A program made the position numbers and the translations under genes. Source: Paucibacter sp. B2R-40 (GTDB lineage Bacteria > Pseudomonadota > Gammaproteobacteria > Burkholderiales > Burkholderiaceae_C). From it: a DNA stretch of 64,000 nucleotides. The notes beneath the pieces are model-generated. The model had not been told where the DNA came from. It was given only the letters and a program-made list of their open reading frames with translations, and made no database searches. Positions 1-64,000 of the stretch are shown here, piece after piece; the stretch's first letter is position 1, and each line of letters begins with the position of its first letter. The DNA lies in NCBI RefSeq assembly GCF_025717555.1, contig NZ_JAJIRP010000007.1:62001-126000 (forward strand), read 5' to 3'.

Positions 1-684
1 GCCGAGGCCTTATTGGAGTCCAAGAAATTCGATGCCTTTAACCGCATGTCGGCGTTTGTGGTACACGATTTGAAGAATATCGTGACTCAACTCTCATTGA
101 TGATGAAGAACGCCAAGCGCCTCAAAGATAACCCCGAATTCCAACAGGATATGCTGGATACTGTGGAGAATTCGTTGGAAAAGATGCGTCAATTGATGCT
201 GCAATTGAGGGAGGGCGAGAAGCCGCATGGATTGTCTAGCGGCGTCGACCTTGAAGCGATCGCCAAGCGCCTCGCTGCGGCGGCAGTCAGCAAGGGCCGT
301 CAGCTTGATTTAAAACTTATGTCCCAACTCAGCACACGAGGGCACGATGAGCGCATCGAACGCGTAATCGGGCATGTCGTGCAAAATGCTTTTGATGCAT
401 CTGAGGCCGACAGTTCAGTAGAACTCAGTCTCGACCGCGTTGGCAGCCATGCGCAGGTTATCGTTGCTGATCGTGGCTGCGGGATGAGCGAGGAGTTCAT
501 TCAACAAAGGCTCTTTAAGCCGTTTCAAACAACCAAGGCCACCGGCATGGGCATCGGGGCTTTTGAAAGTTACCAATATTTGCAGGAACTAGGGGGCAAA
601 ATCAAAGTTGACAGTAAGCCGAACCTCGGCACAAAGGTCACGATTTTGCTGCCATTGTTTCATGCTACAGACGAATCACGGTGA
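1..684 (+). CDS. prsK: PEP-CTERM system histidine kinase PrsK, C-terminal part (cut by window edge)
   Basis: Sensor histidine kinase of the exosortase A system; only the last ~227 codons are present and the frame is open at base 1, so the sensory part lies upstream. The H-box reads VVHDLKNIVTQLSLM. The ATPase domain follows, with the N-box (VVQNAFDAS), the G1 box (DRGCGMS) and a Gly-rich G2 region (TKATGMGIGAF). The VVHDLKN form of the H-box is usual in PrsK proteins. The gene ends 10 bases before its response regulator prsR, so the pair is probably co-transcribed. By family knowledge it autophosphorylates on His and passes the phosphate to PrsR. A TTG at 13 is only an internal Leu codon, not a credible start. 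Confidence 0.92.
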   Translation, partial: AEALLESKKFDAFNRMSAFVVHDLKNIVTQLSLMMKNAKRLKDNPEFQQDMLDTVENSLEKMRQLMLQLREGEKPHGLSSGVDLEAIAKRLAAAAVSKGRQLDLKLMSQLSTRGHDERIERVIGHVVQNAFDASEADSSVELSLDRVGSHAQVIVADRGCGMSEEFIQQRLFKPFQTTKATGMGIGAFESYQYLQELGGKIKVDSKPNLGTKVTILLPLFHATDESR

Positions 685-694
685 TGGATCTTGA

Positions 695-2086
695 ATGAGC
701 ATTAGCAGTAGTCATGACAGCAATGGCTTGGAACGGCAGCAGCCTTTGCTGATCGTTGAAGACGACCTAGCTTTACAAAAGCAACTGAAGTGGTCCTTAG
801 ATCGCTTTGAATCAGCTGTGGCGCAGGATGTCGCCAGCGCGGTTTTGCAGTTTCGTCGGCACAGCCCTGCGGTGGTCACCATGGATCTTGGGCTTCCTCC
901 GGATCAAGATTCGGTGGCAGAGGGCTTTAAATGTCTTGAGAAGTTGTTGGAGTTGGATCCTGGCGTCAAGGTGATTGTCTTGACCGGGCAAAACGACCAG
1001 GACAATGCCTTACGTGCCATTCGTATGGGTGCTTATGATTTCTTGGCCAAACCGGTTGATCCGGATGTTTTGAGCTTGACGGTAGAGCGGGCCTATCGTC
1101 TGTACGAGCTACAGAAAGAAAATCAACGTCTACAGAATTTGCATCGAAGCGATGCTATGGGCGGTTTGATCACCCGTGATGCCGGTATGTTGAAAATCTG
1201 CCGAACCATTGAAAAGGTGGCGCCCAGTGATGCAACTGTGCTGCTGCTAGGCGAGAGTGGTACCGGCAAAGAGGTGCTGGCGCAAGGGTTGCATGAAGCT
1301 TCAAAGCGCAAAGGCCGCTTTGTGGCCATCAATTGCGCGGCCATCCCCGAGAATTTGCTGGAGAGCGAATTGTTCGGTTACGAAAAAGGCGCTTTTACGG
1401 GCGCCAGCAAAACCACGCTTGGCAAAATCGAGACGGCCAACGGCGGCACCTTGATGTTGGATGAAATTGGTGATTTGCCGATGAGTTTGCAGGCTAAATT
1501 ATTGCGATTTTTGCAGGAGCGCACGATCGAGCGTGTTGGTGGCAGGCAGGAAATTCCAATTGATGTACGGATTGTTGGCGCGACCCACCAAAATCTCAAG
1601 AATCATATTGCGGAAGGGCGGTTTCGTGAAGATTTGTATTACCGAATGGCAGAAATAGTTGTTGATATTCCGCCTCTGCGTGATCGCACGGGGGACGCGG
1701 TGCTTTTGGCTCACGCTTTTTTGAAACGATACGCGAGCGAGCAACGCCGAACTGCTTCCAGTTTGACATCAGATGCCCTAGCTGCAATTGAAGCCCATTC
1801 TTGGCCGGGCAATGTTCGCGAATTGCAGAATCTGGTAAAAAGGGCCTCCATCATGGCCGATGGTGATCGCGTGACTGCGACCGATTTGGGTTTGAAGGGC
1901 CAAACCGGGGAGGTTGATGCGGAAGCCAACTTATTGGATTTACGTTCTGTGCGAGAACGCGCTGAACGTCAGGCTGTTGTGACTGCTTTGGCACGGGTTG
2001 ATGGAAACATCGCTAAGGCGGCCGATTTACTGGGAGTCAGTCGCCCAACCCTCTATGATTTGCTCGATAGACTTAAAATTAAATAG
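695..2086 (+). CDS. prsR: PEP-CTERM system sigma-54 response regulator PrsR
   Basis: NtrC-type activator of sigma-54 RNA polymerase. An N-terminal receiver domain (about residues 17-135) has acidic residues E22-D24, phosphoacceptor Asp64 (VTMDLGLPP) and the conserved Lys in FLAKPVD. The AAA+ domain follows with Walker A GESGTGKE (186-193), the sigma-54-contacting GAFTGA loop (232-237) and Walker B LMLDEIGD. A Fis-type helix-turn-helix (GNIAKAADLLGVSRPTLY) ends the protein. The length of 463 residues is normal for the family. It directly follows prsK. A strong sigma-54 promoter in front of the PEP-CTERM gene at 8694 is its most obvious target. In Zoogloea-type floc formers PrsK/PrsR/RpoN are known to control PEP-CTERM genes; applying that here is inference. 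Confidence 0.95.
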   Translation: MSISSSHDSNGLERQQPLLIVEDDLALQKQLKWSLDRFESAVAQDVASAVLQFRRHSPAVVTMDLGLPPDQDSVAEGFKCLEKLLELDPGVKVIVLTGQNDQDNALRAIRMGAYDFLAKPVDPDVLSLTVERAYRLYELQKENQRLQNLHRSDAMGGLITRDAGMLKICRTIEKVAPSDATVLLLGESGTGKEVLAQGLHEASKRKGRFVAINCAAIPENLLESELFGYEKGAFTGASKTTLGKIETANGGTLMLDEIGDLPMSLQAKLLRFLQERTIERVGGRQEIPIDVRIVGATHQNLKNHIAEGRFREDLYYRMAEIVVDIPPLRDRTGDAVLLAHAFLKRYASEQRRTASSLTSDALAAIEAHSWPGNVRELQNLVKRASIMADGDRVTATDLGLKGQTGEVDAEANLLDLRSVRERAERQAVVTALARVDGNIAKAADLLGVSRPTLYDLLDRLKIK

Positions 2087-2204
2087 TATTTGAAATTTTT
2101 TAGTACTTCGCTTGTGTATTGGAATTACGCTGAATGCTTTGGGGAGTGTGAGGCATCTTTCGAAAAAAGCAGATTAATCAAACATTCTAAGAGGCGGTGG
2201 TGAA

Positions 2205-3494
2205 ATGAGTGAAATTAAAAGGCGAAGTTTCAAAAAACTAATTCATCACTATACTCGGTTGCTGTTTGGTAAGCTGCCGACGGATTTTAGGTACCCATTG
2301 TATCGCCGAATGGTGGATTTTGACCCAGTTCCGGATATGCGACTGGAATTGAAGATCGCTGAAACTAAAGAGGAGTTGGCCGGCTGTTTTAGTATTCTGC
2401 ATGATGCTTACGTTTCCAGCGGATTTATGCAGCCCCATCCCTCGGGGATGAGGATAACAAAATATCATGCACTACCCACTACCACAACCATTTGTGCAAA
2501 ATACGATGGAAAAATTGTGGGTACAATTTCCATGATAAGAGAGGGTGTTTTTGGGTTCCCTTTGCAGTCCGTTTTTGATTTGACAAAAGTTAGAGCTAAA
2601 GGTGGTCGGATTGCCGAAATATCTGCGTTGGCGGTTCATCCGGATTTTCGGAAGACAGGCGGTGCCATATTTTTCCCCTTGATGAAGTTTATGCGCGAGT
2701 ATTGCGTTAATTTCTTTGAGACACGACATCTGGTAATTGCAGTTAATCCAAATAAAATCGAATTTTATGAATCCATACTGTATTTCACGAGGCTGCAGGA
2801 ATCTGCTGTTGAGGAGTATGATTTTGCAAACGGAGCTCCTGCGGTAGGGGCGACGTTAGACTTAAGAGAACTCCCCGGATTCCTGCAGCAGGGCTTTAAG
2901 GGACGGCCCAAACGAAAGAATCTATACGGATACTTTTATGAAATAATTTTTAAAAATATAAAATGGCCCGAGCGAAAGTACCATATCACCAATGATCCGG
3001 TAATGACGCCAGAATTGTTGAATTATTTTTTTAATACTGAGTCGTCAGTATTTGATGATCTCGATGATAGGAGTAAAACGCTGCTGTGGTCGATTTATGA
3101 CTTGGCGGAGTATCGAGGAATATTGCCGATGCTAAAGGGCTCGGTAGATCATGGACATCCTTTGCGGAAGCATCAACGATATTCGATTCGCTGCCCGGGA
3201 AGTTTGACTATTGTGGTCGCCGGCGAAAGAAGAAATTTTGTTATTGAAGTGATAGAGATTTCTATATCAGGCTTCCAGGCGGAATGTAAATTGCAGCTGC
3301 CCTTGGAGATTGACGGTCTAGCTGAAATTGATTTGGGCCTGTTGGAGCGCTCGACCGTCAAGGTCAGGTCAGTTCGGGCTCGAGAATCTGAGGCCGGTAT
3401 TTTTTATGGCTTCAAGGTGAATGAGTCTGATAGTACTTGGAGACAATGCGTCGCGTCCTTGGAAGTGGGTATCACGACAGGCGATCTCAGATGA
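2205..3494 (+). CDS. FeeM-like N-acyltransferase (exosortase-associated GNAT) fused to a PilZ-like domain
   Basis: Residues ~45-230 resemble the PEP-CTERM/exosortase-associated acyltransferases related to N-acyl amino acid synthases. The core motif EISALAVHPDFRKTGG and the later VNPNKIEFYES are the GNAT-like acyl-donor and substrate strands. Residues ~320-425 look like a PilZ domain: R325-YSI-R329 fits the RxxxR c-di-GMP motif, and E351-ISIS-G356 fits (D/N)xSxxG except that Glu replaces Asp/Asn. At 429 residues it is far longer than the ~240-residue plain acyltransferases. A 118-base AT-rich gap separates it from prsR, and its stop overlaps the start of the next gene by 4 bases (ATGA), so the two are translationally coupled. 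Base composition is more AT-rich than the core EPS genes. The acyl acceptor is unknown; c-di-GMP binding is inferred and weakened by the Glu substitution. Confidence 0.75.
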   Translation: MSEIKRRSFKKLIHHYTRLLFGKLPTDFRYPLYRRMVDFDPVPDMRLELKIAETKEELAGCFSILHDAYVSSGFMQPHPSGMRITKYHALPTTTTICAKYDGKIVGTISMIREGVFGFPLQSVFDLTKVRAKGGRIAEISALAVHPDFRKTGGAIFFPLMKFMREYCVNFFETRHLVIAVNPNKIEFYESILYFTRLQESAVEEYDFANGAPAVGATLDLRELPGFLQQGFKGRPKRKNLYGYFYEIIFKNIKWPERKYHITNDPVMTPELLNYFFNTESSVFDDLDDRSKTLLWSIYDLAEYRGILPMLKGSVDHGHPLRKHQRYSIRCPGSLTIVVAGERRNFVIEVIEISISGFQAECKLQLPLEIDGLAEIDLGLLERSTVKVRSVRARESEAGIFYGFKVNESDSTWRQCVASLEVGITTGDLR

Positions 3495-4273
3495 GAAGAT
3501 GTTGCAGCCTGAAATTTCCTAGTCTTTTGATTTCCTGTTTTTTGCCGGCGTTGATAGCTGCGCATGCCAGTGCAGCCAGTTTGGAAACCCTACCTGAATT
3601 GGTTCGCAGGGTTAAACCATCGGTGGTTTTGGTGGGAACCTATGGCGAACTGGACAGCCCACGTTTCACTTTCAGGGGCACAGGTTTTGCGGTTGCCGAC
3701 GGTCGCCGCATCGTTACCAATGCGCATGTCATTCCAGATCCCGACGGCAGCGGAGCGAGATTTCTGATCATTCGCATCAAAGGAGAGTCGGGTGATTGGG
3801 TCAACCGCAAGGTTGAGCATGTGAGTCTTGATAGGCCAACTGATTTGGCTGTGATGGATATTACTGGCCCACCTTTGAGTCCCTTGCCATTGAAGGCGGA
3901 GGGTGTTCCGGAAGGTACGGCAGTTATGTTCATGGGCTTTCCAATTGCCGGAGCCTTGGGTTTTTCTCACGTCGCGCACCGTGCGATGGTTTCTGCGCTG
4001 ACGCCCGTAGCCCTACCGGCCCCAACGGGTAGCAGCTTGAATGCAAGGAATATTTCGCAAATTCGTTCGGGTACATTCAATATTATGCAATTGGATGGTA
4101 CGGCGTATCCAGGTAATAGTGGCGGACCTGTATTTAACGTCGAAACCGGCGAGGTGGTCGGCGTCATCAACATGGTGCTGTTGAAGGGTACGAAGGAGTC
4201 GGTTTTGAGTCATCCATCGGGTATTAGTTATGCTATTCCTGTTGAGTTTGTATTAAAAATGCTTCAAAAATAA
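3491..4273 (+). CDS. exported trypsin-like serine protease (HtrA-type protease domain, no PDZ)
   Basis: A signal peptide (MRRCCSLKFPSLLISCFLPA..., cleavage probably after HASA) is followed by a chymotrypsin-fold domain. The catalytic triad is visible: His79 in VTNAHVI, Asp118 in RPTDLAVMD and Ser210 in YPGNSGGPVF. The 260-residue length leaves no room for a PDZ domain, unlike DegP/DegS. I chose the ATG at 3491 because it gives the signal peptide and an ATGA overlap with the upstream acyltransferase-PilZ gene; an in-frame upstream start would add a charged stretch before it. It probably acts in the periplasm. Its substrate is unknown; a role in maturing secreted PEP-CTERM or acylated products is only suggested by position. 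Confidence 0.85.
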   Translation: MRRCCSLKFPSLLISCFLPALIAAHASAASLETLPELVRRVKPSVVLVGTYGELDSPRFTFRGTGFAVADGRRIVTNAHVIPDPDGSGARFLIIRIKGESGDWVNRKVEHVSLDRPTDLAVMDITGPPLSPLPLKAEGVPEGTAVMFMGFPIAGALGFSHVAHRAMVSALTPVALPAPTGSSLNARNISQIRSGTFNIMQLDGTAYPGNSGGPVFNVETGEVVGVINMVLLKGTKESVLSHPSGISYAIPVEFVLKMLQK

Positions 4274-4313
4274 CTATTACTTGTCAAGTGCTTTGAATCC
4301 TGGGTAGGGTCAC

Positions 4314-5420
4314 TTGGCTTGCTCGGGCGGTAATAAGGTTGATATTATTGATGTGGTGGATAGAATGAATATTGACTTGGTTTTGAAAGATATCGCTCGT
4401 CATGGTGTGATGGCTCCATCAGCAGATAATAAACTGGAATACTTTTTTGAATTTATTGGTTCGAGCGCTACTATTTGCATTAGGCCAGGCAGCGATTTTT
4501 CACCGACTTTGCCTAGGCATAAACGTGTGTTGAGCCTATTGGCGTTTGGTGCAATAGTTGAAAACATGCTTTTGCGTGCAACTGAATTGGGTTTTGTTGG
4601 CGAATCTTCTTGGTTGCCATGTGATGATTTGAGTATTATTGCCAGGGTTTGTTTTTCGAAAAATATTGAGATTTCTCCCGACCCACTCGCCACGGCTATC
4701 CCATTTCGCCAGACAAATCGGCAGATCTTCTTTCGCGGGGCGCCTACCTCTATGCAGAAAGATTTACTGGCCGCCGAGGTTCAAAAACATGCCGGAACAC
4801 GTTTGCTGTGGCTTGAAGGTGACAAAAGGTGGCGCGCACTCAAATTGATTTGGCTTGCCGAAAGCGAGCGATTTTGCTCAATTCGTTTGCATGAAGAACT
4901 ATTTTCTACGATCAGATTTGACCTGGGTTGGAAGGATACCTGCGATCAGGGTTTGCCGCCTGCAGCACTCGAGGTCGAATCGGTCATGCGGCCAATGTTC
5001 AAAGCCATTCGACATTGGCCGCTAATGCGGTGTCTGAGCGCCGTTGGAGTTCATCGCCTATTGGGTTTGCGTGCAGGATTTCTGCCGGCGTGGCAGGCAC
5101 CGGCGCTTGGCATAGTGCTGACCAGCCTTCCTATAGAAGAAGGTGCTGTAGCGGCTGGACGTAGTTTTGAACGTCTTTGGTTACGTGCGACGATTGATAG
5201 ATTGGTTTTGCAGCCGATGGCCGCATCTGCGGTGTTGTCGCTGCAAGAGGATACTGATCTCTATTCGTCAAAAAAATGCCGAAATTCACTTCGATCGGAA
5301 TGGGCTGATCTATTCCCTGGCGAATGGCCTGCAATGGTGTTTCGAATGGGTGGTATGTTGAAAACAGATCTTCCATCAGTAAAGACTGGCCGGCGCCTTC
5401 TTTCCTCTTATGAGCGGTAA
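4314..5420 (+). CDS. nitroreductase-fold protein, acg/Rv1355c-like
   Basis: The N-terminus HGVMAPSADNKLEYF matches the flavin-contacting 'APSxxNxQPW' region of nitroreductases. IPFRQTNRQIFF and the late stretch SFERLWLRATIDRLVLQPM match the Rv1355c/acg-like branch, in which the nitroreductase unit is often divergent or joined to a ThiF domain. Several usual FMN-binding positions are not obvious, so enzymatic activity is uncertain. The start is unclear: the TTG used here has only a weak GGGT upstream, while an ATG at 4365 has GGTGGA five bases before it and would remove 17 residues. It follows the protease by 40 bases. Note the separate ThiF-like gene at 9899, about 4.5 kb downstream. The region is AT-rich compared with the EPS genes. 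Confidence 0.7.
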   Translation: MACSGGNKVDIIDVVDRMNIDLVLKDIARHGVMAPSADNKLEYFFEFIGSSATICIRPGSDFSPTLPRHKRVLSLLAFGAIVENMLLRATELGFVGESSWLPCDDLSIIARVCFSKNIEISPDPLATAIPFRQTNRQIFFRGAPTSMQKDLLAAEVQKHAGTRLLWLEGDKRWRALKLIWLAESERFCSIRLHEELFSTIRFDLGWKDTCDQGLPPAALEVESVMRPMFKAIRHWPLMRCLSAVGVHRLLGLRAGFLPAWQAPALGIVLTSLPIEEGAVAAGRSFERLWLRATIDRLVLQPMAASAVLSLQEDTDLYSSKKCRNSLRSEWADLFPGEWPAMVFRMGGMLKTDLPSVKTGRRLLSSYER

Positions 5421-5456
5421 AGGGTCTGTGATTTGGCTCTTAATAAATGAAATTTT

Positions 5457-5486
5457 TTGAGGATTTTTGAGTTAATTTTGTATATT
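5457..5486 (+). promoter_or_regulatory. possible sigma-70 promoter for prsT
   Basis: In the very AT-rich 197-base gap before prsT, TTGAGG and TATATT are 18 bases apart. No sigma-54 element (GG-N10-GC) is visible here, so prsT may be transcribed independently of PrsR. AT-rich sequence throws up such matches by chance. Confidence 0.3.
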
Positions 5487-5617
5487 ATGTATTTTAGAAA
5501 TATGAAATTGCAAAATATGTATTTTCAATTAATTTGAAATTAACTGATTTGTCGGCAATAATGTAGCGGCTGTAATTTTCTTGAGTCATTGCAGCTGTGA
5601 ATTTGAAGGAGTTTGAT

Positions 5618-8398
5618 TTGGCTTCGAAATTTGATGTTCGATTTTTGATGAGTAGCAGCCTTGTTTTGGGGCTGCTTGCTTTTTCTGGTTGCAAGGGTGA
5701 CTCCGCCGAGGAGTTGGTTGCCGCGGCCAAGATGAGTGTGAATAAAGATGCAAATGCGGCAGCAATTGTTCAGCTCAAGTCGGCTTTGCAACTTAGTCCC
5801 TCCCATAGCGAGGCAAGATTCTTGTTTGGGGAGGCGTTGCTGCGTTCGGGCAAGGCTGAACTCGCTGTGGAAGAATTCAAGAAGGCCGAGGAATTGGGCT
5901 ATGCGGCAGATGCAGTTATTCCCGCATTGGCTCGCGCCATGTTGCAAGCGGGGCAAGCGAAGCAACTGTTGGCTCGGTTCTCTTCGACTGTTTTAACTGA
6001 AGCGCCGGCGATTGCCGATCTCAAGTCGACAATTGCGGTTGCGCTTTTGCAAAAGGACGACTTGGCGGCGGCAAAGATTGCAGTAGAAGAGGCATTGAGG
6101 GCGCAGTCAGAACACCCGCCTAGCTTGTTGCTAAAGGCGAACATGCTTGCAGGTGAGCAAGATATTGACGCGGCCTTGCAGGTGATTGGCTCATTGTTAA
6201 AGAAGGATCCTAAAAACGTTCAGGCTTGGCATATGTCCGGTGTCCTGCGCCTTCGAGGGAAAGGAGAAGAAGCAGCTGCTTTAGCGGATTTTTCACATGC
6301 CCTTGAAATTCAACCGACGTTTGCTCCCGCGCATCAAGCAATTTATATGCTTAAGTTGCAGAACAAGGATCTTGTGGGCGCAGAACAGCAATTAAATCGG
6401 CTGGTAAAGGTGCTGCCAAAGCATTCGACGACATTATATTTGTCAGCGCTCAACGCGTATCTGAAGGGAGAGACGAAAGTGGCCCGCGAAGCCGCTCAGT
6501 CTTTGACTAGATTGGCTCCAGATAGTGCCCATATTCAATTTCTGGTCGGCTTGATTGAATACCAAGATGGTTCGTTTGCGGCGGCTCAAAACTCTCTTGG
6601 CAAGGCGCTAAAAAATCATCCTGAATTTTCATTTGTCCGTCAGCTATTGACTAAGAGTTATCTTCAAGAGGGGAACCTCGAGAAGGCTCTTGCCACGTTG
6701 TCTCCACTACTGAGTCAGCAAAATATTGATGTTGAAACGCTGACCTTGGCTGGCCAACTTCATTTGCTAATGGGCAATCGAACCCAATCGGATGCATATT
6801 ACGCTGCAGCGTTGAAACTATCTCCTGATGATCCGCGTAGCCGAGCTGCTTTGGCATTGAGTCAGTTATCAAAGGGAAATGTCGGCAGTGGTTTTGCAGA
6901 ATTGGAGTCTATTGCCAATGCCAGCGCAGATCCGTATGTGGATTTCGCATTGGTCACGGCGAGAATAAAGCAAAATGACCTCGATGGTGCTTTGCGCGCG
7001 GTCGAAGTCTGGCAAAAGAAACAGGTTGATAAACCTTACCCTTTCAATATGAAGGGTCGGATTTATGAAATGAAAAATGATGTTGTCTCTGCTCGCCGAG
7101 CGCATGAGCAAGCAGTAGCGCTGGATGCGGCTTACTTCCCTTCAGCATCAAGGTTGGCAACCTTTGATATTGCAGAGCGCAATTTTGACAAGGCGTCCAA
7201 GCGATTTGATGCGCTGCTAAAGAAGGATCCAAATCATGTGCGCGCGCTGTTGGCCCTTGCCAATATTCGTCAGCGAGCAGGCGCCAGTCCCCAGGAAGTT
7301 GCGGCGATGGTGGCGAATGCCATTGACCGCAACCCTGCGGACTCGTTGCCACGACTGCGATTGATTGAGCTTCATCGACAGGCAGGTAATGTGCGTGCCG
7401 CTATTGAGGTAGCGGAGGCGGCGGACGCAGCAATACCAGGAAACAGTAAGATTCTGAATGCATTGGGGACGGTGCAGACGCAAGATCGAAAATACGGTCC
7501 AGCTTTGTCCAGCTTTGTGAAACTGGCGGTTCTGGATCCTCGCGCCCCACTGCCTCATCTGCGTCAAGCGGAAGTCTATTTGGCGACGGGCGACCAGCCG
7601 GCTGCGAAGAAGTCTTTGAATCGCGCTTTGCAGCTAGCTCCCGATTATCTGCTGGCGCAGCGTGCGCTTGTCGCGGTTTACTTGTTGGAGTCCAACCATG
7701 ACGCTGCTTTGAAGGTGGCCCGCACAGTTGAACAGCAGCGTCCGAAGGAGGACGTGGGTTACCTTTTGGAAGGGGATATTGAATCATCGCGCAAGCATAG
7801 AGAAGCGTCGATTCGAGCCTATCGCCTCGCACTTGCGCAAGGCAAGACTTCAGAGGCTGCAGGCAAACTCCATGCTGAGTTGAGCTTGGCTGGGCGTTCG
7901 GATGAGGCGGACCGCTTTGCGGATGATTGGCTCAAGCAGCAGCCTGCTGACAGCGGGTTCTTGATGTACTTGGGCGATCGAGCCTTTGGTCTGGCTCAGT
8001 ACCCAGTCGCGGAACGACGGTACCGAGAATTGCTGCAGTTCAAACCAGACTCTGTTGCAGCGGTCAACAACCTGGCGATTGCCTTGCATCGGCAGAAGAA
8101 AGCTGAAGCTTTGGAGATGATTGAGAAGGCCAATGGACTTGTTCCCGATAGCCCCGGTGTGATGGCCAGCATGGTCACGATATTGGCAGGGCAGGGGAAA
8201 TTTGACAGGGCAATCTTGGTGCAAAAACGATTGCTGGAACTCTCGCCTAACCAGCCGCGTCTCGGCTTGAGCCTCGCCAAGCTATACATAGACGCTGGTG
8301 ACAAGTCAAAGGCGCTGGCAGAACTCAAAAAGCTGAATCAACTTGGCGAGTCCTTTCCTGAGCGCGCAGAGGTCGCTACTTTGTTGAAAACTTTGTGA
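5618..8398 (+). CDS. prsT: PEP-CTERM system TPR-repeat lipoprotein PrsT
   Basis: A very long (926-residue) protein made of tandem tetratricopeptide repeats (e.g. AAIVQLKSALQLSPSHSEAR and AAKKSLNRALQLAPDYLLAQ) from about residue 35 to the end. The N-terminus has a short basic stretch, a hydrophobic core and the lipobox-like AFSGC (Cys25), so it is probably a lipoprotein. The TTG at 5618 is preferred because GAAGGA lies seven bases before it; an in-frame GTG at 5597 would add seven residues that include the ribosome-binding site. PrsT is a marker of exosortase A loci and is thought to work with PrsK/PrsR and the secreted polymer, but its molecular job is not established. The gene sits in its own intergenic setting, 197 bases after the nitroreductase gene. 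Confidence 0.93.
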   Translation: MASKFDVRFLMSSSLVLGLLAFSGCKGDSAEELVAAAKMSVNKDANAAAIVQLKSALQLSPSHSEARFLFGEALLRSGKAELAVEEFKKAEELGYAADAVIPALARAMLQAGQAKQLLARFSSTVLTEAPAIADLKSTIAVALLQKDDLAAAKIAVEEALRAQSEHPPSLLLKANMLAGEQDIDAALQVIGSLLKKDPKNVQAWHMSGVLRLRGKGEEAAALADFSHALEIQPTFAPAHQAIYMLKLQNKDLVGAEQQLNRLVKVLPKHSTTLYLSALNAYLKGETKVAREAAQSLTRLAPDSAHIQFLVGLIEYQDGSFAAAQNSLGKALKNHPEFSFVRQLLTKSYLQEGNLEKALATLSPLLSQQNIDVETLTLAGQLHLLMGNRTQSDAYYAAALKLSPDDPRSRAALALSQLSKGNVGSGFAELESIANASADPYVDFALVTARIKQNDLDGALRAVEVWQKKQVDKPYPFNMKGRIYEMKNDVVSARRAHEQAVALDAAYFPSASRLATFDIAERNFDKASKRFDALLKKDPNHVRALLALANIRQRAGASPQEVAAMVANAIDRNPADSLPRLRLIELHRQAGNVRAAIEVAEAADAAIPGNSKILNALGTVQTQDRKYGPALSSFVKLAVLDPRAPLPHLRQAEVYLATGDQPAAKKSLNRALQLAPDYLLAQRALVAVYLLESNHDAALKVARTVEQQRPKEDVGYLLEGDIESSRKHREASIRAYRLALAQGKTSEAAGKLHAELSLAGRSDEADRFADDWLKQQPADSGFLMYLGDRAFGLAQYPVAERRYRELLQFKPDSVAAVNNLAIALHRQKKAEALEMIEKANGLVPDSPGVMASMVTILAGQGKFDRAILVQKRLLELSPNQPRLGLSLAKLYIDAGDKSKALAELKKLNQLGESFPERAEVATLLKTL

Positions 8399-8457
8399 TT
8401 CTCGTGTCATGAGTCCCTGTCCTTGGCATCGAACTTTTCAAGCTTCCGTACGTTCAT

Positions 8458-8491
8458 CTGGGCAACTTTCCATCAAGAGTTGTACGCCCAG
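8458..8491. promoter_or_regulatory. inverted repeat 115-150 bases upstream of the sigma-54 promoter; candidate PrsR site
   Basis: CTGGGC-AAC and GTT-GTAC-GCCCAG form an interrupted dyad about 115-150 bases before the -24 element. This is the usual distance for the enhancer of an NtrC-type activator. It also lies 60 bases after the prsT stop and could be a weak hairpin, but it has no T-run. Assignment to PrsR is inference. Confidence 0.3.
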
Positions 8492-8605
8492 AAGCTGAAG
8501 GATGCTGGCAAAAGAGGCGCGAATGATGTCGGAAAACTTTACGCTTCACCTAGCTTTGAATTCTCGGTTCATTCTAAGTTATTGTTTATAAAAGGCTTTT
8601 TTTTG

Positions 8606-8623
8606 TTGGCATGACTGTTGCTG
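8606..8623 (+). promoter_or_regulatory. sigma-54 (RpoN) -24/-12 promoter for the PEP-CTERM gene
   Basis: TTGGCATG, four bases, TTGCTG: GG and GC are exactly 10 bases apart, matching the consensus TGGCAYR-N4-TTGCW almost perfectly. It lies 70 bases before the start of the PEP-CTERM gene, with transcription expected near 8633. The nearby PrsR is a sigma-54 activator with a GAFTGA loop, so regulator and promoter type agree. Confidence 0.85.
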
Positions 8624-8693
8624 TATGTGTGTGACAAGTGGGTTGAGAGGATGTCTCCTTGTCAGGCCAACATATTTTCAAAAAGGAATCAAT

Positions 8694-9578
8694 ATGAAGT
8701 TCATGATCAAAACTATCGTCGCTGCGTCGCTGATGGCGGCTGGCGTTTCCAGCTTTGCAGCTGGTTCTGTTGCTGGCGCTATCGGCGCTGGCGACGTGCT
8801 CTTCTCCGATGACAGCGCCGAGCGCTTCATCGATATGAATGGCAACGGTAAGCTGGATTTGGGCGATAAGTTGCGCGGCATCTTTTCGATCGGCAATACG
8901 GCTCCGCCAAACGTGCCTCTGGGTGCAGGTACCGGTTACAACGAGTTGACCGGTATTTTCCAGACTGTCGTGACAGGCAAGGTTTTTGTTGGTGTTGTAT
9001 CTGGCATTGCTCGCTACGACTACACCTTTGCTGCTGATGCTGCTTTCGCGGCTGAATTCGGTCAAGCCGCTGGCACGGTGGGCATGTTCTTCGAAGACAG
9101 CGCGCAGAATTTTGCTCGCCAGGCCTGCGGTGGCGCGAACGACTTTGCGGCTTGCGAGGCTACCGCCACGGGTGGTAATTTGTGGGCCTCTTTTGGGATT
9201 GCTGGCGGACTCTGGAAGGCTGCATCTGCTGCTGAAACTCCCGGTGTTGGCGCGCTTTTGCCTTTGACTACGCCGCTGGGTACTTTTGGTGTTGGTTTGG
9301 ACTTCATCACCAACAACACGGGCTACCAATGGAACAAGGTTGATTGCGCTGATCCAACGGATCTGTTTGCGCCAACAGTGAAGGTCGACTTTTGCGGTCA
9401 AGGTGGTATTTTGGCTTCGGGTCGCTTGCGCGCCGGCCAACTGACACCTACGCCTTACGACGTTTTCGACAATCTGGACTTCTCTGCAAACCGGGTTCCT
9501 GAGCCAAGCTCGGTCGCGTTGGTTGGTTTGGCTTTGTTGGGCCTCGGTGCCGCAAGCCGCCGCAAGCTGAGCAAGTAA
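8694..9578 (+). CDS. PEP-CTERM sorting-domain protein with an EF-hand-like loop (probable XrtA substrate)
   Basis: Secreted 294-residue protein. It has an N-terminal signal peptide (MKFMIKTIVAASLMAAGVSS, cleavage near SFA-AG) and a textbook PEP-CTERM tail: RVPEPSS (from residue 267), a hydrophobic helix and the terminal basic cluster ASRRKLSK. Residues 47-58, D-M-N-G-N-G-K-L-D-L-G-D, have Asp/Asn at positions 1, 3, 5, 9 and 12 of an EF-hand/dockerin-like calcium loop. Four Cys in two close pairs (QACGG...AACEA; VDCAD...DFCGQ) may form disulfides. The ATG at 8694 follows AAAAAGGAA; an earlier in-frame start at 8625 would lie upstream of the expected transcription start. It is driven by the sigma-54 promoter and closed by a strong terminator, so it is a single-gene transcript. 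By family analogy it is cleaved by XrtA and glycosylated or anchored for surface or floc-matrix use. Confidence 0.93.
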   Translation: MKFMIKTIVAASLMAAGVSSFAAGSVAGAIGAGDVLFSDDSAERFIDMNGNGKLDLGDKLRGIFSIGNTAPPNVPLGAGTGYNELTGIFQTVVTGKVFVGVVSGIARYDYTFAADAAFAAEFGQAAGTVGMFFEDSAQNFARQACGGANDFAACEATATGGNLWASFGIAGGLWKAASAAETPGVGALLPLTTPLGTFGVGLDFITNNTGYQWNKVDCADPTDLFAPTVKVDFCGQGGILASGRLRAGQLTPTPYDVFDNLDFSANRVPEPSSVALVGLALLGLGAASRRKLSK

Positions 9579-9592
9579 TTGTTTTTGCATAT

Positions 9593-9610
9593 CGTGCTCA
9601 CTTGAGCACG
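9593..9610. other. short perfect inverted repeat just before the terminator
   Basis: CGTGCTCA-CT-TGAGCACG lies 15 bases after the PEP-CTERM stop and two bases before the terminator hairpin. It could protect the 3' end of the mRNA or act as an operator; nothing decides between these. Confidence 0.5.
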
Positions 9611-9612
9611 TC

Positions 9613-9643
9613 AAAAAACGCCGCAATTTGCGGCGTTTTTTTT
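9613..9643 (+). terminator. Rho-independent terminator after the PEP-CTERM gene
   Basis: A-tract, GC-rich stem ACGCCGCA/TGCGGCGT with a three-base loop, then eight T. The flanking A- and T-runs make it usable in both directions. The remaining ~250 bases up to the next gene at 9899 hold no other element I can support. Confidence 0.92.
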
Positions 9644-9898
9644 CGTCTGTCTTGAATGCGAGCTTGGCGGTGCCTTGTCTAATGTATTTACTGCTTTGCC
9701 GCGCCAGTCCAGAATGCGCTCGCGAGTATGTCTTTCGTGCCGGGTCGCGGGCATAGAGACGTTTTTTTCGGGAAGGGGGCTTGATTCAGGCAATTTATGG
9801 GATAAGGCAGTACGTCTCCTCTAAATTGGCTGAATCGATAAATCCCGCTATGGCATGATCGAAACTTGCGATATTTCAGCTTGAACAGGAGTGTTTCC

Positions 9899-10768
9899 TT
9901 GGAAGCAAAACAAGCAGTTTTCCAATATGACCGAGCTTTTTCTAGAAACATAGGCTGGGTCACGGCAAAAGAGCAAGAAAAGCTACGTGGTGCTCGGGTG
10001 GCGATCGCCGGTTTGGGTGGTGTGGGCGGAGCCCACCTGCTAACTTTGGCGCGACTTGGTGTAGGTAATTTCAATATCGCCGACTTTGACGATTTCGAGG
10101 TTCACAACTTCAATCGACAAGTTGGCGCATTCATGTCCACGGTAGGTCGCCCTAAAGCCGAGGTCTTGCGCGAGCAGGCGTTGGGTATCAACCCCGAGGC
10201 CGATGTTCGTGCGTTTGGAGAGGGTGTAACGGCCGCAAATCTCGATGACTTCCTGCGCGATGTGGACGTCTATGTCGACGGCATCGATTTTTTTGCAATC
10301 GAGGCGCGGCGCATGCTGTTTCGGGCGTGTCATGAGCGTGGCATTCCTGCGTTGACCGCTGCGCCCTTGGGTATGGGTGTGTCTTTTCTTTACTTTCGCC
10401 CAGATGGTATGAGTTTTGAGCAGTATTTCCGCATTGAAGGGCGTAGCCAGCAGGAGCAATATGCGCGCTTCATTGCGGGACTTTCGCCAGCCGCCTTGCA
10501 CCGCGGCTATTTGGTCGCGCCGGACGCGGTGAATTTCAAAGAGAAGCGCGGGCCATCCACCATGATGTCTTGCGATTTGTGTGCTGGTGTTATGGGCACT
10601 TCGGTATTGAAAGTGTTGCTTAAGCGCGGCCCAATTCGCGCAGCACCCTGGGCAATGCAGTTCGACGCCTACAAACAAAAGCTCAGCTTCACTTGGCGCC
10701 CGTTTGGCAATGCCAACCCGCTGCAAAAACTGCTACTCGCTTTGATTAGACCGATGTTGAAGGGTTGA
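9899..10768 (+). CDS. ThiF/E1-like adenylyltransferase
   Basis: Rossmann-fold member of the ThiF/MoeB/HesA superfamily. The nucleotide loop is VAIAGLGGVGG (about residues 34-44), followed by IADFDDFEVHNFNRQ, the usual D...N..RQ ATP/Mg contacts, and by GRPKAEVL. A single C225-DL-C228 pair near the C-terminus resembles half of the usual zinc site. The TTG at 9899 is chosen because AGGAG lies seven bases upstream; an in-frame TTG at 9866 would include that site. The 289-residue protein has no rhodanese or sulfur-carrier partner nearby, so it is unlikely to serve thiamine or Moco synthesis. E1-like and nitroreductase domains are known to occur fused (Rv1355c/MoeY type, from memory); here they are separate genes in one locus. 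The substrate is unknown. Confidence 0.82.
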   Translation: MEAKQAVFQYDRAFSRNIGWVTAKEQEKLRGARVAIAGLGGVGGAHLLTLARLGVGNFNIADFDDFEVHNFNRQVGAFMSTVGRPKAEVLREQALGINPEADVRAFGEGVTAANLDDFLRDVDVYVDGIDFFAIEARRMLFRACHERGIPALTAAPLGMGVSFLYFRPDGMSFEQYFRIEGRSQQEQYARFIAGLSPAALHRGYLVAPDAVNFKEKRGPSTMMSCDLCAGVMGTSVLKVLLKRGPIRAAPWAMQFDAYKQKLSFTWRPFGNANPLQKLLLALIRPMLKG

Positions 10769-10995
10769 ATGAGTAGTCTCAGGCTCGTGGATTGGCTTTG
10801 GCAGCCTGTGATTGAGTTGGCAAATATTCCCTTCTCCCCTCCATTTCATGGCTGTCCCCCTCAATTGGGGCGGCTAAAGTGCCGATGCTTTGTGGCATGA
10901 TCCAGCCGCGCTTGATGGGGTGGCCGATGACGTTTTCCACCTGCACATGGTACTTGTCCAAAGCGCCAGAATTCATTGACATTTGAGGAGTTGCC
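10769..10995. other. intergenic region before the EPS export operon
   Basis: It contains no gene I can support. A 40-codon reading frame starting at 10768 has no ribosome-binding site or recognisable sequence. Neither a convincing -35/-10 nor a GG-N10-GC pair is visible, though the downstream operon must start around here. Confidence 0.5.
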
Positions 10996-11631
10996 TTGAA
11001 CAAGAGCATTTGTTTTTTCTCGCGGCAGTTGGGCCTTGCGCTGTGCGCGGTGGCCGTTGTGGTGCTTCAAGGTTGTGCCAGTGGTTCGGGGCGCTTCCCG
11101 CCAGCACCCGTGACCGCTGCAGCCCAAGACTACAGTTACATCGTCGGCGCTGGCGACAATATCAACATCATTGTTTGGCGCAATCCAGAATTGTCGATGT
11201 CCGTGCCGGTGCGGCCGGATGGCAAGATTGCCACGCCGTTGATCGACGAGTTGCTGGCGCAGGGCAAGAATCCGATCGAACTTGCTCGTGAGATCGAGAA
11301 GCAACTCGGCAAATATGTGCGAGACCCCGTGGTAACAGTGATCGTGACCGGCTTTGTTGGTCCTTACAGTGAGCAAATTCGTGTCATCGGCGAAGCTGCT
11401 AGACCTCAGGCCTTGCCTTACAAAATGAATATGTCCGTCTTGGATGTGATGATCGCAGTTGGTGGATTGACGGATTTTGCTGCCGGCAATGACGCCACGA
11501 TTTTGCGCTCTTCCGACGGTGGCAAACAGTACACCGTGCGTTTGCGGGACTTGATCAAGCGCGGCGATGTATCCGCCAATGTCGAGATGCGACCGGGCGA
11601 CGTGTTGATCATTCCGCAGAGTTTTTTCTGA
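10996..11631 (+). CDS. XrtA-system polysaccharide export lipoprotein (Wza/OPX family)
   Basis: Outer-membrane polysaccharide export protein of the short type (211 residues). TTG start with GAGGAG five bases before it. The signal peptide ends in lipobox LQGC with Cys27. Then come the poly_export (PES) domain (YIVGAGDNINIIVWRNPELS...VRPDGKIATPLIDEL) and a SLBB-like beta-grasp (IRVIGEAARPQALPYKMN), ending RPGDVLIIPQSFF. It would connect to the chain-length/kinase pair downstream and carry the polymer across the periplasm and outer membrane. It is the first gene of the long plus-strand EPS operon; a strong hairpin separates it from the next gene. Confidence 0.93.
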   Translation: MNKSICFFSRQLGLALCAVAVVVLQGCASGSGRFPPAPVTAAAQDYSYIVGAGDNINIIVWRNPELSMSVPVRPDGKIATPLIDELLAQGKNPIELAREIEKQLGKYVRDPVVTVIVTGFVGPYSEQIRVIGEAARPQALPYKMNMSVLDVMIAVGGLTDFAAGNDATILRSSDGGKQYTVRLRDLIKRGDVSANVEMRPGDVLIIPQSFF

Positions 11632-11641
11632 CACCACCTTC

Positions 11642-11684
11642 TTTTCTTGGCTGCATTGCTTTTGGAGCAATGCAGCCAAGAAAA
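11642..11684 (+). other. 19-bp perfect hairpin between export and chain-length genes
   Basis: TTTTCTTGGCTGCATTGCT pairs with AGCAATGCAGCCAAGAAAA around a five-base loop (TTTGG). No T-run follows, so it is not a classical intrinsic terminator. It starts ten bases after the export gene stop and 65 bases before the next start. It may set the relative mRNA amounts of the two genes or be a processing site. Confidence 0.75.
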
Positions 11685-11748
11685 CTGCATATTGGGTAGT
11701 GGATCGCTCTAGTGACCGCCTCCCTCAACCTTTAGAGAACACCCGCAG

Positions 11749-13329
11749 ATGGATTTACTGATTGCCCAGGCGCTTGCCATTGCGAAACGAAGTTGGAAGT
11801 ACCGGTGGCCCGGTTTGGCGGTTGCTTGGTTGGTCGGCATCATTGGCTCGGTCGTGGTGGTGGTTTTGCCCGACCGGTATGAAGCCAGTGCACGTATCTT
11901 TGTGGACACCCAATCGATCCTGAAGCCTTTGATGGCGGGCTTGGCAATTCAGCCTAACATCGAGCAGCAGGTGACGATGCTCAGTCGGACCTTGATCAGC
12001 CGGCCTAACGTGGAAAAGTTAGTGCGCATGGCCGACTTGGATTTGAAGAATCAGTCCAAGGCGCAGCAGGAAGAACTGATCGAGACGGTGACCAAGAATC
12101 TATCGATTCAAAGCACGGCTCGGGACAATCTCTACACTTTGGCCTACCGAGACTCGGACAAAGAAAGTGCCAAGCGAGTGGTGCAGTCTTTTGTGTCGAT
12201 TTTCGTGGAATCAAGTTTGGGTTCCAGCCGGAAGGATACGGCAACGGCGGCGACCTTCATCAATGAGCAAATCAAGAACTATGAAAGCAAGCTTGAAGAG
12301 GCTGAAGGGCGTTTGAAAGAGTTCCGCCTGCGCAATCTGCAGACCATGAATGCGGACGGCAAAGATTCGGCCTCGCGCTTGCGGGAGATGAGCGTCGAAT
12401 TGGATCGGGCGCGGCTTGAATACCGAGAGGCTGTCAATGGGCGAGACGCAGCAAAACTCCAATTGGACGCCGAGCGCAAGGGCGTTTCGAGTACCACGCA
12501 GGGCCTGCTGCAAGAGTCAGCGATGAACTTGTCTACACCTGAGTTGGATGCTCGCCTAGATGCACAGCGCCGCAATTTGGATGCTTTGCTGCAGCGCTAT
12601 ACAGAGCAGCATCCGGATGTGATCAGTGCCCGCAAATCAATCTCCGATATCGAGGATGAGAAGCGGCTGAAGCTGAAGGAATTGCGCAAGGCTGCGTTGG
12701 CTTCGCCGGCTTCTGTGGGTGGGGGGAACGGCAGCATTGCTGCTCAGGAGATGAGTCGTCTGTTGGCCTCGGCGGAGGTCCAGGTGGCGACTTTGAAGGC
12801 ACGGGTCGATGAGTATTCTGCACGTTACGGCCAAGCTCTGGCCGGGGTTCGGACTGCGCCCCAACTTGATGCCGAGGCCGCACAACTCAACCGTGATTAC
12901 GCCATCCACAAAAAGAATTACGAGGACCTGGTGTCTCGGCGGGAGTCGGCTTCGATGTCCGGCGAGCTTGACTTAGCTTCTGGAGTCGCGGACTTCCGAT
13001 TGATTGATCCCCCGCGTGTGTCGCCGAAACCTGTTGCGCCGAACCGTTTGTTGCTGTTGGCCGGTGTGATGGTGGCGGCTTTGTTGGCGGGCACCGCGAC
13101 TTCTTTCTTGGTCAGTTTGCTGCGGCCGGTGTTTCACGATGCGCTGGAATTGCGCTCACGTATTGACTTGCCAATTCTTGGCGTGGTGTCGCGTTTGGTC
13201 ACGGATGCGGACTTGAAGCGCCAACGTAAGGATTTGATTCGCTTTGGGGCTGCCAGCGGAAGTTTGATCGGTCTGTTTGTGTTGGGCCTGTCCATATTGG
13301 CTTTTTTGATGACAAGGCAGGTGGCCTGA
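11749..13329 (+). CDS. XrtA-system polysaccharide chain-length determinant (Wzz/PCP family)
   Basis: Inner-membrane polysaccharide co-polymerase of 526 residues. The N-terminal transmembrane segment (WPGLAVAWLVGIIGSVVVVV) is followed by a large periplasmic coiled-coil domain (ARIFVDTQSILKPLMAGLAI; helices rich in E/K/R/L, ~170-400). The second transmembrane segment comes after the Pro-rich motif (DPPRVSPKPVAPNRLLLLAG), and a third hydrophobic stretch lies at the C-terminus (GLFVLGLSILAFLM). The kinase domain is absent and is supplied by the next gene, one base downstream. It controls polymer length together with that autokinase and the export lipoprotein. The ribosome-binding site is weak, so translation may depend on the upstream hairpin context. 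Confidence 0.93.
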   Translation: MDLLIAQALAIAKRSWKYRWPGLAVAWLVGIIGSVVVVVLPDRYEASARIFVDTQSILKPLMAGLAIQPNIEQQVTMLSRTLISRPNVEKLVRMADLDLKNQSKAQQEELIETVTKNLSIQSTARDNLYTLAYRDSDKESAKRVVQSFVSIFVESSLGSSRKDTATAATFINEQIKNYESKLEEAEGRLKEFRLRNLQTMNADGKDSASRLREMSVELDRARLEYREAVNGRDAAKLQLDAERKGVSSTTQGLLQESAMNLSTPELDARLDAQRRNLDALLQRYTEQHPDVISARKSISDIEDEKRLKLKELRKAALASPASVGGGNGSIAAQEMSRLLASAEVQVATLKARVDEYSARYGQALAGVRTAPQLDAEAAQLNRDYAIHKKNYEDLVSRRESASMSGELDLASGVADFRLIDPPRVSPKPVAPNRLLLLAGVMVAALLAGTATSFLVSLLRPVFHDALELRSRIDLPILGVVSRLVTDADLKRQRKDLIRFGAASGSLIGLFVLGLSILAFLMTRQVA

Positions 13330-13330
13330 T

Positions 13331-14317
13331 ATGACTAGCTTGATCGAACAAGCCGCGCGCAGGCTGGAGCAGTTGCGGCAAGCGGGTGCGGTGCTCCCCG
13401 AGGATTCAATCGGGTCAGTGGCTGCTGCAACTTCAATTGTGCAGATCGGGGACAAGACAATTCCTGCGGTCGAGGCAGCGCTCAACGCTGCCGACGCATC
13501 AGTGGCAGCCAAGCCAGCAGAGGCTGCTGAAACCCCTCAAGTTGTTTCCAAACGGGTGGAATTGGACTTGGATGCTTTGGCCGCGCAGGGATTCATTACG
13601 CCCAATGCAGAGCGCTCGCAGTTGGCCGACCAATATCGTGTGATCAAGCGGCCCTTGATCAAGAACGCGATGGGCAAGGGCGCAGCGTCGCTGAATCATG
13701 CCAACTTGATCATGGTGACCAGTGCTTTGGCAGGCGAGGGTAAGAGTTTCACTTCTTTGAATTTGGCTTTGAGTATTGCTGCCGAATTGGACAACACGGT
13801 CATGTTGGTGGACGCCGACGTCGCACGGCCTTCGATGTTGCGCATGTTGGGTTTACCGCAAGGTCCCGGTTTACTTGACGTGCTCGAGCAGAAATTTGAT
13901 ATGGCTGAGGTGATGCTTCGCACCAATGTCGACAAACTGACCTTGCTTCCCAGCGGTACGCCGCACCAGCGTGCGACGGAATTGCTGGCCAGTGACGCCA
14001 TGAGCAATCTCTTGGACGATATGGCCAAGCGCTATCCGGACCGGATCATTATTTTTGATTCGCCGCCCTTGTTGCTGACCACAGAGTCACGCGTGTTGGC
14101 CTCTCATATGGGGCAAATCGTTGTCGTTGTGCGGGCTGAGAGCACCTCTCAATCCGCCGTTCAACAGGCCCTGGCTACCATTGAGGCTTGTCCACTCAAA
14201 ATGATGGTGCTCAATCAAGCCAGTGGCAATGCCTCAGGCAGCTATGGTTATGGATACGGCTATGGCTATGGCTATGGCTACGGTGATGGGGACAGCGGTG
14301 AAGCTGCCAAGAGTTAG
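13331..14317 (+). CDS. XrtA-associated tyrosine autokinase (BY-kinase) with (Tyr-Gly)7 tail
   Basis: CpsD/CapB-type bacterial tyrosine kinase, 328 residues. Walker A is TSALAGEGKSFTSLN (Lys138), Walker A' MLVDADVARPS, and Walker B RIIIFDSPPLL. The first ~95 residues are a poorly conserved Ala-rich linker (VEAALNAADASVAAKPAEAA). The C-terminus holds seven alternating Tyr-Gly units (Tyr305 to Tyr317), the autophosphorylation cluster; such a perfectly regular cluster is striking. The gene begins one base after the chain-length gene, which supplies its membrane partner and activator. Its last ~30 bases overlap the probable start of the next gene in another frame. Confidence 0.94.
   Translation: MTSLIEQAARRLEQLRQAGAVLPEDSIGSVAAATSIVQIGDKTIPAVEAALNAADASVAAKPAEAAETPQVVSKRVELDLDALAAQGFITPNAERSQLADQYRVIKRPLIKNAMGKGAASLNHANLIMVTSALAGEGKSFTSLNLALSIAAELDNTVMLVDADVARPSMLRMLGLPQGPGLLDVLEQKFDMAEVMLRTNVDKLTLLPSGTPHQRATELLASDAMSNLLDDMAKRYPDRIIIFDSPPLLLTTESRVLASHMGQIVVVVRAESTSQSAVQQALATIEACPLKMMVLNQASGNASGSYGYGYGYGYGYGYGDGDSGEAAKS
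14241..14286 (+). repeat. hexanucleotide repeat (GGYTAY)n encoding the Tyr-Gly tail
   Basis: About seven tandem copies of a GGNTAY unit, several identical (ggctat). In the kinase frame it reads Tyr-Gly repeats; in the frame of the next gene it reads Met-Ala repeats. Pure repeat units can gain or lose copies by slippage without shifting frame. Confidence 0.85.
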
Positions 14318-15932
14318 GGCGCTTGATGTTGAGGACTTGGCTGGGCCGCCCGCTGTGAGCCATGCGGCCACAGTGCTATCTCACGTGGTGGTGGTGGCTT
14401 TGGCTTTGGGTTCAGGTACGAGCTTTGCTCAATTGAGCGGGCTGGGTATTGGGGCTGCTGGGACTGGTGGGACTATAGGTGCCGATTCGGGCGGAGCAAC
14501 TTCAAGCGCTGGCTTGCGGGTTCAACCGCGCATCAGCTTGACGCAGACCTGGACCGACAATCTAAGCCTCAATGACGCGGCCAAAGATGCTGCTTTGATC
14601 ACGGTGCTTGCGCCCGGCATCAGCGTCAGCAGCAGTGCAGGGCGTTTGCGCGGCAGTCTTGATTATTCTCTCAATGGGCTGCTCTATACCAAGACCGATC
14701 GGCCGAATAATGTGCAGCAGACCTTGGCGGCGAACGGCACGCTTGAATTGATAGAGCGACGTCTTTTTGTTGATGCACGCGCAAGCTACGGCCAGCAGCA
14801 ACAGTCTGCGTTTGGGCAACAGACCTCGACCGAGAACGCAATTCGAAACCCGAACAGCTCGGATGTTGCCAGCCTGACCGTTTCTCCGCGCCTGCTTGGA
14901 CGCATGGGCAATATTGCTACTTATCAATTGAACGGGAGTGTGACCGAGACAAAGGTCAAGGATTCCAGCACCGGGGACTCCCGAGTAACAAGTCTCTCTT
15001 TCAACACCCAAGGCTTGGCCACAGGCCCCTTGAATTGGACAGCGTCGGCGACGACGCAGAATTCCAACTTTGATGCGGGCAAAGAGAACACCCGCACATC
15101 CGCCACCGGCGGATTGACTTATCGGCCTGATATTGACTGGACGGTTTCCGGCAATGCCGGTATCGAGCGGAGCGACTTGCAGTCCGGATTTAGTCAAACC
15201 GCTGCGACGTACGGCTTGAACGCGCAGTGGACGCCCACGCCGCGAACCTCGTTGCAGGGCAACTACCAAAGCCATGACTACGGCGACAGCCACACGATCA
15301 GTTTCGACCACCGTTTCCAACGCTCGTCGATCCGTTTTTCAGACAACAGTAGCGTGTCGCAGGGTTTCAACTCGCGGAGCGGTGGTCAGCAAAGCAACTA
15401 CGATTTGTTTTACTTTCAGTTTGAAAGCCGAGAGCCGGATCCAATCAAGCGTGACTTGTTGGTCCGGCAGACCTTGCTGGAACTTGGTTTAAGCCCGGCT
15501 GCCCCTGCAAACTCTGGATTTGTGTCTTCGGCCCCTACTTTGCAGCGACGCCAAGAACTGTCGGGGTCCTGGCAGGGATTGCGTACGACGGTGACCACCA
15601 CGCTCTCACAAAGCCGCAGCAGTCGAATTGGCGAGCAAGTTCCGGGCTCGGGCGACCTATCGAATTCTTCATTGGTACGCGAACGCAATGCAAGTGCAAC
15701 TGTCGCCTACCGTTTGACGCCGACAAGCTCAACCAATTTGACCGTCACAGAACGCCAAATACGTGGCGACCTGTCAAGTCAATCCAGCACCTTGCGCACC
15801 ATCAACGCAAGTTGGAACGGGCGTTTGGGCGAACGTGGTTCAGTCATTGTCGGCGCGCGCTACTCCTTGTTTGAAGGTCAACTTCCGTATCGAGAGAATG
15901 CCGTTTTCGCAACCTTGGTTCACCAGTTCTAG
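14286..15932 (+). CDS. XrtA-system outer-membrane beta-barrel-like protein
   Basis: The exosortase-A-associated outer-membrane protein found next to the kinase and ATPase in these loci. A basic N-terminus, a hydrophobic stretch (LSHVVVVALALGSGTSFA) and AQ at the cleavage site give a signal peptide. The rest is rich in Ser/Thr/Asn/Gln with alternating polar and hydrophobic strands (GNAGIERSDLQSGF, VIVGARYSLF) and ends LVHQF, a terminal Phe typical of barrels. The start is uncertain: ATG at 14286 or GTG at 14298 (after GGGGAC) both lie inside the kinase gene; earlier Met codons fall in the repeat and are unlikely. About 549 residues. It is probably the outer-membrane exit or anchor for the polymer; the function is inferred from context. 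Confidence 0.85.
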   Translation: MGTAVKLPRVRALDVEDLAGPPAVSHAATVLSHVVVVALALGSGTSFAQLSGLGIGAAGTGGTIGADSGGATSSAGLRVQPRISLTQTWTDNLSLNDAAKDAALITVLAPGISVSSSAGRLRGSLDYSLNGLLYTKTDRPNNVQQTLAANGTLELIERRLFVDARASYGQQQQSAFGQQTSTENAIRNPNSSDVASLTVSPRLLGRMGNIATYQLNGSVTETKVKDSSTGDSRVTSLSFNTQGLATGPLNWTASATTQNSNFDAGKENTRTSATGGLTYRPDIDWTVSGNAGIERSDLQSGFSQTAATYGLNAQWTPTPRTSLQGNYQSHDYGDSHTISFDHRFQRSSIRFSDNSSVSQGFNSRSGGQQSNYDLFYFQFESREPDPIKRDLLVRQTLLELGLSPAAPANSGFVSSAPTLQRRQELSGSWQGLRTTVTTTLSQSRSSRIGEQVPGSGDLSNSSLVRERNASATVAYRLTPTSSTNLTVTERQIRGDLSSQSSTLRTINASWNGRLGERGSVIVGARYSLFEGQLPYRENAVFATLVHQF

Positions 15933-15935
15933 CCC

Positions 15936-17003
15936 ATGTATGAAGCGTTTTACGGCCTGAGCAGCAAGCCATTTCAGCTCAGTCCAGACCCCAATTTTTA
16001 TTTCGGCAGCAAGCAGCATCGGCGTGCCAAGGCCTATTTGGATTACGGTGTGCTACGCAATGACGGTTTCATTGTCATCACCGGCGAAATCGGCGCCGGC
16101 AAAACCACTTTGCTGCGCGGCTTGCTTGACAGCCTCAATCGCAGCAATGTGGTGATCGGCAATTTGGTCACGACTCAACTGGATGCGGAGGACACGCTGC
16201 GCATGGTGGGCTCGGCCTTTGGCGTGCGGGTCAAGGATCTGCCCAAGTCCGAGGTTTTGATGACTTTGGAGGCATTTTTCGTCAGCCAAACCAGTCAGGG
16301 CAAGCGCTGCTTGCTGATCGTTGATGAAGCGCAGAACTTGACCGCCCGGGCAGTTGAAGAGCTGCGCATGTTGTCCAACTTCCAGTTCAGCAATCAATCT
16401 TTGTTGCAGACCTTCTTGGTCGGGCAGCCTGAATTTCGCGGTATTTTGCAGCGCCCCGAAATGGAGCAGTTCCGCCAACGCGTGGCGGCGACTTGCCATA
16501 TCGGCCCGCTCGACGAAGACGAGACGCAGCGCTATATCGAGCATCGCCTGAAGTGCGCCGGTAGCACCGGCAAACCAAGCTTTGCGGCCGACGCTTTCCC
16601 GGCCATCTTTAAGGCCAGCCAAGGCATACCGCGGCGTATCAACTCACTTTGCGATCGTTTGCTTTTGCTTGGTTTTATGGGGAACAAGAGCCATTTGGGC
16701 CTGGCAGAAGTGGAAGAAGCCCTGAGCGATATTGCCAAAGAGAGTGCGATACCAAACAAGCTGAGCGGGGCCGCCGGTGAGATGCTGACGGCCGCTGGCG
16801 AAGGCCAAAGCTACGAATTGGCGCGCCTGAAGTTGAGCACCGATGAAGTCAACAGCTTGTCAAACGATCTGGCTAAGCTCAGCCTAGGGCAGCAAGGAGA
16901 CCGCCTGCAGCGTTTAGAGGCCAGTTTGATGAGGCTTGAGCAGATCAATTTGAAGACGCTGGAGCTGATGCAAAAGCTGGTGCAGTCGGTCAAGCAAGAC
17001 TGA
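15936..17003 (+). CDS. XrtA/PEP-CTERM-associated ExeA/GspA-like AAA ATPase
   Basis: 355 residues. The N-terminus MYEAFYGLSSKPFQLSPDPNF is the hallmark of ExeA/GspA-like ATPases. Walker A is ITGEIGAGKTTLL and Walker B CLLIVDEAQNL, followed by LRMLSNFQ and an arginine-finger-like EQFRQRV region. The C-terminal ~100 residues are a coiled-coil-like linker (LQRLEASLMRLEQINLK). No peptidoglycan-binding domain is present, unlike GspA. It starts three bases after the outer-membrane protein gene. It probably powers assembly or positioning of the envelope export complex; this is inferred from relatives. Confidence 0.93.
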   Translation: MYEAFYGLSSKPFQLSPDPNFYFGSKQHRRAKAYLDYGVLRNDGFIVITGEIGAGKTTLLRGLLDSLNRSNVVIGNLVTTQLDAEDTLRMVGSAFGVRVKDLPKSEVLMTLEAFFVSQTSQGKRCLLIVDEAQNLTARAVEELRMLSNFQFSNQSLLQTFLVGQPEFRGILQRPEMEQFRQRVAATCHIGPLDEDETQRYIEHRLKCAGSTGKPSFAADAFPAIFKASQGIPRRINSLCDRLLLLGFMGNKSHLGLAEVEEALSDIAKESAIPNKLSGAAGEMLTAAGEGQSYELARLKLSTDEVNSLSNDLAKLSLGQQGDRLQRLEASLMRLEQINLKTLELMQKLVQSVKQD

Positions 17004-17074
17004 GTTGCTTTACCCGAGCAATGCAAGTTGCTGAAAATTCTGTAGACATAACTCGTTAGGCAAAGCTCTCCTTC

Positions 17075-17968
17075 ATGTTGATGCAAACGTCAAATTCTCT
17101 GCTGCGCAATGCAATGACCATAGACGTGGAAGATTACTTCCAGGTCTCAGCTTTTGCACCATTTATCGCCAGGGATGAGTGGGATAGCCGCGAGTGCCGG
17201 GTCGAGCGCAATGTGGACAGACTTTTGGCACTGTTAGCACAAAGCAGTACCAAGGCCACGTTCTTTACATTGGGCTGGATCGCGGAGCGCTATCCGCAGA
17301 TGGTGCGCCGCATCGTTGAACAAGGCCACGAACTGGCCAGTCATGGCTATGGGCATCAGCGCGTCAGCGATTTGACGCCGGCGAGCTTCGCGGAGGACAT
17401 TGTGCGCACCAAGCATCTGCTGGAAGACCTCGGCGGACATCAAATCTTGGGTTACCGGGCGCCGAGTTTTTCAATCGGGGCGAGTAATTTGTGGGCCTTT
17501 GATACCTTGCTTGAGGCCGGCTATCAATACAGCTCCAGCGTTTACCCGATTCAACATGATCATTACGGCATGCCGGACTCGCCGCGCTTTGCCTATCCTG
17601 TGCGCGAGGGCTTGTTGGAAGTACCAGTAACGACCCTGCGCATGCTCAACAAGAATTTTCCGTCCAGTGGCGGTGGCTACTTTCGCTTGTTGCCCTATGC
17701 CTTGTCACGCTGGATGATAGGCAAGGTCAATAGGGTTGATCAGCAGTCAGCTGTTTTTTATTGCCATCCCTGGGAGATTGATGCCGAGCAGCCTCGTGTC
17801 GCTGGCATTGACGGCAAGACGCGCTTTCGGCACTACGTCAATATTGAGCGTACTCATGGGCGTATTGCGCGGCTGCTCGGTGACTTCCAATGGGGACGCA
17901 TGGACGAGATTTTTCTGGGTCGCCGAGCCGAGGCTCTTGCTCCTGTTTCCACTCTAGCGACAGCCTGA
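17075..17968 (+). CDS. XrtA-system polysaccharide deacetylase (NodB domain plus DUF3473)
   Basis: 297-residue carbohydrate esterase family 4-type protein. Motif 1 is NAMTIDVEDYFQVSAF (metal Asp region ~17-20). Motif 2 is SHGYGHQRVSD (the two metal His), and motif 3 GYRAPSFSIG. The C-terminal part has the DUF3473 signature FYCHPWEIDAEQPR. No signal peptide is seen, so it probably acts on cytoplasmic or lipid-linked sugars; removal of N-acetyl groups is the expected reaction. ATGs at 17075 and 17081 are both possible. Seventy-one bases separate it from the ATPase gene and 12 from the FemAB-like gene. Confidence 0.93.
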   Translation: MLMQTSNSLLRNAMTIDVEDYFQVSAFAPFIARDEWDSRECRVERNVDRLLALLAQSSTKATFFTLGWIAERYPQMVRRIVEQGHELASHGYGHQRVSDLTPASFAEDIVRTKHLLEDLGGHQILGYRAPSFSIGASNLWAFDTLLEAGYQYSSSVYPIQHDHYGMPDSPRFAYPVREGLLEVPVTTLRMLNKNFPSSGGGYFRLLPYALSRWMIGKVNRVDQQSAVFYCHPWEIDAEQPRVAGIDGKTRFRHYVNIERTHGRIARLLGDFQWGRMDEIFLGRRAEALAPVSTLATA

Positions 17969-17980
17969 GCGATTGCCCGC

Positions 17981-19027
17981 ATGACGACTCCCTTAAAGAT
18001 CAAGCGCCTGAGCGCTCAGGACTCAAGCGACTTCCCGCGCTGGGATGCCTTTGTGATGGCTTGCCCACAAGCCACGTTCTTTCACCGTGCCGGTTGGCTG
18101 CGCATGATCGAGCAGGTGTTCCGTCATCGTGGGTTTTTTCTGTATGCCGAACGTAACGGCTTCATCGAAGGCGTTTTGCCTTTGGCGCAGGTCAAGAGTC
18201 TGTTGTTCGGACACTCGCTGGTAGCCCTGCCATTTGCTGTCTATGGCGGTGTGGCTGCCGATACTGAAGACGCGGCCGTTGCCCTTGAGCAAGAGGCACA
18301 AGCCATCGCCAAACAGTTGGGCGTCGATCATCTGGAGTTTCGCAATATTGAGCCTCGCCACACTGACTGGCCGGCCCAGGATTTATATGTGACCTTCCGC
18401 AAGGAGATCTTTGCAGAGGAAGAGGCCAATATGTTGGCAATTCCCCGCAAAGCCAGGGCAGTGGTGCGCAAGGGCATCAAGAATGAGTTGATCAGCCACA
18501 TCGATTCAGACGTGAACCGTTTTTTTGAACTCTACGCAAGCAATACCCACAGACATGGCACGCCCGCCATGCCCAAGCACTATTTCGCGGCACTGTTGGA
18601 CGAATTCGGCTCCGATGCGGAGGTCTTGACCGTCACCGATGCGCAGGGCCGCCCGCTCAGTTCGGTGCTGAGTTTTTACTTCCGCGACGAAGTTTTGCCC
18701 TATTACGCCGGCGACGACGAAGCCGCGCGCGACCTGGCTGCCAATGACTTCAAGTTTTGGGAGCTGATGCGCCGCGCTTGTGCGCGTGGGCTCAAAGTCT
18801 TTGATTACGGCCGCAGCAAGCAGGGCACCGGCTCCTACGCTTTCAAAAAGAACTGGGGCTTTGAGCCCACGCCTTTGCATTACGAGTACTGCCTCTACAA
18901 GCGCGATGCCGTGCCGCAGAACAATCCGGCCAATGCCAAATACCAGCTCTTGATCAAGACTTGGCGAAAGCTACCCATAGGCGTAGCCAATTGGCTGGGG
19001 CCGATGGTTGTACGCAATCTGGGCTGA
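17981..19027 (+). CDS. XrtA/PEP-CTERM-associated FemAB-like aminoacyl/acyltransferase
   Basis: 348-residue GNAT-fold (BioF2/FemAB) protein. The first domain contains FFHRAGWLRMIEQVFRHR and the second FYFRDEVLPYYAGDDEAAR...FDYGRSKQGTGSYAFKKNWGF, the usual C-terminal signature of this family. FemAB enzymes move amino acids from charged tRNA onto a cell-wall precursor; here the acceptor is probably the exopolysaccharide or its carrier. It sits between the deacetylase, which could expose a free amine, and glycosyltransferase genes. A second, divergent FemAB/BioF2-type gene is at 39312-40508. Confidence 0.9.
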   Translation: MTTPLKIKRLSAQDSSDFPRWDAFVMACPQATFFHRAGWLRMIEQVFRHRGFFLYAERNGFIEGVLPLAQVKSLLFGHSLVALPFAVYGGVAADTEDAAVALEQEAQAIAKQLGVDHLEFRNIEPRHTDWPAQDLYVTFRKEIFAEEEANMLAIPRKARAVVRKGIKNELISHIDSDVNRFFELYASNTHRHGTPAMPKHYFAALLDEFGSDAEVLTVTDAQGRPLSSVLSFYFRDEVLPYYAGDDEAARDLAANDFKFWELMRRACARGLKVFDYGRSKQGTGSYAFKKNWGFEPTPLHYEYCLYKRDAVPQNNPANAKYQLLIKTWRKLPIGVANWLGPMVVRNLG

Positions 19028-19040
19028 GCGCCAAGCATTC

Positions 19041-20258
19041 ATGGCCAACATCCTCTATCTGGTGCATCGCCTGCCGTACCCGCCTAACAAGGGCGATAAG
19101 GTCCGGTCTTTCCATTTGCTCAAGCATTTGGCGGCCGAGCACAGGGTGTTTTTGGGTACCTTTGTCGACGATCCGGACGATCTGCAATACCTCGATACCG
19201 TGCGCGAGTATTGTGCGGACTTGCATGCGGTCCAATTGGATCCCAGGCGCGCGAAGTTGGCGTCAATTCGTGGTTTGCTGACGGGTGAAGCGCTTAGCCT
19301 GCCTTTTTACAGAGATGCAGGGATGAGCGCCTGGGTCAGGCAGATTTCCAAGACAGCAGCACTGGACGCGTCGGTGGTGTTTTCTTCAGCAATGGCTCAG
19401 TACGCCATGCAATTGCCCGATTTGCCCATGCTGGTCGATTTTGTGGACCTGGATTCCGCCAAATGGACGGATTACGCGCCCGATCATGTCTGGCCTATGT
19501 CCTGGCTGTATCGCCGCGAGGGGTGCAAACTGCTGGCTTTTGAGCAAGCTGTTGCCGAACGGGCTGCTGCTTCCTTCTTTGTCACTGACAAGGAGGTGGC
19601 GCTTTTCAGGCAGCAATCGCCGCGAACAAGTGCCCCGGTGCAGTCCTTGTGCAATGGGGTAGACGCCGACTTTTTCTCGCCCGATCTGGCGCGCCCCTCA
19701 CCATTCCCGGCAGCACAAACCCCGCTGGTCTTTACCGGCGCTATGGATTACTGGCCCAATGTGGACGCCGTGACCTGGTTTGCCAACGAGATGTTGCCGG
19801 TGCTGCGACGCGATTGGCCGAATTTGCACTTTCACATCGTCGGACGCAGCCCAACCCAGGCCGTATTGGCCTTGGCCAGCAACTGTGTCAGTGTGACTGG
19901 CACGGTGCCGGACGTGCGACCTTATTTGCAACACGCTGCCGTCGTAGTGGCGCCCTTGCGTTTGGCACGGGGTATTCAAAACAAGATTTTGGAAGCGATG
20001 GCGATGGCGCGGCCGGTGGTCGCATCCAGCACCTGCGCGGAAGCAATCGACGGCGACGTGGGGCGCGATCTGATGGCCGCTACGGAGCCGAGCGACTTCG
20101 TCCGCGTGGTGGGCGAATTGCTGACACAGGCGAGCTTGGCTGACCGCGTCGGTGCGGCCGGCCGCGAATGTGTTCTTAAAAATTACAGTTGGTCGGCCCA
20201 TTTGCTTGGCATCGATCAGCATTTAGACCGACTGACGCAGCGAGACCAAAAGGTTTGA
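19041..20258 (+). CDS. XrtA-associated glycosyltransferase, TIGR03087/stp1 type
   Basis: 405-residue GT-B glycosyltransferase. The N-terminus MANILYLVHRLPYPPNKGDK is characteristic of the sugar transferase regularly linked to exosortase A. The C-terminal nucleotide-sugar domain includes LVFTGAMDYWPNVDAV and RGIQNKILEAMAMARPVV (GT4-type E-x7-E-like region). The ATG at 19041 is chosen because it opens the conserved HRLPYPP motif. The stop overlaps the xrtA start (TGATG), so translation is coupled. Acceptor and donor are unknown. Confidence 0.92.
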   Translation: MANILYLVHRLPYPPNKGDKVRSFHLLKHLAAEHRVFLGTFVDDPDDLQYLDTVREYCADLHAVQLDPRRAKLASIRGLLTGEALSLPFYRDAGMSAWVRQISKTAALDASVVFSSAMAQYAMQLPDLPMLVDFVDLDSAKWTDYAPDHVWPMSWLYRREGCKLLAFEQAVAERAAASFFVTDKEVALFRQQSPRTSAPVQSLCNGVDADFFSPDLARPSPFPAAQTPLVFTGAMDYWPNVDAVTWFANEMLPVLRRDWPNLHFHIVGRSPTQAVLALASNCVSVTGTVPDVRPYLQHAAVVVAPLRLARGIQNKILEAMAMARPVVASSTCAEAIDGDVGRDLMAATEPSDFVRVVGELLTQASLADRVGAAGRECVLKNYSWSAHLLGIDQHLDRLTQRDQKV

Positions 20259-21907
20259 TGGCTTCCATGACTATTCCGCCAGCTTGGCGCCGAGCCCTAC
20301 CAGCATTTTTTGTCTTGCTGGCGGTGGTGTTGCTGCTGTATCGCGATACGGCCTCGGCCATGGTTGAGATATGGAATCGCTCCGAAACCTTTGCACATGC
20401 TTTTGTCGTGCCACCGATCAGCATGTGGCTGATCTGGCGCCAGCGCAAAGTCCTGGCCAATCTGATCCCAAGCCCTTCGGGATGGTTCTGCCTGCCCCTG
20501 GCCGCGATGGCCTTGTTGTGGCTGCTTGGGGATTTGGCGGCCGTCAATTCAGCGACGCAACTGGCCCTGACGGCGATGCTAGTTTTGGTGGTGCCGGCCG
20601 CTTTAGGTTGGCCGGTCGCGCGGTCGATTGCTTTCCCCTTGGGTTTCTTGTTTTTTGCCGTGCCCATCGGCGAGTTCATGACGCCTCAGTTGATGGAGTG
20701 GACAGCCGACTTCACCGTCGCTGCTGTTCGCGCCAGCGGCATTCCGGTGTTCCGTGAAGGCCAGCAATTCGTCATTCCCAGCGGCAACTGGTCGGTGGTC
20801 GAGGCCTGCAGTGGGATTCGCTACTTGATGGCCTCGGTGATGGTGGGTACCTTGTTTGCCTACCTGAACTACCGCTCGCTGACACGTCGCTGGATCTTTG
20901 TCGGGGTTGCCATCGTTCTACCCCTGATCGCCAATTGGGTGCGCGCCTACCTGATCGTGATGCTGGGCCATTTCTCTGGTAACAAGCTTGCGACTGGTGC
21001 CGACCACCTCGTCTACGGTTGGGTGTTTTTTGGCATCATCATGATGTTGATGTTCATGATTGGTGCGCGTTGGTCTGAGCCGGATGCTGAGCCGCCGCAG
21101 GCTATTGGTGCAGCCGACCTGGCCTTATCGGCCGCGAGAGTGTCGGCTTGGTGGCCCTCTTGGGCAGCAATTGTGGTCGTTTTGCTGGCGCCACATCTGG
21201 CGCTCAAGGCACTCGTTTTGTCAGAAGGTCCAGCCGAGTTTGCGCTGGCTGCGCCTGAGATGAGCCATGGTGCATGGCAGCGCCAAACTGCGCTTGCGCC
21301 GCGATTCAAGCCGGTAATAGAAAACCCAAGTGCCGAGTGGCAGGGGAGCTTCCAACGCGAGCGTGCCGATGGCGCCTCCGCTCAGGCAGGCCAAGTCGGC
21401 CTGTATGTGGCTTACTTTCGCCAGCAAGATTACCAACGCAAGCTCATCAGTTCAAACCATGTCTTGGTCAATTCCAATGATGTCGATTGGGCCTTGGTGG
21501 CTTCTGGTACCGGCAGCCAAACCGTCGACGGGCAGACGCTGCCCATGCAAACGGCCGAATTGCGCCGTGCCGGTGGTGCAAGCCTGGGTGATGCAAGTTC
21601 TGTCAATGACAGGCTCAAGGTGTGGCGGATCTACTGGATCAATGGTCGACCGATGATCAGCGATTGGCAGGCCAAAGTGGTGGGCGCTGGCTATCGTTTG
21701 ATAGGGCAGGGCGATGATGCAGCGATGTTGGTCCTTTATGCTGACAAGGCGGGCGGCGATGCGATGCTGCGCGCCTTTTTGCAAGACAACTGGGGCTATT
21801 TGGACGCGTGGTTGCGCAAGACCCGTGAGGCGGCGCGTGTCGGAGCGGTCGCTCCTCGCCTTGATTCGGCTATCAGCGCGGCCAGTTCTTCAGCTGCCCA
21901 GCCATGA
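20258..21907 (+). CDS. xrtA: exosortase A (XrtA) with C-terminal EpsI domain
   Basis: Polytopic inner-membrane cysteine transpeptidase/protease that recognises PEP-CTERM tails. The catalytic residues are visible: Cys184 in VVEACSGIRY, Arg229 in ANWVRAYL and His250 in ADHLVYGW. About eight hydrophobic segments span residues ~15-285. The C-terminal ~240 residues (from LALKALVLSEG) form the periplasmic EpsI/DUF3485 domain with GLYVAYFRQQDY and MQTAELRRAG, the fusion that defines XrtA. 549 residues. The upstream gene's TGA and this ATG overlap (TGATG), and its own stop overlaps the next ATG (ATGA). Its likely substrate in the window is the PEP-CTERM protein at 8694. Confidence 0.96.
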   Translation: MASMTIPPAWRRALPAFFVLLAVVLLLYRDTASAMVEIWNRSETFAHAFVVPPISMWLIWRQRKVLANLIPSPSGWFCLPLAAMALLWLLGDLAAVNSATQLALTAMLVLVVPAALGWPVARSIAFPLGFLFFAVPIGEFMTPQLMEWTADFTVAAVRASGIPVFREGQQFVIPSGNWSVVEACSGIRYLMASVMVGTLFAYLNYRSLTRRWIFVGVAIVLPLIANWVRAYLIVMLGHFSGNKLATGADHLVYGWVFFGIIMMLMFMIGARWSEPDAEPPQAIGAADLALSAARVSAWWPSWAAIVVVLLAPHLALKALVLSEGPAEFALAAPEMSHGAWQRQTALAPRFKPVIENPSAEWQGSFQRERADGASAQAGQVGLYVAYFRQQDYQRKLISSNHVLVNSNDVDWALVASGTGSQTVDGQTLPMQTAELRRAGGASLGDASSVNDRLKVWRIYWINGRPMISDWQAKVVGAGYRLIGQGDDAAMLVLYADKAGGDAMLRAFLQDNWGYLDAWLRKTREAARVGAVAPRLDSAISAASSSAAQP

Positions 21908-23058
21908 GCGCGGATTTGCGTCCTTTGGTGGTGCATGTGATGTACCGTTTTGACACCGGAGGGCTGGAGAACGGGGTGGTCAATCTGATCAATCAGATGC
22001 CTGCCGGCGCCTATCGTCACGCGGTGCTGGCCTTGACCGAGGTGACCGATTTCCGCCTGCGCGTGCTGCGTGACGACGTAGAGTTCATCTCTCTGCACAA
22101 GCCGCCGGGCCATGGTTTTTGGCTCTACCCACAGCTCTACAAATTGTTCCGGCGCCTGCGTCCCGCTATTGTGCATAGCCGCAATCTGGCTGCGTTGGAA
22201 GTGCAGTTGCCGGCCTGGGCGGCCGGCGTGCCGGTACGGATTCATGGCGAGCATGGGCGGGACGTCAGTGACCTCGACGGCAGCAACCGCGCCCATCAGC
22301 GGGTGCGGCGGTTTTATCGCCCGTTTATCAGTCATTACATCGCCTTGTCGCGCGACTTGGCAGAGTACCTGAGAGCAGCCGTCCATGTGCCGGCGCCTCG
22401 CATCAGCCAGCTCTATAACGGCGTGGATACCGAACGTTTCCAGCCGGCGCCGGGTGGGACATGCCGGGTGGCAGGATGCCCCTTCGATCCAGCTGAACAT
22501 TGGCTCGTCGGCACGGTCGGCCGCATGGCGACGGTCAAGGATCAGCCCATGTTGGCACGAGCCTTTGTGTTGGCCTTAAGCCAGGCCCCCGAGCTTCGTG
22601 AACGCTTGCGTCTGGTGATGGTGGGCGAGGGGCCATTGAGAGCGCAGGCGCAAACCTTGTTGGAAGATGCCGGCGTGGCCCACTTGAGCTGGTTGCCTGG
22701 TGAGCGCCAAGATGTGGCGGATATCATGCGCGGGCTACATTGCTTCGCGCTACCCTCACTGGCTGAAGGCATTTCGAATACGATTCTGGAAGCAATGGGG
22801 AGTGGCTTGCCGGTGATTGCAACTGATGTGGGCGGCAATGCCGATTTGGTGCAGCAAGGCCTGACCGGCTTACTGGTGCCGGCGGGTGATGAGCGCGCCA
22901 TGGCGGCGGCCATTTTGAGCCTGGCCGGGCTGCCGCAACAGGCCGCGAGCATGGGGCGAGCCGGCCGAGCCCGAGTTCAAGCAAGCTTTAGCCTAGCGGC
23001 CATGGTGTCGACATATCAAGGCATCTACACGCGAGAACTACTCGGCCGCAGCCGATAA
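21904..23058 (+). CDS. XrtA-associated glycosyltransferase, TIGR03088/stp2 type
   Basis: 384-residue GT4-like enzyme. The N-terminus reads VVHVMYRFDTGGLENGVVNL, typical of the sugar transferase next to xrtA. The C-terminal domain has VGTVGRMATVKDQPMLARAF and the donor-site motif LPSLAEGISNTILEAMGSGLPV with its two Glu. The start overlaps the xrtA stop by four bases. It probably adds a sugar to the lipid-linked repeat on the cytoplasmic face. Confidence 0.93.
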   Translation: MSADLRPLVVHVMYRFDTGGLENGVVNLINQMPAGAYRHAVLALTEVTDFRLRVLRDDVEFISLHKPPGHGFWLYPQLYKLFRRLRPAIVHSRNLAALEVQLPAWAAGVPVRIHGEHGRDVSDLDGSNRAHQRVRRFYRPFISHYIALSRDLAEYLRAAVHVPAPRISQLYNGVDTERFQPAPGGTCRVAGCPFDPAEHWLVGTVGRMATVKDQPMLARAFVLALSQAPELRERLRLVMVGEGPLRAQAQTLLEDAGVAHLSWLPGERQDVADIMRGLHCFALPSLAEGISNTILEAMGSGLPVIATDVGGNADLVQQGLTGLLVPAGDERAMAAAILSLAGLPQQAASMGRAGRARVQASFSLAAMVSTYQGIYTRELLGRSR

Positions 23059-23080
23059 CTTAAAGATTACAAAAGCGTCT

Positions 23081-25036
23081 ATGTGCGGAATCACCGGTTT
23101 TTTTGACACCCGAGGCAAGCGAGATTTGAGTCGCTCGGTGCTGCAAGGTATGAACGACTCCCAGTTGCATCGGGGGCCTGATGAGGGCAGCTTGCACCTG
23201 GAGCCCGGTCTTGGTTTTGGTCACCGGCGTTTGTCCATCATCGATATCGCGACCGGGCAGCAACCGCTGTTCAATGAGGATGGTAGCGTTGTCGTGGTGT
23301 TCAACGGCGAGATTTACAACTACCAAACCTTGATCCCCGAGTTGCAGGCCCTGGGCCATGTCTTCCATACCAAGAGCGACACCGAAGTGATCGTCCACGC
23401 CTGGGAGGCCTGGGGAGAGGACTGCGTCAAACGCTTTCGTGGCATGTTTGCCTTTGCCTTGTGGGATCGCAATCAACAGTGCCTCTTCATTGCGCGTGAC
23501 CGGCTGGGTGTCAAGCCCTTTTATTACGCCTTGTTGGATGACGGCAGCTTTTTGTTCGGCTCTGAACTGAAATCGCTGCTGGCATACCAAGACGGCAAGG
23601 GCGGCTTGCGCCGTGATATTGATCCGCTGGCGGTGGAGGAGTATTTCGCGCTTGGATATGTGGCCGAGCCACGCACGATCTTCAAGCAGGCCAAGAAACT
23701 GTCGCCCGGTCACACACTGGTGATACGCCGTGGCGAGAAAGTCGGCGAGCCACGCCGCTTTTGGGATGTTCGCTTCACCCTCGACGCCAAAATCGACGAT
23801 CAGCAGGCCGGCGAGGAATTGATCGCCAAATTGAAGGAATCGATCCGCTTGCGCATGATTGCCGAAGTGCCGCTGGGGGCGTTTTTGTCTGGTGGCGTGG
23901 ATTCGAGCGCGGTCGTGGCGATGATGGCCGAGCAGTCCAACGCACCGGTCAATACTTGTTCGATTGGCTTCGATGATCCGTCCTTCAATGAGTCTGCGTT
24001 CGCGCAGACGGTGGCCGACCGTTACCGAACCAATCATCGCCTTGAAATCGTCAAAAGCGATGATTTTGATTTGATCGACACGCTGGCGCGTCTGTATGAC
24101 GAGCCGTATGCCGACAGCTCGGCCATTCCCACCTACCGAGTCTGCCAACTGGCGCGCAAGCATGTCACGGTCGCTTTGTCGGGTGACGGTGGCGACGAAA
24201 CCTTTGGCGGCTACCGTCGCTACAAACTGCATTTGATGGAAGAGCGTATGCGCTCCGCCATGCCTTTGAGCCTGCGCAAGCCCTTGTTCGGCACGCTGGG
24301 CCAGCTCTATCCCAAGGCCGACTGGGCGCCACGGGTGTTTCGCGCCAAAACCACCTTCGAGGCGCTGGCGCGCAACTCGGTGCAGGCCTACTTTCACAGC
24401 ATGTCACTGTTGCGCGATGCCGACCGCATGCGCTTGTACAGCAGCAGTTTCAAGTCGCAACTGGGGGGCTACACGGCCCGTGAAGTATTTGAGCGCCATG
24501 CGGCCAATGCCGGCACCGACGACCCGCTCGCCTTGATCCAGTACATCGACACCCACACCTATTTGGTCGGAGATATCAACACCAAGGTGGACCGAGCCAG
24601 CATGGCGCATTCCTTGGAAGTCCGTGAGCCGCTGATGGACCACGAGATCGTAGAGTGGCTGGCGACCCTGCCTTCATCGATGAAAATTCGCGGCGGAGAG
24701 ACCAAATACCTGTTGAAAAAGGCCTTGGAGCCGCATTTGCCGCACGACATCATGTACCGGCCGAAGATGGGCTTCTCAGTCCCCTTGGCGCAGTGGTTCA
24801 GAGGCCCCTTGAAGGATAGGCTGCGCCAGTCGGTGTTGGGTTCACGCTTGGCTGACACCGGCATCTTCGATCCTACTTATTTGGCCCATCTGGTCCAAGC
24901 CCACCAGTCCGGCGCACGCGATTACAGCGCGCCCTTGTGGAGCTTGTTGATGTTTGATGCTTTCTTGGGACAAGTCATGGGCACCGACTCGTCGCGCGCG
25001 ATCGATACACCAGTTGCTTTGGTGGCCGCGCTATGA
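23081..25036 (+). CDS. exosortase A-associated amidotransferase 1 (asparagine synthase-like)
   Basis: 651-residue class II glutamine amidotransferase. Cys2 of MCGITGFF is the glutaminase nucleophile, with further N-terminal-domain motifs HRGPDEGS and NGEIYNY. The synthetase domain has the PP-loop LSGGVDSSAVV (Ser270) and LSGDGGDETFGGYRRY. Both half-reactions look intact. It probably amidates a carboxyl group, such as a uronic acid of the exopolysaccharide or an amino acid substituent. It starts 22 bases after the stp2 gene, and its stop overlaps the next gene (ATGA). Compare the Cys-less homologue on the other strand at 29767-31431. Confidence 0.94.
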   Translation: MCGITGFFDTRGKRDLSRSVLQGMNDSQLHRGPDEGSLHLEPGLGFGHRRLSIIDIATGQQPLFNEDGSVVVVFNGEIYNYQTLIPELQALGHVFHTKSDTEVIVHAWEAWGEDCVKRFRGMFAFALWDRNQQCLFIARDRLGVKPFYYALLDDGSFLFGSELKSLLAYQDGKGGLRRDIDPLAVEEYFALGYVAEPRTIFKQAKKLSPGHTLVIRRGEKVGEPRRFWDVRFTLDAKIDDQQAGEELIAKLKESIRLRMIAEVPLGAFLSGGVDSSAVVAMMAEQSNAPVNTCSIGFDDPSFNESAFAQTVADRYRTNHRLEIVKSDDFDLIDTLARLYDEPYADSSAIPTYRVCQLARKHVTVALSGDGGDETFGGYRRYKLHLMEERMRSAMPLSLRKPLFGTLGQLYPKADWAPRVFRAKTTFEALARNSVQAYFHSMSLLRDADRMRLYSSSFKSQLGGYTAREVFERHAANAGTDDPLALIQYIDTHTYLVGDINTKVDRASMAHSLEVREPLMDHEIVEWLATLPSSMKIRGGETKYLLKKALEPHLPHDIMYRPKMGFSVPLAQWFRGPLKDRLRQSVLGSRLADTGIFDPTYLAHLVQAHQSGARDYSAPLWSLLMFDAFLGQVMGTDSSRAIDTPVALVAAL

Positions 25037-26277
25037 ATGTGCGCGTCCTCCATGTCCTGGATCATTCGATTCCGCTGCATAGCGGCTACACGTTTCGCAC
25101 ATTGAACCTGCTGCGCGAGCAACGCAAACTCGGTTGGGAGACCTTTCATTTGACCGGCCCCAAGCAGGGTCAGGCTTTGCAGACACCGGCCGACAAGGCT
25201 CAGCTCGAGCAAGAGGTCGATGGCTGGCATTTCTTCCGTACACCGGTGCCTGAGCTCGGGCCAAGCCTGCCGGGCTTGGGAGAGTTGCGCTTGATGCGGC
25301 AGTTGGAACAGCGTCTGCAAAGCGTGGTGGAGCAGATCAGACCGCAAATTTTGCATGCCCATTCGCCAGTCCTGAACGCACTTCCGGCCCTGCGGGTGGG
25401 GCGACGGATGGGCATTCCTGTGGTCTACGAAGTGCGGGCCTTTTGGGAAGATGCGGCCGTGGATCACGGAACAACGCAAGAAGGCAGCCTGCGCTACCGA
25501 TTGACCCGGCGCATGGAGACTCATGCGCTCAAGCGGGCCGATCATGTCTTCACGATTTGCGAGGGACTGCGCGCTGACATCGTGGCGCGCGGTATCGCGC
25601 ATGGCAAGGTCACGGTGATTCCGAATGCGGTTGATATCGACAACTTCGAACCCGGCGGACAAGCCGATGAAGGGCTGAAGGCGTCGTTGGGCTTGAGCGG
25701 GGCCGTCGTGCTCGGCTTTATTGGCTCCTTTTACGCTTATGAAGGGCTGGATTTGCTGCTCGACGCCTTGCCTCTGCTCTTGCAACACCGGTCTGATGTG
25801 CGGGTACTGCTGGTCGGCGGCGGCCCCCAGGAAGCGGCCTTGAAGGAACAAGCGCAGCGTCTGGGTATGCAGGACAAGGTCATCTTTACCGGCCGCGTGC
25901 CTCACACGGACGTCAACCGCTATTACGACCTGGTCGATGCCTTGGTCTACCCGCGCCATTCGATGCGCTTGACAGAATTGGTGACGCCGCTCAAGCCTCT
26001 GGAAGCCATGGCACAGGGGCGTTTGTTGGTGGCTTCCGATGTGGGCGGGCACCGCGAGTTGATTCAGCATGATCGTACCGGCATCTTGTTCAAGGCCGGC
26101 CAAGTGGACTCCTTGCTTGAATCTGTTTTGAGCTTGTTGGCACAACCTGAGCGTTGGGCCTCTTTGAGGGCGGCCGGGCGGCGGTTTGTTGAAGAGCAGC
26201 GCAACTGGCGCGTCAGCGTCAATAACTACCGGGCACCTTATGCGGACCTGCTAAAGCATGCAAAGCTCGGCCTCTAA
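25033..26277 (+). CDS. exosortase A-associated glycosyltransferase, TIGR04063/stp3 type
   Basis: 414-residue GT4-family enzyme starting VRVLHVLDHSIPLHSGYTFRT, the conserved opening of the third exosortase-associated sugar transferase. The donor domain shows FIGSFYAYEGLDLLLDALP and TELVTPLKPLEAMAQGRLLVA. It overlaps the previous stop by four bases and the next start by 20 bases, so it is in the same operon. Confidence 0.92.
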   Translation: MNVRVLHVLDHSIPLHSGYTFRTLNLLREQRKLGWETFHLTGPKQGQALQTPADKAQLEQEVDGWHFFRTPVPELGPSLPGLGELRLMRQLEQRLQSVVEQIRPQILHAHSPVLNALPALRVGRRMGIPVVYEVRAFWEDAAVDHGTTQEGSLRYRLTRRMETHALKRADHVFTICEGLRADIVARGIAHGKVTVIPNAVDIDNFEPGGQADEGLKASLGLSGAVVLGFIGSFYAYEGLDLLLDALPLLLQHRSDVRVLLVGGGPQEAALKEQAQRLGMQDKVIFTGRVPHTDVNRYYDLVDALVYPRHSMRLTELVTPLKPLEAMAQGRLLVASDVGGHRELIQHDRTGILFKAGQVDSLLESVLSLLAQPERWASLRAAGRRFVEEQRNWRVSVNNYRAPYADLLKHAKLGL

Positions 26278-27505
26278 CCCCGTTCGCACCCTGCTTTTTT
26301 CCTCTCTGTACCCGAGCAGCGTGCGGCCCGGGCACGGTATTTTTGTTGAAACACGCCTGCGCGAATTGCTTGCCAGCGGGCAAGTTGAAACTCGTGTGGT
26401 GGCGCCGGTGCCTTGGTTTTTCTCCACCAACGCCCGCTACGGTGAATACGCCCGAATCGCCCGCACACCCAGGCGCGAAAAGTATCACGGCGTGGAGGTC
26501 CTGCATCCGCGCTATTTGCTGCTGCCCAAAGTGGGCATGAGCATGGCGCCGCTGGCGATGGCCTTGGGCGCCTTGCCGGCGCTGCGACAACTGCAGTCAG
26601 AGGGATTTGACTTCGACGTCATCGACGCCCATTACTACTATCCCGACGGAGTCGCAGCGACCTTGCTGGGCAAGTGGCTCAACAAGCCAGTGACCATTAC
26701 CGCGCGGGGCACCGACCTGAATTTGATTCCGCAATACACCCTGCCGCGCCGCATGATGCAATGGGCGGCCTCGAAGGCAAGCGCGTCAATTGGCGTCTGC
26801 TCCGCCTTGATCGATGTGCTGCGCGGCTGGGGTGTGCCTGAAAGCCGCCTGCATGTGATGCGCAATGGCGTGGATCTGCAGAGGTTCCGGCCGCTTGACC
26901 AGAACAGTATGCGCCGTGAGCTCGGTGTGCAGGGAATGCCGCTGATGATCTCGGTCGGCTACTTGGTCGAACGCAAGGGTCACCATATCGCGATCGAGGC
27001 CTTGGCACATCTGCTACCGGAGTTTCCGCAGGCGCATCTGCTGATCGTCGGCGAAGGGGTCGAGCGTCAAAGCTTGCTGGATCTTGCCTCTCGACTAGGC
27101 CTAGCTTCGCACCTGACCTTTACCGGCGCATTGCCGAACGCCGAGCTATTGCGCTGGTACAGCGCCGCGGATCTGATGATTTTGGCCTCCAGCCGAGAGG
27201 GTTGGGCCAATGTGTTGCTCGAAGCGATGGCTTGTGGCACGCCGGTCGTGGCGACCCGCATATGGGGAACGCCCGAAGTGGTTGCCAACGACACGGCGGG
27301 TCGCCTGGTGGATGAGCGTGATGGTGAATGGTTTGCCCGAGCCATTGCGGACCTCCTGCGCGCGGGCGTGAATCGAGCGGCGGTGCGCGCTTACGCCGAG
27401 GGCTTTAGCTGGCAGAGCACTACCGACGCTCAACTGGCCTTGTTCCGCCGCTTTCAGTGCAAGGCTAAACCCGCAGAGAACATTGCAGGAGGCCCCGATG
27501 CGTGA
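26258..27505 (+). CDS. GT4-family glycosyltransferase
   Basis: 415 residues. LLFSSLYPSSVRPGHGIFVE is the typical N-terminal opening of glycosyltransferases in this position. The C-terminal donor domain has SVGYLVERKGHHIAIEAL and ASSREGWANVLLEAMACGTP with the conserved Glu pair. Sugar specificity cannot be read from the sequence. Twenty bases overlap the stp3 gene; its last eight bases overlap the O-ligase start. Confidence 0.9.
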   Translation: MQSSASNPVRTLLFSSLYPSSVRPGHGIFVETRLRELLASGQVETRVVAPVPWFFSTNARYGEYARIARTPRREKYHGVEVLHPRYLLLPKVGMSMAPLAMALGALPALRQLQSEGFDFDVIDAHYYYPDGVAATLLGKWLNKPVTITARGTDLNLIPQYTLPRRMMQWAASKASASIGVCSALIDVLRGWGVPESRLHVMRNGVDLQRFRPLDQNSMRRELGVQGMPLMISVGYLVERKGHHIAIEALAHLLPEFPQAHLLIVGEGVERQSLLDLASRLGLASHLTFTGALPNAELLRWYSAADLMILASSREGWANVLLEAMACGTPVVATRIWGTPEVVANDTAGRLVDERDGEWFARAIADLLRAGVNRAAVRAYAEGFSWQSTTDAQLALFRRFQCKAKPAENIAGGPDA

Positions 27506-28814
27506 CTTGGTTTTGGTTGGGGCAATTCTTTGGGTGCTTTACCAAGCGGCACGGCATCCTTGGGTAGGCGTGTTGGGTTGGACCTGGCTCAGCACCATGA
27601 ATCCGCACTCGCTCAGTTGGAATTTGGCCGGCATGCCGTTCGCGGCGGCGATGGCTGGTGTGACCCTGCTTGGTCTGGTGATAAGCCGGGACAAAAAGGA
27701 TTATTCAATTTCCAGAGAAAATGGAATACTGATTATTTTTATGGTTTGGATGTGCATCACTCTGCCATTTTCATATTTTTTTGATGCGAGTTTCGGCCTA
27801 TGGAATCGCGTGATGAAGATCGATTTAATGGTCTTGGTCGCGATGGTTTTACTGCATAGCCGCAAGCACATTATGGCCTTTGTCTGGGTGTTGGTCGGCT
27901 CGCTGGCTTTTTATGGCGTCAAGGGCGGTCTGTTTACCTTGTTGACCGGGGGGAGTTTTCGGGTTTGGGGTCCGGACGGCACGTATATCGAGGGTAATAA
28001 TGAAATTGCCTTGGCCCTCGTGATGATCATCCCTTTGATGCGTTTCTTGCAATTGACAGCAACAAATAAGTGGATACAACGGGCTATGACAGTATCGATG
28101 GTGCTGTGCGCGGCGGCAGCACTTGGTAGCCAATCCCGCGGAGCTTTGCTGGCAATCTCAGCGATGGTGGCGATGATGTGGTGGCGCGGGAATCAGAAAC
28201 TTTCGATGGGCTTGGTCTTCTTGGTGATGGGCGCGGCGCTGATAATTTTCATGCCGGATTCTTGGACAGACCGGATGTCAACAATCAAGACCTATGATGA
28301 TGACAGTTCGGTGACGGGTCGGTTTAATGCTTGGTGGATGGCCTATAACCTGGCGAAAAGCAATTTTTTTGGCGGTGGGTTCGCAGTCTCAACGGCCTCA
28401 TTGTTTGCAATGTACGCGCCCAACCCAATTGATGTGCATGCTGCTCATAGTATTTATTTCATGGTTCTCGGTGAACATGGTTTTGTGGGGTTGTTCTTAT
28501 TTTTGTTGATGTGGGTGTTCGTTTGGTTTTCAGCCGGCAGATTGCGTTTGCAGGGTCGCTTGAAACCTGAGACACAATGGCTTTCGCATTTGGGTGCTAT
28601 GTGCCAGGTCAGTTTGGTTGGATATCTGGTGGGCGGCGCATTTCTTAGTTTGTCTTACTATGATTTGCCCTACAATATTATGATACTTGTGGTGCTGGGC
28701 TGTCGCTGGATGGATGGGGAATATTGGTTGCAGGAATCGGCTGATACGGGCGCCAAAGGAATTTCTTCCAGCACAGCGCAGAAAATAAAGAGCGAGAATT
28801 TAAAATTATGCTGA
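27498..28814 (+). CDS. exosortase A-associated O-antigen-ligase/polymerase-like membrane protein
   Basis: 438-residue polytopic protein with about ten hydrophobic segments. The opening VLVGAILWVLYQAARHPWVG and NPHSLSW mark the putative O-glycosylation ligase of exosortase A loci. A long periplasmic loop holds DSWTDRMSTI...DDSSVTGRFNAW, followed by DVHAAHSIYFMVLGEHGFVG, which matches the Wzy_C ligase motif with a key His. The ATG at 27498 follows a perfect AGGAGG by five bases. It may polymerise repeats or transfer glycan to a PEP-CTERM protein; which of these is not known. From about 27.7 kb the gene becomes more AT-rich than its upstream neighbours. Confidence 0.9.
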   Translation: MRDLVLVGAILWVLYQAARHPWVGVLGWTWLSTMNPHSLSWNLAGMPFAAAMAGVTLLGLVISRDKKDYSISRENGILIIFMVWMCITLPFSYFFDASFGLWNRVMKIDLMVLVAMVLLHSRKHIMAFVWVLVGSLAFYGVKGGLFTLLTGGSFRVWGPDGTYIEGNNEIALALVMIIPLMRFLQLTATNKWIQRAMTVSMVLCAAAALGSQSRGALLAISAMVAMMWWRGNQKLSMGLVFLVMGAALIIFMPDSWTDRMSTIKTYDDDSSVTGRFNAWWMAYNLAKSNFFGGGFAVSTASLFAMYAPNPIDVHAAHSIYFMVLGEHGFVGLFLFLLMWVFVWFSAGRLRLQGRLKPETQWLSHLGAMCQVSLVGYLVGGAFLSLSYYDLPYNIMILVVLGCRWMDGEYWLQESADTGAKGISSSTAQKIKSENLKLC

Positions 28815-29743
28815 TGCGGGCGGGCCTCGATATATTTTCGCCGGGCGGAAAGAATGCGCGTTTATCAATATTGATATTTCATCGCGTATTGCCTGTCGCC
28901 GACCCTATTTTTCCGGAGGAAATGCATGCGCAACGCTTTGATCAAGTCTGTGCTTGGTTGAGGCGGTGGTTTAATGTGTTGCCTATGGATGTTGCAGTTG
29001 AACGATTCCGCAATAATACGTTGCCCAAACGGGCTTGTTGCATAAGCTTTGATGACGGATATGCCGATAATTTAGAGGTCGCTGCACCTATATTGAAAAA
29101 GCATCAGCTGAGCGCCACATTTTTCATCGCGACAGGATACTTGGGGGGCGGGCGGATGTGGAATGATACGGTTATCGAGTCAATCAGGTCTTGCAGCTTG
29201 GAAGCAATTAATTTTCCCAAGATAGGTGACTTTGAAATAAACACGGCTGCGCAGCGAAGGCGTGCCATCGATACCATCATCGGAAAAGTTAAATACTTAA
29301 CCCCTGAGCAACGCCTGACCGCGACAGAGGAAATTGCAGCCATCGCCGGCGTGCAGGCGCCTGATTCGCTGATGATGACAGCGGATCAGGTGCGAGCGAT
29401 GCGTGACTTGGGTATGCAAATTGGCGCCCATACGAGCATGCATCCCATATTGAGCAAAATTAGCCTACAACAAGCCGAGCAAGAGATATGTGCCGGCCGA
29501 GACTATTTGCAAGATCTGCTAGGTAGCCGAGTTGGACTATTTGCATACCCGAACGGAAAACCCGGTGAGGATTACGGACCTGAACATGCGGCGTTGGTCC
29601 GGGAACTCGGTTTTGATGCGGCCGTCAGCACGGCTTGGGGCGCCGCAGACCTGCACAGCGACGTCTACCAATTGCCGCGTTTCACGCCTTGGGATCAATC
29701 AAAGTTCAGATTCGGTGCTAGGTTATTGCGCAATCTGATGTGA
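28808..29743 (+). CDS. polysaccharide deacetylase family protein (NodB fold)
   Basis: 311 residues. Motif 1 is CISFDDGYADN (Asp82-Asp83), motif 2 GAHTSMHPILSK (metal His pair ~202 and 206), and motif 3 LFAYPNGKPGEDYG. No signal peptide or membrane anchor is visible. It overlaps the O-ligase stop by seven bases and closes the plus-strand operon. Its stop codon lies inside an 18-bp inverted repeat shared with the convergent gene. It is distinct from the DUF3473-type deacetylase at 17075. Confidence 0.9.
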   Translation: MLMRAGLDIFSPGGKNARLSILIFHRVLPVADPIFPEEMHAQRFDQVCAWLRRWFNVLPMDVAVERFRNNTLPKRACCISFDDGYADNLEVAAPILKKHQLSATFFIATGYLGGGRMWNDTVIESIRSCSLEAINFPKIGDFEINTAAQRRRAIDTIIGKVKYLTPEQRLTATEEIAAIAGVQAPDSLMMTADQVRAMRDLGMQIGAHTSMHPILSKISLQQAEQEICAGRDYLQDLLGSRVGLFAYPNGKPGEDYGPEHAALVRELGFDAAVSTAWGAADLHSDVYQLPRFTPWDQSKFRFGARLLRNLM

Positions 29744-29772
29744 AGTTCCGTCAGCGGAACTTCACATCAGAT
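29733..29772. terminator. 18-bp perfect inverted repeat spanning the stop codons of two convergent genes
   Basis: ATCTGATGTGAAGTTCCG, four-base loop TCAG, then the exact complement. Both convergent genes end inside it with the same CTGATGTGA sequence (TGA at 29741-29743 on plus and 29767-29769 on minus). No clear T-run follows, so it is a probable bidirectional terminator or mRNA-protecting hairpin rather than a canonical intrinsic terminator. Confidence 0.75.
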
Positions 29773-31431
29773 CTTATAAGCAGGGGCATGAGCGCGCAGC
29801 CAATTTTCGAGCATCATTAGAATCCAAACTTTCTCGCCATAATAAGCGGGGTGCTCTCGCAACTTCTGGGTCATTAATGCCTTAATGAAATCAGGTCGAA
29901 CAATGCCGCGCTCCGACAGGGTATGCAAAGAATCACGGGCTAACTCAAAAAGCGAAGGATTTTTGCCTAACCAAACCCCAAACGGCAAGCCAAACCCCTG
30001 TTTTTTCTTCACCAGAATTTCATCCGGCAAAAAACCTCGTAAAGCCTCCTTGAAGAACCAACGAAGTTTCAGGCCTTTCAATTTGTAGGCGTCAGGTAAC
30101 TGTAGGGAAAAATCCAATAATGCGGTGTTGAGCATAGGAAAGCCGACATCGATACCGGCCAACTTGGTGGTCTCTCGAACTTTCGGCAAATCACTTTCTC
30201 CAAGGGTGTATCGCCAATCGAATGCCAAAGTTTTATTCAACTCACTGGCTGAACCGACGCTGTCCCAAACTGATTGTTGATGTTTTGCCGGTCCTTCTGC
30301 ATCCACCAAGGCTAAAAATCCTGGGGTCAGCACTTCAGCAATTCCGAGTCGCAACAACAAGTTGTACATTTGGAGACGGGCCGGCATTGCCACGCTGGCT
30401 TGGCTGACATAGCTATGCCCTTTGGAAAACAATGGAGTCCCTTGAGCCCATCGAGAAGAGAACATGGGGTCAAGTGCGCCCTGGCGTAGCGCCGCGGGAA
30501 TAAATTGCCACCAAGAAAAAATGCGTTGCTTGGCGTAGCGGGTATTTCCGCCAAATAGCTCATCACCACCATCACCGGCAAGGATACGGCTCACGCCGTC
30601 TTGCTGCGCCATGCGGGCACAGTAGTAGGCTGGCAAAGCAGATGAATTCCCGAAGGGTTGATCATAATGGGCTGCAACCTGCGGAATTGCCTTCACCAAG
30701 TCTCCAGGCGTCACATAGTATTCGTGATGGTCAGTTTGGAAATGTTTACTGGCGAGCCTTGCGTATTCCATTTCATCATAGCCTTCGGCTTCGAAGCCAA
30801 TGGAATATGTAGCCGGGCGCATGCCGCTGGCTTTTCGAATCATTCCGGCAACTGTTGAGCTGTCAGTGCCTCCACTTAGGAAGCAGGCAGGTTTGCTGCC
30901 TTTCAACTCCGTCTGAACGGCACTCTCTAACAAATCAAGAAATTCTGACTTCAATACATCAAAATTCGCATCGATTTGGGGCGTGAATTTTGGTGTCCAG
31001 TAAGGCTGGATGTTTAGCAGGCCTTGCTTGAATGTTGCAAAATGACCTGGCGGTAGCCTGAATACATTCTTGTAAATCGTTCGTGGCGATGGAATGCAGT
31101 GAAAGTACAGATAGTCGAAAATAGCTTGTGCGTCAATTTCTGATTCATCCGCCAGTTCATCAGCACGTCCGGCAAATCGAATTTTTGCATCGTCAATTCG
31201 ATAGCAAATTGTCTCGACCGCAAAACGATCAACAGCCAACAGTGCAGAACCATCTTCGACTTGCAATCCAATCGCGAAGGGCCCACTTATGGCTGTTAAG
31301 GCATCAGCTGGGTTGTCGCGCAGCGCCATCCGCCAAGCTGCTTCAATGCCGTTTGTTCGAGCTAACACGTTCAGGTTTTGCTCTGCAAATTGCGGATCAC
31401 CAGAAAAAATGGAAATATTTGTGACGATCAT
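29767..31431 (-). CDS. asparagine synthetase-like ligase lacking the glutaminase Cys
   Basis: The synthetase half is intact: PP-loop CFLSGGTDSSTVAGM, then SIGFEAEGYDEMEYARLASK, ILAGDGGDELFGGNTRY and KQGFGLPFGVWL. The N-terminal class II amidotransferase half is shortened and begins MIVTNISIFSG, with no Met-Cys; I see no replacement nucleophile. An in-frame ATG at 31482 would add 17 residues but still no Cys2. Neither start has a good ribosome-binding site. It may therefore use free ammonia or another amine, as beta-lactam-synthetase-like relatives do, to form an amide on the polymer. It is a lone minus-strand gene, convergent with the deacetylase and divergent (155 bases) from the glycosyltransferase at 31587. 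Confidence 0.88.
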   Translation of the reverse strand: MIVTNISIFSGDPQFAEQNLNVLARTNGIEAAWRMALRDNPADALTAISGPFAIGLQVEDGSALLAVDRFAVETICYRIDDAKIRFAGRADELADESEIDAQAIFDYLYFHCIPSPRTIYKNVFRLPPGHFATFKQGLLNIQPYWTPKFTPQIDANFDVLKSEFLDLLESAVQTELKGSKPACFLSGGTDSSTVAGMIRKASGMRPATYSIGFEAEGYDEMEYARLASKHFQTDHHEYYVTPGDLVKAIPQVAAHYDQPFGNSSALPAYYCARMAQQDGVSRILAGDGGDELFGGNTRYAKQRIFSWWQFIPAALRQGALDPMFSSRWAQGTPLFSKGHSYVSQASVAMPARLQMYNLLLRLGIAEVLTPGFLALVDAEGPAKHQQSVWDSVGSASELNKTLAFDWRYTLGESDLPKVRETTKLAGIDVGFPMLNTALLDFSLQLPDAYKLKGLKLRWFFKEALRGFLPDEILVKKKQGFGLPFGVWLGKNPSLFELARDSLHTLSERGIVRPDFIKALMTQKLREHPAYYGEKVWILMMLENWLRAHAPAYKI

Positions 31432-31586
31432 GTGATTGAGTGTGTATGGGAAAGTCGCAGGCAAGCGCAGCCACCGTGGCATTCAAATCGTAAACATATA
31501 ATGTAGCTCATTGACGGCGGCTCAGAATATGCCTGCTGCTATTTGGCCAATCCGAGCCGAATTTTTAACAGTTGGAAGGAACAGCT

Positions 31587-32840
31587 TTGAAGCAAGTGTT
31601 GATGGTTGCCTATCATTTCCCGCCGCTGTCAGGGAGCAGCGGCATTCAACGGACGCTGCGATTTGTTCAGCAGCTTCCGGCTATGGGTTGGAATCCCTTG
31701 GTGCTGACTGCACACCAACGGGCATATGAGCACATCAGCAATGACTTGTTGAAGGAGGTGCCAATTGACACCTTGGTCGTGCGTGCTCAGGCTTGGGATA
31801 CTGCTAGACATCTGAACTTGGCCGGGCGTTACCTCAGCGCGATGGCGCGTCCGGACCGGTGGGTGTCCTGGCAGTTCGACGCCATCCGAAAAGGCATGCA
31901 AATGGTCGTGGATCACAAGCCTGACCTGATATGGTCAACCTATCCGATAGCCACTGCACATTTGATTGCATCAAAACTGAGCGAGAAGGCGAAAATCCCT
32001 TGGGTGGCTGACTTCAGGGATCCGATGGCGCAAGTTGGATACCCAGCTGATCCGAAAACTTGGCAGAGTTATACCGATATAGAGGGTTCAGCCGCAGCTC
32101 GGGCAAAATTTTGCGTATTTACCACGCCGGGCGCAGCGTCGAGTTATGCCAAGAAATTTCCTTCAGCAAAAAACAAAATCTTAGTGCTTGAAAATGGTTT
32201 TGATGAAGAAAGCTTTTTGGCGGCTGAAGCTATGCCGCGGGTAAGCAAAAAATCGCAGCAAAGCAAAGGTCCGATCGTATTGCTGCACAGCGGAATTGTT
32301 TACCCAGCCGAGCGTGATCCGACGCAGTTCTTTCAAGCGCTGGCGAATTTATTGACGCGCGGCGTGATTTCAAAGGAAAGGCTGAAAGTTCGTTTCCGAG
32401 CGGCGGTTCACCGCGAGGCCATTGAAAACGTGGCAAAAACCTACAAGGTATTGGATTTACTGGAATTCGAGCCGGCTATTCCTTATGTGGAAGCTCTGCA
32501 AGAAATGATGAGCGTGGACGCGCTTTTGGTCATGCAGGGGCGCGGATGCAATGCTCAAATTCCTGCAAAAATATATGAGTATTTGCGCGCCGGTAAACCA
32601 ATCATTGGCTTGACCGATCCGGCCGGTGATACAGCGTCTGTTCTGTTAAATGCCGGCTTGACACACTTGGCTGAACTAGACTCAGTAACGAATATAGAAC
32701 GAGTGCTGTCGGGATTTCTGGACAGTCTCGGCAAAGGAACAGCACCCTTGCCGCAAGCCAGCGCCGTTAAAAACGCCACGCGCTCAAGCCGATCCCGGCA
32801 GCTGGCTGTGATCTTCGATGAAGTCTTGGCCTTGCGTTAA
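31587..32840 (+). CDS. glycosyltransferase (GT-B), paralogue of the gene at 37980-39263
   Basis: 417 residues; it opens MKQVLMVAYHFPPLSGSSGI and includes VADFRDPMAQVGYPADPKTW and AQIPAKIYEYLRAGKPIIGL, a donor-site region. The TTG at 31587 has GGAAGGA six bases before it; an in-frame TTG at 31572 precedes that site. It is the only plus-strand gene inside the minus-strand block. Its TAA stop overlaps the convergent flippase stop in the tetranucleotide TTAA. The sequence is clearly related to the minus-strand gene at 37980, so one probably arose by duplication and inversion. Confidence 0.88.
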   Translation: MKQVLMVAYHFPPLSGSSGIQRTLRFVQQLPAMGWNPLVLTAHQRAYEHISNDLLKEVPIDTLVVRAQAWDTARHLNLAGRYLSAMARPDRWVSWQFDAIRKGMQMVVDHKPDLIWSTYPIATAHLIASKLSEKAKIPWVADFRDPMAQVGYPADPKTWQSYTDIEGSAAARAKFCVFTTPGAASSYAKKFPSAKNKILVLENGFDEESFLAAEAMPRVSKKSQQSKGPIVLLHSGIVYPAERDPTQFFQALANLLTRGVISKERLKVRFRAAVHREAIENVAKTYKVLDLLEFEPAIPYVEALQEMMSVDALLVMQGRGCNAQIPAKIYEYLRAGKPIIGLTDPAGDTASVLLNAGLTHLAELDSVTNIERVLSGFLDSLGKGTAPLPQASAVKNATRSSRSRQLAVIFDEVLALR

Positions 32841-34279
32841 ACAGTTTTTAGCTTTCTTTTGAGCCATGACACACCGACCGAAAATTCATTTTTGATCGTA
32901 TGTGACGAGAGATGAATTGCGGCAGCCCATGAAATCAACAGGACGGTCATGCCCCCCACCAGGCGCCAGAGTCCTTGCCAGTTTTCTGTAGCAATAGAAA
33001 AACCATAGATTGAAACCACGCATGCTGCGCAGACTATGGCGCTAGGCAGCAGCGCTTTAAGGAATGCCAGGCTTGAATAGCCGAGGGCATTTTTCAAAGT
33101 ACGATGGAAATAAATCAGCGCGAGTGGCGTTCCTATCAGTGAAGCCAGGGCGAGGTTTTGTGAGCCCGCGAGCAACACACCGCTTAGCGCGCTCACCACC
33201 AAAACAAGTTCCACTAATTCGCCTTTTAAAACATCTTTGGTATTGCCGACTGCGAGCAATGCCTGCGTCCAGAGCCAAAACGGACTCGTAAAAATACCAA
33301 GGATGCCCAAGAGGCGCAGCATCGGTGCAGCAAAATCCCATTGTGATCCATACATGAAATGTAGAATCTCCAGAGGGAATATAATGGAAAATGCGCAGAG
33401 CGGCCAAGCAATACCCGTCATCAGTGCAATCGCCCGCAGATAAACGCCCGACGGGTCTTCGTTATGGCGGTGCGCTTTCGCCAGAACAGGTAGTGCGACC
33501 GGGCCGGCGATACCCATCAGCAGTGCACCTATGTGCTCTGTAACAGACTTGGCTTTGTTGTAATAGGCCACGGAAGTTAAATCAGCGACCCGGCCGCCTA
33601 TGATTTCTATGACACCACGGTTGACTTGACCTAAAACTGTACCCGATGTGGTTTGTGCCCCAAATTTCGCAATTTCGCCGAGTCCACGGAAATTGACTTT
33701 CCAACTGTACTGTTTTGGCCGGTAATAACTTGCGCACAGCGCCGTGCTCACGGTTGACGTCATTATTCCCAGCGCCAAACTGATTGGCCCCAAGCCGGCC
33801 GACGCGAGTGCTATTGCAATGACCAAACCTGCCACGGCGCTGACCTGGTTAATAATAGCGCGCTCTTTGAATTTCATCTCTCGCCGCAACAAGGCCAAAG
33901 TATTAGAGCCGAAGGGGATGAGGAAAAAATTCAAGCCCAACACGGCGAGGATCAACCCAACGTCCTTTGACTTGTAGAAAGTCGCCGCTGGCCAGGACAT
34001 TATCAAGGTAATAAATCCGAAGGCGAACGCCATCAACAAAGTCAATCCAAAAACTCTGCCAAGGGTTTGTGGATCGACTTGTTTGCATTGGACGATGTAG
34101 GTGCTGGTGCCAAAATCTCTGAACTGTTGAGTTAACCCGACAATTGCAGCAGCTACTGAGTACGCGCCCAGTTCCGAGGGCGTCAGCAGCCGAGCAATGA
34201 CCATTGAAAATCCAATGTTCAGTGCGGTCAGGCTGTTGGCTGAGAGAGCCGTGAAGAAAAGCGATTTTCGGATGGACAT
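32837..34279 (-). CDS. Wzx-like lipopolysaccharide/EPS flippase (MOP superfamily)
   Basis: 480-residue polytopic membrane protein with about 12-14 hydrophobic helices and the typical opening SLFFTALSANSLTALNIGFSMVIARLL. FRDFGTSTYIVQ and FGAQTTSGTVLGQVNRGV fit the polysaccharide-synthesis (MOP/Wzx) family. It would flip the lipid-linked repeat unit across the inner membrane. It is the last gene of the leftward operon; 82 bases of AT-rich sequence separate it from the upstream WbsX-like gene. Confidence 0.92.
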   Translation of the reverse strand: MSIRKSLFFTALSANSLTALNIGFSMVIARLLTPSELGAYSVAAAIVGLTQQFRDFGTSTYIVQCKQVDPQTLGRVFGLTLLMAFAFGFITLIMSWPAATFYKSKDVGLILAVLGLNFFLIPFGSNTLALLRREMKFKERAIINQVSAVAGLVIAIALASAGLGPISLALGIMTSTVSTALCASYYRPKQYSWKVNFRGLGEIAKFGAQTTSGTVLGQVNRGVIEIIGGRVADLTSVAYYNKAKSVTEHIGALLMGIAGPVALPVLAKAHRHNEDPSGVYLRAIALMTGIAWPLCAFSIIFPLEILHFMYGSQWDFAAPMLRLLGILGIFTSPFWLWTQALLAVGNTKDVLKGELVELVLVVSALSGVLLAGSQNLALASLIGTPLALIYFHRTLKNALGYSSLAFLKALLPSAIVCAACVVSIYGFSIATENWQGLWRLVGGMTVLLISWAAAIHLSSHTIKNEFSVGVSWLKRKLKTV

Positions 34280-34361
34280 GCGTAGCTTATAGCTTTATTT
34301 GGTATTCAATTGGTGTTGCCGTGAATTATTAAATTTGTATTTTTGTTTAACACATGTTTCG

Positions 34362-35432
34362 CTATTTTACTGCTTTGCGTATCTCTTCAAGAAATTGAGT
34401 GCCGGTGATTTTGTCAGGCTCAACATAATTCCCTTCGGCCCATTCATTCCAAGACTTCAAGAAAATAAGGCGATGATCCGCTGACCGCTCAGCAACCATT
34501 GCTTGAGCTGCTCGAAGTTGCTTGCCAAATACCTCGGGGCTGGCGTTATGCATCACCAAGCCTTTGCTGCCATGCCTGGCGCTTGTATCCCAGTTGGGAT
34601 AGACGGTGGGGTAGCTCTGCCCGGCTTTGGGCTCATCAAAAACGGGTTTGCTAAGAACTTCGGCATAAGGGTAAATGGTTGGTCTACCCAATAATTTCTG
34701 CATCTTGTGCCGCATCCACCGCATGGGCTCGCGCAGGGAAACCCATGGCCGGGTGTCGGGGAGGCGGTGAGCGACGCTGGCGTCGAAGCCGTGCTGGATG
34801 GGCTCCCAAAGAATATTTCGGTGATTGACGCCGATAAAATAGATGCCGGGAAGTCCGGCTTCTTTGGCCAATGTTTGCCACTGTAAAACAAAGGCGCTTA
34901 ATTCTGGTATTTTCATGGGACGGTAGACCAGGAAAACTGGCTTGCCATCGATGCGTATATAGCGCTTGTCTTGAAAAGCAGGCAAGAGGGCACGGAAATG
35001 ATTCGCGTGTTCCTCGGGTCCAGGGTACGTCTGTTCCATGATGATTTGATCGGGCCTACCGACCCAAACACCACTCCAGGACTCATTTGCCCAGCACAGA
35101 CAAAATGGGAAATCGGGCTTTCCGGTCGCCAAGACTTCGGTGAACGGGCGTTCGAGTAGGCGGCTTCCGGCGAACCAGTAATGGTAATAACAAAAACCTT
35201 CGATGCCAAACTCTCGGGCCAACTCAGCTTGCGCCTCTCTTGTTTCCGGTAGACGCAAATCATAGTAACCAAGATCAGCGGGTAATTTTGGCTGATAGTG
35301 GCCGGGAAAGAGCGGCTTCGCCTTCACGACGTTATTCCACTCTGTGAATCCTTTTCCCCACATGCCATCATTCTCTGGAATGGGATGGTATTGTGGTAAA
35401 TACATGGCGATGACGCGGGTTTTGTTGGTCAT
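34362..35432 (-). CDS. WbsX-type glycosyltransferase (GH99-like domain)
   Basis: 356 residues. VIAMYLPQYHPIPENDGMWG, GFTEWNNVVKAKPLFPGHYQ, FCYYHYWFAGSRLLERP and LCWANESWSGVW are hallmarks of the WbsX/GH99-like proteins found in O-antigen and EPS clusters. The C-terminus has FLKSWNEWAEGNYVEPD, another family signature. It covers the usual single domain with no signal peptide, so it is likely cytoplasmic. Whether it transfers or hydrolyses sugar is not settled for the family. The gene lies 89 bases after the preceding minus-strand gene. Confidence 0.9.
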   Translation of the reverse strand: MTNKTRVIAMYLPQYHPIPENDGMWGKGFTEWNNVVKAKPLFPGHYQPKLPADLGYYDLRLPETREAQAELAREFGIEGFCYYHYWFAGSRLLERPFTEVLATGKPDFPFCLCWANESWSGVWVGRPDQIIMEQTYPGPEEHANHFRALLPAFQDKRYIRIDGKPVFLVYRPMKIPELSAFVLQWQTLAKEAGLPGIYFIGVNHRNILWEPIQHGFDASVAHRLPDTRPWVSLREPMRWMRHKMQKLLGRPTIYPYAEVLSKPVFDEPKAGQSYPTVYPNWDTSARHGSKGLVMHNASPEVFGKQLRAAQAMVAERSADHRLIFLKSWNEWAEGNYVEPDKITGTQFLEEIRKAVK

Positions 35433-35521
35433 GGTAATGTCGTTTGATTTTCTTTGAATTGCTGCCGAAGCGGTGTATTTTGGTTGAGTGCTTCGCGTCA
35501 GATTTATTATATTTTTATTTT

Positions 35522-36676
35522 TTACTTATATTTTCGAAGTAACTGACCTATGGCGTACTTGCTATTCGTCCACCACTGTGGGGGCAATTCCGGCCAACTG
35601 GCATGTCGAGCCTGCCAGACCTGATCGTGATGAGTCTGCGTCCGATAGCTTGCAACTGGACTCTCATCGAAGCGATGGCTGAAGGCCTTGCTGGGCTGCT
35701 CAATAACAGCCTGATAGGCTGTTATGAAATGTGTGGCCATTTGCGCTGGTGACCAATACTGATCCATCCACTGCTTTGACTGGGTGCCAATTGCGCGCGC
35801 CAGATCCGGCTGAAGTGCAAAGTAATCCAAAATGCTTGAAAGGTGTTCAAGCCGGACGTCGAGAGCCGGAAAATCATCGCGTCCAAGCAATTCGCCCAGG
35901 GTTGTTTTGGTCCTGTCGTCAATATGGCAGAGCGTAGCACAGCCCTGGGCCAATGATTCCAGCGTATTAAGGTGGTAACTGCCGGTAACTAAGTCATCAA
36001 TAAATAGATCGCAGTTCGATTTACGCTCTATACATTGAGCGTGCGGCACCTGCGTGATCAGATCCAATTCGACCGCTGTTCCGCGTTTGCGAAGTTGACT
36101 GATTGTACGGTTCAGCACCCGAACTGTTTCGGGATAACCTTTGGTATCCCAGCGGCTGCTGCGTGCGGACCTGAAATTGCTGGGGGCGTAGCCAACGCGA
36201 AGTGGTAAACCGATGCGAGATCTTGCCGGCAAGGCCGCTGAGACTAAATTTGGAACAACACGTGCAGTGGGAAAATAGCGCTCCTGATACTGCGCGACCA
36301 CCAGCTTAGGCAGGGGACAGGTGGCCAAGGCTTGTTCAGTTTGGCCCATATAATTGGCGATCAATTTTGGGTTTGAATGAAAATGCCGCACCATCGGCTT
36401 GCCGCTGTTCCAAAGCTCCCGGAAATTCAAACCCGGAAAATCTTTACAATCTAGGTCTATATAATTGTGCAAATGCAAAATATCTGCAGATTTCGCAAAA
36501 CTTAAGACTTCTTCTAAGTTGTTCTCCCAGCGCCAATCAAGTGAAAAACTGAGACCGCTGTAATTGTCCGGCTTGAGAACCACCCAACGCGCATCAATGC
36601 CGTGCTGCTGAATTGCTTGGCAAATTTGTCCGGGGGCGCCTACCAAGGGTGTATGCGAAAGGTGAAGCACTTTCAT
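35522..36676 (-). CDS. glycosyltransferase family protein (GT-B type)
   Basis: 384 residues opening MKVLHLSHTPLVGAPGQICQ, a GT4-like N-terminal strand-loop. FIDDLVTGSYHLNTLESLAQ resembles the donor-site helix with its Glu. A clear UDP-sugar signature is missing, so specificity is unknown. The start overlaps the stop of the upstream Kdo-transferase-like gene by four bases (ATGA). A rather divergent family member; the fold assignment is firmer than the reaction. Confidence 0.75.
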   Translation of the reverse strand: MKVLHLSHTPLVGAPGQICQAIQQHGIDARWVVLKPDNYSGLSFSLDWRWENNLEEVLSFAKSADILHLHNYIDLDCKDFPGLNFRELWNSGKPMVRHFHSNPKLIANYMGQTEQALATCPLPKLVVAQYQERYFPTARVVPNLVSAALPARSRIGLPLRVGYAPSNFRSARSSRWDTKGYPETVRVLNRTISQLRKRGTAVELDLITQVPHAQCIERKSNCDLFIDDLVTGSYHLNTLESLAQGCATLCHIDDRTKTTLGELLGRDDFPALDVRLEHLSSILDYFALQPDLARAIGTQSKQWMDQYWSPAQMATHFITAYQAVIEQPSKAFSHRFDESPVASYRTQTHHDQVWQARHASWPELPPQWWTNSKYAIGQLLRKYK

Positions 36677-37983
36677 CGTGCTCGACTTCCGCTAATTGCC
36701 TGGGCGACAAATTGCTGACAGAGTATCGATGCGCCGGTTAAGTGGCTGATGGTCTTGCTGATATTTTGCGAGGACGCCGGGCCGCGTTCAATCGACGCCA
36801 GCCAATGCGTGCAGAGTGTCGCTGCATCATCCGCGACATTCAGCAGTGCTGCAGCCTGGGTCAGGCTAAATACAGGAAAGCTCGGGTAGCTGTCATTCCA
36901 ATTTGGCCGAACTGTTACTGGTTTTCCCAACGAGATTGGTTCTAACACATTGTGGTCACGCCCGACATGGGCTATTTGTGCTCGTCCATAAAAATCATGT
37001 AATTCTCCCATGGTATCCAGGATCAGCAGTTGGATTGAGTCCGGAACAGCTTGATCACCGTCGACATGCCTGCTGCGATAGTTCAACTTCCTGCTTTGCG
37101 CGGCGCTGAACAATGATTGCATGGCGTCGTTGTTCTCTGGGTGGCGGGGTGCGAGGATTAACAGCGATTGCGGGTTATGGCCCAGCAGGGACACAAAAGC
37201 GTCAAGTACCAGCTCCAGTTCACTACTCTCCGTCACACAACCCGCCACTAAAACAGGCCGGCCGGACAGTTCAATGGATTGAAGAATATGTGGGCTTCGG
37301 GTAGCCCCCCAGGGGCGGACGACACCCGCCAAGGCATCAAACTTGATATTGCCAGTGATATGGACATTGACTGGATTTGCGCCGGCTTGCGTCAAAATCT
37401 TGGCCACTGCCGCGGTTTGTACGCACAGCACATCGATCAGCTGAAGATAGCTGCGGCCCAATAGAGTTCTTTCTACCAGATCAATTCGGCAACTTGCCTC
37501 GTAGCCATATATCCAGCCATTGATCAGCGCAATGACGGCACCAGCTCGTTTCGCCTGTAGCAAGTAGGCGAAAGGTAATCTGCAAGGTGCGTCCGACGGC
37601 AAACAGGGGATTTCCGCAATGATGAATAGTTCTGGCGGATATTGCTGCGAAAGCTCTCGTGCTTGCTTGCTGCTCGCGCCAATTTCAATCACCTGGGCTG
37701 TGGGATATTGCGCGAGATAGGCCGCTCGGTAAATATTTCTATCGGTCAGCAATATCAACTGGAGTTGCGGATGCTGTTCGATCAATTGCCGCAGAAAGGG
37801 CGCAATAGCGTTGAGCTCACCAATCGTGGAGACAAATACCCAAAGCGCGGCCATAGGCTCGCTGTTTGCAAGGCTTTGTGAGCGCGTCTCTGGAGCTGAA
37901 CTCAAGCGCTCGAGCACGCTGAAACCTAGCCATCTGAGCTGGATTGAAATTCTCGTTGCGAGGCGAAGTTGGTTTCTTTTCAC
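36673..37983 (-). CDS. Kdo transferase (WaaA/GT30)-like protein
   Basis: 436 residues. LWVFVSTIGELNAIAPFLRQ and LQLILLTDRN match the acceptor domain of 3-deoxy-D-manno-octulosonate transferases (usual form 'HxaSvGE'). IIAEIPCLPSD and ALINGWIYGYE match later WaaA motifs (usual 'ETElWPN', 'NARLS'), although key residues differ. The C-terminal half shows VNVHITGNIKFDAL, VTESSELELVLDAF and LLILAPRHPEN, as in GT30. The departures suggest another sugar, perhaps a Kdo-like residue in the exopolysaccharide. It overlaps both neighbours by four bases within the operon. Confidence 0.75.
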   Translation of the reverse strand: MKRNQLRLATRISIQLRWLGFSVLERLSSAPETRSQSLANSEPMAALWVFVSTIGELNAIAPFLRQLIEQHPQLQLILLTDRNIYRAAYLAQYPTAQVIEIGASSKQARELSQQYPPELFIIAEIPCLPSDAPCRLPFAYLLQAKRAGAVIALINGWIYGYEASCRIDLVERTLLGRSYLQLIDVLCVQTAAVAKILTQAGANPVNVHITGNIKFDALAGVVRPWGATRSPHILQSIELSGRPVLVAGCVTESSELELVLDAFVSLLGHNPQSLLILAPRHPENNDAMQSLFSAAQSRKLNYRSRHVDGDQAVPDSIQLLILDTMGELHDFYGRAQIAHVGRDHNVLEPISLGKPVTVRPNWNDSYPSFPVFSLTQAAALLNVADDAATLCTHWLASIERGPASSQNISKTISHLTGASILCQQFVAQAISGSRAR

Positions 37984-39263
37984 TGCATCCCTCTGGCGAC
38001 ATGGCGCGCTATGTGCTCAAGATGCTGGCTGGTGCTTTGATCCAACAGGCTTGCCAGTGCCCTAGTCTGGCCTTGCCTGCTATTGCTGAACAGCCAGTCA
38101 GCGTCTAGCGGCGTTGTGGCCTTGTCTTGCTTGCGCAGTGCTTCGATCAGCCGGCACAGCGCTGCCTCAATTTCAGGTACTGATTCCAGGGCGGCGCTGT
38201 GAGCGAGTGGGGTTTGCTGAAAAAGGCGCGCTGTTTCACTGCCCGCGTCCGCCAGTGCAAGTACGGGTCGACGGCATCGCAGATATTCGTAAGCTTTGGC
38301 GGGAATTTGGTCGCCGCAATCCACCGACTGAAGTGCCAGGAGCGCGTCTGCCGACTGCATTTCTGCCAGCGCGTCTCGATAGGCAAGCGCTGGCAGCAGC
38401 TCCACCTGATTCAACAGGCCATGTTCTTGGGCGCGTTGATGAACAAAGCTGTCGTGTTCGCTGGCCCGAAAACGCAGGAGCAGGCGATCAATGTCCGGGA
38501 AATTCTGGTCGCGCAGGCGCTTTATTGCGGCGAACAACGGCCCGGGATCGCGCCACTCGGGATAGACGACGCCGCTGTGCAAAAGCAGCCAGCGAGCGCC
38601 CCAATCTCTGGCTGCCGGTGGCGCTGCAGCAAAGGCTCGCTCGTCAAAACCGTTGGCAATGACGTGCAAATCCTGGCTGCGATTCGGGTAGCGTTGGGCG
38701 TAAAAGCGGCTGGCTCCCTGCGTGGTGAAGACCATGCTTGACGCGCGGCTGAATACCTTAGATTCCACCCGACGGAAGCTGTCCCAGGTCCGGCGGTCCG
38801 CGGGATATCCTTCGTGTGCCATGGGGTCGCGAAAGTCAGCAATCCAGGGCAAACCGCTGAGCTTTTGCAAGGTGGCGCCTATTTGGTGGGCACTGGCTAT
38901 CGGGTAGGTCGACCACAGGGCAGTAGGCCGGTAGCGCCGGATCATATAGAGGCCGGTGAGTACCGCACCCAGTTGCCAGCTGAGCCAGCGGTCGGGCAGA
39001 GCCAGCCATTGTGGGTAGCGGCCCGCGAGCGAAAAGTGCTTGGCGGTATCGCAGGCCCAGGCCCGGTGAATGGGCAAATCTTTGGGCAAGTCCCAGTCCG
39101 TGTTTGGATCGGTATTTGGGTAAGCGCGCGGATGGGCCGTCAATATCAAGGGCTGCCAGTCGGATTCATGCAAATGGCGTGCAAAACCCAATGTTCTTTG
39201 AATACCACTGCTGCCGCGCAAAGGCGGAAAGTGGAATGCAATCATCAGGACACGTTTCGACAT
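37980..39263 (-). CDS. glycosyltransferase (GT-B), paralogue of the gene at 31587-32840
   Basis: 427 residues opening MSKRVLMIAFHFPPLRGSSG, with IADFRDPMAHEGYPADRRTW and DQIPAKAYEYLRCRRPVLAL. All three stretches align with the plus-strand gene at 31587. The stop overlaps the next gene's ATG by four bases. Forty-eight bases separate it from the upstream GNAT gene. Both copies appear full length, so both could be functional with different acceptors. Confidence 0.88.
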   Translation of the reverse strand: MSKRVLMIAFHFPPLRGSSGIQRTLGFARHLHESDWQPLILTAHPRAYPNTDPNTDWDLPKDLPIHRAWACDTAKHFSLAGRYPQWLALPDRWLSWQLGAVLTGLYMIRRYRPTALWSTYPIASAHQIGATLQKLSGLPWIADFRDPMAHEGYPADRRTWDSFRRVESKVFSRASSMVFTTQGASRFYAQRYPNRSQDLHVIANGFDERAFAAAPPAARDWGARWLLLHSGVVYPEWRDPGPLFAAIKRLRDQNFPDIDRLLLRFRASEHDSFVHQRAQEHGLLNQVELLPALAYRDALAEMQSADALLALQSVDCGDQIPAKAYEYLRCRRPVLALADAGSETARLFQQTPLAHSAALESVPEIEAALCRLIEALRKQDKATTPLDADWLFSNSRQGQTRALASLLDQSTSQHLEHIARHVARGMQ

Positions 39264-39311
39264 AAATGCGGGCTGCCAGGCTCAAGTTTGGTTCAGTGTG
39301 CTTTTTTCTTT

Positions 39312-40508
39312 TCAGTTCGGTTCGGACGTCGTTGCGGCTTGGGCGAGGGGCGGCGTCTGTTGATTGGCCGGTTCGGCAGCGCTTGAGCGCGCCTTGGCCT
39401 TTGCTTGCCTGCGACTCAACCAGCCCTGCAGCCAAGCCCAGCGATATTGGGTGAAGTGGTAAAGCGTGCGAGCCTCGGGCGTCAGCTTGGTATGCCAGTC
39501 CATGACCTTGCCGTAGTATTCAATGCGTTTTACATGGCCTTGCGCGAAAAATGCCTGCAGTTCTTCCTCGCGCAACAAAAATGCAGGCGAGAGAGTTTTA
39601 TAGGATTCGTCGTACGCGGTTTTCAGCACAATGAGTTGGCCGCCCCGCAGCAGGCCTAAATTCATTGCGACCGTCTTTTCGTTGAATAGATATTCGTAAA
39701 TCAAGGCTTCGCCACGGGATGCAGCATGCTCGAACACCTTGACGTAGAACTTGCCCTGAGCGTTGTCAGGGTGAATGGCTGTGCCCTTGTCGGCCTTCCA
39801 GCCGGCACTCTCAAGCGCGCCGTAGCGCACCAAGGCGGCCGCCATGTCGGCGGACGCTGTGATCGCCTTGATTTGTGTGGTGACGCCGTCGGCGGCAAGT
39901 TTGTTGCGCTGCTTGCGCAGGTTTTGGCGCAAATTTTTGCCTCGTGCCGCCCAATACTCGTCAAAAGTTCCGACCAAGCTGACCCAAGCGGTGGAAATAT
40001 AGTCATCGCTTCGATGGGCGCAGTTGGTGCTGGCCGAACTCGGGCCTTCGCTCGTCGGCCGGGGCGTCAACAATGGGTCGATTTGCGTGATGGAGAGCGC
40101 CAAACACATGCTCAGCGGGCCATGGACCAGCGACTGCGTCAGCGCTTGCAGCTCAAGGCCGGATTCGGCGACCCAGGCTCCGAGGGGCAGTTGCGAGGGT
40201 TGAAAGGTTGACCATTGCAGCGGGCCAGTTCGCGTCAAGACCAGCAGCGCCACGACTTGATCATGCTGCGAGCCGGCCAGAATCACCTCTTGGCCGTCGC
40301 CAAAGTTCTTCAGCGCGGCGCAGACCGCCGACGCATCCAAAAACGGCAGATCACCACCTCGCCTATTGAGGCCGTCCCACAAGGTTTGCAGTGCCTGGTC
40401 GGAGTGAAGCTTGGTGGCCGGGTATCGGGTCCATTTGAACTTGGGAACGGGCATGGGAATGGGGTCTGGATAAGGGGGTTTGCCGTCAACGCGCAGCAGT
40501 CTACTCAT
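39312..40508 (-). CDS. GNAT/BioF2-type acyl- or aminoacyltransferase
   Basis: 398 residues. The C-terminal two-thirds has the FemAB/BioF2-like arrangement: FDEYWAARGKNLRQNLRKQ, SAGWKADKGTAI, then YEYLFNEKTVAMNLGLLRGG and LIVLKTAYDESYKTLSPAF. The ATG at 40508 is chosen because it overlaps the upstream stop (ATGA); earlier in-frame starts lie deep inside the aminotransferase gene. Next to an aminotransferase it probably acylates the amine of an amino sugar before transfer. It differs clearly from the XrtA-type FemAB gene at 17981. Confidence 0.82.
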   Translation of the reverse strand: MSRLLRVDGKPPYPDPIPMPVPKFKWTRYPATKLHSDQALQTLWDGLNRRGGDLPFLDASAVCAALKNFGDGQEVILAGSQHDQVVALLVLTRTGPLQWSTFQPSQLPLGAWVAESGLELQALTQSLVHGPLSMCLALSITQIDPLLTPRPTSEGPSSASTNCAHRSDDYISTAWVSLVGTFDEYWAARGKNLRQNLRKQRNKLAADGVTTQIKAITASADMAAALVRYGALESAGWKADKGTAIHPDNAQGKFYVKVFEHAASRGEALIYEYLFNEKTVAMNLGLLRGGQLIVLKTAYDESYKTLSPAFLLREEELQAFFAQGHVKRIEYYGKVMDWHTKLTPEARTLYHFTQYRWAWLQGWLSRRQAKAKARSSAAEPANQQTPPLAQAATTSEPN

Positions 40509-41785
40509 AGGGCTAATAGCCGCTGAACCTCGGCGGCGGTCTTGCTGATGTCTTCGGCGCACAAGTCTTGGTGACATAGTAACTGCAGCACATGGTGGCT
40601 CCAAAGCGGCCCGACATCACCGGTGAGGGTCGGTGTCCCCGGCCAAATTCGATCCCATCTGAAAACCGGATATCCACCTAAGCGCAGGCCGTGATACACG
40701 CGCTCAGCGTCGTCGACCCACAAAGGGTAAACATATGGTGCTGCGCAACTATTGGCCAGCGCACCGATATGTGTCATCAAGGGTTGCGCGCCCTTGAGCT
40801 CACCCAGCAAGTTTGCATACAGTTCAAAATTCTCGCGTCGCCTTGTGATGATTTGTTGACGGGGCAAAATCTGCGAGAGCCAAGTGGAGACACGTAAGGG
40901 CCGTGCCTTGATGCGTCCCATATCGCAGGCCGCCATGAAGTCTTGACAATCGGACTTGCCATGCGCACTGGTCGTTTGCTTTGGGCCGACTGGGCGCAGC
41001 AATTTCTTGATTCGAAGCATGGCGCTGCCCAGCGAGTTCAGGCCCGCCAAACGCTGGTGATGGGCGGCCAGTTCCAAGATGTCAATAACGCCTTTCACTT
41101 GCGCCACGGCGCCTTGTGTCGTCATCGCCATCGGCTGCAAGGGCCGACTGGCAGACGCGAGCAGGCCTGCTTCCGGTACCGGCAAGAATTTGGATAGGCT
41201 GGCCGTGGCGAAGTCGCCCCAGCTACCAACATTGCGCTCGCCAGCGACGCCAAACAGGCTGTGAGCACAATCCTCTATCAAGGCGATGTGATGTTGGTCG
41301 CACCAATGCCGAACGTGCGCCAAGGATTGCGGTAAGCCAAAGTAATGCGGCACCAGCATTGCGCGCGCAGCTTGAATTTGCTCGGGAGTGATGCCTTGCA
41401 GGTTCGGTAGGCCATTGGCGCAGATGCCGAAATAGCTCGGCCGATGGCCAGCCAATAGCACGGGCGCTACCATGGTCGGGCAGTGATAGGTGGGGAGCAG
41501 CACCTCGCTGCCCGCAGGCAAGTTGAGCTGAATCAGTGCTTGAAAAATCGCCGCCCGGCCACTGGTGGTGTAGGCACTATGAGCCAAATGCTCGACGCTT
41601 GGCAATGGGTTTGCAAGGGCTAGGCTCGCTGAGGCCTTGCCCTTGAAGCTATCCCAACCAAGCACTGGCCCCTTGGGCATCTGGTGGGCAAGTGAAATCT
41701 CTTCAGGCGCTGCCCGATTTGAGGGCGTGGTGGCCGCGAGTTCAGCCGGCTCTTTCGGCGGTGCTTTCGAAGAGCCTCTGCTCAT
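40505..41785 (-). CDS. DegT/DnrJ/EryC1-type PLP aminotransferase
   Basis: 426 residues. Fold-type I features are present: TTSGRAAIFQAL (phosphate-binding region), LLPTYHCPTMVAPV, LIEDCAHSLFG (Asp to the pyridine nitrogen) and the PLP-binding Lys199 in TASLSKFLPVPEAG. The N-terminal ~40 residues are an Ala/Pro-rich extension not typical of the family. It would make an amino sugar or a related amine, probably used by the GNAT encoded next. It overlaps both flanking genes by four bases. Confidence 0.85.
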   Translation of the reverse strand: MSRGSSKAPPKEPAELAATTPSNRAAPEEISLAHQMPKGPVLGWDSFKGKASASLALANPLPSVEHLAHSAYTTSGRAAIFQALIQLNLPAGSEVLLPTYHCPTMVAPVLLAGHRPSYFGICANGLPNLQGITPEQIQAARAMLVPHYFGLPQSLAHVRHWCDQHHIALIEDCAHSLFGVAGERNVGSWGDFATASLSKFLPVPEAGLLASASRPLQPMAMTTQGAVAQVKGVIDILELAAHHQRLAGLNSLGSAMLRIKKLLRPVGPKQTTSAHGKSDCQDFMAACDMGRIKARPLRVSTWLSQILPRQQIITRRRENFELYANLLGELKGAQPLMTHIGALANSCAAPYVYPLWVDDAERVYHGLRLGGYPVFRWDRIWPGTPTLTGDVGPLWSHHVLQLLCHQDLCAEDISKTAAEVQRLLAL

Positions 41786-42501
41786 TTCGGACTGGCGCGA
41801 GGCGCAGCATTTTCAACGACGGGGCTGAGGTCCTCAATTTCAGTTTTGACAGGTTCGCGCCATTTGCCGACCGCCTTGAGCCTGTCGCGCAGACCCGGCG
41901 AGTCGTAGCCCAATTCAATGGCCTGATGCGCCTGATCCAACGCCTCCTCATAGTCCTCCATATCGGCGTACACCATGCCGAGGTTGTAATGCGTCAGGGC
42001 GTTGTCCTGTGCCAAATTCTTGACGGCGTCTAATTGCTGGCGTGCCTCGGCTTTGCGTTGCTTCTTGACCAGATAGGTCGCGAAAATCATTCGCACAACC
42101 GTATCGTCCGGCTGGAAGCGAGCAGCGCGTTCGAGCCAGCATTCAACGGTGTATCTCATACCGCGGGGTTGATCGGTTTTTTCCTTTTCGCCCAATCTGA
42201 TCACCGCAATCAAAGCTCTGTGATAGTTGGGAATCGCGCGCAAGGTGTAGTCAATATCGCCACCGGCGGTGTTGGAAGTTTTGCCACTTTTCAGCGATTC
42301 AACCGTTGGCGTAAAGTGCGCGCCGGTCACGATATCTCCACTTCCGTGGTAGCGCCGATAATCAAACGGCCCATAGGCATTGGCCAAATCACCGCAAAGT
42401 TTTTCACTCGATTGAGCGCAGGCCGAACCTGCGCTCAATCCGAGCAGTGAAATCAATAGAAACAGCGCACCCAGTGGTTTCGATGACAAAATTTTTGACA
42501 T
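41782..42501 (-). CDS. exported TPR protein
   Basis: 239 residues with a signal peptide (LGALFLLISLLGLSAGSACA-Q) and two or three TPR units (VRMIFATYLVKKQRKAEARQ; ALTHYNLGMVYADMEDYEEA). Upstream of the repeats, CGDLANAYGPFDYRRY is a motif I do not otherwise recognise. Probably a periplasmic scaffold for the EPS machinery. It is coupled to the aminotransferase by an ATGA overlap and lies 12 bases after the hydrolase 1 gene. Confidence 0.8.
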   Translation of the reverse strand: MSKILSSKPLGALFLLISLLGLSAGSACAQSSEKLCGDLANAYGPFDYRRYHGSGDIVTGAHFTPTVESLKSGKTSNTAGGDIDYTLRAIPNYHRALIAVIRLGEKEKTDQPRGMRYTVECWLERAARFQPDDTVVRMIFATYLVKKQRKAEARQQLDAVKNLAQDNALTHYNLGMVYADMEDYEEALDQAHQAIELGYDSPGLRDRLKAVGKWREPVKTEIEDLSPVVENAAPRASPK

Positions 42502-42513
42502 GGCGGTGAGGGC

Positions 42514-43386
42514 TTAGGCGTGTCGGTTAAAGGTATGAAGCCAACTCTGAGTCAATTGGGTAAGCTTATTTTTCGATGCGGAATCTGAAAAAGTATGGTC
42601 GGCGTGCTCCATATCTTGGCGTTCAATATGAGCCGCCTCAGAAAAACCTCGCCAAGCCGCTGAATTTTGGCTGACCTCCACAAACTCTTTGGCGGTGTAA
42701 TCATTGCCGCTGAGGATCAAGAGCACCGGCCTGGTGTCGACTGCGCAGGCACGCGCCATTTTGTCCTGATAGCTCAGCTGGGAGCTGTGCTGATGGCTTG
42801 ACCGCCTCGACGCCAAGCGCATGCTCGCGCTCAGGCTAGCGAGGGCCGACAGGGCCACCTGACCACTGAAGAGCTTGCGCCAGAATTCCGCTTGTTGGAG
42901 ACGCTGCAAATAGTAGTGCTTAATCTGCGTGCGGGCCAAGCTCTCTTCGGAGCGAACCCAGGGGTTGAGCAGGACCAAGCCGCGAACCCGCTGATCCTGG
43001 GTCTCGTCGCAATAGAGCAGCGCTGCAGAAGCGGCGTCACATAAACCCCAAAGCACCACATGCTGAAGACTGGGATGGGCGTCGAGCAGCGCATCAATTG
43101 CCGCCTTGATATCAGCAGTGGCCTTGAGAAAATCTTGTCCAGCACCGCCGCTGTCGCCCATGCCGCGGTAGTCAAAGCGCAGGTTGGCAAACCCTGCACT
43201 TGCCAGCGCTCGGGCCAACTGCACAAACTGCCGGTGACTACCCACACGGTACTGCGGCCCGCCCACCACAATGATGACGCCGGTCCCGCTGACCGGTAGA
43301 CCGGCCCGGGGGGCCGACACAATACCCAGCAAATCTTCACCCTGGCAGTGAAAATTCAGCACAGTTTCCGAGCAAGTCGCGTTCAT
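42514..43386 (-). CDS. exosortase A system-associated hydrolase 1 (alpha/beta fold)
   Basis: 290 residues. The alpha/beta-hydrolase core includes VIIVVGGPQYRVGSHRQFVQ and LRFDYRGMGDSGG. The nucleophile elbow is WGLCDAAS with Cys116 in place of Ser, so it may act as a thioesterase or thiol hydrolase. The acid lies in ILSGNDYTAKEF and the His in MEHADHTFSD. With the ACP and ligase genes close by, an acyl-thioester substrate is a reasonable guess. It overlaps the hydrolase 2 stop by four bases. Confidence 0.9.
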   Translation of the reverse strand: MNATCSETVLNFHCQGEDLLGIVSAPRAGLPVSGTGVIIVVGGPQYRVGSHRQFVQLARALASAGFANLRFDYRGMGDSGGAGQDFLKATADIKAAIDALLDAHPSLQHVVLWGLCDAASAALLYCDETQDQRVRGLVLLNPWVRSEESLARTQIKHYYLQRLQQAEFWRKLFSGQVALSALASLSASMRLASRRSSHQHSSQLSYQDKMARACAVDTRPVLLILSGNDYTAKEFVEVSQNSAAWRGFSEAAHIERQDMEHADHTFSDSASKNKLTQLTQSWLHTFNRHA

Positions 43387-44300
43387 GCGCCGGACGCCGG
43401 ACTTGGCATGCTGACTGCTGCACTTAAAGGCTGGAGCGCGGTGGTGGTCATTGCAAGCAGTTCTGGAGCTTCTTCAATTTCTTGGGTTTGCCAAAAAGAG
43501 GGTCCGTGAACCCAGCTGTGGCGCACTTGGGCAGTCGCCGCCTGCCAGTTCTTGAGCCCTTGCTCCGTGGCAGGCGTGAGCTTTGCGTCGGCGCGCTGAC
43601 TCAGTTCAAACCATTCGACACGGGCGATATTGCTGGTATTGGCCGCAGCCATGGTTGCTGGACTGGCGACAAAACCGGGTGGGCTGAGTGTGGCGTTCTC
43701 TAGGCCCGTAGCCAAAGCTGCTGACAGCGAGTAGCCGGCAATCTCCAGCGCCTGCCCTTGTGCCAAAGCCCGTTTCATCTCGTCCATCATTCCCTTGCTA
43801 TTGCCCCCGAGCATGTCGGCGGCCAATTTGAGGCGCAAGAATTGCTGCAAGATCAATTTGCCGGAGATGGCCGGTTGCCAAAAGCAAAAGTTACTGGGCA
43901 CCTTGAGCTTGGTTGCTGCTTGGCAGGCGATCAGGCAGCCGGCGCGCAAGCCCCAAAGCCATAAAGGTGCCTCGGCATGGGCTGTATCACGCTCACTCAA
44001 CCAATCGACGGCCAGCATCACATCAGTCACCCAGTCATCCCAGCCGGCGTCGCCAAATTCACCCGAACTGTCTCCGCAGCCATACAAATCGATTTGCAAC
44101 ACGCTGAAGCCTGCCGTGGCCAGCGCGCGTGACTGCAGTGCAGCCATGCGGCGGGATTTGTTCATTTCTTCCGCAAATGGATGGATATAAACCACTCGGC
44201 CTCGTACGGGACCGTCCGATGCGGCGTGGAAAATGCAAAAACGCTGCCCCAAGGAGGGCGGCCTTGCCGGCAGAAAGAAGGCGTGTGGCGCAGGGGTCAC
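43383..44300 (-). CDS. exosortase A system-associated hydrolase 2 (alpha/beta fold)
   Basis: 305 residues. VVYIHPFAEEMNKSRRMAAL and VLQIDLYGCGDSSGEFGD are typical of this second hydrolase of exosortase A loci. The expected nucleophile elbow reads LWGLRAGCLIA: Arg119 stands where Ser or Cys is expected. It may be inactive, or rely on the nearby Cys122. Always paired with hydrolase 1, it could be a regulatory partner. It is the second gene of the leftward operon, 49 bases after the ACP. Confidence 0.88.
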   Translation of the reverse strand: MTPAPHAFFLPARPPSLGQRFCIFHAASDGPVRGRVVYIHPFAEEMNKSRRMAALQSRALATAGFSVLQIDLYGCGDSSGEFGDAGWDDWVTDVMLAVDWLSERDTAHAEAPLWLWGLRAGCLIACQAATKLKVPSNFCFWQPAISGKLILQQFLRLKLAADMLGGNSKGMMDEMKRALAQGQALEIAGYSLSAALATGLENATLSPPGFVASPATMAAANTSNIARVEWFELSQRADAKLTPATEQGLKNWQAATAQVRHSWVHGPSFWQTQEIEEAPELLAMTTTALQPLSAAVSMPSPASGA

Positions 44301-44349
44301 TTTTTAAAACTGCAAGCTCTGTCGGTTGATTTCTAGGAAAGAAGTTTGT

Positions 44350-44601
44350 TCAATCTGCCAGTTTGGCTGCCACAAAGTCGGTCAGCGAACCAACGGTTGA
44401 GAATGTTTCGCCGTCGATCTCATCGTCGTCGACGATGATGCCGAGTTGCTCTTCAAGGCTGGTGATCAGGCTCACCACCGCCATCGAGTCGAGTTCAGGA
44501 ATGGCACCGAGCAAGTGCGTGCCCCGTTCAAAAGCAGCACTGCGTCCGTCCAAACTCAGAACTTCGTCCAAAATCCTCAGTACTTGTCGTTGCGTGTCCA
44601 T
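44350..44601 (-). CDS. acyl carrier protein of the exosortase A module
   Basis: 83 residues, acidic. The 4'-phosphopantetheine site is Ser39 in PELDSMAVVSLI, with the helix-2/3 pattern EEQLGIIVDDDEIDGETF. The ATG at 44601 gives the usual ACP length; longer readings lack support. It is the first gene of the ~11.8-kb leftward operon and divergent from the acyl-CoA ligase at 44850, which is its natural loading partner. It probably carries the acyl or aminoacyl group put on the polymer or on a PEP-CTERM-linked product. Confidence 0.93.
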   Translation of the reverse strand: MDTQRQVLRILDEVLSLDGRSAAFERGTHLLGAIPELDSMAVVSLITSLEEQLGIIVDDDEIDGETFSTVGSLTDFVAAKLAD

Positions 44602-44849
44602 GTAAATTGCTCGAAATCCAGGTGTCAGGCGGCTGACCGAAGGTTTGGCGAACAAAGCCAGCCAAGCCATTCAGGCATCATGTAAAAGATTCGGCATCTT
44701 AGCCGCTGGGCTGAAGGCGGCGAGGGCAGTATTGCCATCTCGACACGGTGATATCTCACACGTTTTCACGCTGCGGTCGGCCTGCGTCGGCATAAGTCGG
44801 TGTGCGATACTTTTTGGACAATTTGTGCCCACTTCAAACATAGAGCAGC
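44602..44849. promoter_or_regulatory. divergent promoter region between ACP and acyl-CoA ligase operons
   Basis: This 248-base stretch must hold start signals for both the leftward biosynthesis operon and the ligase-decarboxylase pair. I find no -35/-10 pair with good spacing and no sigma-54 GG-N10-GC element on either strand. Several TTGG/TTTT stretches near 44810-44825 are the only weak hints. Confidence 0.45.
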
Positions 44850-46451
44850 ATGCCCGAATCGATTTGCTTGAATGAGCTTTTGTCCCGTTCGGCTGAGCGC
44901 AATCCCGAGGCGCCAGCTTTGGTTTATGGCCAAAAGCGGCAAACCTATGCCGAACTGGCCGGGGAAATGGCCGCTTGCGCCGCTGGCTTGATGGCGCTGG
45001 GCGTTCAGCGCGGCGAGCGCGTCGCCATTTATTTGGAGAAACGCTTCGAGACGGTGATTGCCAGTTTTGGCGCCCCGGCTGCAGGGGCGGTGTTCGTGCC
45101 ACTGAACCCCTTGCTGAAAGCGGAACAGGTCGGCTTCATCATGCAAGACTGCGATGTGCGGGTGCTGGTGACTTCCCCTGAGCGCTACGCCTTGTTGGGC
45201 GAGGTCCTGTCCACCTGTCCAGCGTTGCGCCATGTGGTGTTGACTGATGGCGCGCAAAACCCCGCAGCAGGGAAGGGCCACGGTCTGCATACTTGGAGTG
45301 AGCTGCTGGCTGCACCGGCAAGAGTCGGCCACCGCGTCATCGACACCGATATGGCCGCGATTCTCTACACCTCGGGTTCGACCGGTCGGCCCAAGGGCGT
45401 GGTCTTGTCTCATCGCAATATGGTTGCCGGCGCGAAAAGTGTGGCCTCCTATCTTGAGAACAAGCCCTCAGACACCTTGTTGGCCGCATTACCGTTGTCT
45501 TTTGACGCCGGCTTCAGCCAGTTGACCACGGCCTTCCACAGCGGCGCGCGTGTGGTGCTCTTGAATTACCTGATGCCACGCGATGTGCTGAAGGCGATGG
45601 AGCGCGAGAAGGTCACCGGCTTGACGGCAGTACCACCGCTCTACATCCAACTCGCTCAACTGGAATGGCCGACTGCCATCAATGAGCACCTGCGCTACTT
45701 CGCGAATACCGGCGGGCGCATGCCGCGTGAAACCTTGGATCAGCTGCGCACCCGCGTGCCGGCGGCCAAGCCCTTTTTGATGTACGGCTTGACCGAGGCA
45801 TTTCGCTCGACCTATTTGCCGCCTACCGAGGTGGACCGCCGGCCCGATTCGATCGGCAAGGCCATCCCTAACGCCGAAATTCTGGTGCTGCGTGAGGACG
45901 GCAGCCCCTGCGAGGCGGAGGAGCCCGGCGAGTTGGTGCACCGGGGTGCGCTGGTCGGCATGGGCTATTGGAACGATGCGGAGAAGACAGCTGAGCGCTA
46001 CAAGCTCTTACCCGCCGGCGCTCCCGGCCGGCAGTCCGGGCTGCAGCTGCCAGAATACGCGGTGTTCTCCGGCGACACGGTGCGCCAGGATGCGGAAGGG
46101 TTTCTGTACTTCATCGGCCGGCGCGACGAGATGATGAAGACCTCGGGCTACCGGGTTAGCCCGACGGAAGTTGAAGAAATTCTGTACGCCAGCAAGTTGG
46201 TCGGTGAATGTGTTGCCTTCGGTGTTGACCACCCCACCTTGGGTCAAGCGATCCAGGTGATTGCCACAGCGCCAAGCGGGGCTGTCGAGCTGGACCTGAC
46301 TGCGTTGCAAGCGGCGTGCCGCCAGCATATGCCGGCCTATATGGTGCCGGCCGGCATCGAGGTGCAGGCTGGGCCCTTGCCGCGCAACCCCAACGGCAAA
46401 ATCGATCGAAAGCTGCTTTCTACTGCGTGGGTAGAACGCCACCTCGCCTGA
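44850..46451 (+). CDS. exosortase A system-associated acyl-CoA ligase (AMP-forming)
   Basis: 533-residue ANL-superfamily adenylating enzyme. ATP motif A3 is YTSGSTGRPKG (173-183), A5 is LMYGLTEAFRSTYLP, A7/A8 are SGDTVRQDAEGFLYFIGRRD and MMKTSGYRVSPTEVE, and the C-terminal catalytic Lys is in RNPNGKIDRKLL. It would activate a fatty or amino acid as the adenylate and pass it to CoA or to the ACP encoded divergently 248 bases away. The PLP decarboxylase follows after 23 bases. Length and motifs are complete. Confidence 0.94.
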   Translation: MPESICLNELLSRSAERNPEAPALVYGQKRQTYAELAGEMAACAAGLMALGVQRGERVAIYLEKRFETVIASFGAPAAGAVFVPLNPLLKAEQVGFIMQDCDVRVLVTSPERYALLGEVLSTCPALRHVVLTDGAQNPAAGKGHGLHTWSELLAAPARVGHRVIDTDMAAILYTSGSTGRPKGVVLSHRNMVAGAKSVASYLENKPSDTLLAALPLSFDAGFSQLTTAFHSGARVVLLNYLMPRDVLKAMEREKVTGLTAVPPLYIQLAQLEWPTAINEHLRYFANTGGRMPRETLDQLRTRVPAAKPFLMYGLTEAFRSTYLPPTEVDRRPDSIGKAIPNAEILVLREDGSPCEAEEPGELVHRGALVGMGYWNDAEKTAERYKLLPAGAPGRQSGLQLPEYAVFSGDTVRQDAEGFLYFIGRRDEMMKTSGYRVSPTEVEEILYASKLVGECVAFGVDHPTLGQAIQVIATAPSGAVELDLTALQAACRQHMPAYMVPAGIEVQAGPLPRNPNGKIDRKLLSTAWVERHLA

Positions 46452-46474
46452 ATACTTTAGAGATACCCCTAGCC

Positions 46475-47728
46475 ATGTCTGAAGCAGTTGCAGTAAAGCG
46501 TGCACCGATCCACGCGCCGATGTCTCAGTTCCAAGTTGAAGCCGGCGGTGAACTCCTGGTCGGTGGCCAGAAGCTGTCCGTGCTGGCTGAGCGAATCGGT
46601 CAAACCCCGTTCTTCGCCTATGACCGCGAGCTTTTGCGGGCCCGTGTCTCACAATTGCGCCAAGCATTGCCCTCGCAAGTGAAGCTGCATTTCGCGATGA
46701 AAGCCAACCCAATGCCGGCGCTGGTCGGTTTGATGGCGGGTTTGGTCGACGGCATCGATGTGGCCTCAGCGGGAGAGCTGAAGGTGGCGCTGGACGCCGG
46801 CGCCGACCCGGCCGAGATCAGTTTTGCTGGCCCTGGCAAACGTGATGTCGAGTTGCGCCAGGCCGTGGCGGCCGGCGTGCTGATCAATGTCGAGTCGAGC
46901 CGCGAGTTGCCGGTGTTGGCCGAGGCCTCGGCGCGCTTAGGGTTGCCTGCACGCGTGGCGATCCGTGTCAACCCGGACTTCGAGCTGAAGGGCTCGGGCA
47001 TGAAGATGGGCGGTGGCCCCAAGCAGTTCGGCATCGACACTGAGCAAATGCCCGAGTTGCTGGATGAGGTCGGGCGCTTGGGTCTGGCCTTTGAAGGCTT
47101 TCATCTGTTTGCGGGTTCACAAAATTTGCGCCCCGAGTCGATTTGCGAGGCGCAGCAGAAGTCCTATGAGTTGGCCCTGCGCTTGGCAGCGTTGGCGCCG
47201 TCGCCGGTTAAATTCTTGAATCTAGGCGGCGGCTTCGGAATTCCCTATTTCCCGGGCGAGCTGCCGCTTGATCTCGCGTCAATTTCAGACAATTTGCATG
47301 CCTTGGTGGCGCGCGCCGCGGTCGAGTTGCCCGAGGCTTCGCTGGTCATCGAACTGGGGCGTTACCTGGTCGGCGAGGCGGGCATTTACGTCACGCGCAT
47401 CGTCGACCGAAAAACTTCTCGCGGCCAGGTCTACCTGGTCACTGATGGCGGCCTAAATCATCACTTGGCTGCCTCGGGCAATTTCGGCCAAGTGATCCGT
47501 AAAAACTATCCGGTCACGATAGGCAACAAGGCCGGCGGCCTGGACCGCGAGTCGGTGTCGGTGGTCGGGCCGCTGTGTACGCCCTTGGACCTGTTGGCCG
47601 ACCGGATGGATTTGCCGGCGGCCGAAATCGGCGATTTGGTGGTGGTGTTTCAATCCGGTGCCTATGGACGCAGCGCCAGCCCCGAGGGGTTTTTGGGGCA
47701 CCCGGCCAGCCTTGAGGTTTTGGTCTAG
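46475..47728 (+). CDS. exosortase A system-associated PLP-dependent decarboxylase (LysA-like)
   Basis: 417-residue fold-type III (alanine-racemase-like) decarboxylase. The PLP Lys is Lys76 in LHFAMKANPMP. Downstream are GIDVASAGELKVAL, SFAGPGKRD, FHLFAGSQN, NLGGGFGIPYF (phosphate loop) and VVFQSGAYGRSASPEGFLGH. The ATG at 46475 opens a ~20-residue leader before the domain; longer readings run into the ligase gene. It probably decarboxylates an amino acid, perhaps one tethered to the ACP, to give an amine. A hairpin follows at 47759. Confidence 0.93.
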   Translation: MSEAVAVKRAPIHAPMSQFQVEAGGELLVGGQKLSVLAERIGQTPFFAYDRELLRARVSQLRQALPSQVKLHFAMKANPMPALVGLMAGLVDGIDVASAGELKVALDAGADPAEISFAGPGKRDVELRQAVAAGVLINVESSRELPVLAEASARLGLPARVAIRVNPDFELKGSGMKMGGGPKQFGIDTEQMPELLDEVGRLGLAFEGFHLFAGSQNLRPESICEAQQKSYELALRLAALAPSPVKFLNLGGGFGIPYFPGELPLDLASISDNLHALVARAAVELPEASLVIELGRYLVGEAGIYVTRIVDRKTSRGQVYLVTDGGLNHHLAASGNFGQVIRKNYPVTIGNKAGGLDRESVSVVGPLCTPLDLLADRMDLPAAEIGDLVVVFQSGAYGRSASPEGFLGHPASLEVLV

Positions 47729-47758
47729 AGCTTGCATCGATGGCTTGATGCTCAAGAT

Positions 47759-47787
47759 TTAAGACTTCGCGAATCGCGAAGTCTTAA
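47759..47787. terminator. hairpin closing the exosortase A module
   Basis: TTAAGACTTCGC and GCGAAGTCTTAA form a 12-bp stem (the palindrome can extend inward to a single-base centre). It lies 30 bases after the decarboxylase stop. The terminal AATT is not a real T-run, so termination strength is uncertain. Confidence 0.65.
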
Positions 47788-47815
47788 TTGGGAATTCAAG
47801 TTAATTGAGTATGGT
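47788..47815 (+). promoter_or_regulatory. possible sigma-70 promoter for lysR-leuCDB
   Basis: TTGGGA and TATGGT are 16 bases apart, 22 bases before the LysR start and just after the hairpin. Modest match. Confidence 0.33.
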
Positions 47816-47837
47816 TGCGAAGGGTTAAAGTCGCGCC

Positions 47838-48761
47838 ATGCGGCTTGACCTCACCTCCCTCAACCTTGTGCTTGCGATCGAGCAAACGCGCTCGATCACG
47901 CGTGGTGCACAGCAGGAGAACTTGGCGTTGGCGGCGGCGAGCAAGCGGGTGTCGGATCTTGAGGCCAGGCTTGGCGTGCAGCTGTTCGAGCGGCGCTCAC
48001 GCGGCGTCGAGCCGACTGAGGCCTGTCGGGCGCTGGTGCGCCATATCCGCTCGCTGCACGCCTCGCTTCATGCGCTGGAGAGCGAAGTGGTGGAGTTTGC
48101 GCGCGGCATCAAGGGCCATTTGCGCATTGCCGCCAACAGCGGCGCGATTGCCGAATGCCTGCCGCCTGATTTGGCGGCGTTCAGCCAGGCGCACTCGCAG
48201 ATTCGTATCAGCCTGGAAGACTTGACCAGCGCCGAGGTGCAAGCGGCGGTAGCCGAAGGGCGCGCCGATGTCGGCGTGTTCACCAGCCCTTTGCTGGACA
48301 ACCGCCTGCAGACCTGGCCCTACCGCAGCAGCCGCCTAGGCGTGTTGATCCCGAAGCGCCACGCCTTGGCCGGCCGCGCCTCGGTCAGTTTCAAAGACCT
48401 GCTGGATTTCGATTTGGTCGGCTTGCATGCCGGCGCGTCGGCACAGCAGTTGATGCGCGAGCAAGCGTTGCTGCTGGGCCGCACGCTGAATGCGCGCTTG
48501 GCCGTGCGCGGCTTCGACGCGATTGCCCAGTTGGTCGAAGCCGGCCTGGGCGTGGCGGTCTTGCCGGCCGTGCCGGCGGAGCGCTTTTCGCGCGTCTTTG
48601 AGGTCAGCCTGCTGACGCTGGATGAGCCCTGGGCCGAACGTGAATATTGCTTGGGCGTGGCCGCTCAAGAACGCTTGCCCGCCGTGGTGCAGCATTTTGT
48701 TGATGCGCTGTGCCCGCAATCCAAGAAAATCGAGAACCTGAAAGGAATTGACAAGCCATGA
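47838..48761 (+). CDS. LysR-family transcriptional regulator (upstream of leuC)
   Basis: 307 residues. The N-terminal winged HTH is [20 protein letters not shown]...[19 protein letters not shown]. The C-terminal effector domain is periplasmic-binding-protein-like, with [15 protein letters not shown] and [15 protein letters not shown]. Unusually for LysR it lies in the same direction as the genes it may regulate and overlaps leuC by four bases (ATGA), so it is probably co-transcribed with them. Its ligand is unknown; a role in leucine control is inferred from position, a layout often seen in Burkholderiales. Confidence 0.93.
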
Positions 48762-50173
48762 CCGCACGCACGCTCTACGACAAACTCTGGTACGAACATG
48801 TCGTCCACACCGAGGAGGACGGCACCGCCACCCTCTATATCGACCGCCATCTGCTGCATGAGGTGACCAGCCCGCAGGCTTTTGAGGGTCTGGATCTGGC
48901 CCATCGCAAGGTCTGGCGCTTGTCTGCGAACTTGGCGGTCAGTGACCACAATGTGCCGACCACCGACCGCAGCGACGGCATTGCCGACCCGGTCTCCAAG
49001 CTGCAAGTGGACACACTGGATCAGAACTGCGACCGCCACCAAGTGACGCAGTTCAAGATGAACGACAAGCGCCAAGGCATCGTCCACGTGATCGGCCCGG
49101 AGCAGGGCGCCACGCTGCCCGGCATGACTGTTGTTTGCGGCGACAGCCACACGTCTACGCATGGTGCGTTTGGCGCCTTGGCGCATGGCATCGGCACCTC
49201 CGAGGTCGAGCATGTGTTGGCTACTCAGACGCTGCTGGCACGCAAGGCCAAGAATCTGCTGGTGCGGGTCGAGGGCGTGCTGCCACGCGGTTGTGGCGCC
49301 AAGGACATCGTCTTGGCCATCATCGGCAAGATCGGCACAGCAGGCGGCACCGGCTACACGATCGAGTTTGGCGGCGCCGCCATCCGTGCCTTGAGCATGG
49401 AAGGGCGCATGACGGTCTGCAATATGGCGATCGAGGCGGGCGCACGCGCCGGCTTGATCGCGGTGGATGACACCACCATCAACTACTGCAAGGGCCGGCC
49501 GTTCTCGCCGACCGGGGTGGGGTGGGAACAGGCCGTTAGCTACTGGCGCGGCCTGCATTCGGACGCAGGCGCCAAGTTCGACTTGGTGGTGGACCTTGAC
49601 GCGGCGCAGATTCGCCCGCAAGTCACTTGGGGCACCTCGCCCGAGATGGTCTTGGGTGTGGACGAACGCGTGCCCGATCCCGACAAGGAAAAAGACGCCG
49701 TCAAGCGCGGCGCGATCGAGCGGGCGCTGCAATACATGAATCTGGAGCCCAACAAGGCGATCAGCGACATCCATATCGACAAGGTCTTCATCGGTTCGTG
49801 CACCAACAGCCGCATCGAAGACATGCGCGAGGCTGCTGCCGTTGTGCGCCGCATCGGGGGCAGGTTGGCCGCCAATGTGCGCTTGGCGCTGGTGGTGCCG
49901 GGCTCGGGCCTGGTCAAGGCGCAGGCTGAAGCCGAAGGGCTGGATGTGATCTTCAAGGCGGCCGGCTTCGAGTGGCGCGAGCCGGGTTGCTCGATGTGCC
50001 TGGCGATGAATGCCGATCGCCTCGAGCCGGGTGAGCGCTGCGCCTCGACCAGCAATCGCAATTTTGAAGGCCGCCAGGGCGCCGGTGGCCGCACCCATCT
50101 GGTCAGCCCGGCGATGGCCGCAGCGGCGGCGATGCAGGGCCATTTTGTTGATGTGCGGCGTTTGATTTCATAA
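48758..50173 (+). CDS. leuC: 3-isopropylmalate dehydratase large subunit
   Basis: Aconitase-family subunit that, with LeuD, isomerises 2-isopropylmalate to 3-isopropylmalate in leucine synthesis. The three [4Fe-4S] Cys are visible: Cys348 in [11 protein letters not shown], Cys411 and Cys414 in [11 protein letters not shown]. Other signatures are [15 protein letters not shown] and the C-terminal [12 protein letters not shown]. 471 residues, the usual length. It overlaps lysR by four bases and is followed by a small lipoprotein gene before leuD. Confidence 0.98.
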
Positions 50174-50187
50174 GCAGGAGTCTTGAC

Positions 50188-50313
50188 ATGAAAAAGCTCG
50201 CAGTTCTTCTCCTCGGCTTGGCATTTTTAGCCGGCTGCAACACCATCGGTGGCATCGGCCGCGACCTGCAAAAGGCCGGCGAGAAGATCGAAGACACGGC
50301 CAAGAAGAAATAG
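50188..50313 (+). CDS. small entericidin-type lipoprotein inside the leu operon
   Basis: 41-residue protein starting [20 protein letters not shown], a short signal peptide with lipobox LAGC (Cys17), followed by the amphipathic [20 protein letters not shown]. This is the entericidin A/B pattern. AGGAG lies seven bases before the ATG. It fills the space between leuC (14 bases) and leuD (19 bases) and is therefore co-transcribed. Entericidins are envelope lipoproteins linked to stress and bacteriolysis in Escherichia coli; why one lies here is unknown. Confidence 0.9.
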
Positions 50314-50332
50314 GCCTGAAGGGGTTATCACT

Positions 50333-50983
50333 ATGCAGAAATTCACCCTCCACAAGGGTTTGGTCGCACCGATGGACCGGGACAACGTCGACACCGACGC
50401 GATCATCCCCAAGCAATTCCTGAAGTCGATCAAGCGCAGCGGCTTCGGCCCTAACTTGTTCGACGAATGGCGCTATCTGGACGCCGGCGAGCCGGGCCAA
50501 GACCCGAGCGCGCGCCGGCCTAACCCGGATTTCGTGCTGAACCAGCCGCGCTATGCCGGGGCCTCGGTTTTGCTGGCGCGCAGCAATTTCGGCTGCGGTT
50601 CCAGCCGTGAGCATGCGCCCTGGGCGCTGGATCAGTACGGCTTTCGTGCCTTGATCGCGCCGAGCTTTGCCGACATCTTCTTCAACAACTGTTTCAAGAA
50701 CGGCATCCTGCCAATCCAATTGCCTGAAGCTCAAGTGGCGCAGCTTTTCGACGAAGTGCATGCCTTCCCTGGCTATCAATTGACCATTGATCTTGAACGT
50801 CAGGTGGTGGTCAAGGCCGACGGCGCCGAGTTGCCTTTCGAAATCGAAGGCTTCCGCAAGTTTTGCTTGCTTGGAGGCTTTGATGACATCGCCTTGACGC
50901 TGCGTCACGCCGACAAGATCAAGGCCTTTGAAGCCGAGCGCATGGCCAACAAGCCCTGGCTGAACAACCGTTTGATTGCCTGA
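50333..50983 (+). CDS. leuD: 3-isopropylmalate dehydratase small subunit
   Basis: 216 residues. [34 protein letters not shown] and [16 protein letters not shown] are canonical LeuD motifs for the swivelling subunit of the aconitase fold. The ATG at 50333 has GAAGGGG upstream; longer in-frame readings would cover the entericidin gene. Works with LeuC. It ends 13 bases before leuB. Confidence 0.98.
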
Positions 50984-50996
50984 GGAATCACCCCAA

Positions 50997-52088
50997 ATGA
51001 AAATTGCAATTCTTCCCGGTGATGGCATCGGCAGCGAGATCGTCGCCGAGGCGGTCAAGGTCTTGAATGTCCTGGATCTGCCTTTCGAGATGGAGAGCGC
51101 CCCGGTTGGCGGCGCCGCTTACGAGGCACACGGCCACCCGCTGCCCGACTCGACGCTGCAACTGGCCAAGGACGCCGACGCGATTCTGTTCGGCGCCGTC
51201 GGGGACTGGAAGTACGACAAACTGGACCGCCCCTTGCGCCCCGAGCAGGCCATTCTGGGTCTACGCAAGCATCTGGGTCTGTTCGCCAACTTCCGCCCGG
51301 CGATTTGCTATGAGCAGTTGACTCATGCGTCCAGCCTGAAGCCGGAGTTGGTGGCGGGTCTGGACATCCTGATCATCCGCGAGTTGACCGGCGATATCTA
51401 TTTCGGCCAGCCGCGCGGGCGCCGCACCGCGGTGGACGGGCATTTCCCCGGTAGCGAAGAAGCCTTTGACACCATGCGCTATTCGCGCCCCGAGATCGAG
51501 CGCATCGCCCATGTCGCGTTCCAGGCGGCGCGCAAGCGGGGAAAACGCGTGACCTCGGTCGACAAGGCCAATGTCCTGGAGACCTTCCAGTTCTGGAAGG
51601 ACGTGATGATCGAGGTGCATGCCGACTATCCGGATGTGGAGCTCGACCATATGTATGTCGACAACGCCGCGATGCAGCTGGTCAAGGCGCCGAAGCGTTT
51701 CGACGTGATGGTGACCGGCAATATGTTCGGCGATATCTTGTCCGACGCAGCGGCGATGCTGACCGGCTCGATCGGCATGTTGCCTTCTGCCTCGCTGGAC
51801 AAGAACAACAAGGGGCTTTACGAGCCCAGCCACGGCAGCGCGCCCGATATTGCCGGTAAGGGTGTGGCCAATCCTTTGGCTACAATCCTCTCCGCTGCCA
51901 TGATGCTCAAGTTCTCCCTCAACCAACCAGAAGCAGCCGCCCGAATCGAGGCGGCTGTTGGATCGGTGTTGTCCCAAGGTTTGCGTACGGCAGACATTTG
52001 GAGCGAGGGCACCCAAAAAGTGGGCACGCGCGAGATGGGTGATGCGGTTGTCAATGCAATCACCATGACGAAAACCATTAAGGGCTAG
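50997..52088 (+). CDS. leuB: 3-isopropylmalate dehydrogenase
   Basis: 363 residues. [20 protein letters not shown] is the conserved start; [39 protein letters not shown] and the metal/NAD site [15 protein letters not shown], then [14 protein letters not shown], follow. NAD-dependent oxidative decarboxylation of 3-isopropylmalate. The ATG at 50997 matches the family start; a TTG eight codons upstream overlaps leuD and is unlikely. A GC-rich hairpin follows the gene. Confidence 0.98.
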
Positions 52089-52116
52089 TTCAGCTCCGGT
52101 TTGTCTCGCCCCTATC

Positions 52117-52139
52117 CCCCCGGCGACACAAGCCGGGGG
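52117..52139 (+). terminator. GC-rich hairpin between leuB and asd
   Basis: CCCCCGGC, seven-base loop GACACAA, GCCGGGGG. No T-run follows, so it may weaken rather than stop read-through from leu into asd. Confidence 0.5.
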
Positions 52140-52182
52140 AGAAGAAGCTCAAAACAGTTGAGATAGATAGAGGACGCAAGAA

Positions 52183-53313
52183 ATGACATCACTAGTTGGA
52201 TTGGTAGGCTGGCGCGGCATGGTCGGCTCGGTGCTGATGGACCGCATGGCGGCAGAGCGTGATTTCGACCTGATTGAGCCGCTGTTCTTCAGCACTTCGA
52301 ACGCCGGCGGCGCTGCCCCCGCATTTGCCAAGAACGAAACCAAGCTGCAAAACGCATTTGATATCGAGCAGCTCAAGCGCTGCGACATCATCATCACCGC
52401 GCAGGGCGGCGACTACACCTCGGAAGTTTTCCCCAAGCTTCGCGCGGCCGGCTGGAACGGCCACTGGATCGACGCGGCCTCGACGCTGCGTATGGAGTCC
52501 GACGCCGTCATCATCTTGGACCCGGTGAACCTGCCCGTTATCGAGAGCGCCTTGGCCAAGGGCGGCAAGAACTGGATCGGCGGCAATTGCACGGTGTCGT
52601 GCATGTTGATGGGCGTGGGCGCGCTCTACAAGGCCGGCTTGGTCGAGTGGATGAGCACGCAGACCTATCAGGCCGCATCGGGCGGCGGTGCCCAGCATAT
52701 GCGCGAGTTGCTGACGCAATACGGCACGCTGAATGCCGAGGTTCGGGATTTGCTCGATGACCCCAAGAGCGCCATTCTGGAGATCGACCGCAAGCTGATT
52801 GCCAAGCAGCGCGCCTTGACCGCCGCCGAGACCGCCAACTTTGGCGTGCCGTTGGGCGGCTCGCTGATCCCTTGGATCGACAAGGACCTCGGCAATGGCA
52901 TGTCCAAGGAAGAATGGAAGGGCATGGCCGAGACCAACAAGATCATGGGTCTGGGCGAGGGCTTCGGCTCGGCGCCTATCCCGGTCGACGGTTTCTGCGT
53001 GCGTGTCGGTGCCATGCGCTGCCACAGCCAGGCGCTGACCTTCAAGCTCAAGAAGGATGTGCCGGTGGCCGACATCGAGGCGATGATTGCCGCCGACAAC
53101 GAGTGGGTCAAGCTGGTGCCGAATACGCGCGAAGCGACGGTGCAAGACCTGACCCCGGTGGCGGTGTCGGGCACGATGACGATTCCCGTTGGCCGTGTGC
53201 GCAAGCTGGCCATGGGCCCCGAGTATGTCGGCGCCTTCACCATCGGCGATCAGCTGCTCTGGGGCGCGGCCGAACCGCTGCGCCGCATGTTGATGATCTT
53301 GTTGGCACGCTGA
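52183..53313 (+). CDS. asd: aspartate-semialdehyde dehydrogenase
   Basis: 376 residues, the gamma/proteobacterial type. NADP loop [15 protein letters not shown]; catalytic Cys136 in [26 protein letters not shown]; and [17 protein letters not shown] with the active-site His near its end. GAGGA lies upstream of the ATG. It makes aspartate semialdehyde for lysine/diaminopimelate, threonine and methionine. The setting between leuB and fimV is usual in Burkholderiales. Confidence 0.97.
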
Positions 53314-53507
53314 CAGGCGGCGTCCCCCGTTGCCAGCACGCGACAAGCTTGTAACGGGGTGAATCAGAGCGGTGTCTATCCAGCTTTTCAGGCTTTGCCT
53401 GAGCTTCTAAGCGTATATGCTTGCCGCTTATAAGATTTCCAACCGGAAGTGCGCATGTGGATGGCATCGTGAGCGCAGTGAAGTTGAGAGTTAGCATCGT
53501 CAAAAGA

Positions 53508-53531
53508 GGCGGACACCGGGTGGTGCCCGCC
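53508..53531 (+). other. short hairpin just upstream of the fimV ribosome-binding site
   Basis: GGCGGACACC-GGGT-GGTGCCCGCC, a ten-base stem with one mismatch, ending ten bases before the GGGGGA of fimV. The rest of the 238-base asd-fimV gap shows no feature I can support beyond an AT-rich patch near 53410-53440 that might hold a promoter. Confidence 0.4.
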
Positions 53532-53551
53532 TTGTCGCTTGGGGGAACGCT

Positions 53552-56404
53552 TTGAAAACAAACTATTGCGCAGTGGACGGCATGGACAGTGCTCCGCCAA
53601 GCCTCCCCCAGGGCGGTGCTCGGGATACGGGCTTGCGGCGCTCCGCGTTCTCCCGTTTCGCCTTGTCGCATATAGCTGCAGCCGTGCTGCTTGCATCCAG
53701 CGGTAGTGCTTGGGCCTTGGGCCTTGGGCGTTTGTCGGTGCAGTCTGCCTTGGGTGAAACCTTGAAGGCGGAAATCGATATCACCAGTCTGAGCGCCGAA
53801 GAGGCGGGCTCTTTGAAGGTGCGCATCGCGCCGCCTGAGTCCTATCGCGCGACCGGCGTCGAGTACAACTCGGTCTTGACCAGTACGCAGGTGCAAGTTG
53901 TCAAAAAAGACGGCCGTACCTTTCTGCGCGTCAGCAGCGATCGCGCGGTGCAAGAACCTTTTGTTGATGTGATTCTTGAGCTTACCTGGGCAAACGGTCG
54001 TTTGGTGCGTGAGTACACCTTGCTGTTCGATCCCCCGACAGCGACGCGGCCCAATGGATCGGCTGGATCGGCTGTAGCGGCTGCGCCGGTCGTGACGGCT
54101 GCGCCGGTGATCTCACCAGCGCCGGTGGCACAAACCGAAGCCGTGCCTGCTGCTCCTCCAGCGGCGCCTGTCACTATTCCTGCCTCCCCCTCTCCCGTTC
54201 CCTCACCCAGTCCTGCGCCGAGCCCGGCCGCTAGAGCCGCGCGTGATGTTGCCGCGCCAATCCCGGCGCCAGCGTCTGCGGCACGTGCTGCGGCCGCGGC
54301 GGCTGCGCCGGCAGCTTCGGCGGCGTCTGAATACAAGGTCAAGCCTGGAGATAGTTTGTCGCGTATTGCCGGCAAGACGCAGCCGGAGGGTATCTCGCTT
54401 GACCAGATGTTGGTCGGATTGTTTCGCAACAATCCAGACGCGTTTCTGGACAGCAATATGAACCGCCTGCGCAGCGGCGTGGTCCTGCAAGTGCCGTCCA
54501 GCGAGACTTTGGGCGCCACATCGACTGCCGATGCCCGGCAGATCATTCGCGCTCAGAGCGCTGATTTCAGCGCCTACCGCCTGCGTTTGAGCAGCGCAGC
54601 GCCGACCTTGCAAACAGATCAAAGCCAGCGCCAAGCCAAAGGCAAGGTAGAGGCTGCGGTGGAAGATCGCAAGCCCGCGCCGGCTCCCACGCCTGACAAG
54701 CTCACCCTCAGCAAGGCCGCCAGCGCGGCCGCCGATGCCAAGCTGGCCAATGCTTCGAAAGAAGCCGAGAAGAAAGACGCCGCCGCGCGCATGGCCGAGT
54801 TGACGCGCAATGTTGAGGAACTGAAGAAAATCTCCAGTGCAGCCAAGCCAGCCGCCGTTGCATCGGCTGCACCCGCACCCGCACCTGTGCCTGCGTCCTC
54901 TGCTGTGGTAGCTGCGCCGGCACCGGCACCGATAGCTGTCCCGGCGCCAAGCCCTGCGGCGGCGCCCGTCGCAGCCGCATCCGCTGTGGCCGGCCTGCCG
55001 ACAACCGTAGCTGCCTCTGCGCCGGCCAAGCCGCCGGCAGCAGCCTCGGCTGCGTCGGCTGCCAGTGCAGCCGTGGCGCCGAGCGAGGCGACCGAACCAG
55101 GCTTGCTTGAAAATCCCCTGGCCTTGCCTTTGGGTGCGGCTCTCTTGGCGGCTGTCGGTGGCCTGACTTGGTACCGTTTGCGTGGTCGCAAGGCTGCGGC
55201 CAAGGCCGACACAGGATTCCACGAAAGTCGTCTGCAGCCCGATTCGTTCTTCGGTGCCACCGGCGGCCAGCGCGTGGATACGCGTGACGCCACCGGTGCG
55301 GCTTCCTCGATGAACTATTCGCTCAGCCAGTTGGATGCGATTGGCGATGTGGATCCGGTGGCCGAGGCCGATGTTTACCTGGCCTATGGGCGCGACTTGC
55401 AAGCCGAGGAAATTCTCAAGGAAGCTCTGCGCGCCACGCCTGAGCGCATGGCGATCCGGCTCAAGTTGCTGGAGGTCTATGCCAAACGCCGCGACACCAA
55501 GGGCTTTGAGCAGCTCGCCGTGCAGCTCTATGCGGAAACCAAGGGGACCGGCGAAGACTGGGCGCGTGCGCAGGAATTGGGCCGGCAGATTGACCCAGAG
55601 AACCCGCTCTATCAGCCCGGCGGCGTGCCCAGCCAGCAAAGTGATGGCCGCGAAGTGCATCCCGAGCCTATGGACGCCAGCACGATGCCGCACACGGTCG
55701 GCCATTTGGCCACCGAGCCTGCCGGTCGCAGCGCGCCGGTTGAAGCTGGTCCTATGAGCGGCTTTGACCTGGATCTGGACCTGGACTTAGCTGCACCGCC
55801 AGCTCCGGTATCGCCGCTCGCGATGGAGGCCACTCAGGCGATGACGACGACGGTTGAACAGGCGCCGTTCTCCATGGACTTTGATTTGTCGGAGCCACCC
55901 GCAGCAGCAGTGCCGCCCGCTGCGGCTGCGGCGCAGGATCCCGCGGCGCCTGCCGCCGGCAATGATCTTGAGTTCGATCTGGACGACTTCGGCACATTGG
56001 ACGATGAACCTACGAATCGTCCCGCATCGGCTGATGCCGGCAATGCGCTCGACTTCGACCTCGGGTCGATTGATCTGTCCTTGCCCGAATTGCCCAGCGC
56101 TGCTGAAGCGCCGATTCCGGTGGCCGAGTCGGTCGCCCTGGACGGTGATTTTGGCGCCGAGTTTGATGAGCTGATGAAAGCCGGCGAGCCTGAGCCCGAG
56201 CCGGCGGCGGTTGATCCCTTGGCGGACGCCTTTGATTTGATGGACGACGGCGGTGACCCCTTGATGCGTCAGCTTGAATTGGCCGATGAGTTCCGCCAGA
56301 TCGGTGACACCGAGGGCGCCCGTGAGGTCTTGCAGGAATTGATCTCCAAGGCCAGTGGCCCCTTGCGCGACAAGGCGCAAGCGATGCTGAACGATTTGCG
56401 CTGA
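53552..56404 (+). CDS. fimV: FimV-family peptidoglycan-binding/TPR membrane protein
   Basis: 950 residues. A signal-like hydrophobic stretch (IAAAVLLASSGSAWA) leads into the FimV N-terminal domain (LGLGRLSVQSALGETLKAEI, ~55-165). A Pro/Ala-rich linker, a LysM domain (EYKVKPGDSLSRIAGKTQPE, ~260-315), a long Ala/Pro coiled region and a transmembrane segment (~523-545, ALPLGAALLAAVGGLTWYRL) follow. The cytoplasmic tail is acidic, with TPR-like EILKEALRATPERMAIRLKL and the FimV C-terminal domain (LMRQLELADEFRQIGDTEGA). TTG start with GGGGGA five bases before it; ATG at 53582 is an alternative. FimV proteins organise type IV pili and cell-pole complexes. Confidence 0.93.
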   Translation: MKTNYCAVDGMDSAPPSLPQGGARDTGLRRSAFSRFALSHIAAAVLLASSGSAWALGLGRLSVQSALGETLKAEIDITSLSAEEAGSLKVRIAPPESYRATGVEYNSVLTSTQVQVVKKDGRTFLRVSSDRAVQEPFVDVILELTWANGRLVREYTLLFDPPTATRPNGSAGSAVAAAPVVTAAPVISPAPVAQTEAVPAAPPAAPVTIPASPSPVPSPSPAPSPAARAARDVAAPIPAPASAARAAAAAAAPAASAASEYKVKPGDSLSRIAGKTQPEGISLDQMLVGLFRNNPDAFLDSNMNRLRSGVVLQVPSSETLGATSTADARQIIRAQSADFSAYRLRLSSAAPTLQTDQSQRQAKGKVEAAVEDRKPAPAPTPDKLTLSKAASAAADAKLANASKEAEKKDAAARMAELTRNVEELKKISSAAKPAAVASAAPAPAPVPASSAVVAAPAPAPIAVPAPSPAAAPVAAASAVAGLPTTVAASAPAKPPAAASAASAASAAVAPSEATEPGLLENPLALPLGAALLAAVGGLTWYRLRGRKAAAKADTGFHESRLQPDSFFGATGGQRVDTRDATGAASSMNYSLSQLDAIGDVDPVAEADVYLAYGRDLQAEEILKEALRATPERMAIRLKLLEVYAKRRDTKGFEQLAVQLYAETKGTGEDWARAQELGRQIDPENPLYQPGGVPSQQSDGREVHPEPMDASTMPHTVGHLATEPAGRSAPVEAGPMSGFDLDLDLDLAAPPAPVSPLAMEATQAMTTTVEQAPFSMDFDLSEPPAAAVPPAAAAAQDPAAPAAGNDLEFDLDDFGTLDDEPTNRPASADAGNALDFDLGSIDLSLPELPSAAEAPIPVAESVALDGDFGAEFDELMKAGEPEPEPAAVDPLADAFDLMDDGGDPLMRQLELADEFRQIGDTEGAREVLQELISKASGPLRDKAQAMLNDLR

Positions 56405-56423
56405 TTGTTGCGAGACAATCCGA

Positions 56424-56451
56424 AGCGCCCGGCCCAGTCCGGGCGCTTTTT
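56424..56451 (+). terminator. Rho-independent terminator after fimV
   Basis: AGCGCCCGG, six-base loop CCCAGT, CCGGGCGCT, then a run of five T starting at the last stem base. Classic intrinsic terminator, separating fimV from the truA-trp genes. Confidence 0.92.
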
Positions 56452-56483
56452 CTATTCTGGAGGCGTCAATTGAGTGCAGTCCG

Positions 56484-57281
56484 ATGCGTGTAGTGCTGGG
56501 GGTCAGTTACCGTGGTCGGGCCTATCACGGCTGGCAAGCCCAAGCCGACCGGCAAACCGTGCAGGATGTGCTGGAAGCTGCGTTGAGAAAATTCACCGCC
56601 AGCGATATACGCACCGTCTGTGCCGGACGCACCGACGCTGGCGTGCACGGCCTCAATCAGGTGGTGCACTTTGACACCGAGGTGAACCGCGACGCTGCTT
56701 CCTGGGTGCGCGGCACGAATTGCTTTTTGCCTGCCGACGTGGCGATTCAATGGTGTGTGTTCGCGGCGGAGCCCTTCCACGCGCGCTTTGCCGCTCAGGG
56801 TCGGCGTTACAGCTATGTCTTGCTGGAGTCGCCGGTGCGGCCTGCAATAGAGGCGGGCTCGGTCGGTTGGGTGCATTACAGGCTGGACGGCGAAGCGATG
56901 CGCCAGGCCGCGGACCTGCTCTTGGGTGAGCATGACTTCAGCGCTTTTCGCTCGTCGGAATGTCAGGCCGCCTCGCCGATCAAGACCATGCGCAGCATCT
57001 CGATTGCCAAACAGGGTGACTACTGGCGCTTTGATTTTGACGGTTCGGCTTTTTTGCACCATATGGTGCGAAATCTGATGGGCAGCCTGCTGGCTGTCGG
57101 GCGCGGAACCCGCGATCTGCCCTGGTTTGCCGGCGTGCTGGCCGGCAAGGATCGCAAGTTCGCTGCGCCAACGTTTCCTGCTGATGGCCTTTATTTCGTC
57201 GGCCCCTATTACGCGGCCGAGTACCAAATTCCGAGCCAGACCTCAGCGATGGGCTGGTTGCCCGGCGCGCCTCAACCTTGA
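56484..57281 (+). CDS. truA: tRNA pseudouridine(38-40) synthase TruA
   Basis: 265 residues. The catalytic Asp51 is in CAGRTDAGVHGLNQVVHF; SYRGRAYHGWQAQ at the start, FSAFRSSECQA and FLHHMVRNLMGSLLAVGRG near the end are TruA motifs. It modifies anticodon-stem uridines 38-40. The AGG at 56459 is too far from the ATG to serve, so the ribosome-binding site is weak. The trpF start follows eight bases after the stop. Confidence 0.97.
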   Translation: MRVVLGVSYRGRAYHGWQAQADRQTVQDVLEAALRKFTASDIRTVCAGRTDAGVHGLNQVVHFDTEVNRDAASWVRGTNCFLPADVAIQWCVFAAEPFHARFAAQGRRYSYVLLESPVRPAIEAGSVGWVHYRLDGEAMRQAADLLLGEHDFSAFRSSECQAASPIKTMRSISIAKQGDYWRFDFDGSAFLHHMVRNLMGSLLAVGRGTRDLPWFAGVLAGKDRKFAAPTFPADGLYFVGPYYAAEYQIPSQTSAMGWLPGAPQP

Positions 57282-57288
57282 TGAATCC

Positions 57289-57942
57289 ATGAAGAACCGA
57301 ACGCGCATCAAAATTTGTGGTCTGACCCGCGAGGCCGATGTGCTCGCCGCCGTCGAGGCCGGTGCAGACGCGATTGGATTTGTTTTCTACGCCAAGAGCG
57401 CACGCTACGTCAGCCCGGCGCGTGCCGCCGAGTTGGCCCAACTGCTGCCGCCTTTTGTGACGCCGGTGGGCCTGTTCGTCAACGCGAGCGCGGCTGAATT
57501 GGAGGCAGGCTTGCGTGCGCTACCCAATATGCTGCTGCAGTTTCACGGCGATGAGACCCCGCAAGACTGCGCGCGGCCGGGCCGTCCCTATATGCGCGCT
57601 GCTCGCATGGAGCCGGGCTTTGATTTGGTAGACTACGCCCAACAACATTCAGCCGCCCAAGCGATCTTGCTCGACGCCCATGTCGAGGGTTATGGCGGTG
57701 GTGGAAAGGTCTTCGATTGGTCTCTCATTCCAAAAAACCTGGGCTCTCCCCTCGTTTTGTCTGGTGGGTTGCATGCCGGAAATGTGCTGGCTGGGATCAC
57801 GCAGCTGCGGCCCTGGGCCGTTGACGTCAGCTCGGGCGTAGAGGCGCAAGGACGCGGCCTCAAATGCGCCAAGCTGATGCGTGAGTTCTGTGAGGCGGTC
57901 GCTCAAGCCGATGCGCTCGCAGCGAGTAGTCCCGAAATCTGA
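57289..57942 (+). CDS. trpF: phosphoribosylanthranilate isomerase
   Basis: 217 residues, (beta/alpha)8 barrel. [18 protein letters not shown] holds the catalytic Cys; [39 protein letters not shown] and the phosphate site [15 protein letters not shown] follow. Third step of tryptophan synthesis from anthranilate. The ATG at 57289 gives the family start; a nearer ATG at 57281 is out of frame and stops at once. trpB follows 10 bases later. Confidence 0.97.
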
Positions 57943-57952
57943 GAGATTCCCC

Positions 57953-59248
57953 ATGAATAGCTATTCCCAACCCGATGCCCAAGGGCATTTCGGCCCGGTC
58001 AAGGGCCAAACCTACGGTGGCAGCTTTGTTGCCGAAACCTTGGTGCATGCGCTTGATGAGCTGAATGCGGCCTACGCGCATTACAGCCAGGACGCGGACT
58101 TCATTGCCGAGTACAAAAAAGAGCTGGCTCATTTTGTCGGCCGCCCAAGCCCGATCTATCACGCCGACCGACTCAGCCGCGAGCTCGGCGGCGCGCAGAT
58201 CTTTCTCAAGCGCGAAGACCTCAATCACACCGGTGCGCACAAGATCAACAACACCATTGGCCAGGCCTTGTTGGCCAAGCGTATGGGCAAAAAGCGCGTG
58301 ATCGCCGAAACCGGCGCCGGCCAGCATGGCGTGGCCACGGCCACCATCTGCGCACGCTACGGCATCGAATGCGTGGTCTATATGGGCAGCGAAGACATCA
58401 AGCGCCAGTCGCCCAACGTCTATCGCATGCATTTGCTCGGTGCGCGGGTGGTACCGGTCGAGTCGGGGTCCAAGACCTTGAAGGATGCGCTCAACGAGGC
58501 GATGCGCGACTGGGTCACCAATGTCGAATCGACCTTCTACATCATTGGCACCGTGGCCGGCCCGCATCCCTATCCGATGATGGTGCGTGACTTTCAGCGC
58601 ATCATCGGCGATGAATGCCTGGTGCAGATGCCTGAGCTGATTGGCCGCCAGCCCGATGCCGTGATCGCTTGCGTGGGCGGCGGCAGCAATGCGATGGGAA
58701 TTTTCTACCCCTACATCGAGCATGCCGGTACGCGCTTGATTGGTGTCGAGGCGGCCGGAGAGGGGATCGAGTCTGGCAAGCATGCCGCGACCTTGTCGGC
58801 CGGCAGCCCCGGCGTCTTGCACGGCAATCGCACCTATTTGCTGCAGGACGACAACGGCCAGATCATCGAAACCCATTCGATCTCGGCCGGCCTGGATTAC
58901 CCCGGCGTTGGCCCCGAGCATGCCTATCTGAAGGATATCGGACGGGCCGAATATGTCGGCGTTACCGATGCCGAGGCCTTGGCGGCTTTCCATCATCTGT
59001 GCCGCACCGAGGGCATCATCCCGGCGCTGGAGTCCAGCCATGCGGTGGCCTATGCGATGAAGCTGGCGCCGACGCTGCCTGCCGATCAGCATTTATTGGT
59101 CAATCTGTCCGGGCGCGGCGACAAGGACATCGGCACGGTTGCCGATCTCTCGCAGGCGGAGTTCTTCTGCCGGCCTTCATGCAAAGGCCAGTCCGTGAAG
59201 GGTGGCGATGCGGTCCTTGCCTTGCCCAAGAACGGAGGTCAGCCATGA
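57953..59248 (+). CDS. trpB: tryptophan synthase beta chain
   Basis: 431 residues. PLP Lys97 in [37 protein letters not shown]; phosphate loop [26 protein letters not shown]. Condenses indole with serine. Near the N-terminus the sequence [20 protein letters not shown] carries about four residues (VKGQ) between GHFGP and YGGSF that most TrpB proteins lack. The stop overlaps trpA by four bases (ATGA), as usual for the channelled enzyme pair. Confidence 0.98.
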
Positions 59249-60042
59249 GTCGCATCCAAGCTACCTTTGCTCGCCTTGCCGCCGAGGGCCGCAAGGCCTT
59301 GATTCCTTTTGTCACCGCTGGCTACCCTTACCCGGATGTGACGGTCGAGTTGATGCTGGCGATGGCCGAGGCCGGCGCCGATGTGATCGAACTCGGCGTG
59401 CCTTTTTCCGACCCGATGGCCGATGGCCCGGTGATTCAGCGTGCGGCCGAGCGCGCCGTCAAGGCCGGCATTGGCCTCAAAGCTGTGCTGGCCGATGTGC
59501 AGGCGTTTCGCGTCAGCAATCAACTCACGCCCGTGGTCTTGATGGGCTATGCCAATCCGATCGAGCGCTATGGGCTTGACCGCTTTGTACTCGACGCCAA
59601 GGCCGCCGGCGTGGACGGTGTGTTGGTGGTTGATTACCCGCCCGAGGAATGCGTGCGTTTTGCTGCTTTATTGAAGGAGCAGGACATGGACGCGATTTTC
59701 TTGCTTGCACCGACCTCGACCGACGCGCGCATGCAGCGTGTCGGTGAGGTCGCCAGCGGCTATGTCTACTACGTCTCGCTGAAGGGCGTGACCGGTGCCG
59801 GGCACTTGAACACGGCCGCAGTGGCCGAGATGATTCCGCGCATCCGGCGTCACATATCGGTGCCGGTCGGCGTCGGTTTTGGCATCCGCGATGCAGCCAC
59901 GGCGCGTGCGGTCGCCGATGTCTCGGACGCTGTCGTCATCGGTTCGCGACTGGTTGAGCTGCTGGAGGTTCAGCCGCGCGATAATGTTGCGTTGACGGGT
60001 GCTCAGTTCATCCGCGAAATTCGTAGTGCTTTGGACGCCTGA
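59245..60042 (+). CDS. trpA: tryptophan synthase alpha chain
   Basis: 265 residues, TIM barrel. [14 protein letters not shown], catalytic Glu49 in [16 protein letters not shown] with Asp60, [14 protein letters not shown] and [13 protein letters not shown] are the standard motifs. It cleaves indole-3-glycerol phosphate to indole for TrpB. The ATG overlaps the trpB stop. A longer in-frame reading back into trpB (to 58669) is a frame shadow. Confidence 0.98.
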
Positions 60043-60087
60043 GGCTTTCAGCGCGCCACCTATCATCAAGATAAAAGGAGTCTGCTT

Positions 60088-60960
60088 GTGAGTTGGCTTG
60101 AAAAACTTCTGCCGCCGAAGATGCAGCAAACCGACCCGACCGAGCGCCGTATGGTGCCGGAAGGTTTGTGGATCAAGTGTCCGTCTTGCGAGACGGTCTT
60201 GTACAAGACCGACTTGGAGCAAAACGTCAATGTTTGCCCCAAGTGCAGTCATCACCACCGCATCGGCGCGCGCGCGAGGTTGAATGCCTTTCTCGACGGC
60301 GAAGGCCGTTATGAGATCGGCCAAGAGGTCCTGCCGGTGGACGCCTTGAAGTTCAAGGACAGCAAGAAGTATCCCGACCGGCTCAAGGACGCGCTGGAGC
60401 AAACGGGTGAAACCGATGCCTTGGTGGTGGTGGGCGGTGCCTTGATGACCATCCCCGTGGTGGCGGCCTGCTTTGAGTTCAACTTCATGGGCGGCTCAAT
60501 GGGCTCGGTGGTCGGCGAGCGCTTTGTGCGCGGCGTCGAGACGGCGATCGAACAAAAGACGGCCTTCATCTGCTTCACTGCCACCGGCGGCGCGCGTATG
60601 CAAGAAGGCTTGTTGAGCCTGATGCAGATGGCCAAAACGAATGCGTCTTTGACCCGGCTGGCCAAAGCCAAGTTGCCCTTTATTAGCATCTTGACCGATC
60701 CAACCATGGGCGGCGTGTCGGCCAGCTTCGCCTTCGTTGGCGATGTGGTGCTGGCCGAGCCCAAGGCCTTGATCGGCTTTGCCGGCCCGCGCGTGATCGA
60801 AAACACCGTGCGCGAGAAACTGCCGCCGGGTTTCCAGCGCGCCGAGTTCCTGCTCGAGAAGGGCGCTGTGGACATGATTGTTGATCGGCGTGAGCTGCGT
60901 GAAACCGTGGCGCGCCAGTTGGCGATGCTGCAGCGCATGAGTTCGGACGCGGTAGCTTGA
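60088..60960 (+). CDS. accD: acetyl-CoA carboxylase carboxyltransferase subunit beta
   Basis: 290 residues. The zinc ribbon is Cys31-x2-Cys34 and Cys50-x2-Cys53 ([21 protein letters not shown]); the crotonase-fold carboxyltransferase domain includes [25 protein letters not shown] and [17 protein letters not shown] start with AAGGAG seven bases upstream. It makes malonyl-CoA together with AccA, which is elsewhere. The trpA-accD-folC order is typical for beta- and gammaproteobacteria. Confidence 0.98.
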
Positions 60961-61039
60961 GCGGTCCCCTGATTTCGCTGTAAAAACCCCCAGCGGCCAG
61001 GCCCACAAGGTCTGGCCGTCTTGTTTTGCGCCAAAACAT

Positions 61040-62371
61040 ATGTTGCCCACCAGCCTAGAAGAATGGCTCGCTCACTGCGAGCGCCTGCACCCCAAGACCA
61101 TAGACATGACGCTGGATCGCGTCATCAAATTGCGCGACCGTCTGGGCTTGAAGTTCGAGCCGCCCGTGGTGATGGTGGCCGGCACCAATGGCAAGGGATC
61201 GACTTGCGCGATGCTGGAGGCTATCGCTTTGCAGGCCGGCTACAGGGTGGGCTTGTATATCAAGCCGCATCTGGTGCATTTTCAGGAGCGCTGCCGAGTC
61301 GGCGGTGAGTCGGTATCGGCGGCCTCTTTGCTGCCCCACTTCGCGGCCGTGGAAGCGGCGCGTGGCGAGTTGACCCTGTCTTACTTTGAGTTCACCACGC
61401 TGGCCATCATGCTGCGTCTGGCGGCCGAGCCGCTCGACCTGGTGATTCTGGAGGTTGGCCTGGGTGGGCGCCTGGATGCCGTCAATGTGATCGATGCCGA
61501 TTGCGCCGTTATCACCAGCATCGATCTGGACCACACCGAATACCTGGGGCCGGACCGTGAGTCGGTCGGGCGCGAGAAGGCAGGCATCATGCGTGCCGGT
61601 CGCACCGTTGTTGTCAGCGACCCCATGCCGCCGGCCTCGCTGGCCATACGCGCCGCTGAGATCGGCGCAGATTTGCGTCAGCTCGGTCGAGACTTCACCT
61701 ACAGCGGTGACCGCCAGCAATGGCAATGGTCGGGCCGCGAGCGCCGTTTCAGCGGCATGGCCTACCCGGCGTTGCGCGGCGTCAACCAGTTGCTCAATGC
61801 TGCCGGCGTGCTGGCGGTGTTTGAAGTCCTGTACCAGCGGCTGCCGATCAGCGCGCAGGCGGTGCGCAATGGCCTGGCCATGGTGGAGCTGCCGGGGCGC
61901 TTTCAGGTCGTTGCGGGTCAGCCCAACCTGGTACTGGATGTCGCGCACAACCCGCATGCGGTGGCGGCCTTGGCACAAAACCTGGACCAGATGGGCTTCT
62001 TCCCGCGCACGCATGCGGTCTTCGGTGCGATGGCGGACAAAGACCTGGACGGCATTTTTCAGAAAATGGCACCGCTGGTTGACGCTTGGCATTTCTGTGA
62101 TCTTGAACTCCCACGCGCGGCCAAGGCTGAGGCCTTGCTGGCGCAGTTTGAGGCGCTATGTTCGGCCGGCGGCTTGAAGCCACCGAAAGAATTGAGCCTG
62201 CATGTGCACCCGAGCCCCGCCGAAGCGCTGGCTGCGGCGACCGTTGCCGCCGACCCCGCTGATAGAATTCTGGTCTTCGGTTCCTTCTTCACCGTTGGCG
62301 GTGTGCTCAAGAACGGTGTGCCGCGTTTGCAGGCCGGCAAGCCGCCTCAAACCAGCAGTTCTCAGTCTTGA
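61040..62371 (+). CDS. folC: dihydrofolate/folylpolyglutamate synthase
   Basis: 443 residues, Mur-ligase fold. P-loop VVMVAGTNGKGSTCAML (Lys52), VGLYIKPHLVHFQERCRVGG, VILEVGLGGRLDAVNVIDAD, ITSIDLDHTEYLG and VLDVAHNPHAV. It adds glutamate to dihydropteroate and folates. The gene ends inside a short gap before the SPOR protein gene. Confidence 0.96.
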   Translation: MLPTSLEEWLAHCERLHPKTIDMTLDRVIKLRDRLGLKFEPPVVMVAGTNGKGSTCAMLEAIALQAGYRVGLYIKPHLVHFQERCRVGGESVSAASLLPHFAAVEAARGELTLSYFEFTTLAIMLRLAAEPLDLVILEVGLGGRLDAVNVIDADCAVITSIDLDHTEYLGPDRESVGREKAGIMRAGRTVVVSDPMPPASLAIRAAEIGADLRQLGRDFTYSGDRQQWQWSGRERRFSGMAYPALRGVNQLLNAAGVLAVFEVLYQRLPISAQAVRNGLAMVELPGRFQVVAGQPNLVLDVAHNPHAVAALAQNLDQMGFFPRTHAVFGAMADKDLDGIFQKMAPLVDAWHFCDLELPRAAKAEALLAQFEALCSAGGLKPPKELSLHVHPSPAEALAAATVAADPADRILVFGSFFTVGGVLKNGVPRLQAGKPPQTSSSQS

Positions 62372-62445
62372 TTCCACGGCTTCCGCAAGGGAGCCGATTC
62401 ATTTCGCTTCATCTCGTCGAGCCGGCTCACGCTGCCATTCTTGCC

Positions 62446-63333
62446 ATGGGTCTGTTGTCATTCTTTAAACGCGGTGAAGCCAATTCGGCCGCGACTTCAA
62501 GCGCGAAGTCAGGGGCCAAATCGGGTGCAAAACCTGTGGCAGATGCCGCTGATGCGGTGCAGCATTTGCGCCTGCGCGCTCGCCATCGCCTGATCGGCGC
62601 GGCACTGCTGGTTGGTATCGGAGTGATTGGCTTCCCGCTGCTGTTCGAGACCCAGCCCCGCCCGATTCCGGTTGATCTCCCGATTGACATCCCAGGCAAA
62701 GAAGCCGTGCCGCCCCTGCGTGTACCGGCGCAACTTCAAGCACCGGCCTTGCCGCCGCTGCCCGCTCCGACCGAGCAGGCGGCAACGGACAACCCAGTTT
62801 TGCCAGCTAGTGCTCAAAAGCAAGTGGGTGCCGGGTCTGCGGAAAAGGAGCCTGCCGCGACGCTGCCAGCAACCGGCACCGTCAAGCTCGATTCAATCAA
62901 GCCTGAGCCTAGAACAGAAGCTAAAGCAGAACCCAAGCCGGAGCCAAAGGTTGAGCCCAAGCAGTTGGCAAAGCCCAGTGAAAAAACGCCTGACAAAAAG
63001 GTCGCGGAACATCATCCTGACAAGGCCGCCTCGCAGCAAGAGGCCGCCCGGGTGCAGTCGCTGCTGGAGGGTAAAGCCGGTCAGAGTAAAGCGGCTGAAT
63101 CGGGACAGCGCGCCATTGTTCAGGTGGGAGCTTTTGCCGATGCGAACGCAGCGCAAGAGGTTCGTATCAAGGTCGAAAAGCTTGGCCTGAAAACCTATAC
63201 GCAAGTGCTAGAGACGCCCGGCGGTAAGCGCGTGCGGGTGCGTGTGGGGCCGTTCGCCAGCAAAGATGAGGCGGACAAAGCCGCCGCAAAATTGCGCGCC
63301 AGCGGCTTGTCGCCGGCGGTGTTGACGCTTTGA
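62446..63333 (+). CDS. SPOR-domain cell-division protein (DedD-like)
   Basis: 295 residues. A cytoplasmic N-terminus, one transmembrane helix (RLIGAALLVGIGVIGFPLLF, ~50-70), a long Pro/Lys/Glu-rich periplasmic linker (EPKPEPKVEPKQLAKPSEK) and a C-terminal SPOR domain (AIVQVGAFADANAAQEVRIK...GKRVRVRVGPFASKDEADKA). The ATG at 62446 is chosen; a TTG at 62368 overlapping folC would add a non-conserved leader. SPOR domains bind denuded septal peptidoglycan. Position after folC and before cvpA is the usual one for DedD. Confidence 0.92.
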   Translation: MGLLSFFKRGEANSAATSSAKSGAKSGAKPVADAADAVQHLRLRARHRLIGAALLVGIGVIGFPLLFETQPRPIPVDLPIDIPGKEAVPPLRVPAQLQAPALPPLPAPTEQAATDNPVLPASAQKQVGAGSAEKEPAATLPATGTVKLDSIKPEPRTEAKAEPKPEPKVEPKQLAKPSEKTPDKKVAEHHPDKAASQQEAARVQSLLEGKAGQSKAAESGQRAIVQVGAFADANAAQEVRIKVEKLGLKTYTQVLETPGGKRVRVRVGPFASKDEADKAAAKLRASGLSPAVLTL

Positions 63334-63363
63334 TGTCGGATTTGAATAGCGCGGTGGTCTTGT

Positions 63364-63864
63364 TTGAGTAACCTGACGAGTTGGGTCGACTGGGCCTTGT
63401 TGGCTCTGCTGGCCGGCTCGGCCTTGCTGGGCTTGTGGCGCGGCTTGGTGTTTGAGTTGCTGTCAATTGCTGGCTGGTTGATCGCCTATTTCGGCGCGCC
63501 CGCATTGGCACCCTTGGTGGAGTCTTGGCTGCCGCAGCAGCGCTTTGAGGCAGGCATGCTGCATGTGCTGGGCCTGAGCTTGAGTTTTATATTGATCTTG
63601 CTGGTTTGGACGCTGGGTGCGAAGTTGGTGCGGGCCTTGCTGCACGCAACCCCCTTGAGCGTGATCGACCGTTTGCTGGGTTGTATGTTTGGATTTTTGC
63701 GTGGCTTGCTGGTGTGCTTGATCATGGCTGTTTTGGTCAGCATGACGCCGGCCAAGGACTGGTCAAGTTGGCAAGAGTCACAACTGGCCGCTGGCTTGCA
63801 AAAAGTACTGCACGAAGTTCGTCCGGCGCTGCCGGATGAAGTGCTGAAATATGTCCCTGCCTGA
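63364..63864 (+). CDS. cvpA: CvpA family membrane protein
   Basis: 166 residues with four hydrophobic segments: LLALLAGSALLGLWRGLVFE, LLSIAGWLIAYFGA, LSLSFILILLVWTLGAKLV and FLRGLLVCLIMAVLVSM. RGLVFELLSIAGW and DRLLGCMFGFLRGLL are CvpA signatures. TTG start with only a weak GGTGG upstream; no better start is available. CvpA was first linked to colicin V production and lies before purF in many proteobacteria, as here. Confidence 0.92.
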   Translation: MSNLTSWVDWALLALLAGSALLGLWRGLVFELLSIAGWLIAYFGAPALAPLVESWLPQQRFEAGMLHVLGLSLSFILILLVWTLGAKLVRALLHATPLSVIDRLLGCMFGFLRGLLVCLIMAVLVSMTPAKDWSSWQESQLAAGLQKVLHEVRPALPDEVLKYVPA

Positions 63865-63918
63865 GCCCGCGCTCAGGCCCTGAATTTTGTTTGTGTCCCT
63901 TCAAGACAAGGAAATACC

Positions 63919-64000
63919 ATGTGCGGCATCGTCGGCGTGATCTCTCGCTCACCGGTTAACCAGCTGATTTATGACGGACTGTTGCTGCTGCAGCATCGCG
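63919..64000 (+). CDS. purF: amidophosphoribosyltransferase, N-terminal fragment (cut by window edge)
   Basis: Only the first ~27 codons are present: MCGIVGVISRSPVNQLIYDG and then LLLLQHR. Cys2 is the class II glutaminase nucleophile, and the sequence with the cvpA context identifies PurF, first enzyme of purine synthesis. AAGGAAA lies seven bases before the ATG. Confidence 0.93.
   Translation, partial: MCGIVGVISRSPVNQLIYDGLLLLQHR

Follow-up and report, generated by a model that had tools for sequence, protein, structure and literature searches.

The closest described relatives of the system considered here are TyzACB and TrzAS of mycobacteria and OxzAB of Pseudoalteromonas rubra, each composed of an N-acyltransferase, a ThiF cyclase and a flavin desaturase of the nitroreductase superfamily. 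The same kinds of enzyme are encoded in the window, our name for the whole 64,000-nucleotide stretch of Paucibacter sp. B2R-40 DNA that was analysed, but there they form three separate predicted genes spread through an exosortase A (XrtA) locus and include an acyltransferase with a PilZ tail. TyzACB, OxzAB and TrzAS make acyl-oxazolones. Pathway chemistry of this kind is set out in PMC10404671, PMC12856293 and PMC12479983, so that the modification system put forward as possibly undescribed in an initial annotation of this DNA is already known in its chemistry; what varies here is the exosortase A setting, the PilZ tail and the proposed exchangeable tailoring. In the known pathways small N-acyl amino acids, and not peptides, serve as substrates; N-acyl dehydrotyrosines have been proposed to arise through the same trio (the stieleriacine proposal), and oxazolones were not observed in the producers of thalassotalic acid, kyonggic acid or stieleriacine. 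The oxazolone ring is opened by acid and by methanol. The dehydrotyrosine-type clusters of PMC12479983 are described as containing NAS, ThiF and nitroreductase genes as in the window, whose desaturase differs in coming from a lineage other than that of its nearest relatives. A term search of the main text of that paper returned none of PEP-CTERM, exosortase, PilZ or protease. The S. maiorica cluster includes a PEP-CTERM gene, a link that the authors note, and an open-access literature search found the ThiF and nitroreductase set together with PEP-CTERM in only one planctomycete (PMC7293339).

Three further systems resemble parts of the locus. Nas343 and Nas354, from a slaughterhouse biofilm metagenome, carry a PilZ domain C-terminal to their FeeM domain, an order also found in the window. 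Nas354 alone yields a biosurfactant in Escherichia coli, which is abolished by changing the catalytic Glu, and c-di-GMP binding or regulation has been proposed for it. The origin of these proteins was unknown to those authors, who presumed them to lie outside any pathway operon, whereas proteins of the window type sit in ThiF/PEP-CTERM loci. The psc1 cluster of Rubrivivax gelatinosus (EmbRS), which governs biofilm, brings together in one locus a PEP-CTERM kinase with its regulator, lipoproteins resembling PrsT, an S1 peptidase, a pair of entries annotated ThiF, one of them as a fragment, and the export operon also present here; the ThiF entries received no transposon hit, and no function is proposed for them in the section concerned. 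The literature consulted also includes PMC4897644, PMC3684757 and PMC11943599. The PEP-CTERM/exosortase-associated acyltransferases of model TIGR03694 (exosort_acyl) are PEP-CTERM-linked like that of the window, but the window protein scores only 17.7 bits against a cut-off of 111.95 and therefore represents another NAS family.

We interpret the FeeM-PilZ, ThiF and nitroreductase-fold (NTR) proteins of the window as an acyl-oxazolone or N-acyl dehydroamino acid pathway tied to the XrtA/PEP-CTERM matrix programme, with a neighbouring protease standing apart, and give this reading a probability of about 0.77. It draws directly on families, folds, conserved residues, co-occurrence and fusions.

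Four enzymes within an exosortase A locus

The initial annotation had placed four enzymes between prsR and an exopolysaccharide export operon, and profiles, sequence and predicted folds bear out their positions, their families and the coupling of two of them by ATGA. The genes for PrsT and a PEP-CTERM protein are interspersed among them, as follows.

695..2086, + strand: prsR, sigma-54 response regulator of the XrtA/PEP-CTERM system (context); TIGR02915 731.6 bits, cut-off 502.6
2205..3494, + strand: FeeM-type synthase with PilZ tail, Nas354-type architecture; Pfam FeeM 153.9 bits
3491..4273, + strand: exported trypsin-like serine protease (HtrA-type, no PDZ match); Trypsin_2 1.2e-22
4353..5420, + strand: predicted flavin-dependent desaturase of the nitroreductase superfamily (FDO/Acg-like; NTR); PRK14851 8.9e-27, PRK07877 4.2e-22
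5597..8398, + strand: prsT, TPR lipoprotein of the XrtA/PEP-CTERM system (context); TIGR02917 637.7 bits, cut-off 312.2
8607..8622, + strand: sigma-54-like -24/-12 site with one mismatch, 5' of the PEP-CTERM gene; pattern scan
8694..9578, + strand: PEP-CTERM sorted protein; TIGR02595 20.9 bits, cut-off 16
9899..10768 (open frame from 9866), + strand: ThiF/E1-like adenylyltransferase, predicted oxazolone-forming cyclase; PRK08223 445 bits, cut-off 266
10996..11631, + strand: exopolysaccharide export gene of the XrtA operon (context); TIGR03027 233.3 bits, cut-off 180
20189..21907, + strand: exosortase A (XrtA) with EpsI domain (context); TIGR03109 351.2 bits, cut-off 208, and TIGR02914 85 bits, cut-off 42.8

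The presence of PrsK, PrsR, PrsT, XrtA and exopolysaccharide genes identifies this as an XrtA/PEP-CTERM system. Models of that system above their cut-offs in the window are TIGR02915, 02917, 03007, 03018, 03006, 03015, 03016, 03019, 03027 and 03109, and the PrsK model TIGR02916 is above its cut-off in the part of the contig upstream. Sigma-54 promoters for the whole gene set were considered and rejected: the pattern is not enriched over the window (60 sites against a shuffle mean of 55.15), and only the PEP-CTERM gene has a close upstream site with one mismatch.

The acyltransferase is assigned as an N-acyl amino acid synthase, one of the three activities of acyl-oxazolone pathways. A PilZ domain is seen in its predicted fold; the tail scores 17.6 bits in Pfam, below the cut-off of 22.5, and PilZ is matched at E up to 0.1 in ten of 15 aligned proteins of this type, the window's included (best 1.4e-7; alignment A3, which omits L100 for its frame-shifted N-terminus). 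The Nas354-type layout was recognised from fold and profile matches, and 16 proteins that have it (in 15 named loci and the window) were located in ThiF/PEP-CTERM loci. The c-di-GMP motifs of PilZ domains are RxxxR and [DN]xSxxG; RKHQR in the window protein fits the first, while EISISG begins with E at the second, where three relatives have DASLNG. A stand-alone, divergent YcgR (PilZN-PilZ) gene lies within 308 bases of FeeM in six of the seven loci of its cluster, which is suggestive of c-di-GMP control, although genes of the YcgR type are common.

The protease start at 3491 overlaps the FeeM stop codon as ATGA. Its residues H79, D118 and S210 are invariant in an alignment of 15 sequences (A4), and in the PDB it matches DegS at 1.3e-8.

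The NTR frame starts at 4353 (GTG) or alternatively at 4365 (ATG) and ends at 5420, and the earlier description of it as divergent holds for its sequence but not for its orientation. Pfam gave no match at E 0.1. The best profile matches are PRK14851 (93 bits), the Rv1355c family model PRK07877 (78.2 bits) and, ranked below these, the Acg family (8.9e-20, 71 bits); none is above its cut-off, the first two describing longer fusions. The predicted model (pLDDT 87.3) has Acg as its nearest fold (2YMV, TM 0.69), and profile ranks and fold together assign the protein to the flavin desaturases (FDO) of the nitroreductase superfamily, as in the acyl-oxazolone pathways. Since it is only 18-27% identical to the other 29 aligned NTRs, its partnership with ThiF in the window rests on position and lineage. 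In a tree of 66 of 67 sequences (L083 was dropped) it falls in a lineage distant from the NTRs of its nearest relatives; the nearest relative keeps a desaturase beside ThiF, and the window genome, which lacks that desaturase, carries the distant one instead. The idea that PrsT and the nitroreductase had been swapped jointly as one cassette was rejected, the window PrsT being less than 38% identical to every PrsT in the loci and so uninformative.

The ThiF protein, which probably starts at TTG 9899, is set well apart from housekeeping families: against its PRK08223 score, the housekeeping ThiF, MoeB and TcdA models reach at most 99 bits, which answers the earlier concern that it might cluster with them. 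Its closest solved sequence is ThiF 1zfn (2.7e-17). Its place in the related subgroup of ThiF cyclases comes from family models, PRK08223 being above cut-off. A CxxC sequence was tried as a marker and, being present in 73 of 104 ThiF proteins, was uninformative. Fusion models were also matched below their cut-offs (PRK14851 310 bits, Rv1355c model 72.6 bits), and the Rv1355c (TrzS) family model is thereby matched by a ThiF part and a desaturase part from separate window genes. NCBIfam PRK14851 runs from ThiF to NTR, and PRK14852 aligns FeeM, ThiF and NTR in three successive regions of one model.

Co-occurrence and the place of the protease

ThiF proteins of the window type occur in 29 of 150 genomes of the order. 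Strong FeeM matches (at least 100 bits) are found in 27 of these 29 and in 5 of the other 121, NTR in 25 against 0, PrsT in 28 against 16 and XrtA in 27 against 13. Fisher tests take genomes as independent though they are related, and a within-family permutation served as control; the pattern holds within the 13 families (p 5e-6, the floor of the test). Thresholds for FeeM (100 bits, 32 genomes) and NTR (190 bits, 25 genomes) were set after seeing gaps in the scores. At the Pfam cut-off FeeM is found in 55 genomes (27/29 against 28/121, p 2e-12), and for nine more of the 34 genomes with NTR at E 1e-20 the top score lies at 76-112 bits. PrsT was counted in 44 genomes, among them the partial G126 and also G081, which qualifies solely through summed pieces. 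Outside the order PrsT is present in 11 of 12 ThiF genomes, nine of the 12 being from one family. The enzyme families co-occur well beyond this genome. ThiF and NTR are fused in 12 of 103 related loci, and the proposal that these two act in one pathway is upheld by the fusions and the desaturase counts; the FeeM synthase joins them.

The sorting system is not a requirement for the trio, since in genome G013 FeeM, ThiF and NTR lie side by side with neither PrsT nor XrtA. ThiF also works without NTR in many species, as many loci and genomes have no strong NTR: none was found in the fetched stretch for 35 of 75 named loci, which were picked by likeness to the window ThiF, and for the 18 searched of 40 loci without a strong NTR the best match anywhere in the genome was 108 bits. 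Contig ends truncate at least 20 of the 103 loci, gene absence may reflect the edge of the fetched stretch, and families missing from the VIA-align list may still occur.

It could be argued that FeeM-PilZ alone makes a surfactant N-acyl amino acid, as Nas354 does by itself, and that ThiF and the nitroreductase are chance neighbours from an unrelated cofactor or detoxification pathway. The genes are spread across 8.5 kb with PrsT and the PEP-CTERM gene in between, FeeM was not seen in the fetched stretch of 24 of the 75 named loci, and ThiF is missing from five genomes that carry strong FeeM together with PrsT or XrtA. We nevertheless hold this to be very unlikely given the FeeM and NTR counts above, a median FeeM-ThiF gap of 30 bases (24 FeeM-positive loci among 28 other ThiF loci of the order) and the joint models PRK14851 and PRK14852.

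The initial annotation counted the protease into the same system, and here only the trio stands. That all four enzymes are one unit, in which the protease would release or mature the lipid or a PEP-CTERM partner, is consistent with its adjacency to FeeM in eight named loci (about 1 kb apart in many Colwelliaceae), with its association with ThiF across all 150 genomes (24/35 against 5/115, p 8e-15) and with a weak trend within XrtA genomes, where it is present in 26 of 29 FeeM carriers (p 0.075). ThiF is, however, absent from 11 of the 35 protease genomes, whereas XrtA is present in 33, and among the 40 genomes with XrtA the protease shows no link to ThiF (p = 0.66), so that their overall association is what a shared tie to XrtA would give. 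We therefore regard a single four-enzyme unit as unlikely and read the protease, which seems separate from the oxazolone set, as an unnamed companion of the exosortase A sorting system.

These results also bear on the suggestion that a peptide may be the substrate. RiPP pathways likewise pair an E1-like enzyme with a nitroreductase-fold oxidase, and one might envisage ThiF activating either a ribosomal peptide or a carrier of the ubiquitin-like type, with the nitroreductase oxidising it as in thiazole/oxazole peptides, the acyltransferase lipidating it and the protease, encoded by a gene overlapping that of the acyltransferase, maturing it outside the cell. The YcaO cyclodehydratase sought as a sign of TOMM was absent from the NCBIfam matches of 30 ORFs between 13 and 37983 (part scanned only to E 1e-10), the ThiF scores point away from ThiF/MoeB types, the FeeM family acylates amino acids, and the protease is unlinked to ThiF among XrtA genomes. 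We consider this route highly improbable, and with substrates of known pathways being small N-acyl amino acids the peptide suggestion is too wide.

The predicted pathway and its tailoring enzymes

For the acyl-oxazolone pathway we infer which reactions take place in this organism and in what order, together with the amino acid, acyl chain, c-di-GMP control and biological role. FeeM-PilZ would take its acyl chain from acyl-ACP or acyl-CoA and attach it to the amino group of what is probably an aromatic amino acid, and would probably be modulated by c-di-GMP via its PilZ domain. ThiF would use ATP to activate the carboxylate, the amide oxygen then closing a 5(4H)-oxazolone, and the flavin- and O2-dependent desaturase would introduce the alpha,beta double bond either ahead of ring closure or once the ring has formed. 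The predicted product is an N-acyl oxazolone or, once hydrolysed, an N-acyl dehydroamino acid. Its synthesis would be coordinated with the XrtA/PEP-CTERM programme for the extracellular matrix, and it may be a surface-active or signalling lipid of the biofilm; the trypsin-like protease would be a separate companion of exosortase A. The literature covered describes no product from this genus.

Among 40 loci that have no strong desaturase match, 16 carry a dedicated methyltransferase beside ThiF, compared with 0 of 64 loci that have one (p 2.4e-8). This count was made on the same, mutually related loci in which the family was discovered, and it takes L083 as without desaturase, the desaturase-like match there (147 bits) lying about 6.5 kb away from ThiF. 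The Roseateles puraquae locus L068 has FeeM-PilZ, ThiF and methyltransferase genes. The three positives among 150 genomes were in the search alignment itself, and the family was absent from the other 147. In our reading ThiF forms an oxazolone, the alpha carbon of which next undergoes desaturation or, it may be, methylation. An alpha-methyl N-acyl amino acid, N-palmitoyl-alpha,O-dimethyl-tyrosine, is known from an Alteromonas, and an open-access literature search found no report of an oxazolone alpha-methyltransferase. More broadly, ThiF could be a common oxazolone-forming hub in exosortase A loci, its acidic alpha carbon served by an interchangeable desaturase or SAM methyltransferase, the latter giving alpha-methyl N-acyl amino acids, with gating by c-di-GMP via PilZ and the lipids forming the chemical arm, as signal or matrix surfactant, of PEP-CTERM biofilms. 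This we offer as a tentative and rather doubtful proposal, our confidence having been lowered slightly because the methyltransferase exclusion was counted on its discovery loci.

Oxazolone lipids have so far been shown in few bacteria. The co-occurrence suggests that such lipids, or their ring-opened forms, are made by many Proteobacteria that form flocs and biofilms, in connection with a protein-sorting system. Orphan PilZ synthases of the Nas354 type gain a genomic setting, the arrangement predicts which strains make dehydro and which alpha-methyl lipids, and the unnamed protease is likely to be a working part of the exosortase A system.

Gene order and co-occurrence with the exosortase system

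The window lies on contig C48 (genome size 5.6 Mb), and family-model searches gave the gene order prsK, prsR, FeeM-PilZ, protease, nitroreductase-fold protein, prsT, a PEP-CTERM protein, thiF and the exosortase A (XrtA) exopolysaccharide operon, with TIGR03013 (EpsB_2) and the remainder of prsK directly upstream of the window. All four enzymes of the initial annotation, which had proposed them as one undescribed modification system, were confirmed in the locus.

2205..3494, FeeM-like synthase with a PilZ tail (FeeM)
3491..4273, trypsin-like protease
4353..5420, nitroreductase-fold protein (desaturase)
9899..10768, ThiF
20189-21907, exosortase A, within the XrtA exopolysaccharide operon 3' of thiF

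The G+C content of positions 2001-6000, which hold FeeM, the protease and the desaturase, is 0.42-0.50 versus 0.54-0.58 for the export operon at 11-14 kb, a pattern as after recent gain or exchange. At 44850-47728, after the exosortase polysaccharide genes, sits a pair of genes encoding an AMP-binding enzyme and, after it, a PLP decarboxylase.

N-acyl amino acid synthase (NAS) genes were reportedly linked to PEP-CTERM genes by Craig in 2011. The initial annotation had suggested a neighbourhood check near prsT/PEP-CTERM genes, and for FeeM, ThiF and the desaturase (the trio) co-occurrence extends well beyond this genome. Among 150 genomes drawn from Burkholderiales, with FeeM counted at >=100 bits and the desaturase at >=190 bits, ThiF was present in 29, PrsT in 44, FeeM in 32, the desaturase in 25, XrtA in 40 and the protease in 35.

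Partner genes in Burkholderiales genomes with and without ThiF
PrsT: 28/29 with, 16/121 without
XrtA: 27/29 with, 13/121 without
FeeM: 27/29 with, 5/121 without
Desaturase: 25/29 with, 0/121 without

The association held within the 13 families having both kinds of genome (PrsT in 17/18 with ThiF versus 4/26 others) and in a second survey of 398 genomes of the phylum (14/16 versus 11/382); outside Burkholderiales PrsT accompanied ThiF in 11 of 12 genomes, nine of which belong to one family. The ThiF genomes lacking PrsT are G013 and G280, and since G013 (locus L039) has adjacent FeeM, ThiF and desaturase genes but neither PrsT nor XrtA, the trio does not require the sorting system. Around the order's 28 other ThiF loci, the fetched stretches contained FeeM in 24 cases, the desaturase in 24 (seven as ThiF fusions) and all three in 21; for 75 named loci the counts were 51, 40 (five fusions) and 22, with many loci cut by contig or flank ends.

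A predicted acyl-oxazolone pathway

The trio is best explained as a predicted pathway to acyl-oxazolones or N-acyl dehydroamino acids, akin to Tyz/Trz/Oxz and the stieleriacine route. In published work, ATP-dependent cyclisation is shown for ThiF-type enzymes and desaturation is O2-dependent (PMC10404671, PMC12856293), and cyclisation, oxidation and hydrolysis are proposed as the stieleriacine route (PMC12479983). The window ThiF, which shares 91% identity with its Paucibacter oligotrophus counterpart, scores above the NCBIfam PRK08223 cut-off and also aligns with the ThiF portions of PRK14851, PRK14852 and the Rv1355c model. Regions of PRK14852 align in succession to FeeM-PilZ (29-279), ThiF (304-588) and the nitroreductase (608-795), which implies that one fused protein with all three exists in nature.

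The nitroreductase-fold protein gave no match in a Pfam search; against NCBIfam it matched PRK14851, a ThiF-nitroreductase model, at 93 bits, followed by the Rv1355c family at 78 and the Acg family at 71. Its predicted structure is confident (pLDDT 87.3) and its closest fold is Acg 2YMV (E 1.5e-13, TM 0.69), also named as the nearest structure to the TrzS desaturase domain (PMC12856293). In the tree it stands apart from the desaturase that P. oligotrophus and numerous other near relatives carry beside ThiF; its lineage, comprising 13 rows, is a separate one, in which it pairs with a single distant sequence, L053 (34-36% identity), its exact position being unsure owing to long branches. A whole-genome search found no copy of the usual desaturase in Paucibacter sp. 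B2R-40 (best other match 101 bits) and a 556-bit copy in P. oligotrophus; the distant enzyme may have replaced the usual one here. Elsewhere members of the window's lineage adjoin ThiF, only 14 to 58 bases separating the two in L130, L035, L059, L061 and L129, which supports partnership of the window desaturase with ThiF.

A possible methyltransferase alternative and other neighbours

Across 104 ThiF loci (103 and the window), the desaturase exceeded 190 bits in 64, a member of one dedicated methyltransferase family (Methyltransf_11/UbiE-like) lay within 1.2 kb of ThiF in 16, neither was seen in 24, and no locus had both. The methyltransferase occurs beside ThiF only where a strong desaturase match is lacking, at the three loci listed first below and 13 further named loci; in six loci FeeM has a divergent YcgR-like PilZN-PilZ gene beside it, no more than 308 bases away, which is a possible split counterpart of FeeM's PilZ tail.

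L041 11667-12524, methyltransferase
L042 6597-7589, methyltransferase
L051 8688-9542, methyltransferase
L036 13097-13924, YcgR-like
L040 5902-6672, YcgR-like
L043 7571-8341, YcgR-like
L044 3397-4254, YcgR-like
L050 7981-8805, YcgR-like
L054 11280-12083, YcgR-like

At E 1e-40 the methyltransferase was found in 3/150 genomes, all of them among the four that carry ThiF but no desaturase; since the query alignment already included these three, the search chiefly shows absence from the other 147. Because the alpha hydrogen of an oxazolone is acidic, one and the same intermediate can be either desaturated or alpha-methylated, and the methyltransferase is a candidate alpha-C-methyltransferase for oxazolones. 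Alteromonas sp. RKMC-009 is a known source of an alpha-methyl N-acyl tyrosine (PMC11943599). Stieleria neptunia has a UbiE-like methyltransferase close to ThiF and the nitroreductase, which may count against strict exclusivity.

Of the 24 loci with neither gene, 14 have Colwellia, Cognaticolwellia, Thalassotalea or Thalassomonas in their titles. In L103-L127, whose titles mostly point to Colwelliaceae and Alteromonadales, the stretch has FeeM and ThiF with neither desaturase nor methyltransferase, and the five genomes searched (those of L106, L107, L108, L112 and L116) gave no desaturase match at E 1e-15. A patatin-like lipase lies near FeeM and the same protease family in L103 (5711-6553) and in 13 more loci from that cluster, those seen being Colwelliaceae-type. 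Near ThiF are MMPL-type exporters and LolA-like proteins (L135 10916-13258, L036 7710-10058, L044 7281-9632 and others) and, in other loci, MacB/FtsX permeases and HlyD proteins; these are possible export routes, and a scan of window ORFs from 2 to 12 kb turned up no such gene.

The protease as a proposed companion of exosortase A

The protease is all-or-none, with a single match of at least 289 bits in each of 35/150 genomes and no match at E 1e-30 in the other genomes; XrtA is present in 33 and PrsT in 34 of the 35. ThiF occurs in 24/35 genomes with the protease versus 5/115 without, but among the 40 XrtA genomes the two are unlinked (p 0.66), and the protease is better placed with exosortase A than in the joint four-enzyme pathway first envisaged; its link to FeeM among the XrtA genomes is weak (p 0.075). 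The catalytic residues are conserved in the alignment and the sequence resembles DegS and HtrA, with no PDZ match in a Pfam search, and against NCBIfam no model reached cut-off and none names it as an XrtA component. In Rubrivivax gelatinosus, an S1 peptidase is listed alongside two ThiF entries in the psc1 biofilm cluster.

The linkage of NAS genes to PEP-CTERM genes is already on record (PMC7293339). As far as our literature searches reach, what is new is how widely the trio as a whole is linked to the PEP-CTERM/exosortase system, the genomic context found for the PilZ-tailed synthase, the probable replacement of the desaturase, the methyltransferase seen in its stead at other loci, and the assignment of the protease to exosortase A. 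We read the protease as an unnamed companion of exosortase A, separate from the trio, which would perhaps act in quality control or maturation of PEP-CTERM proteins.
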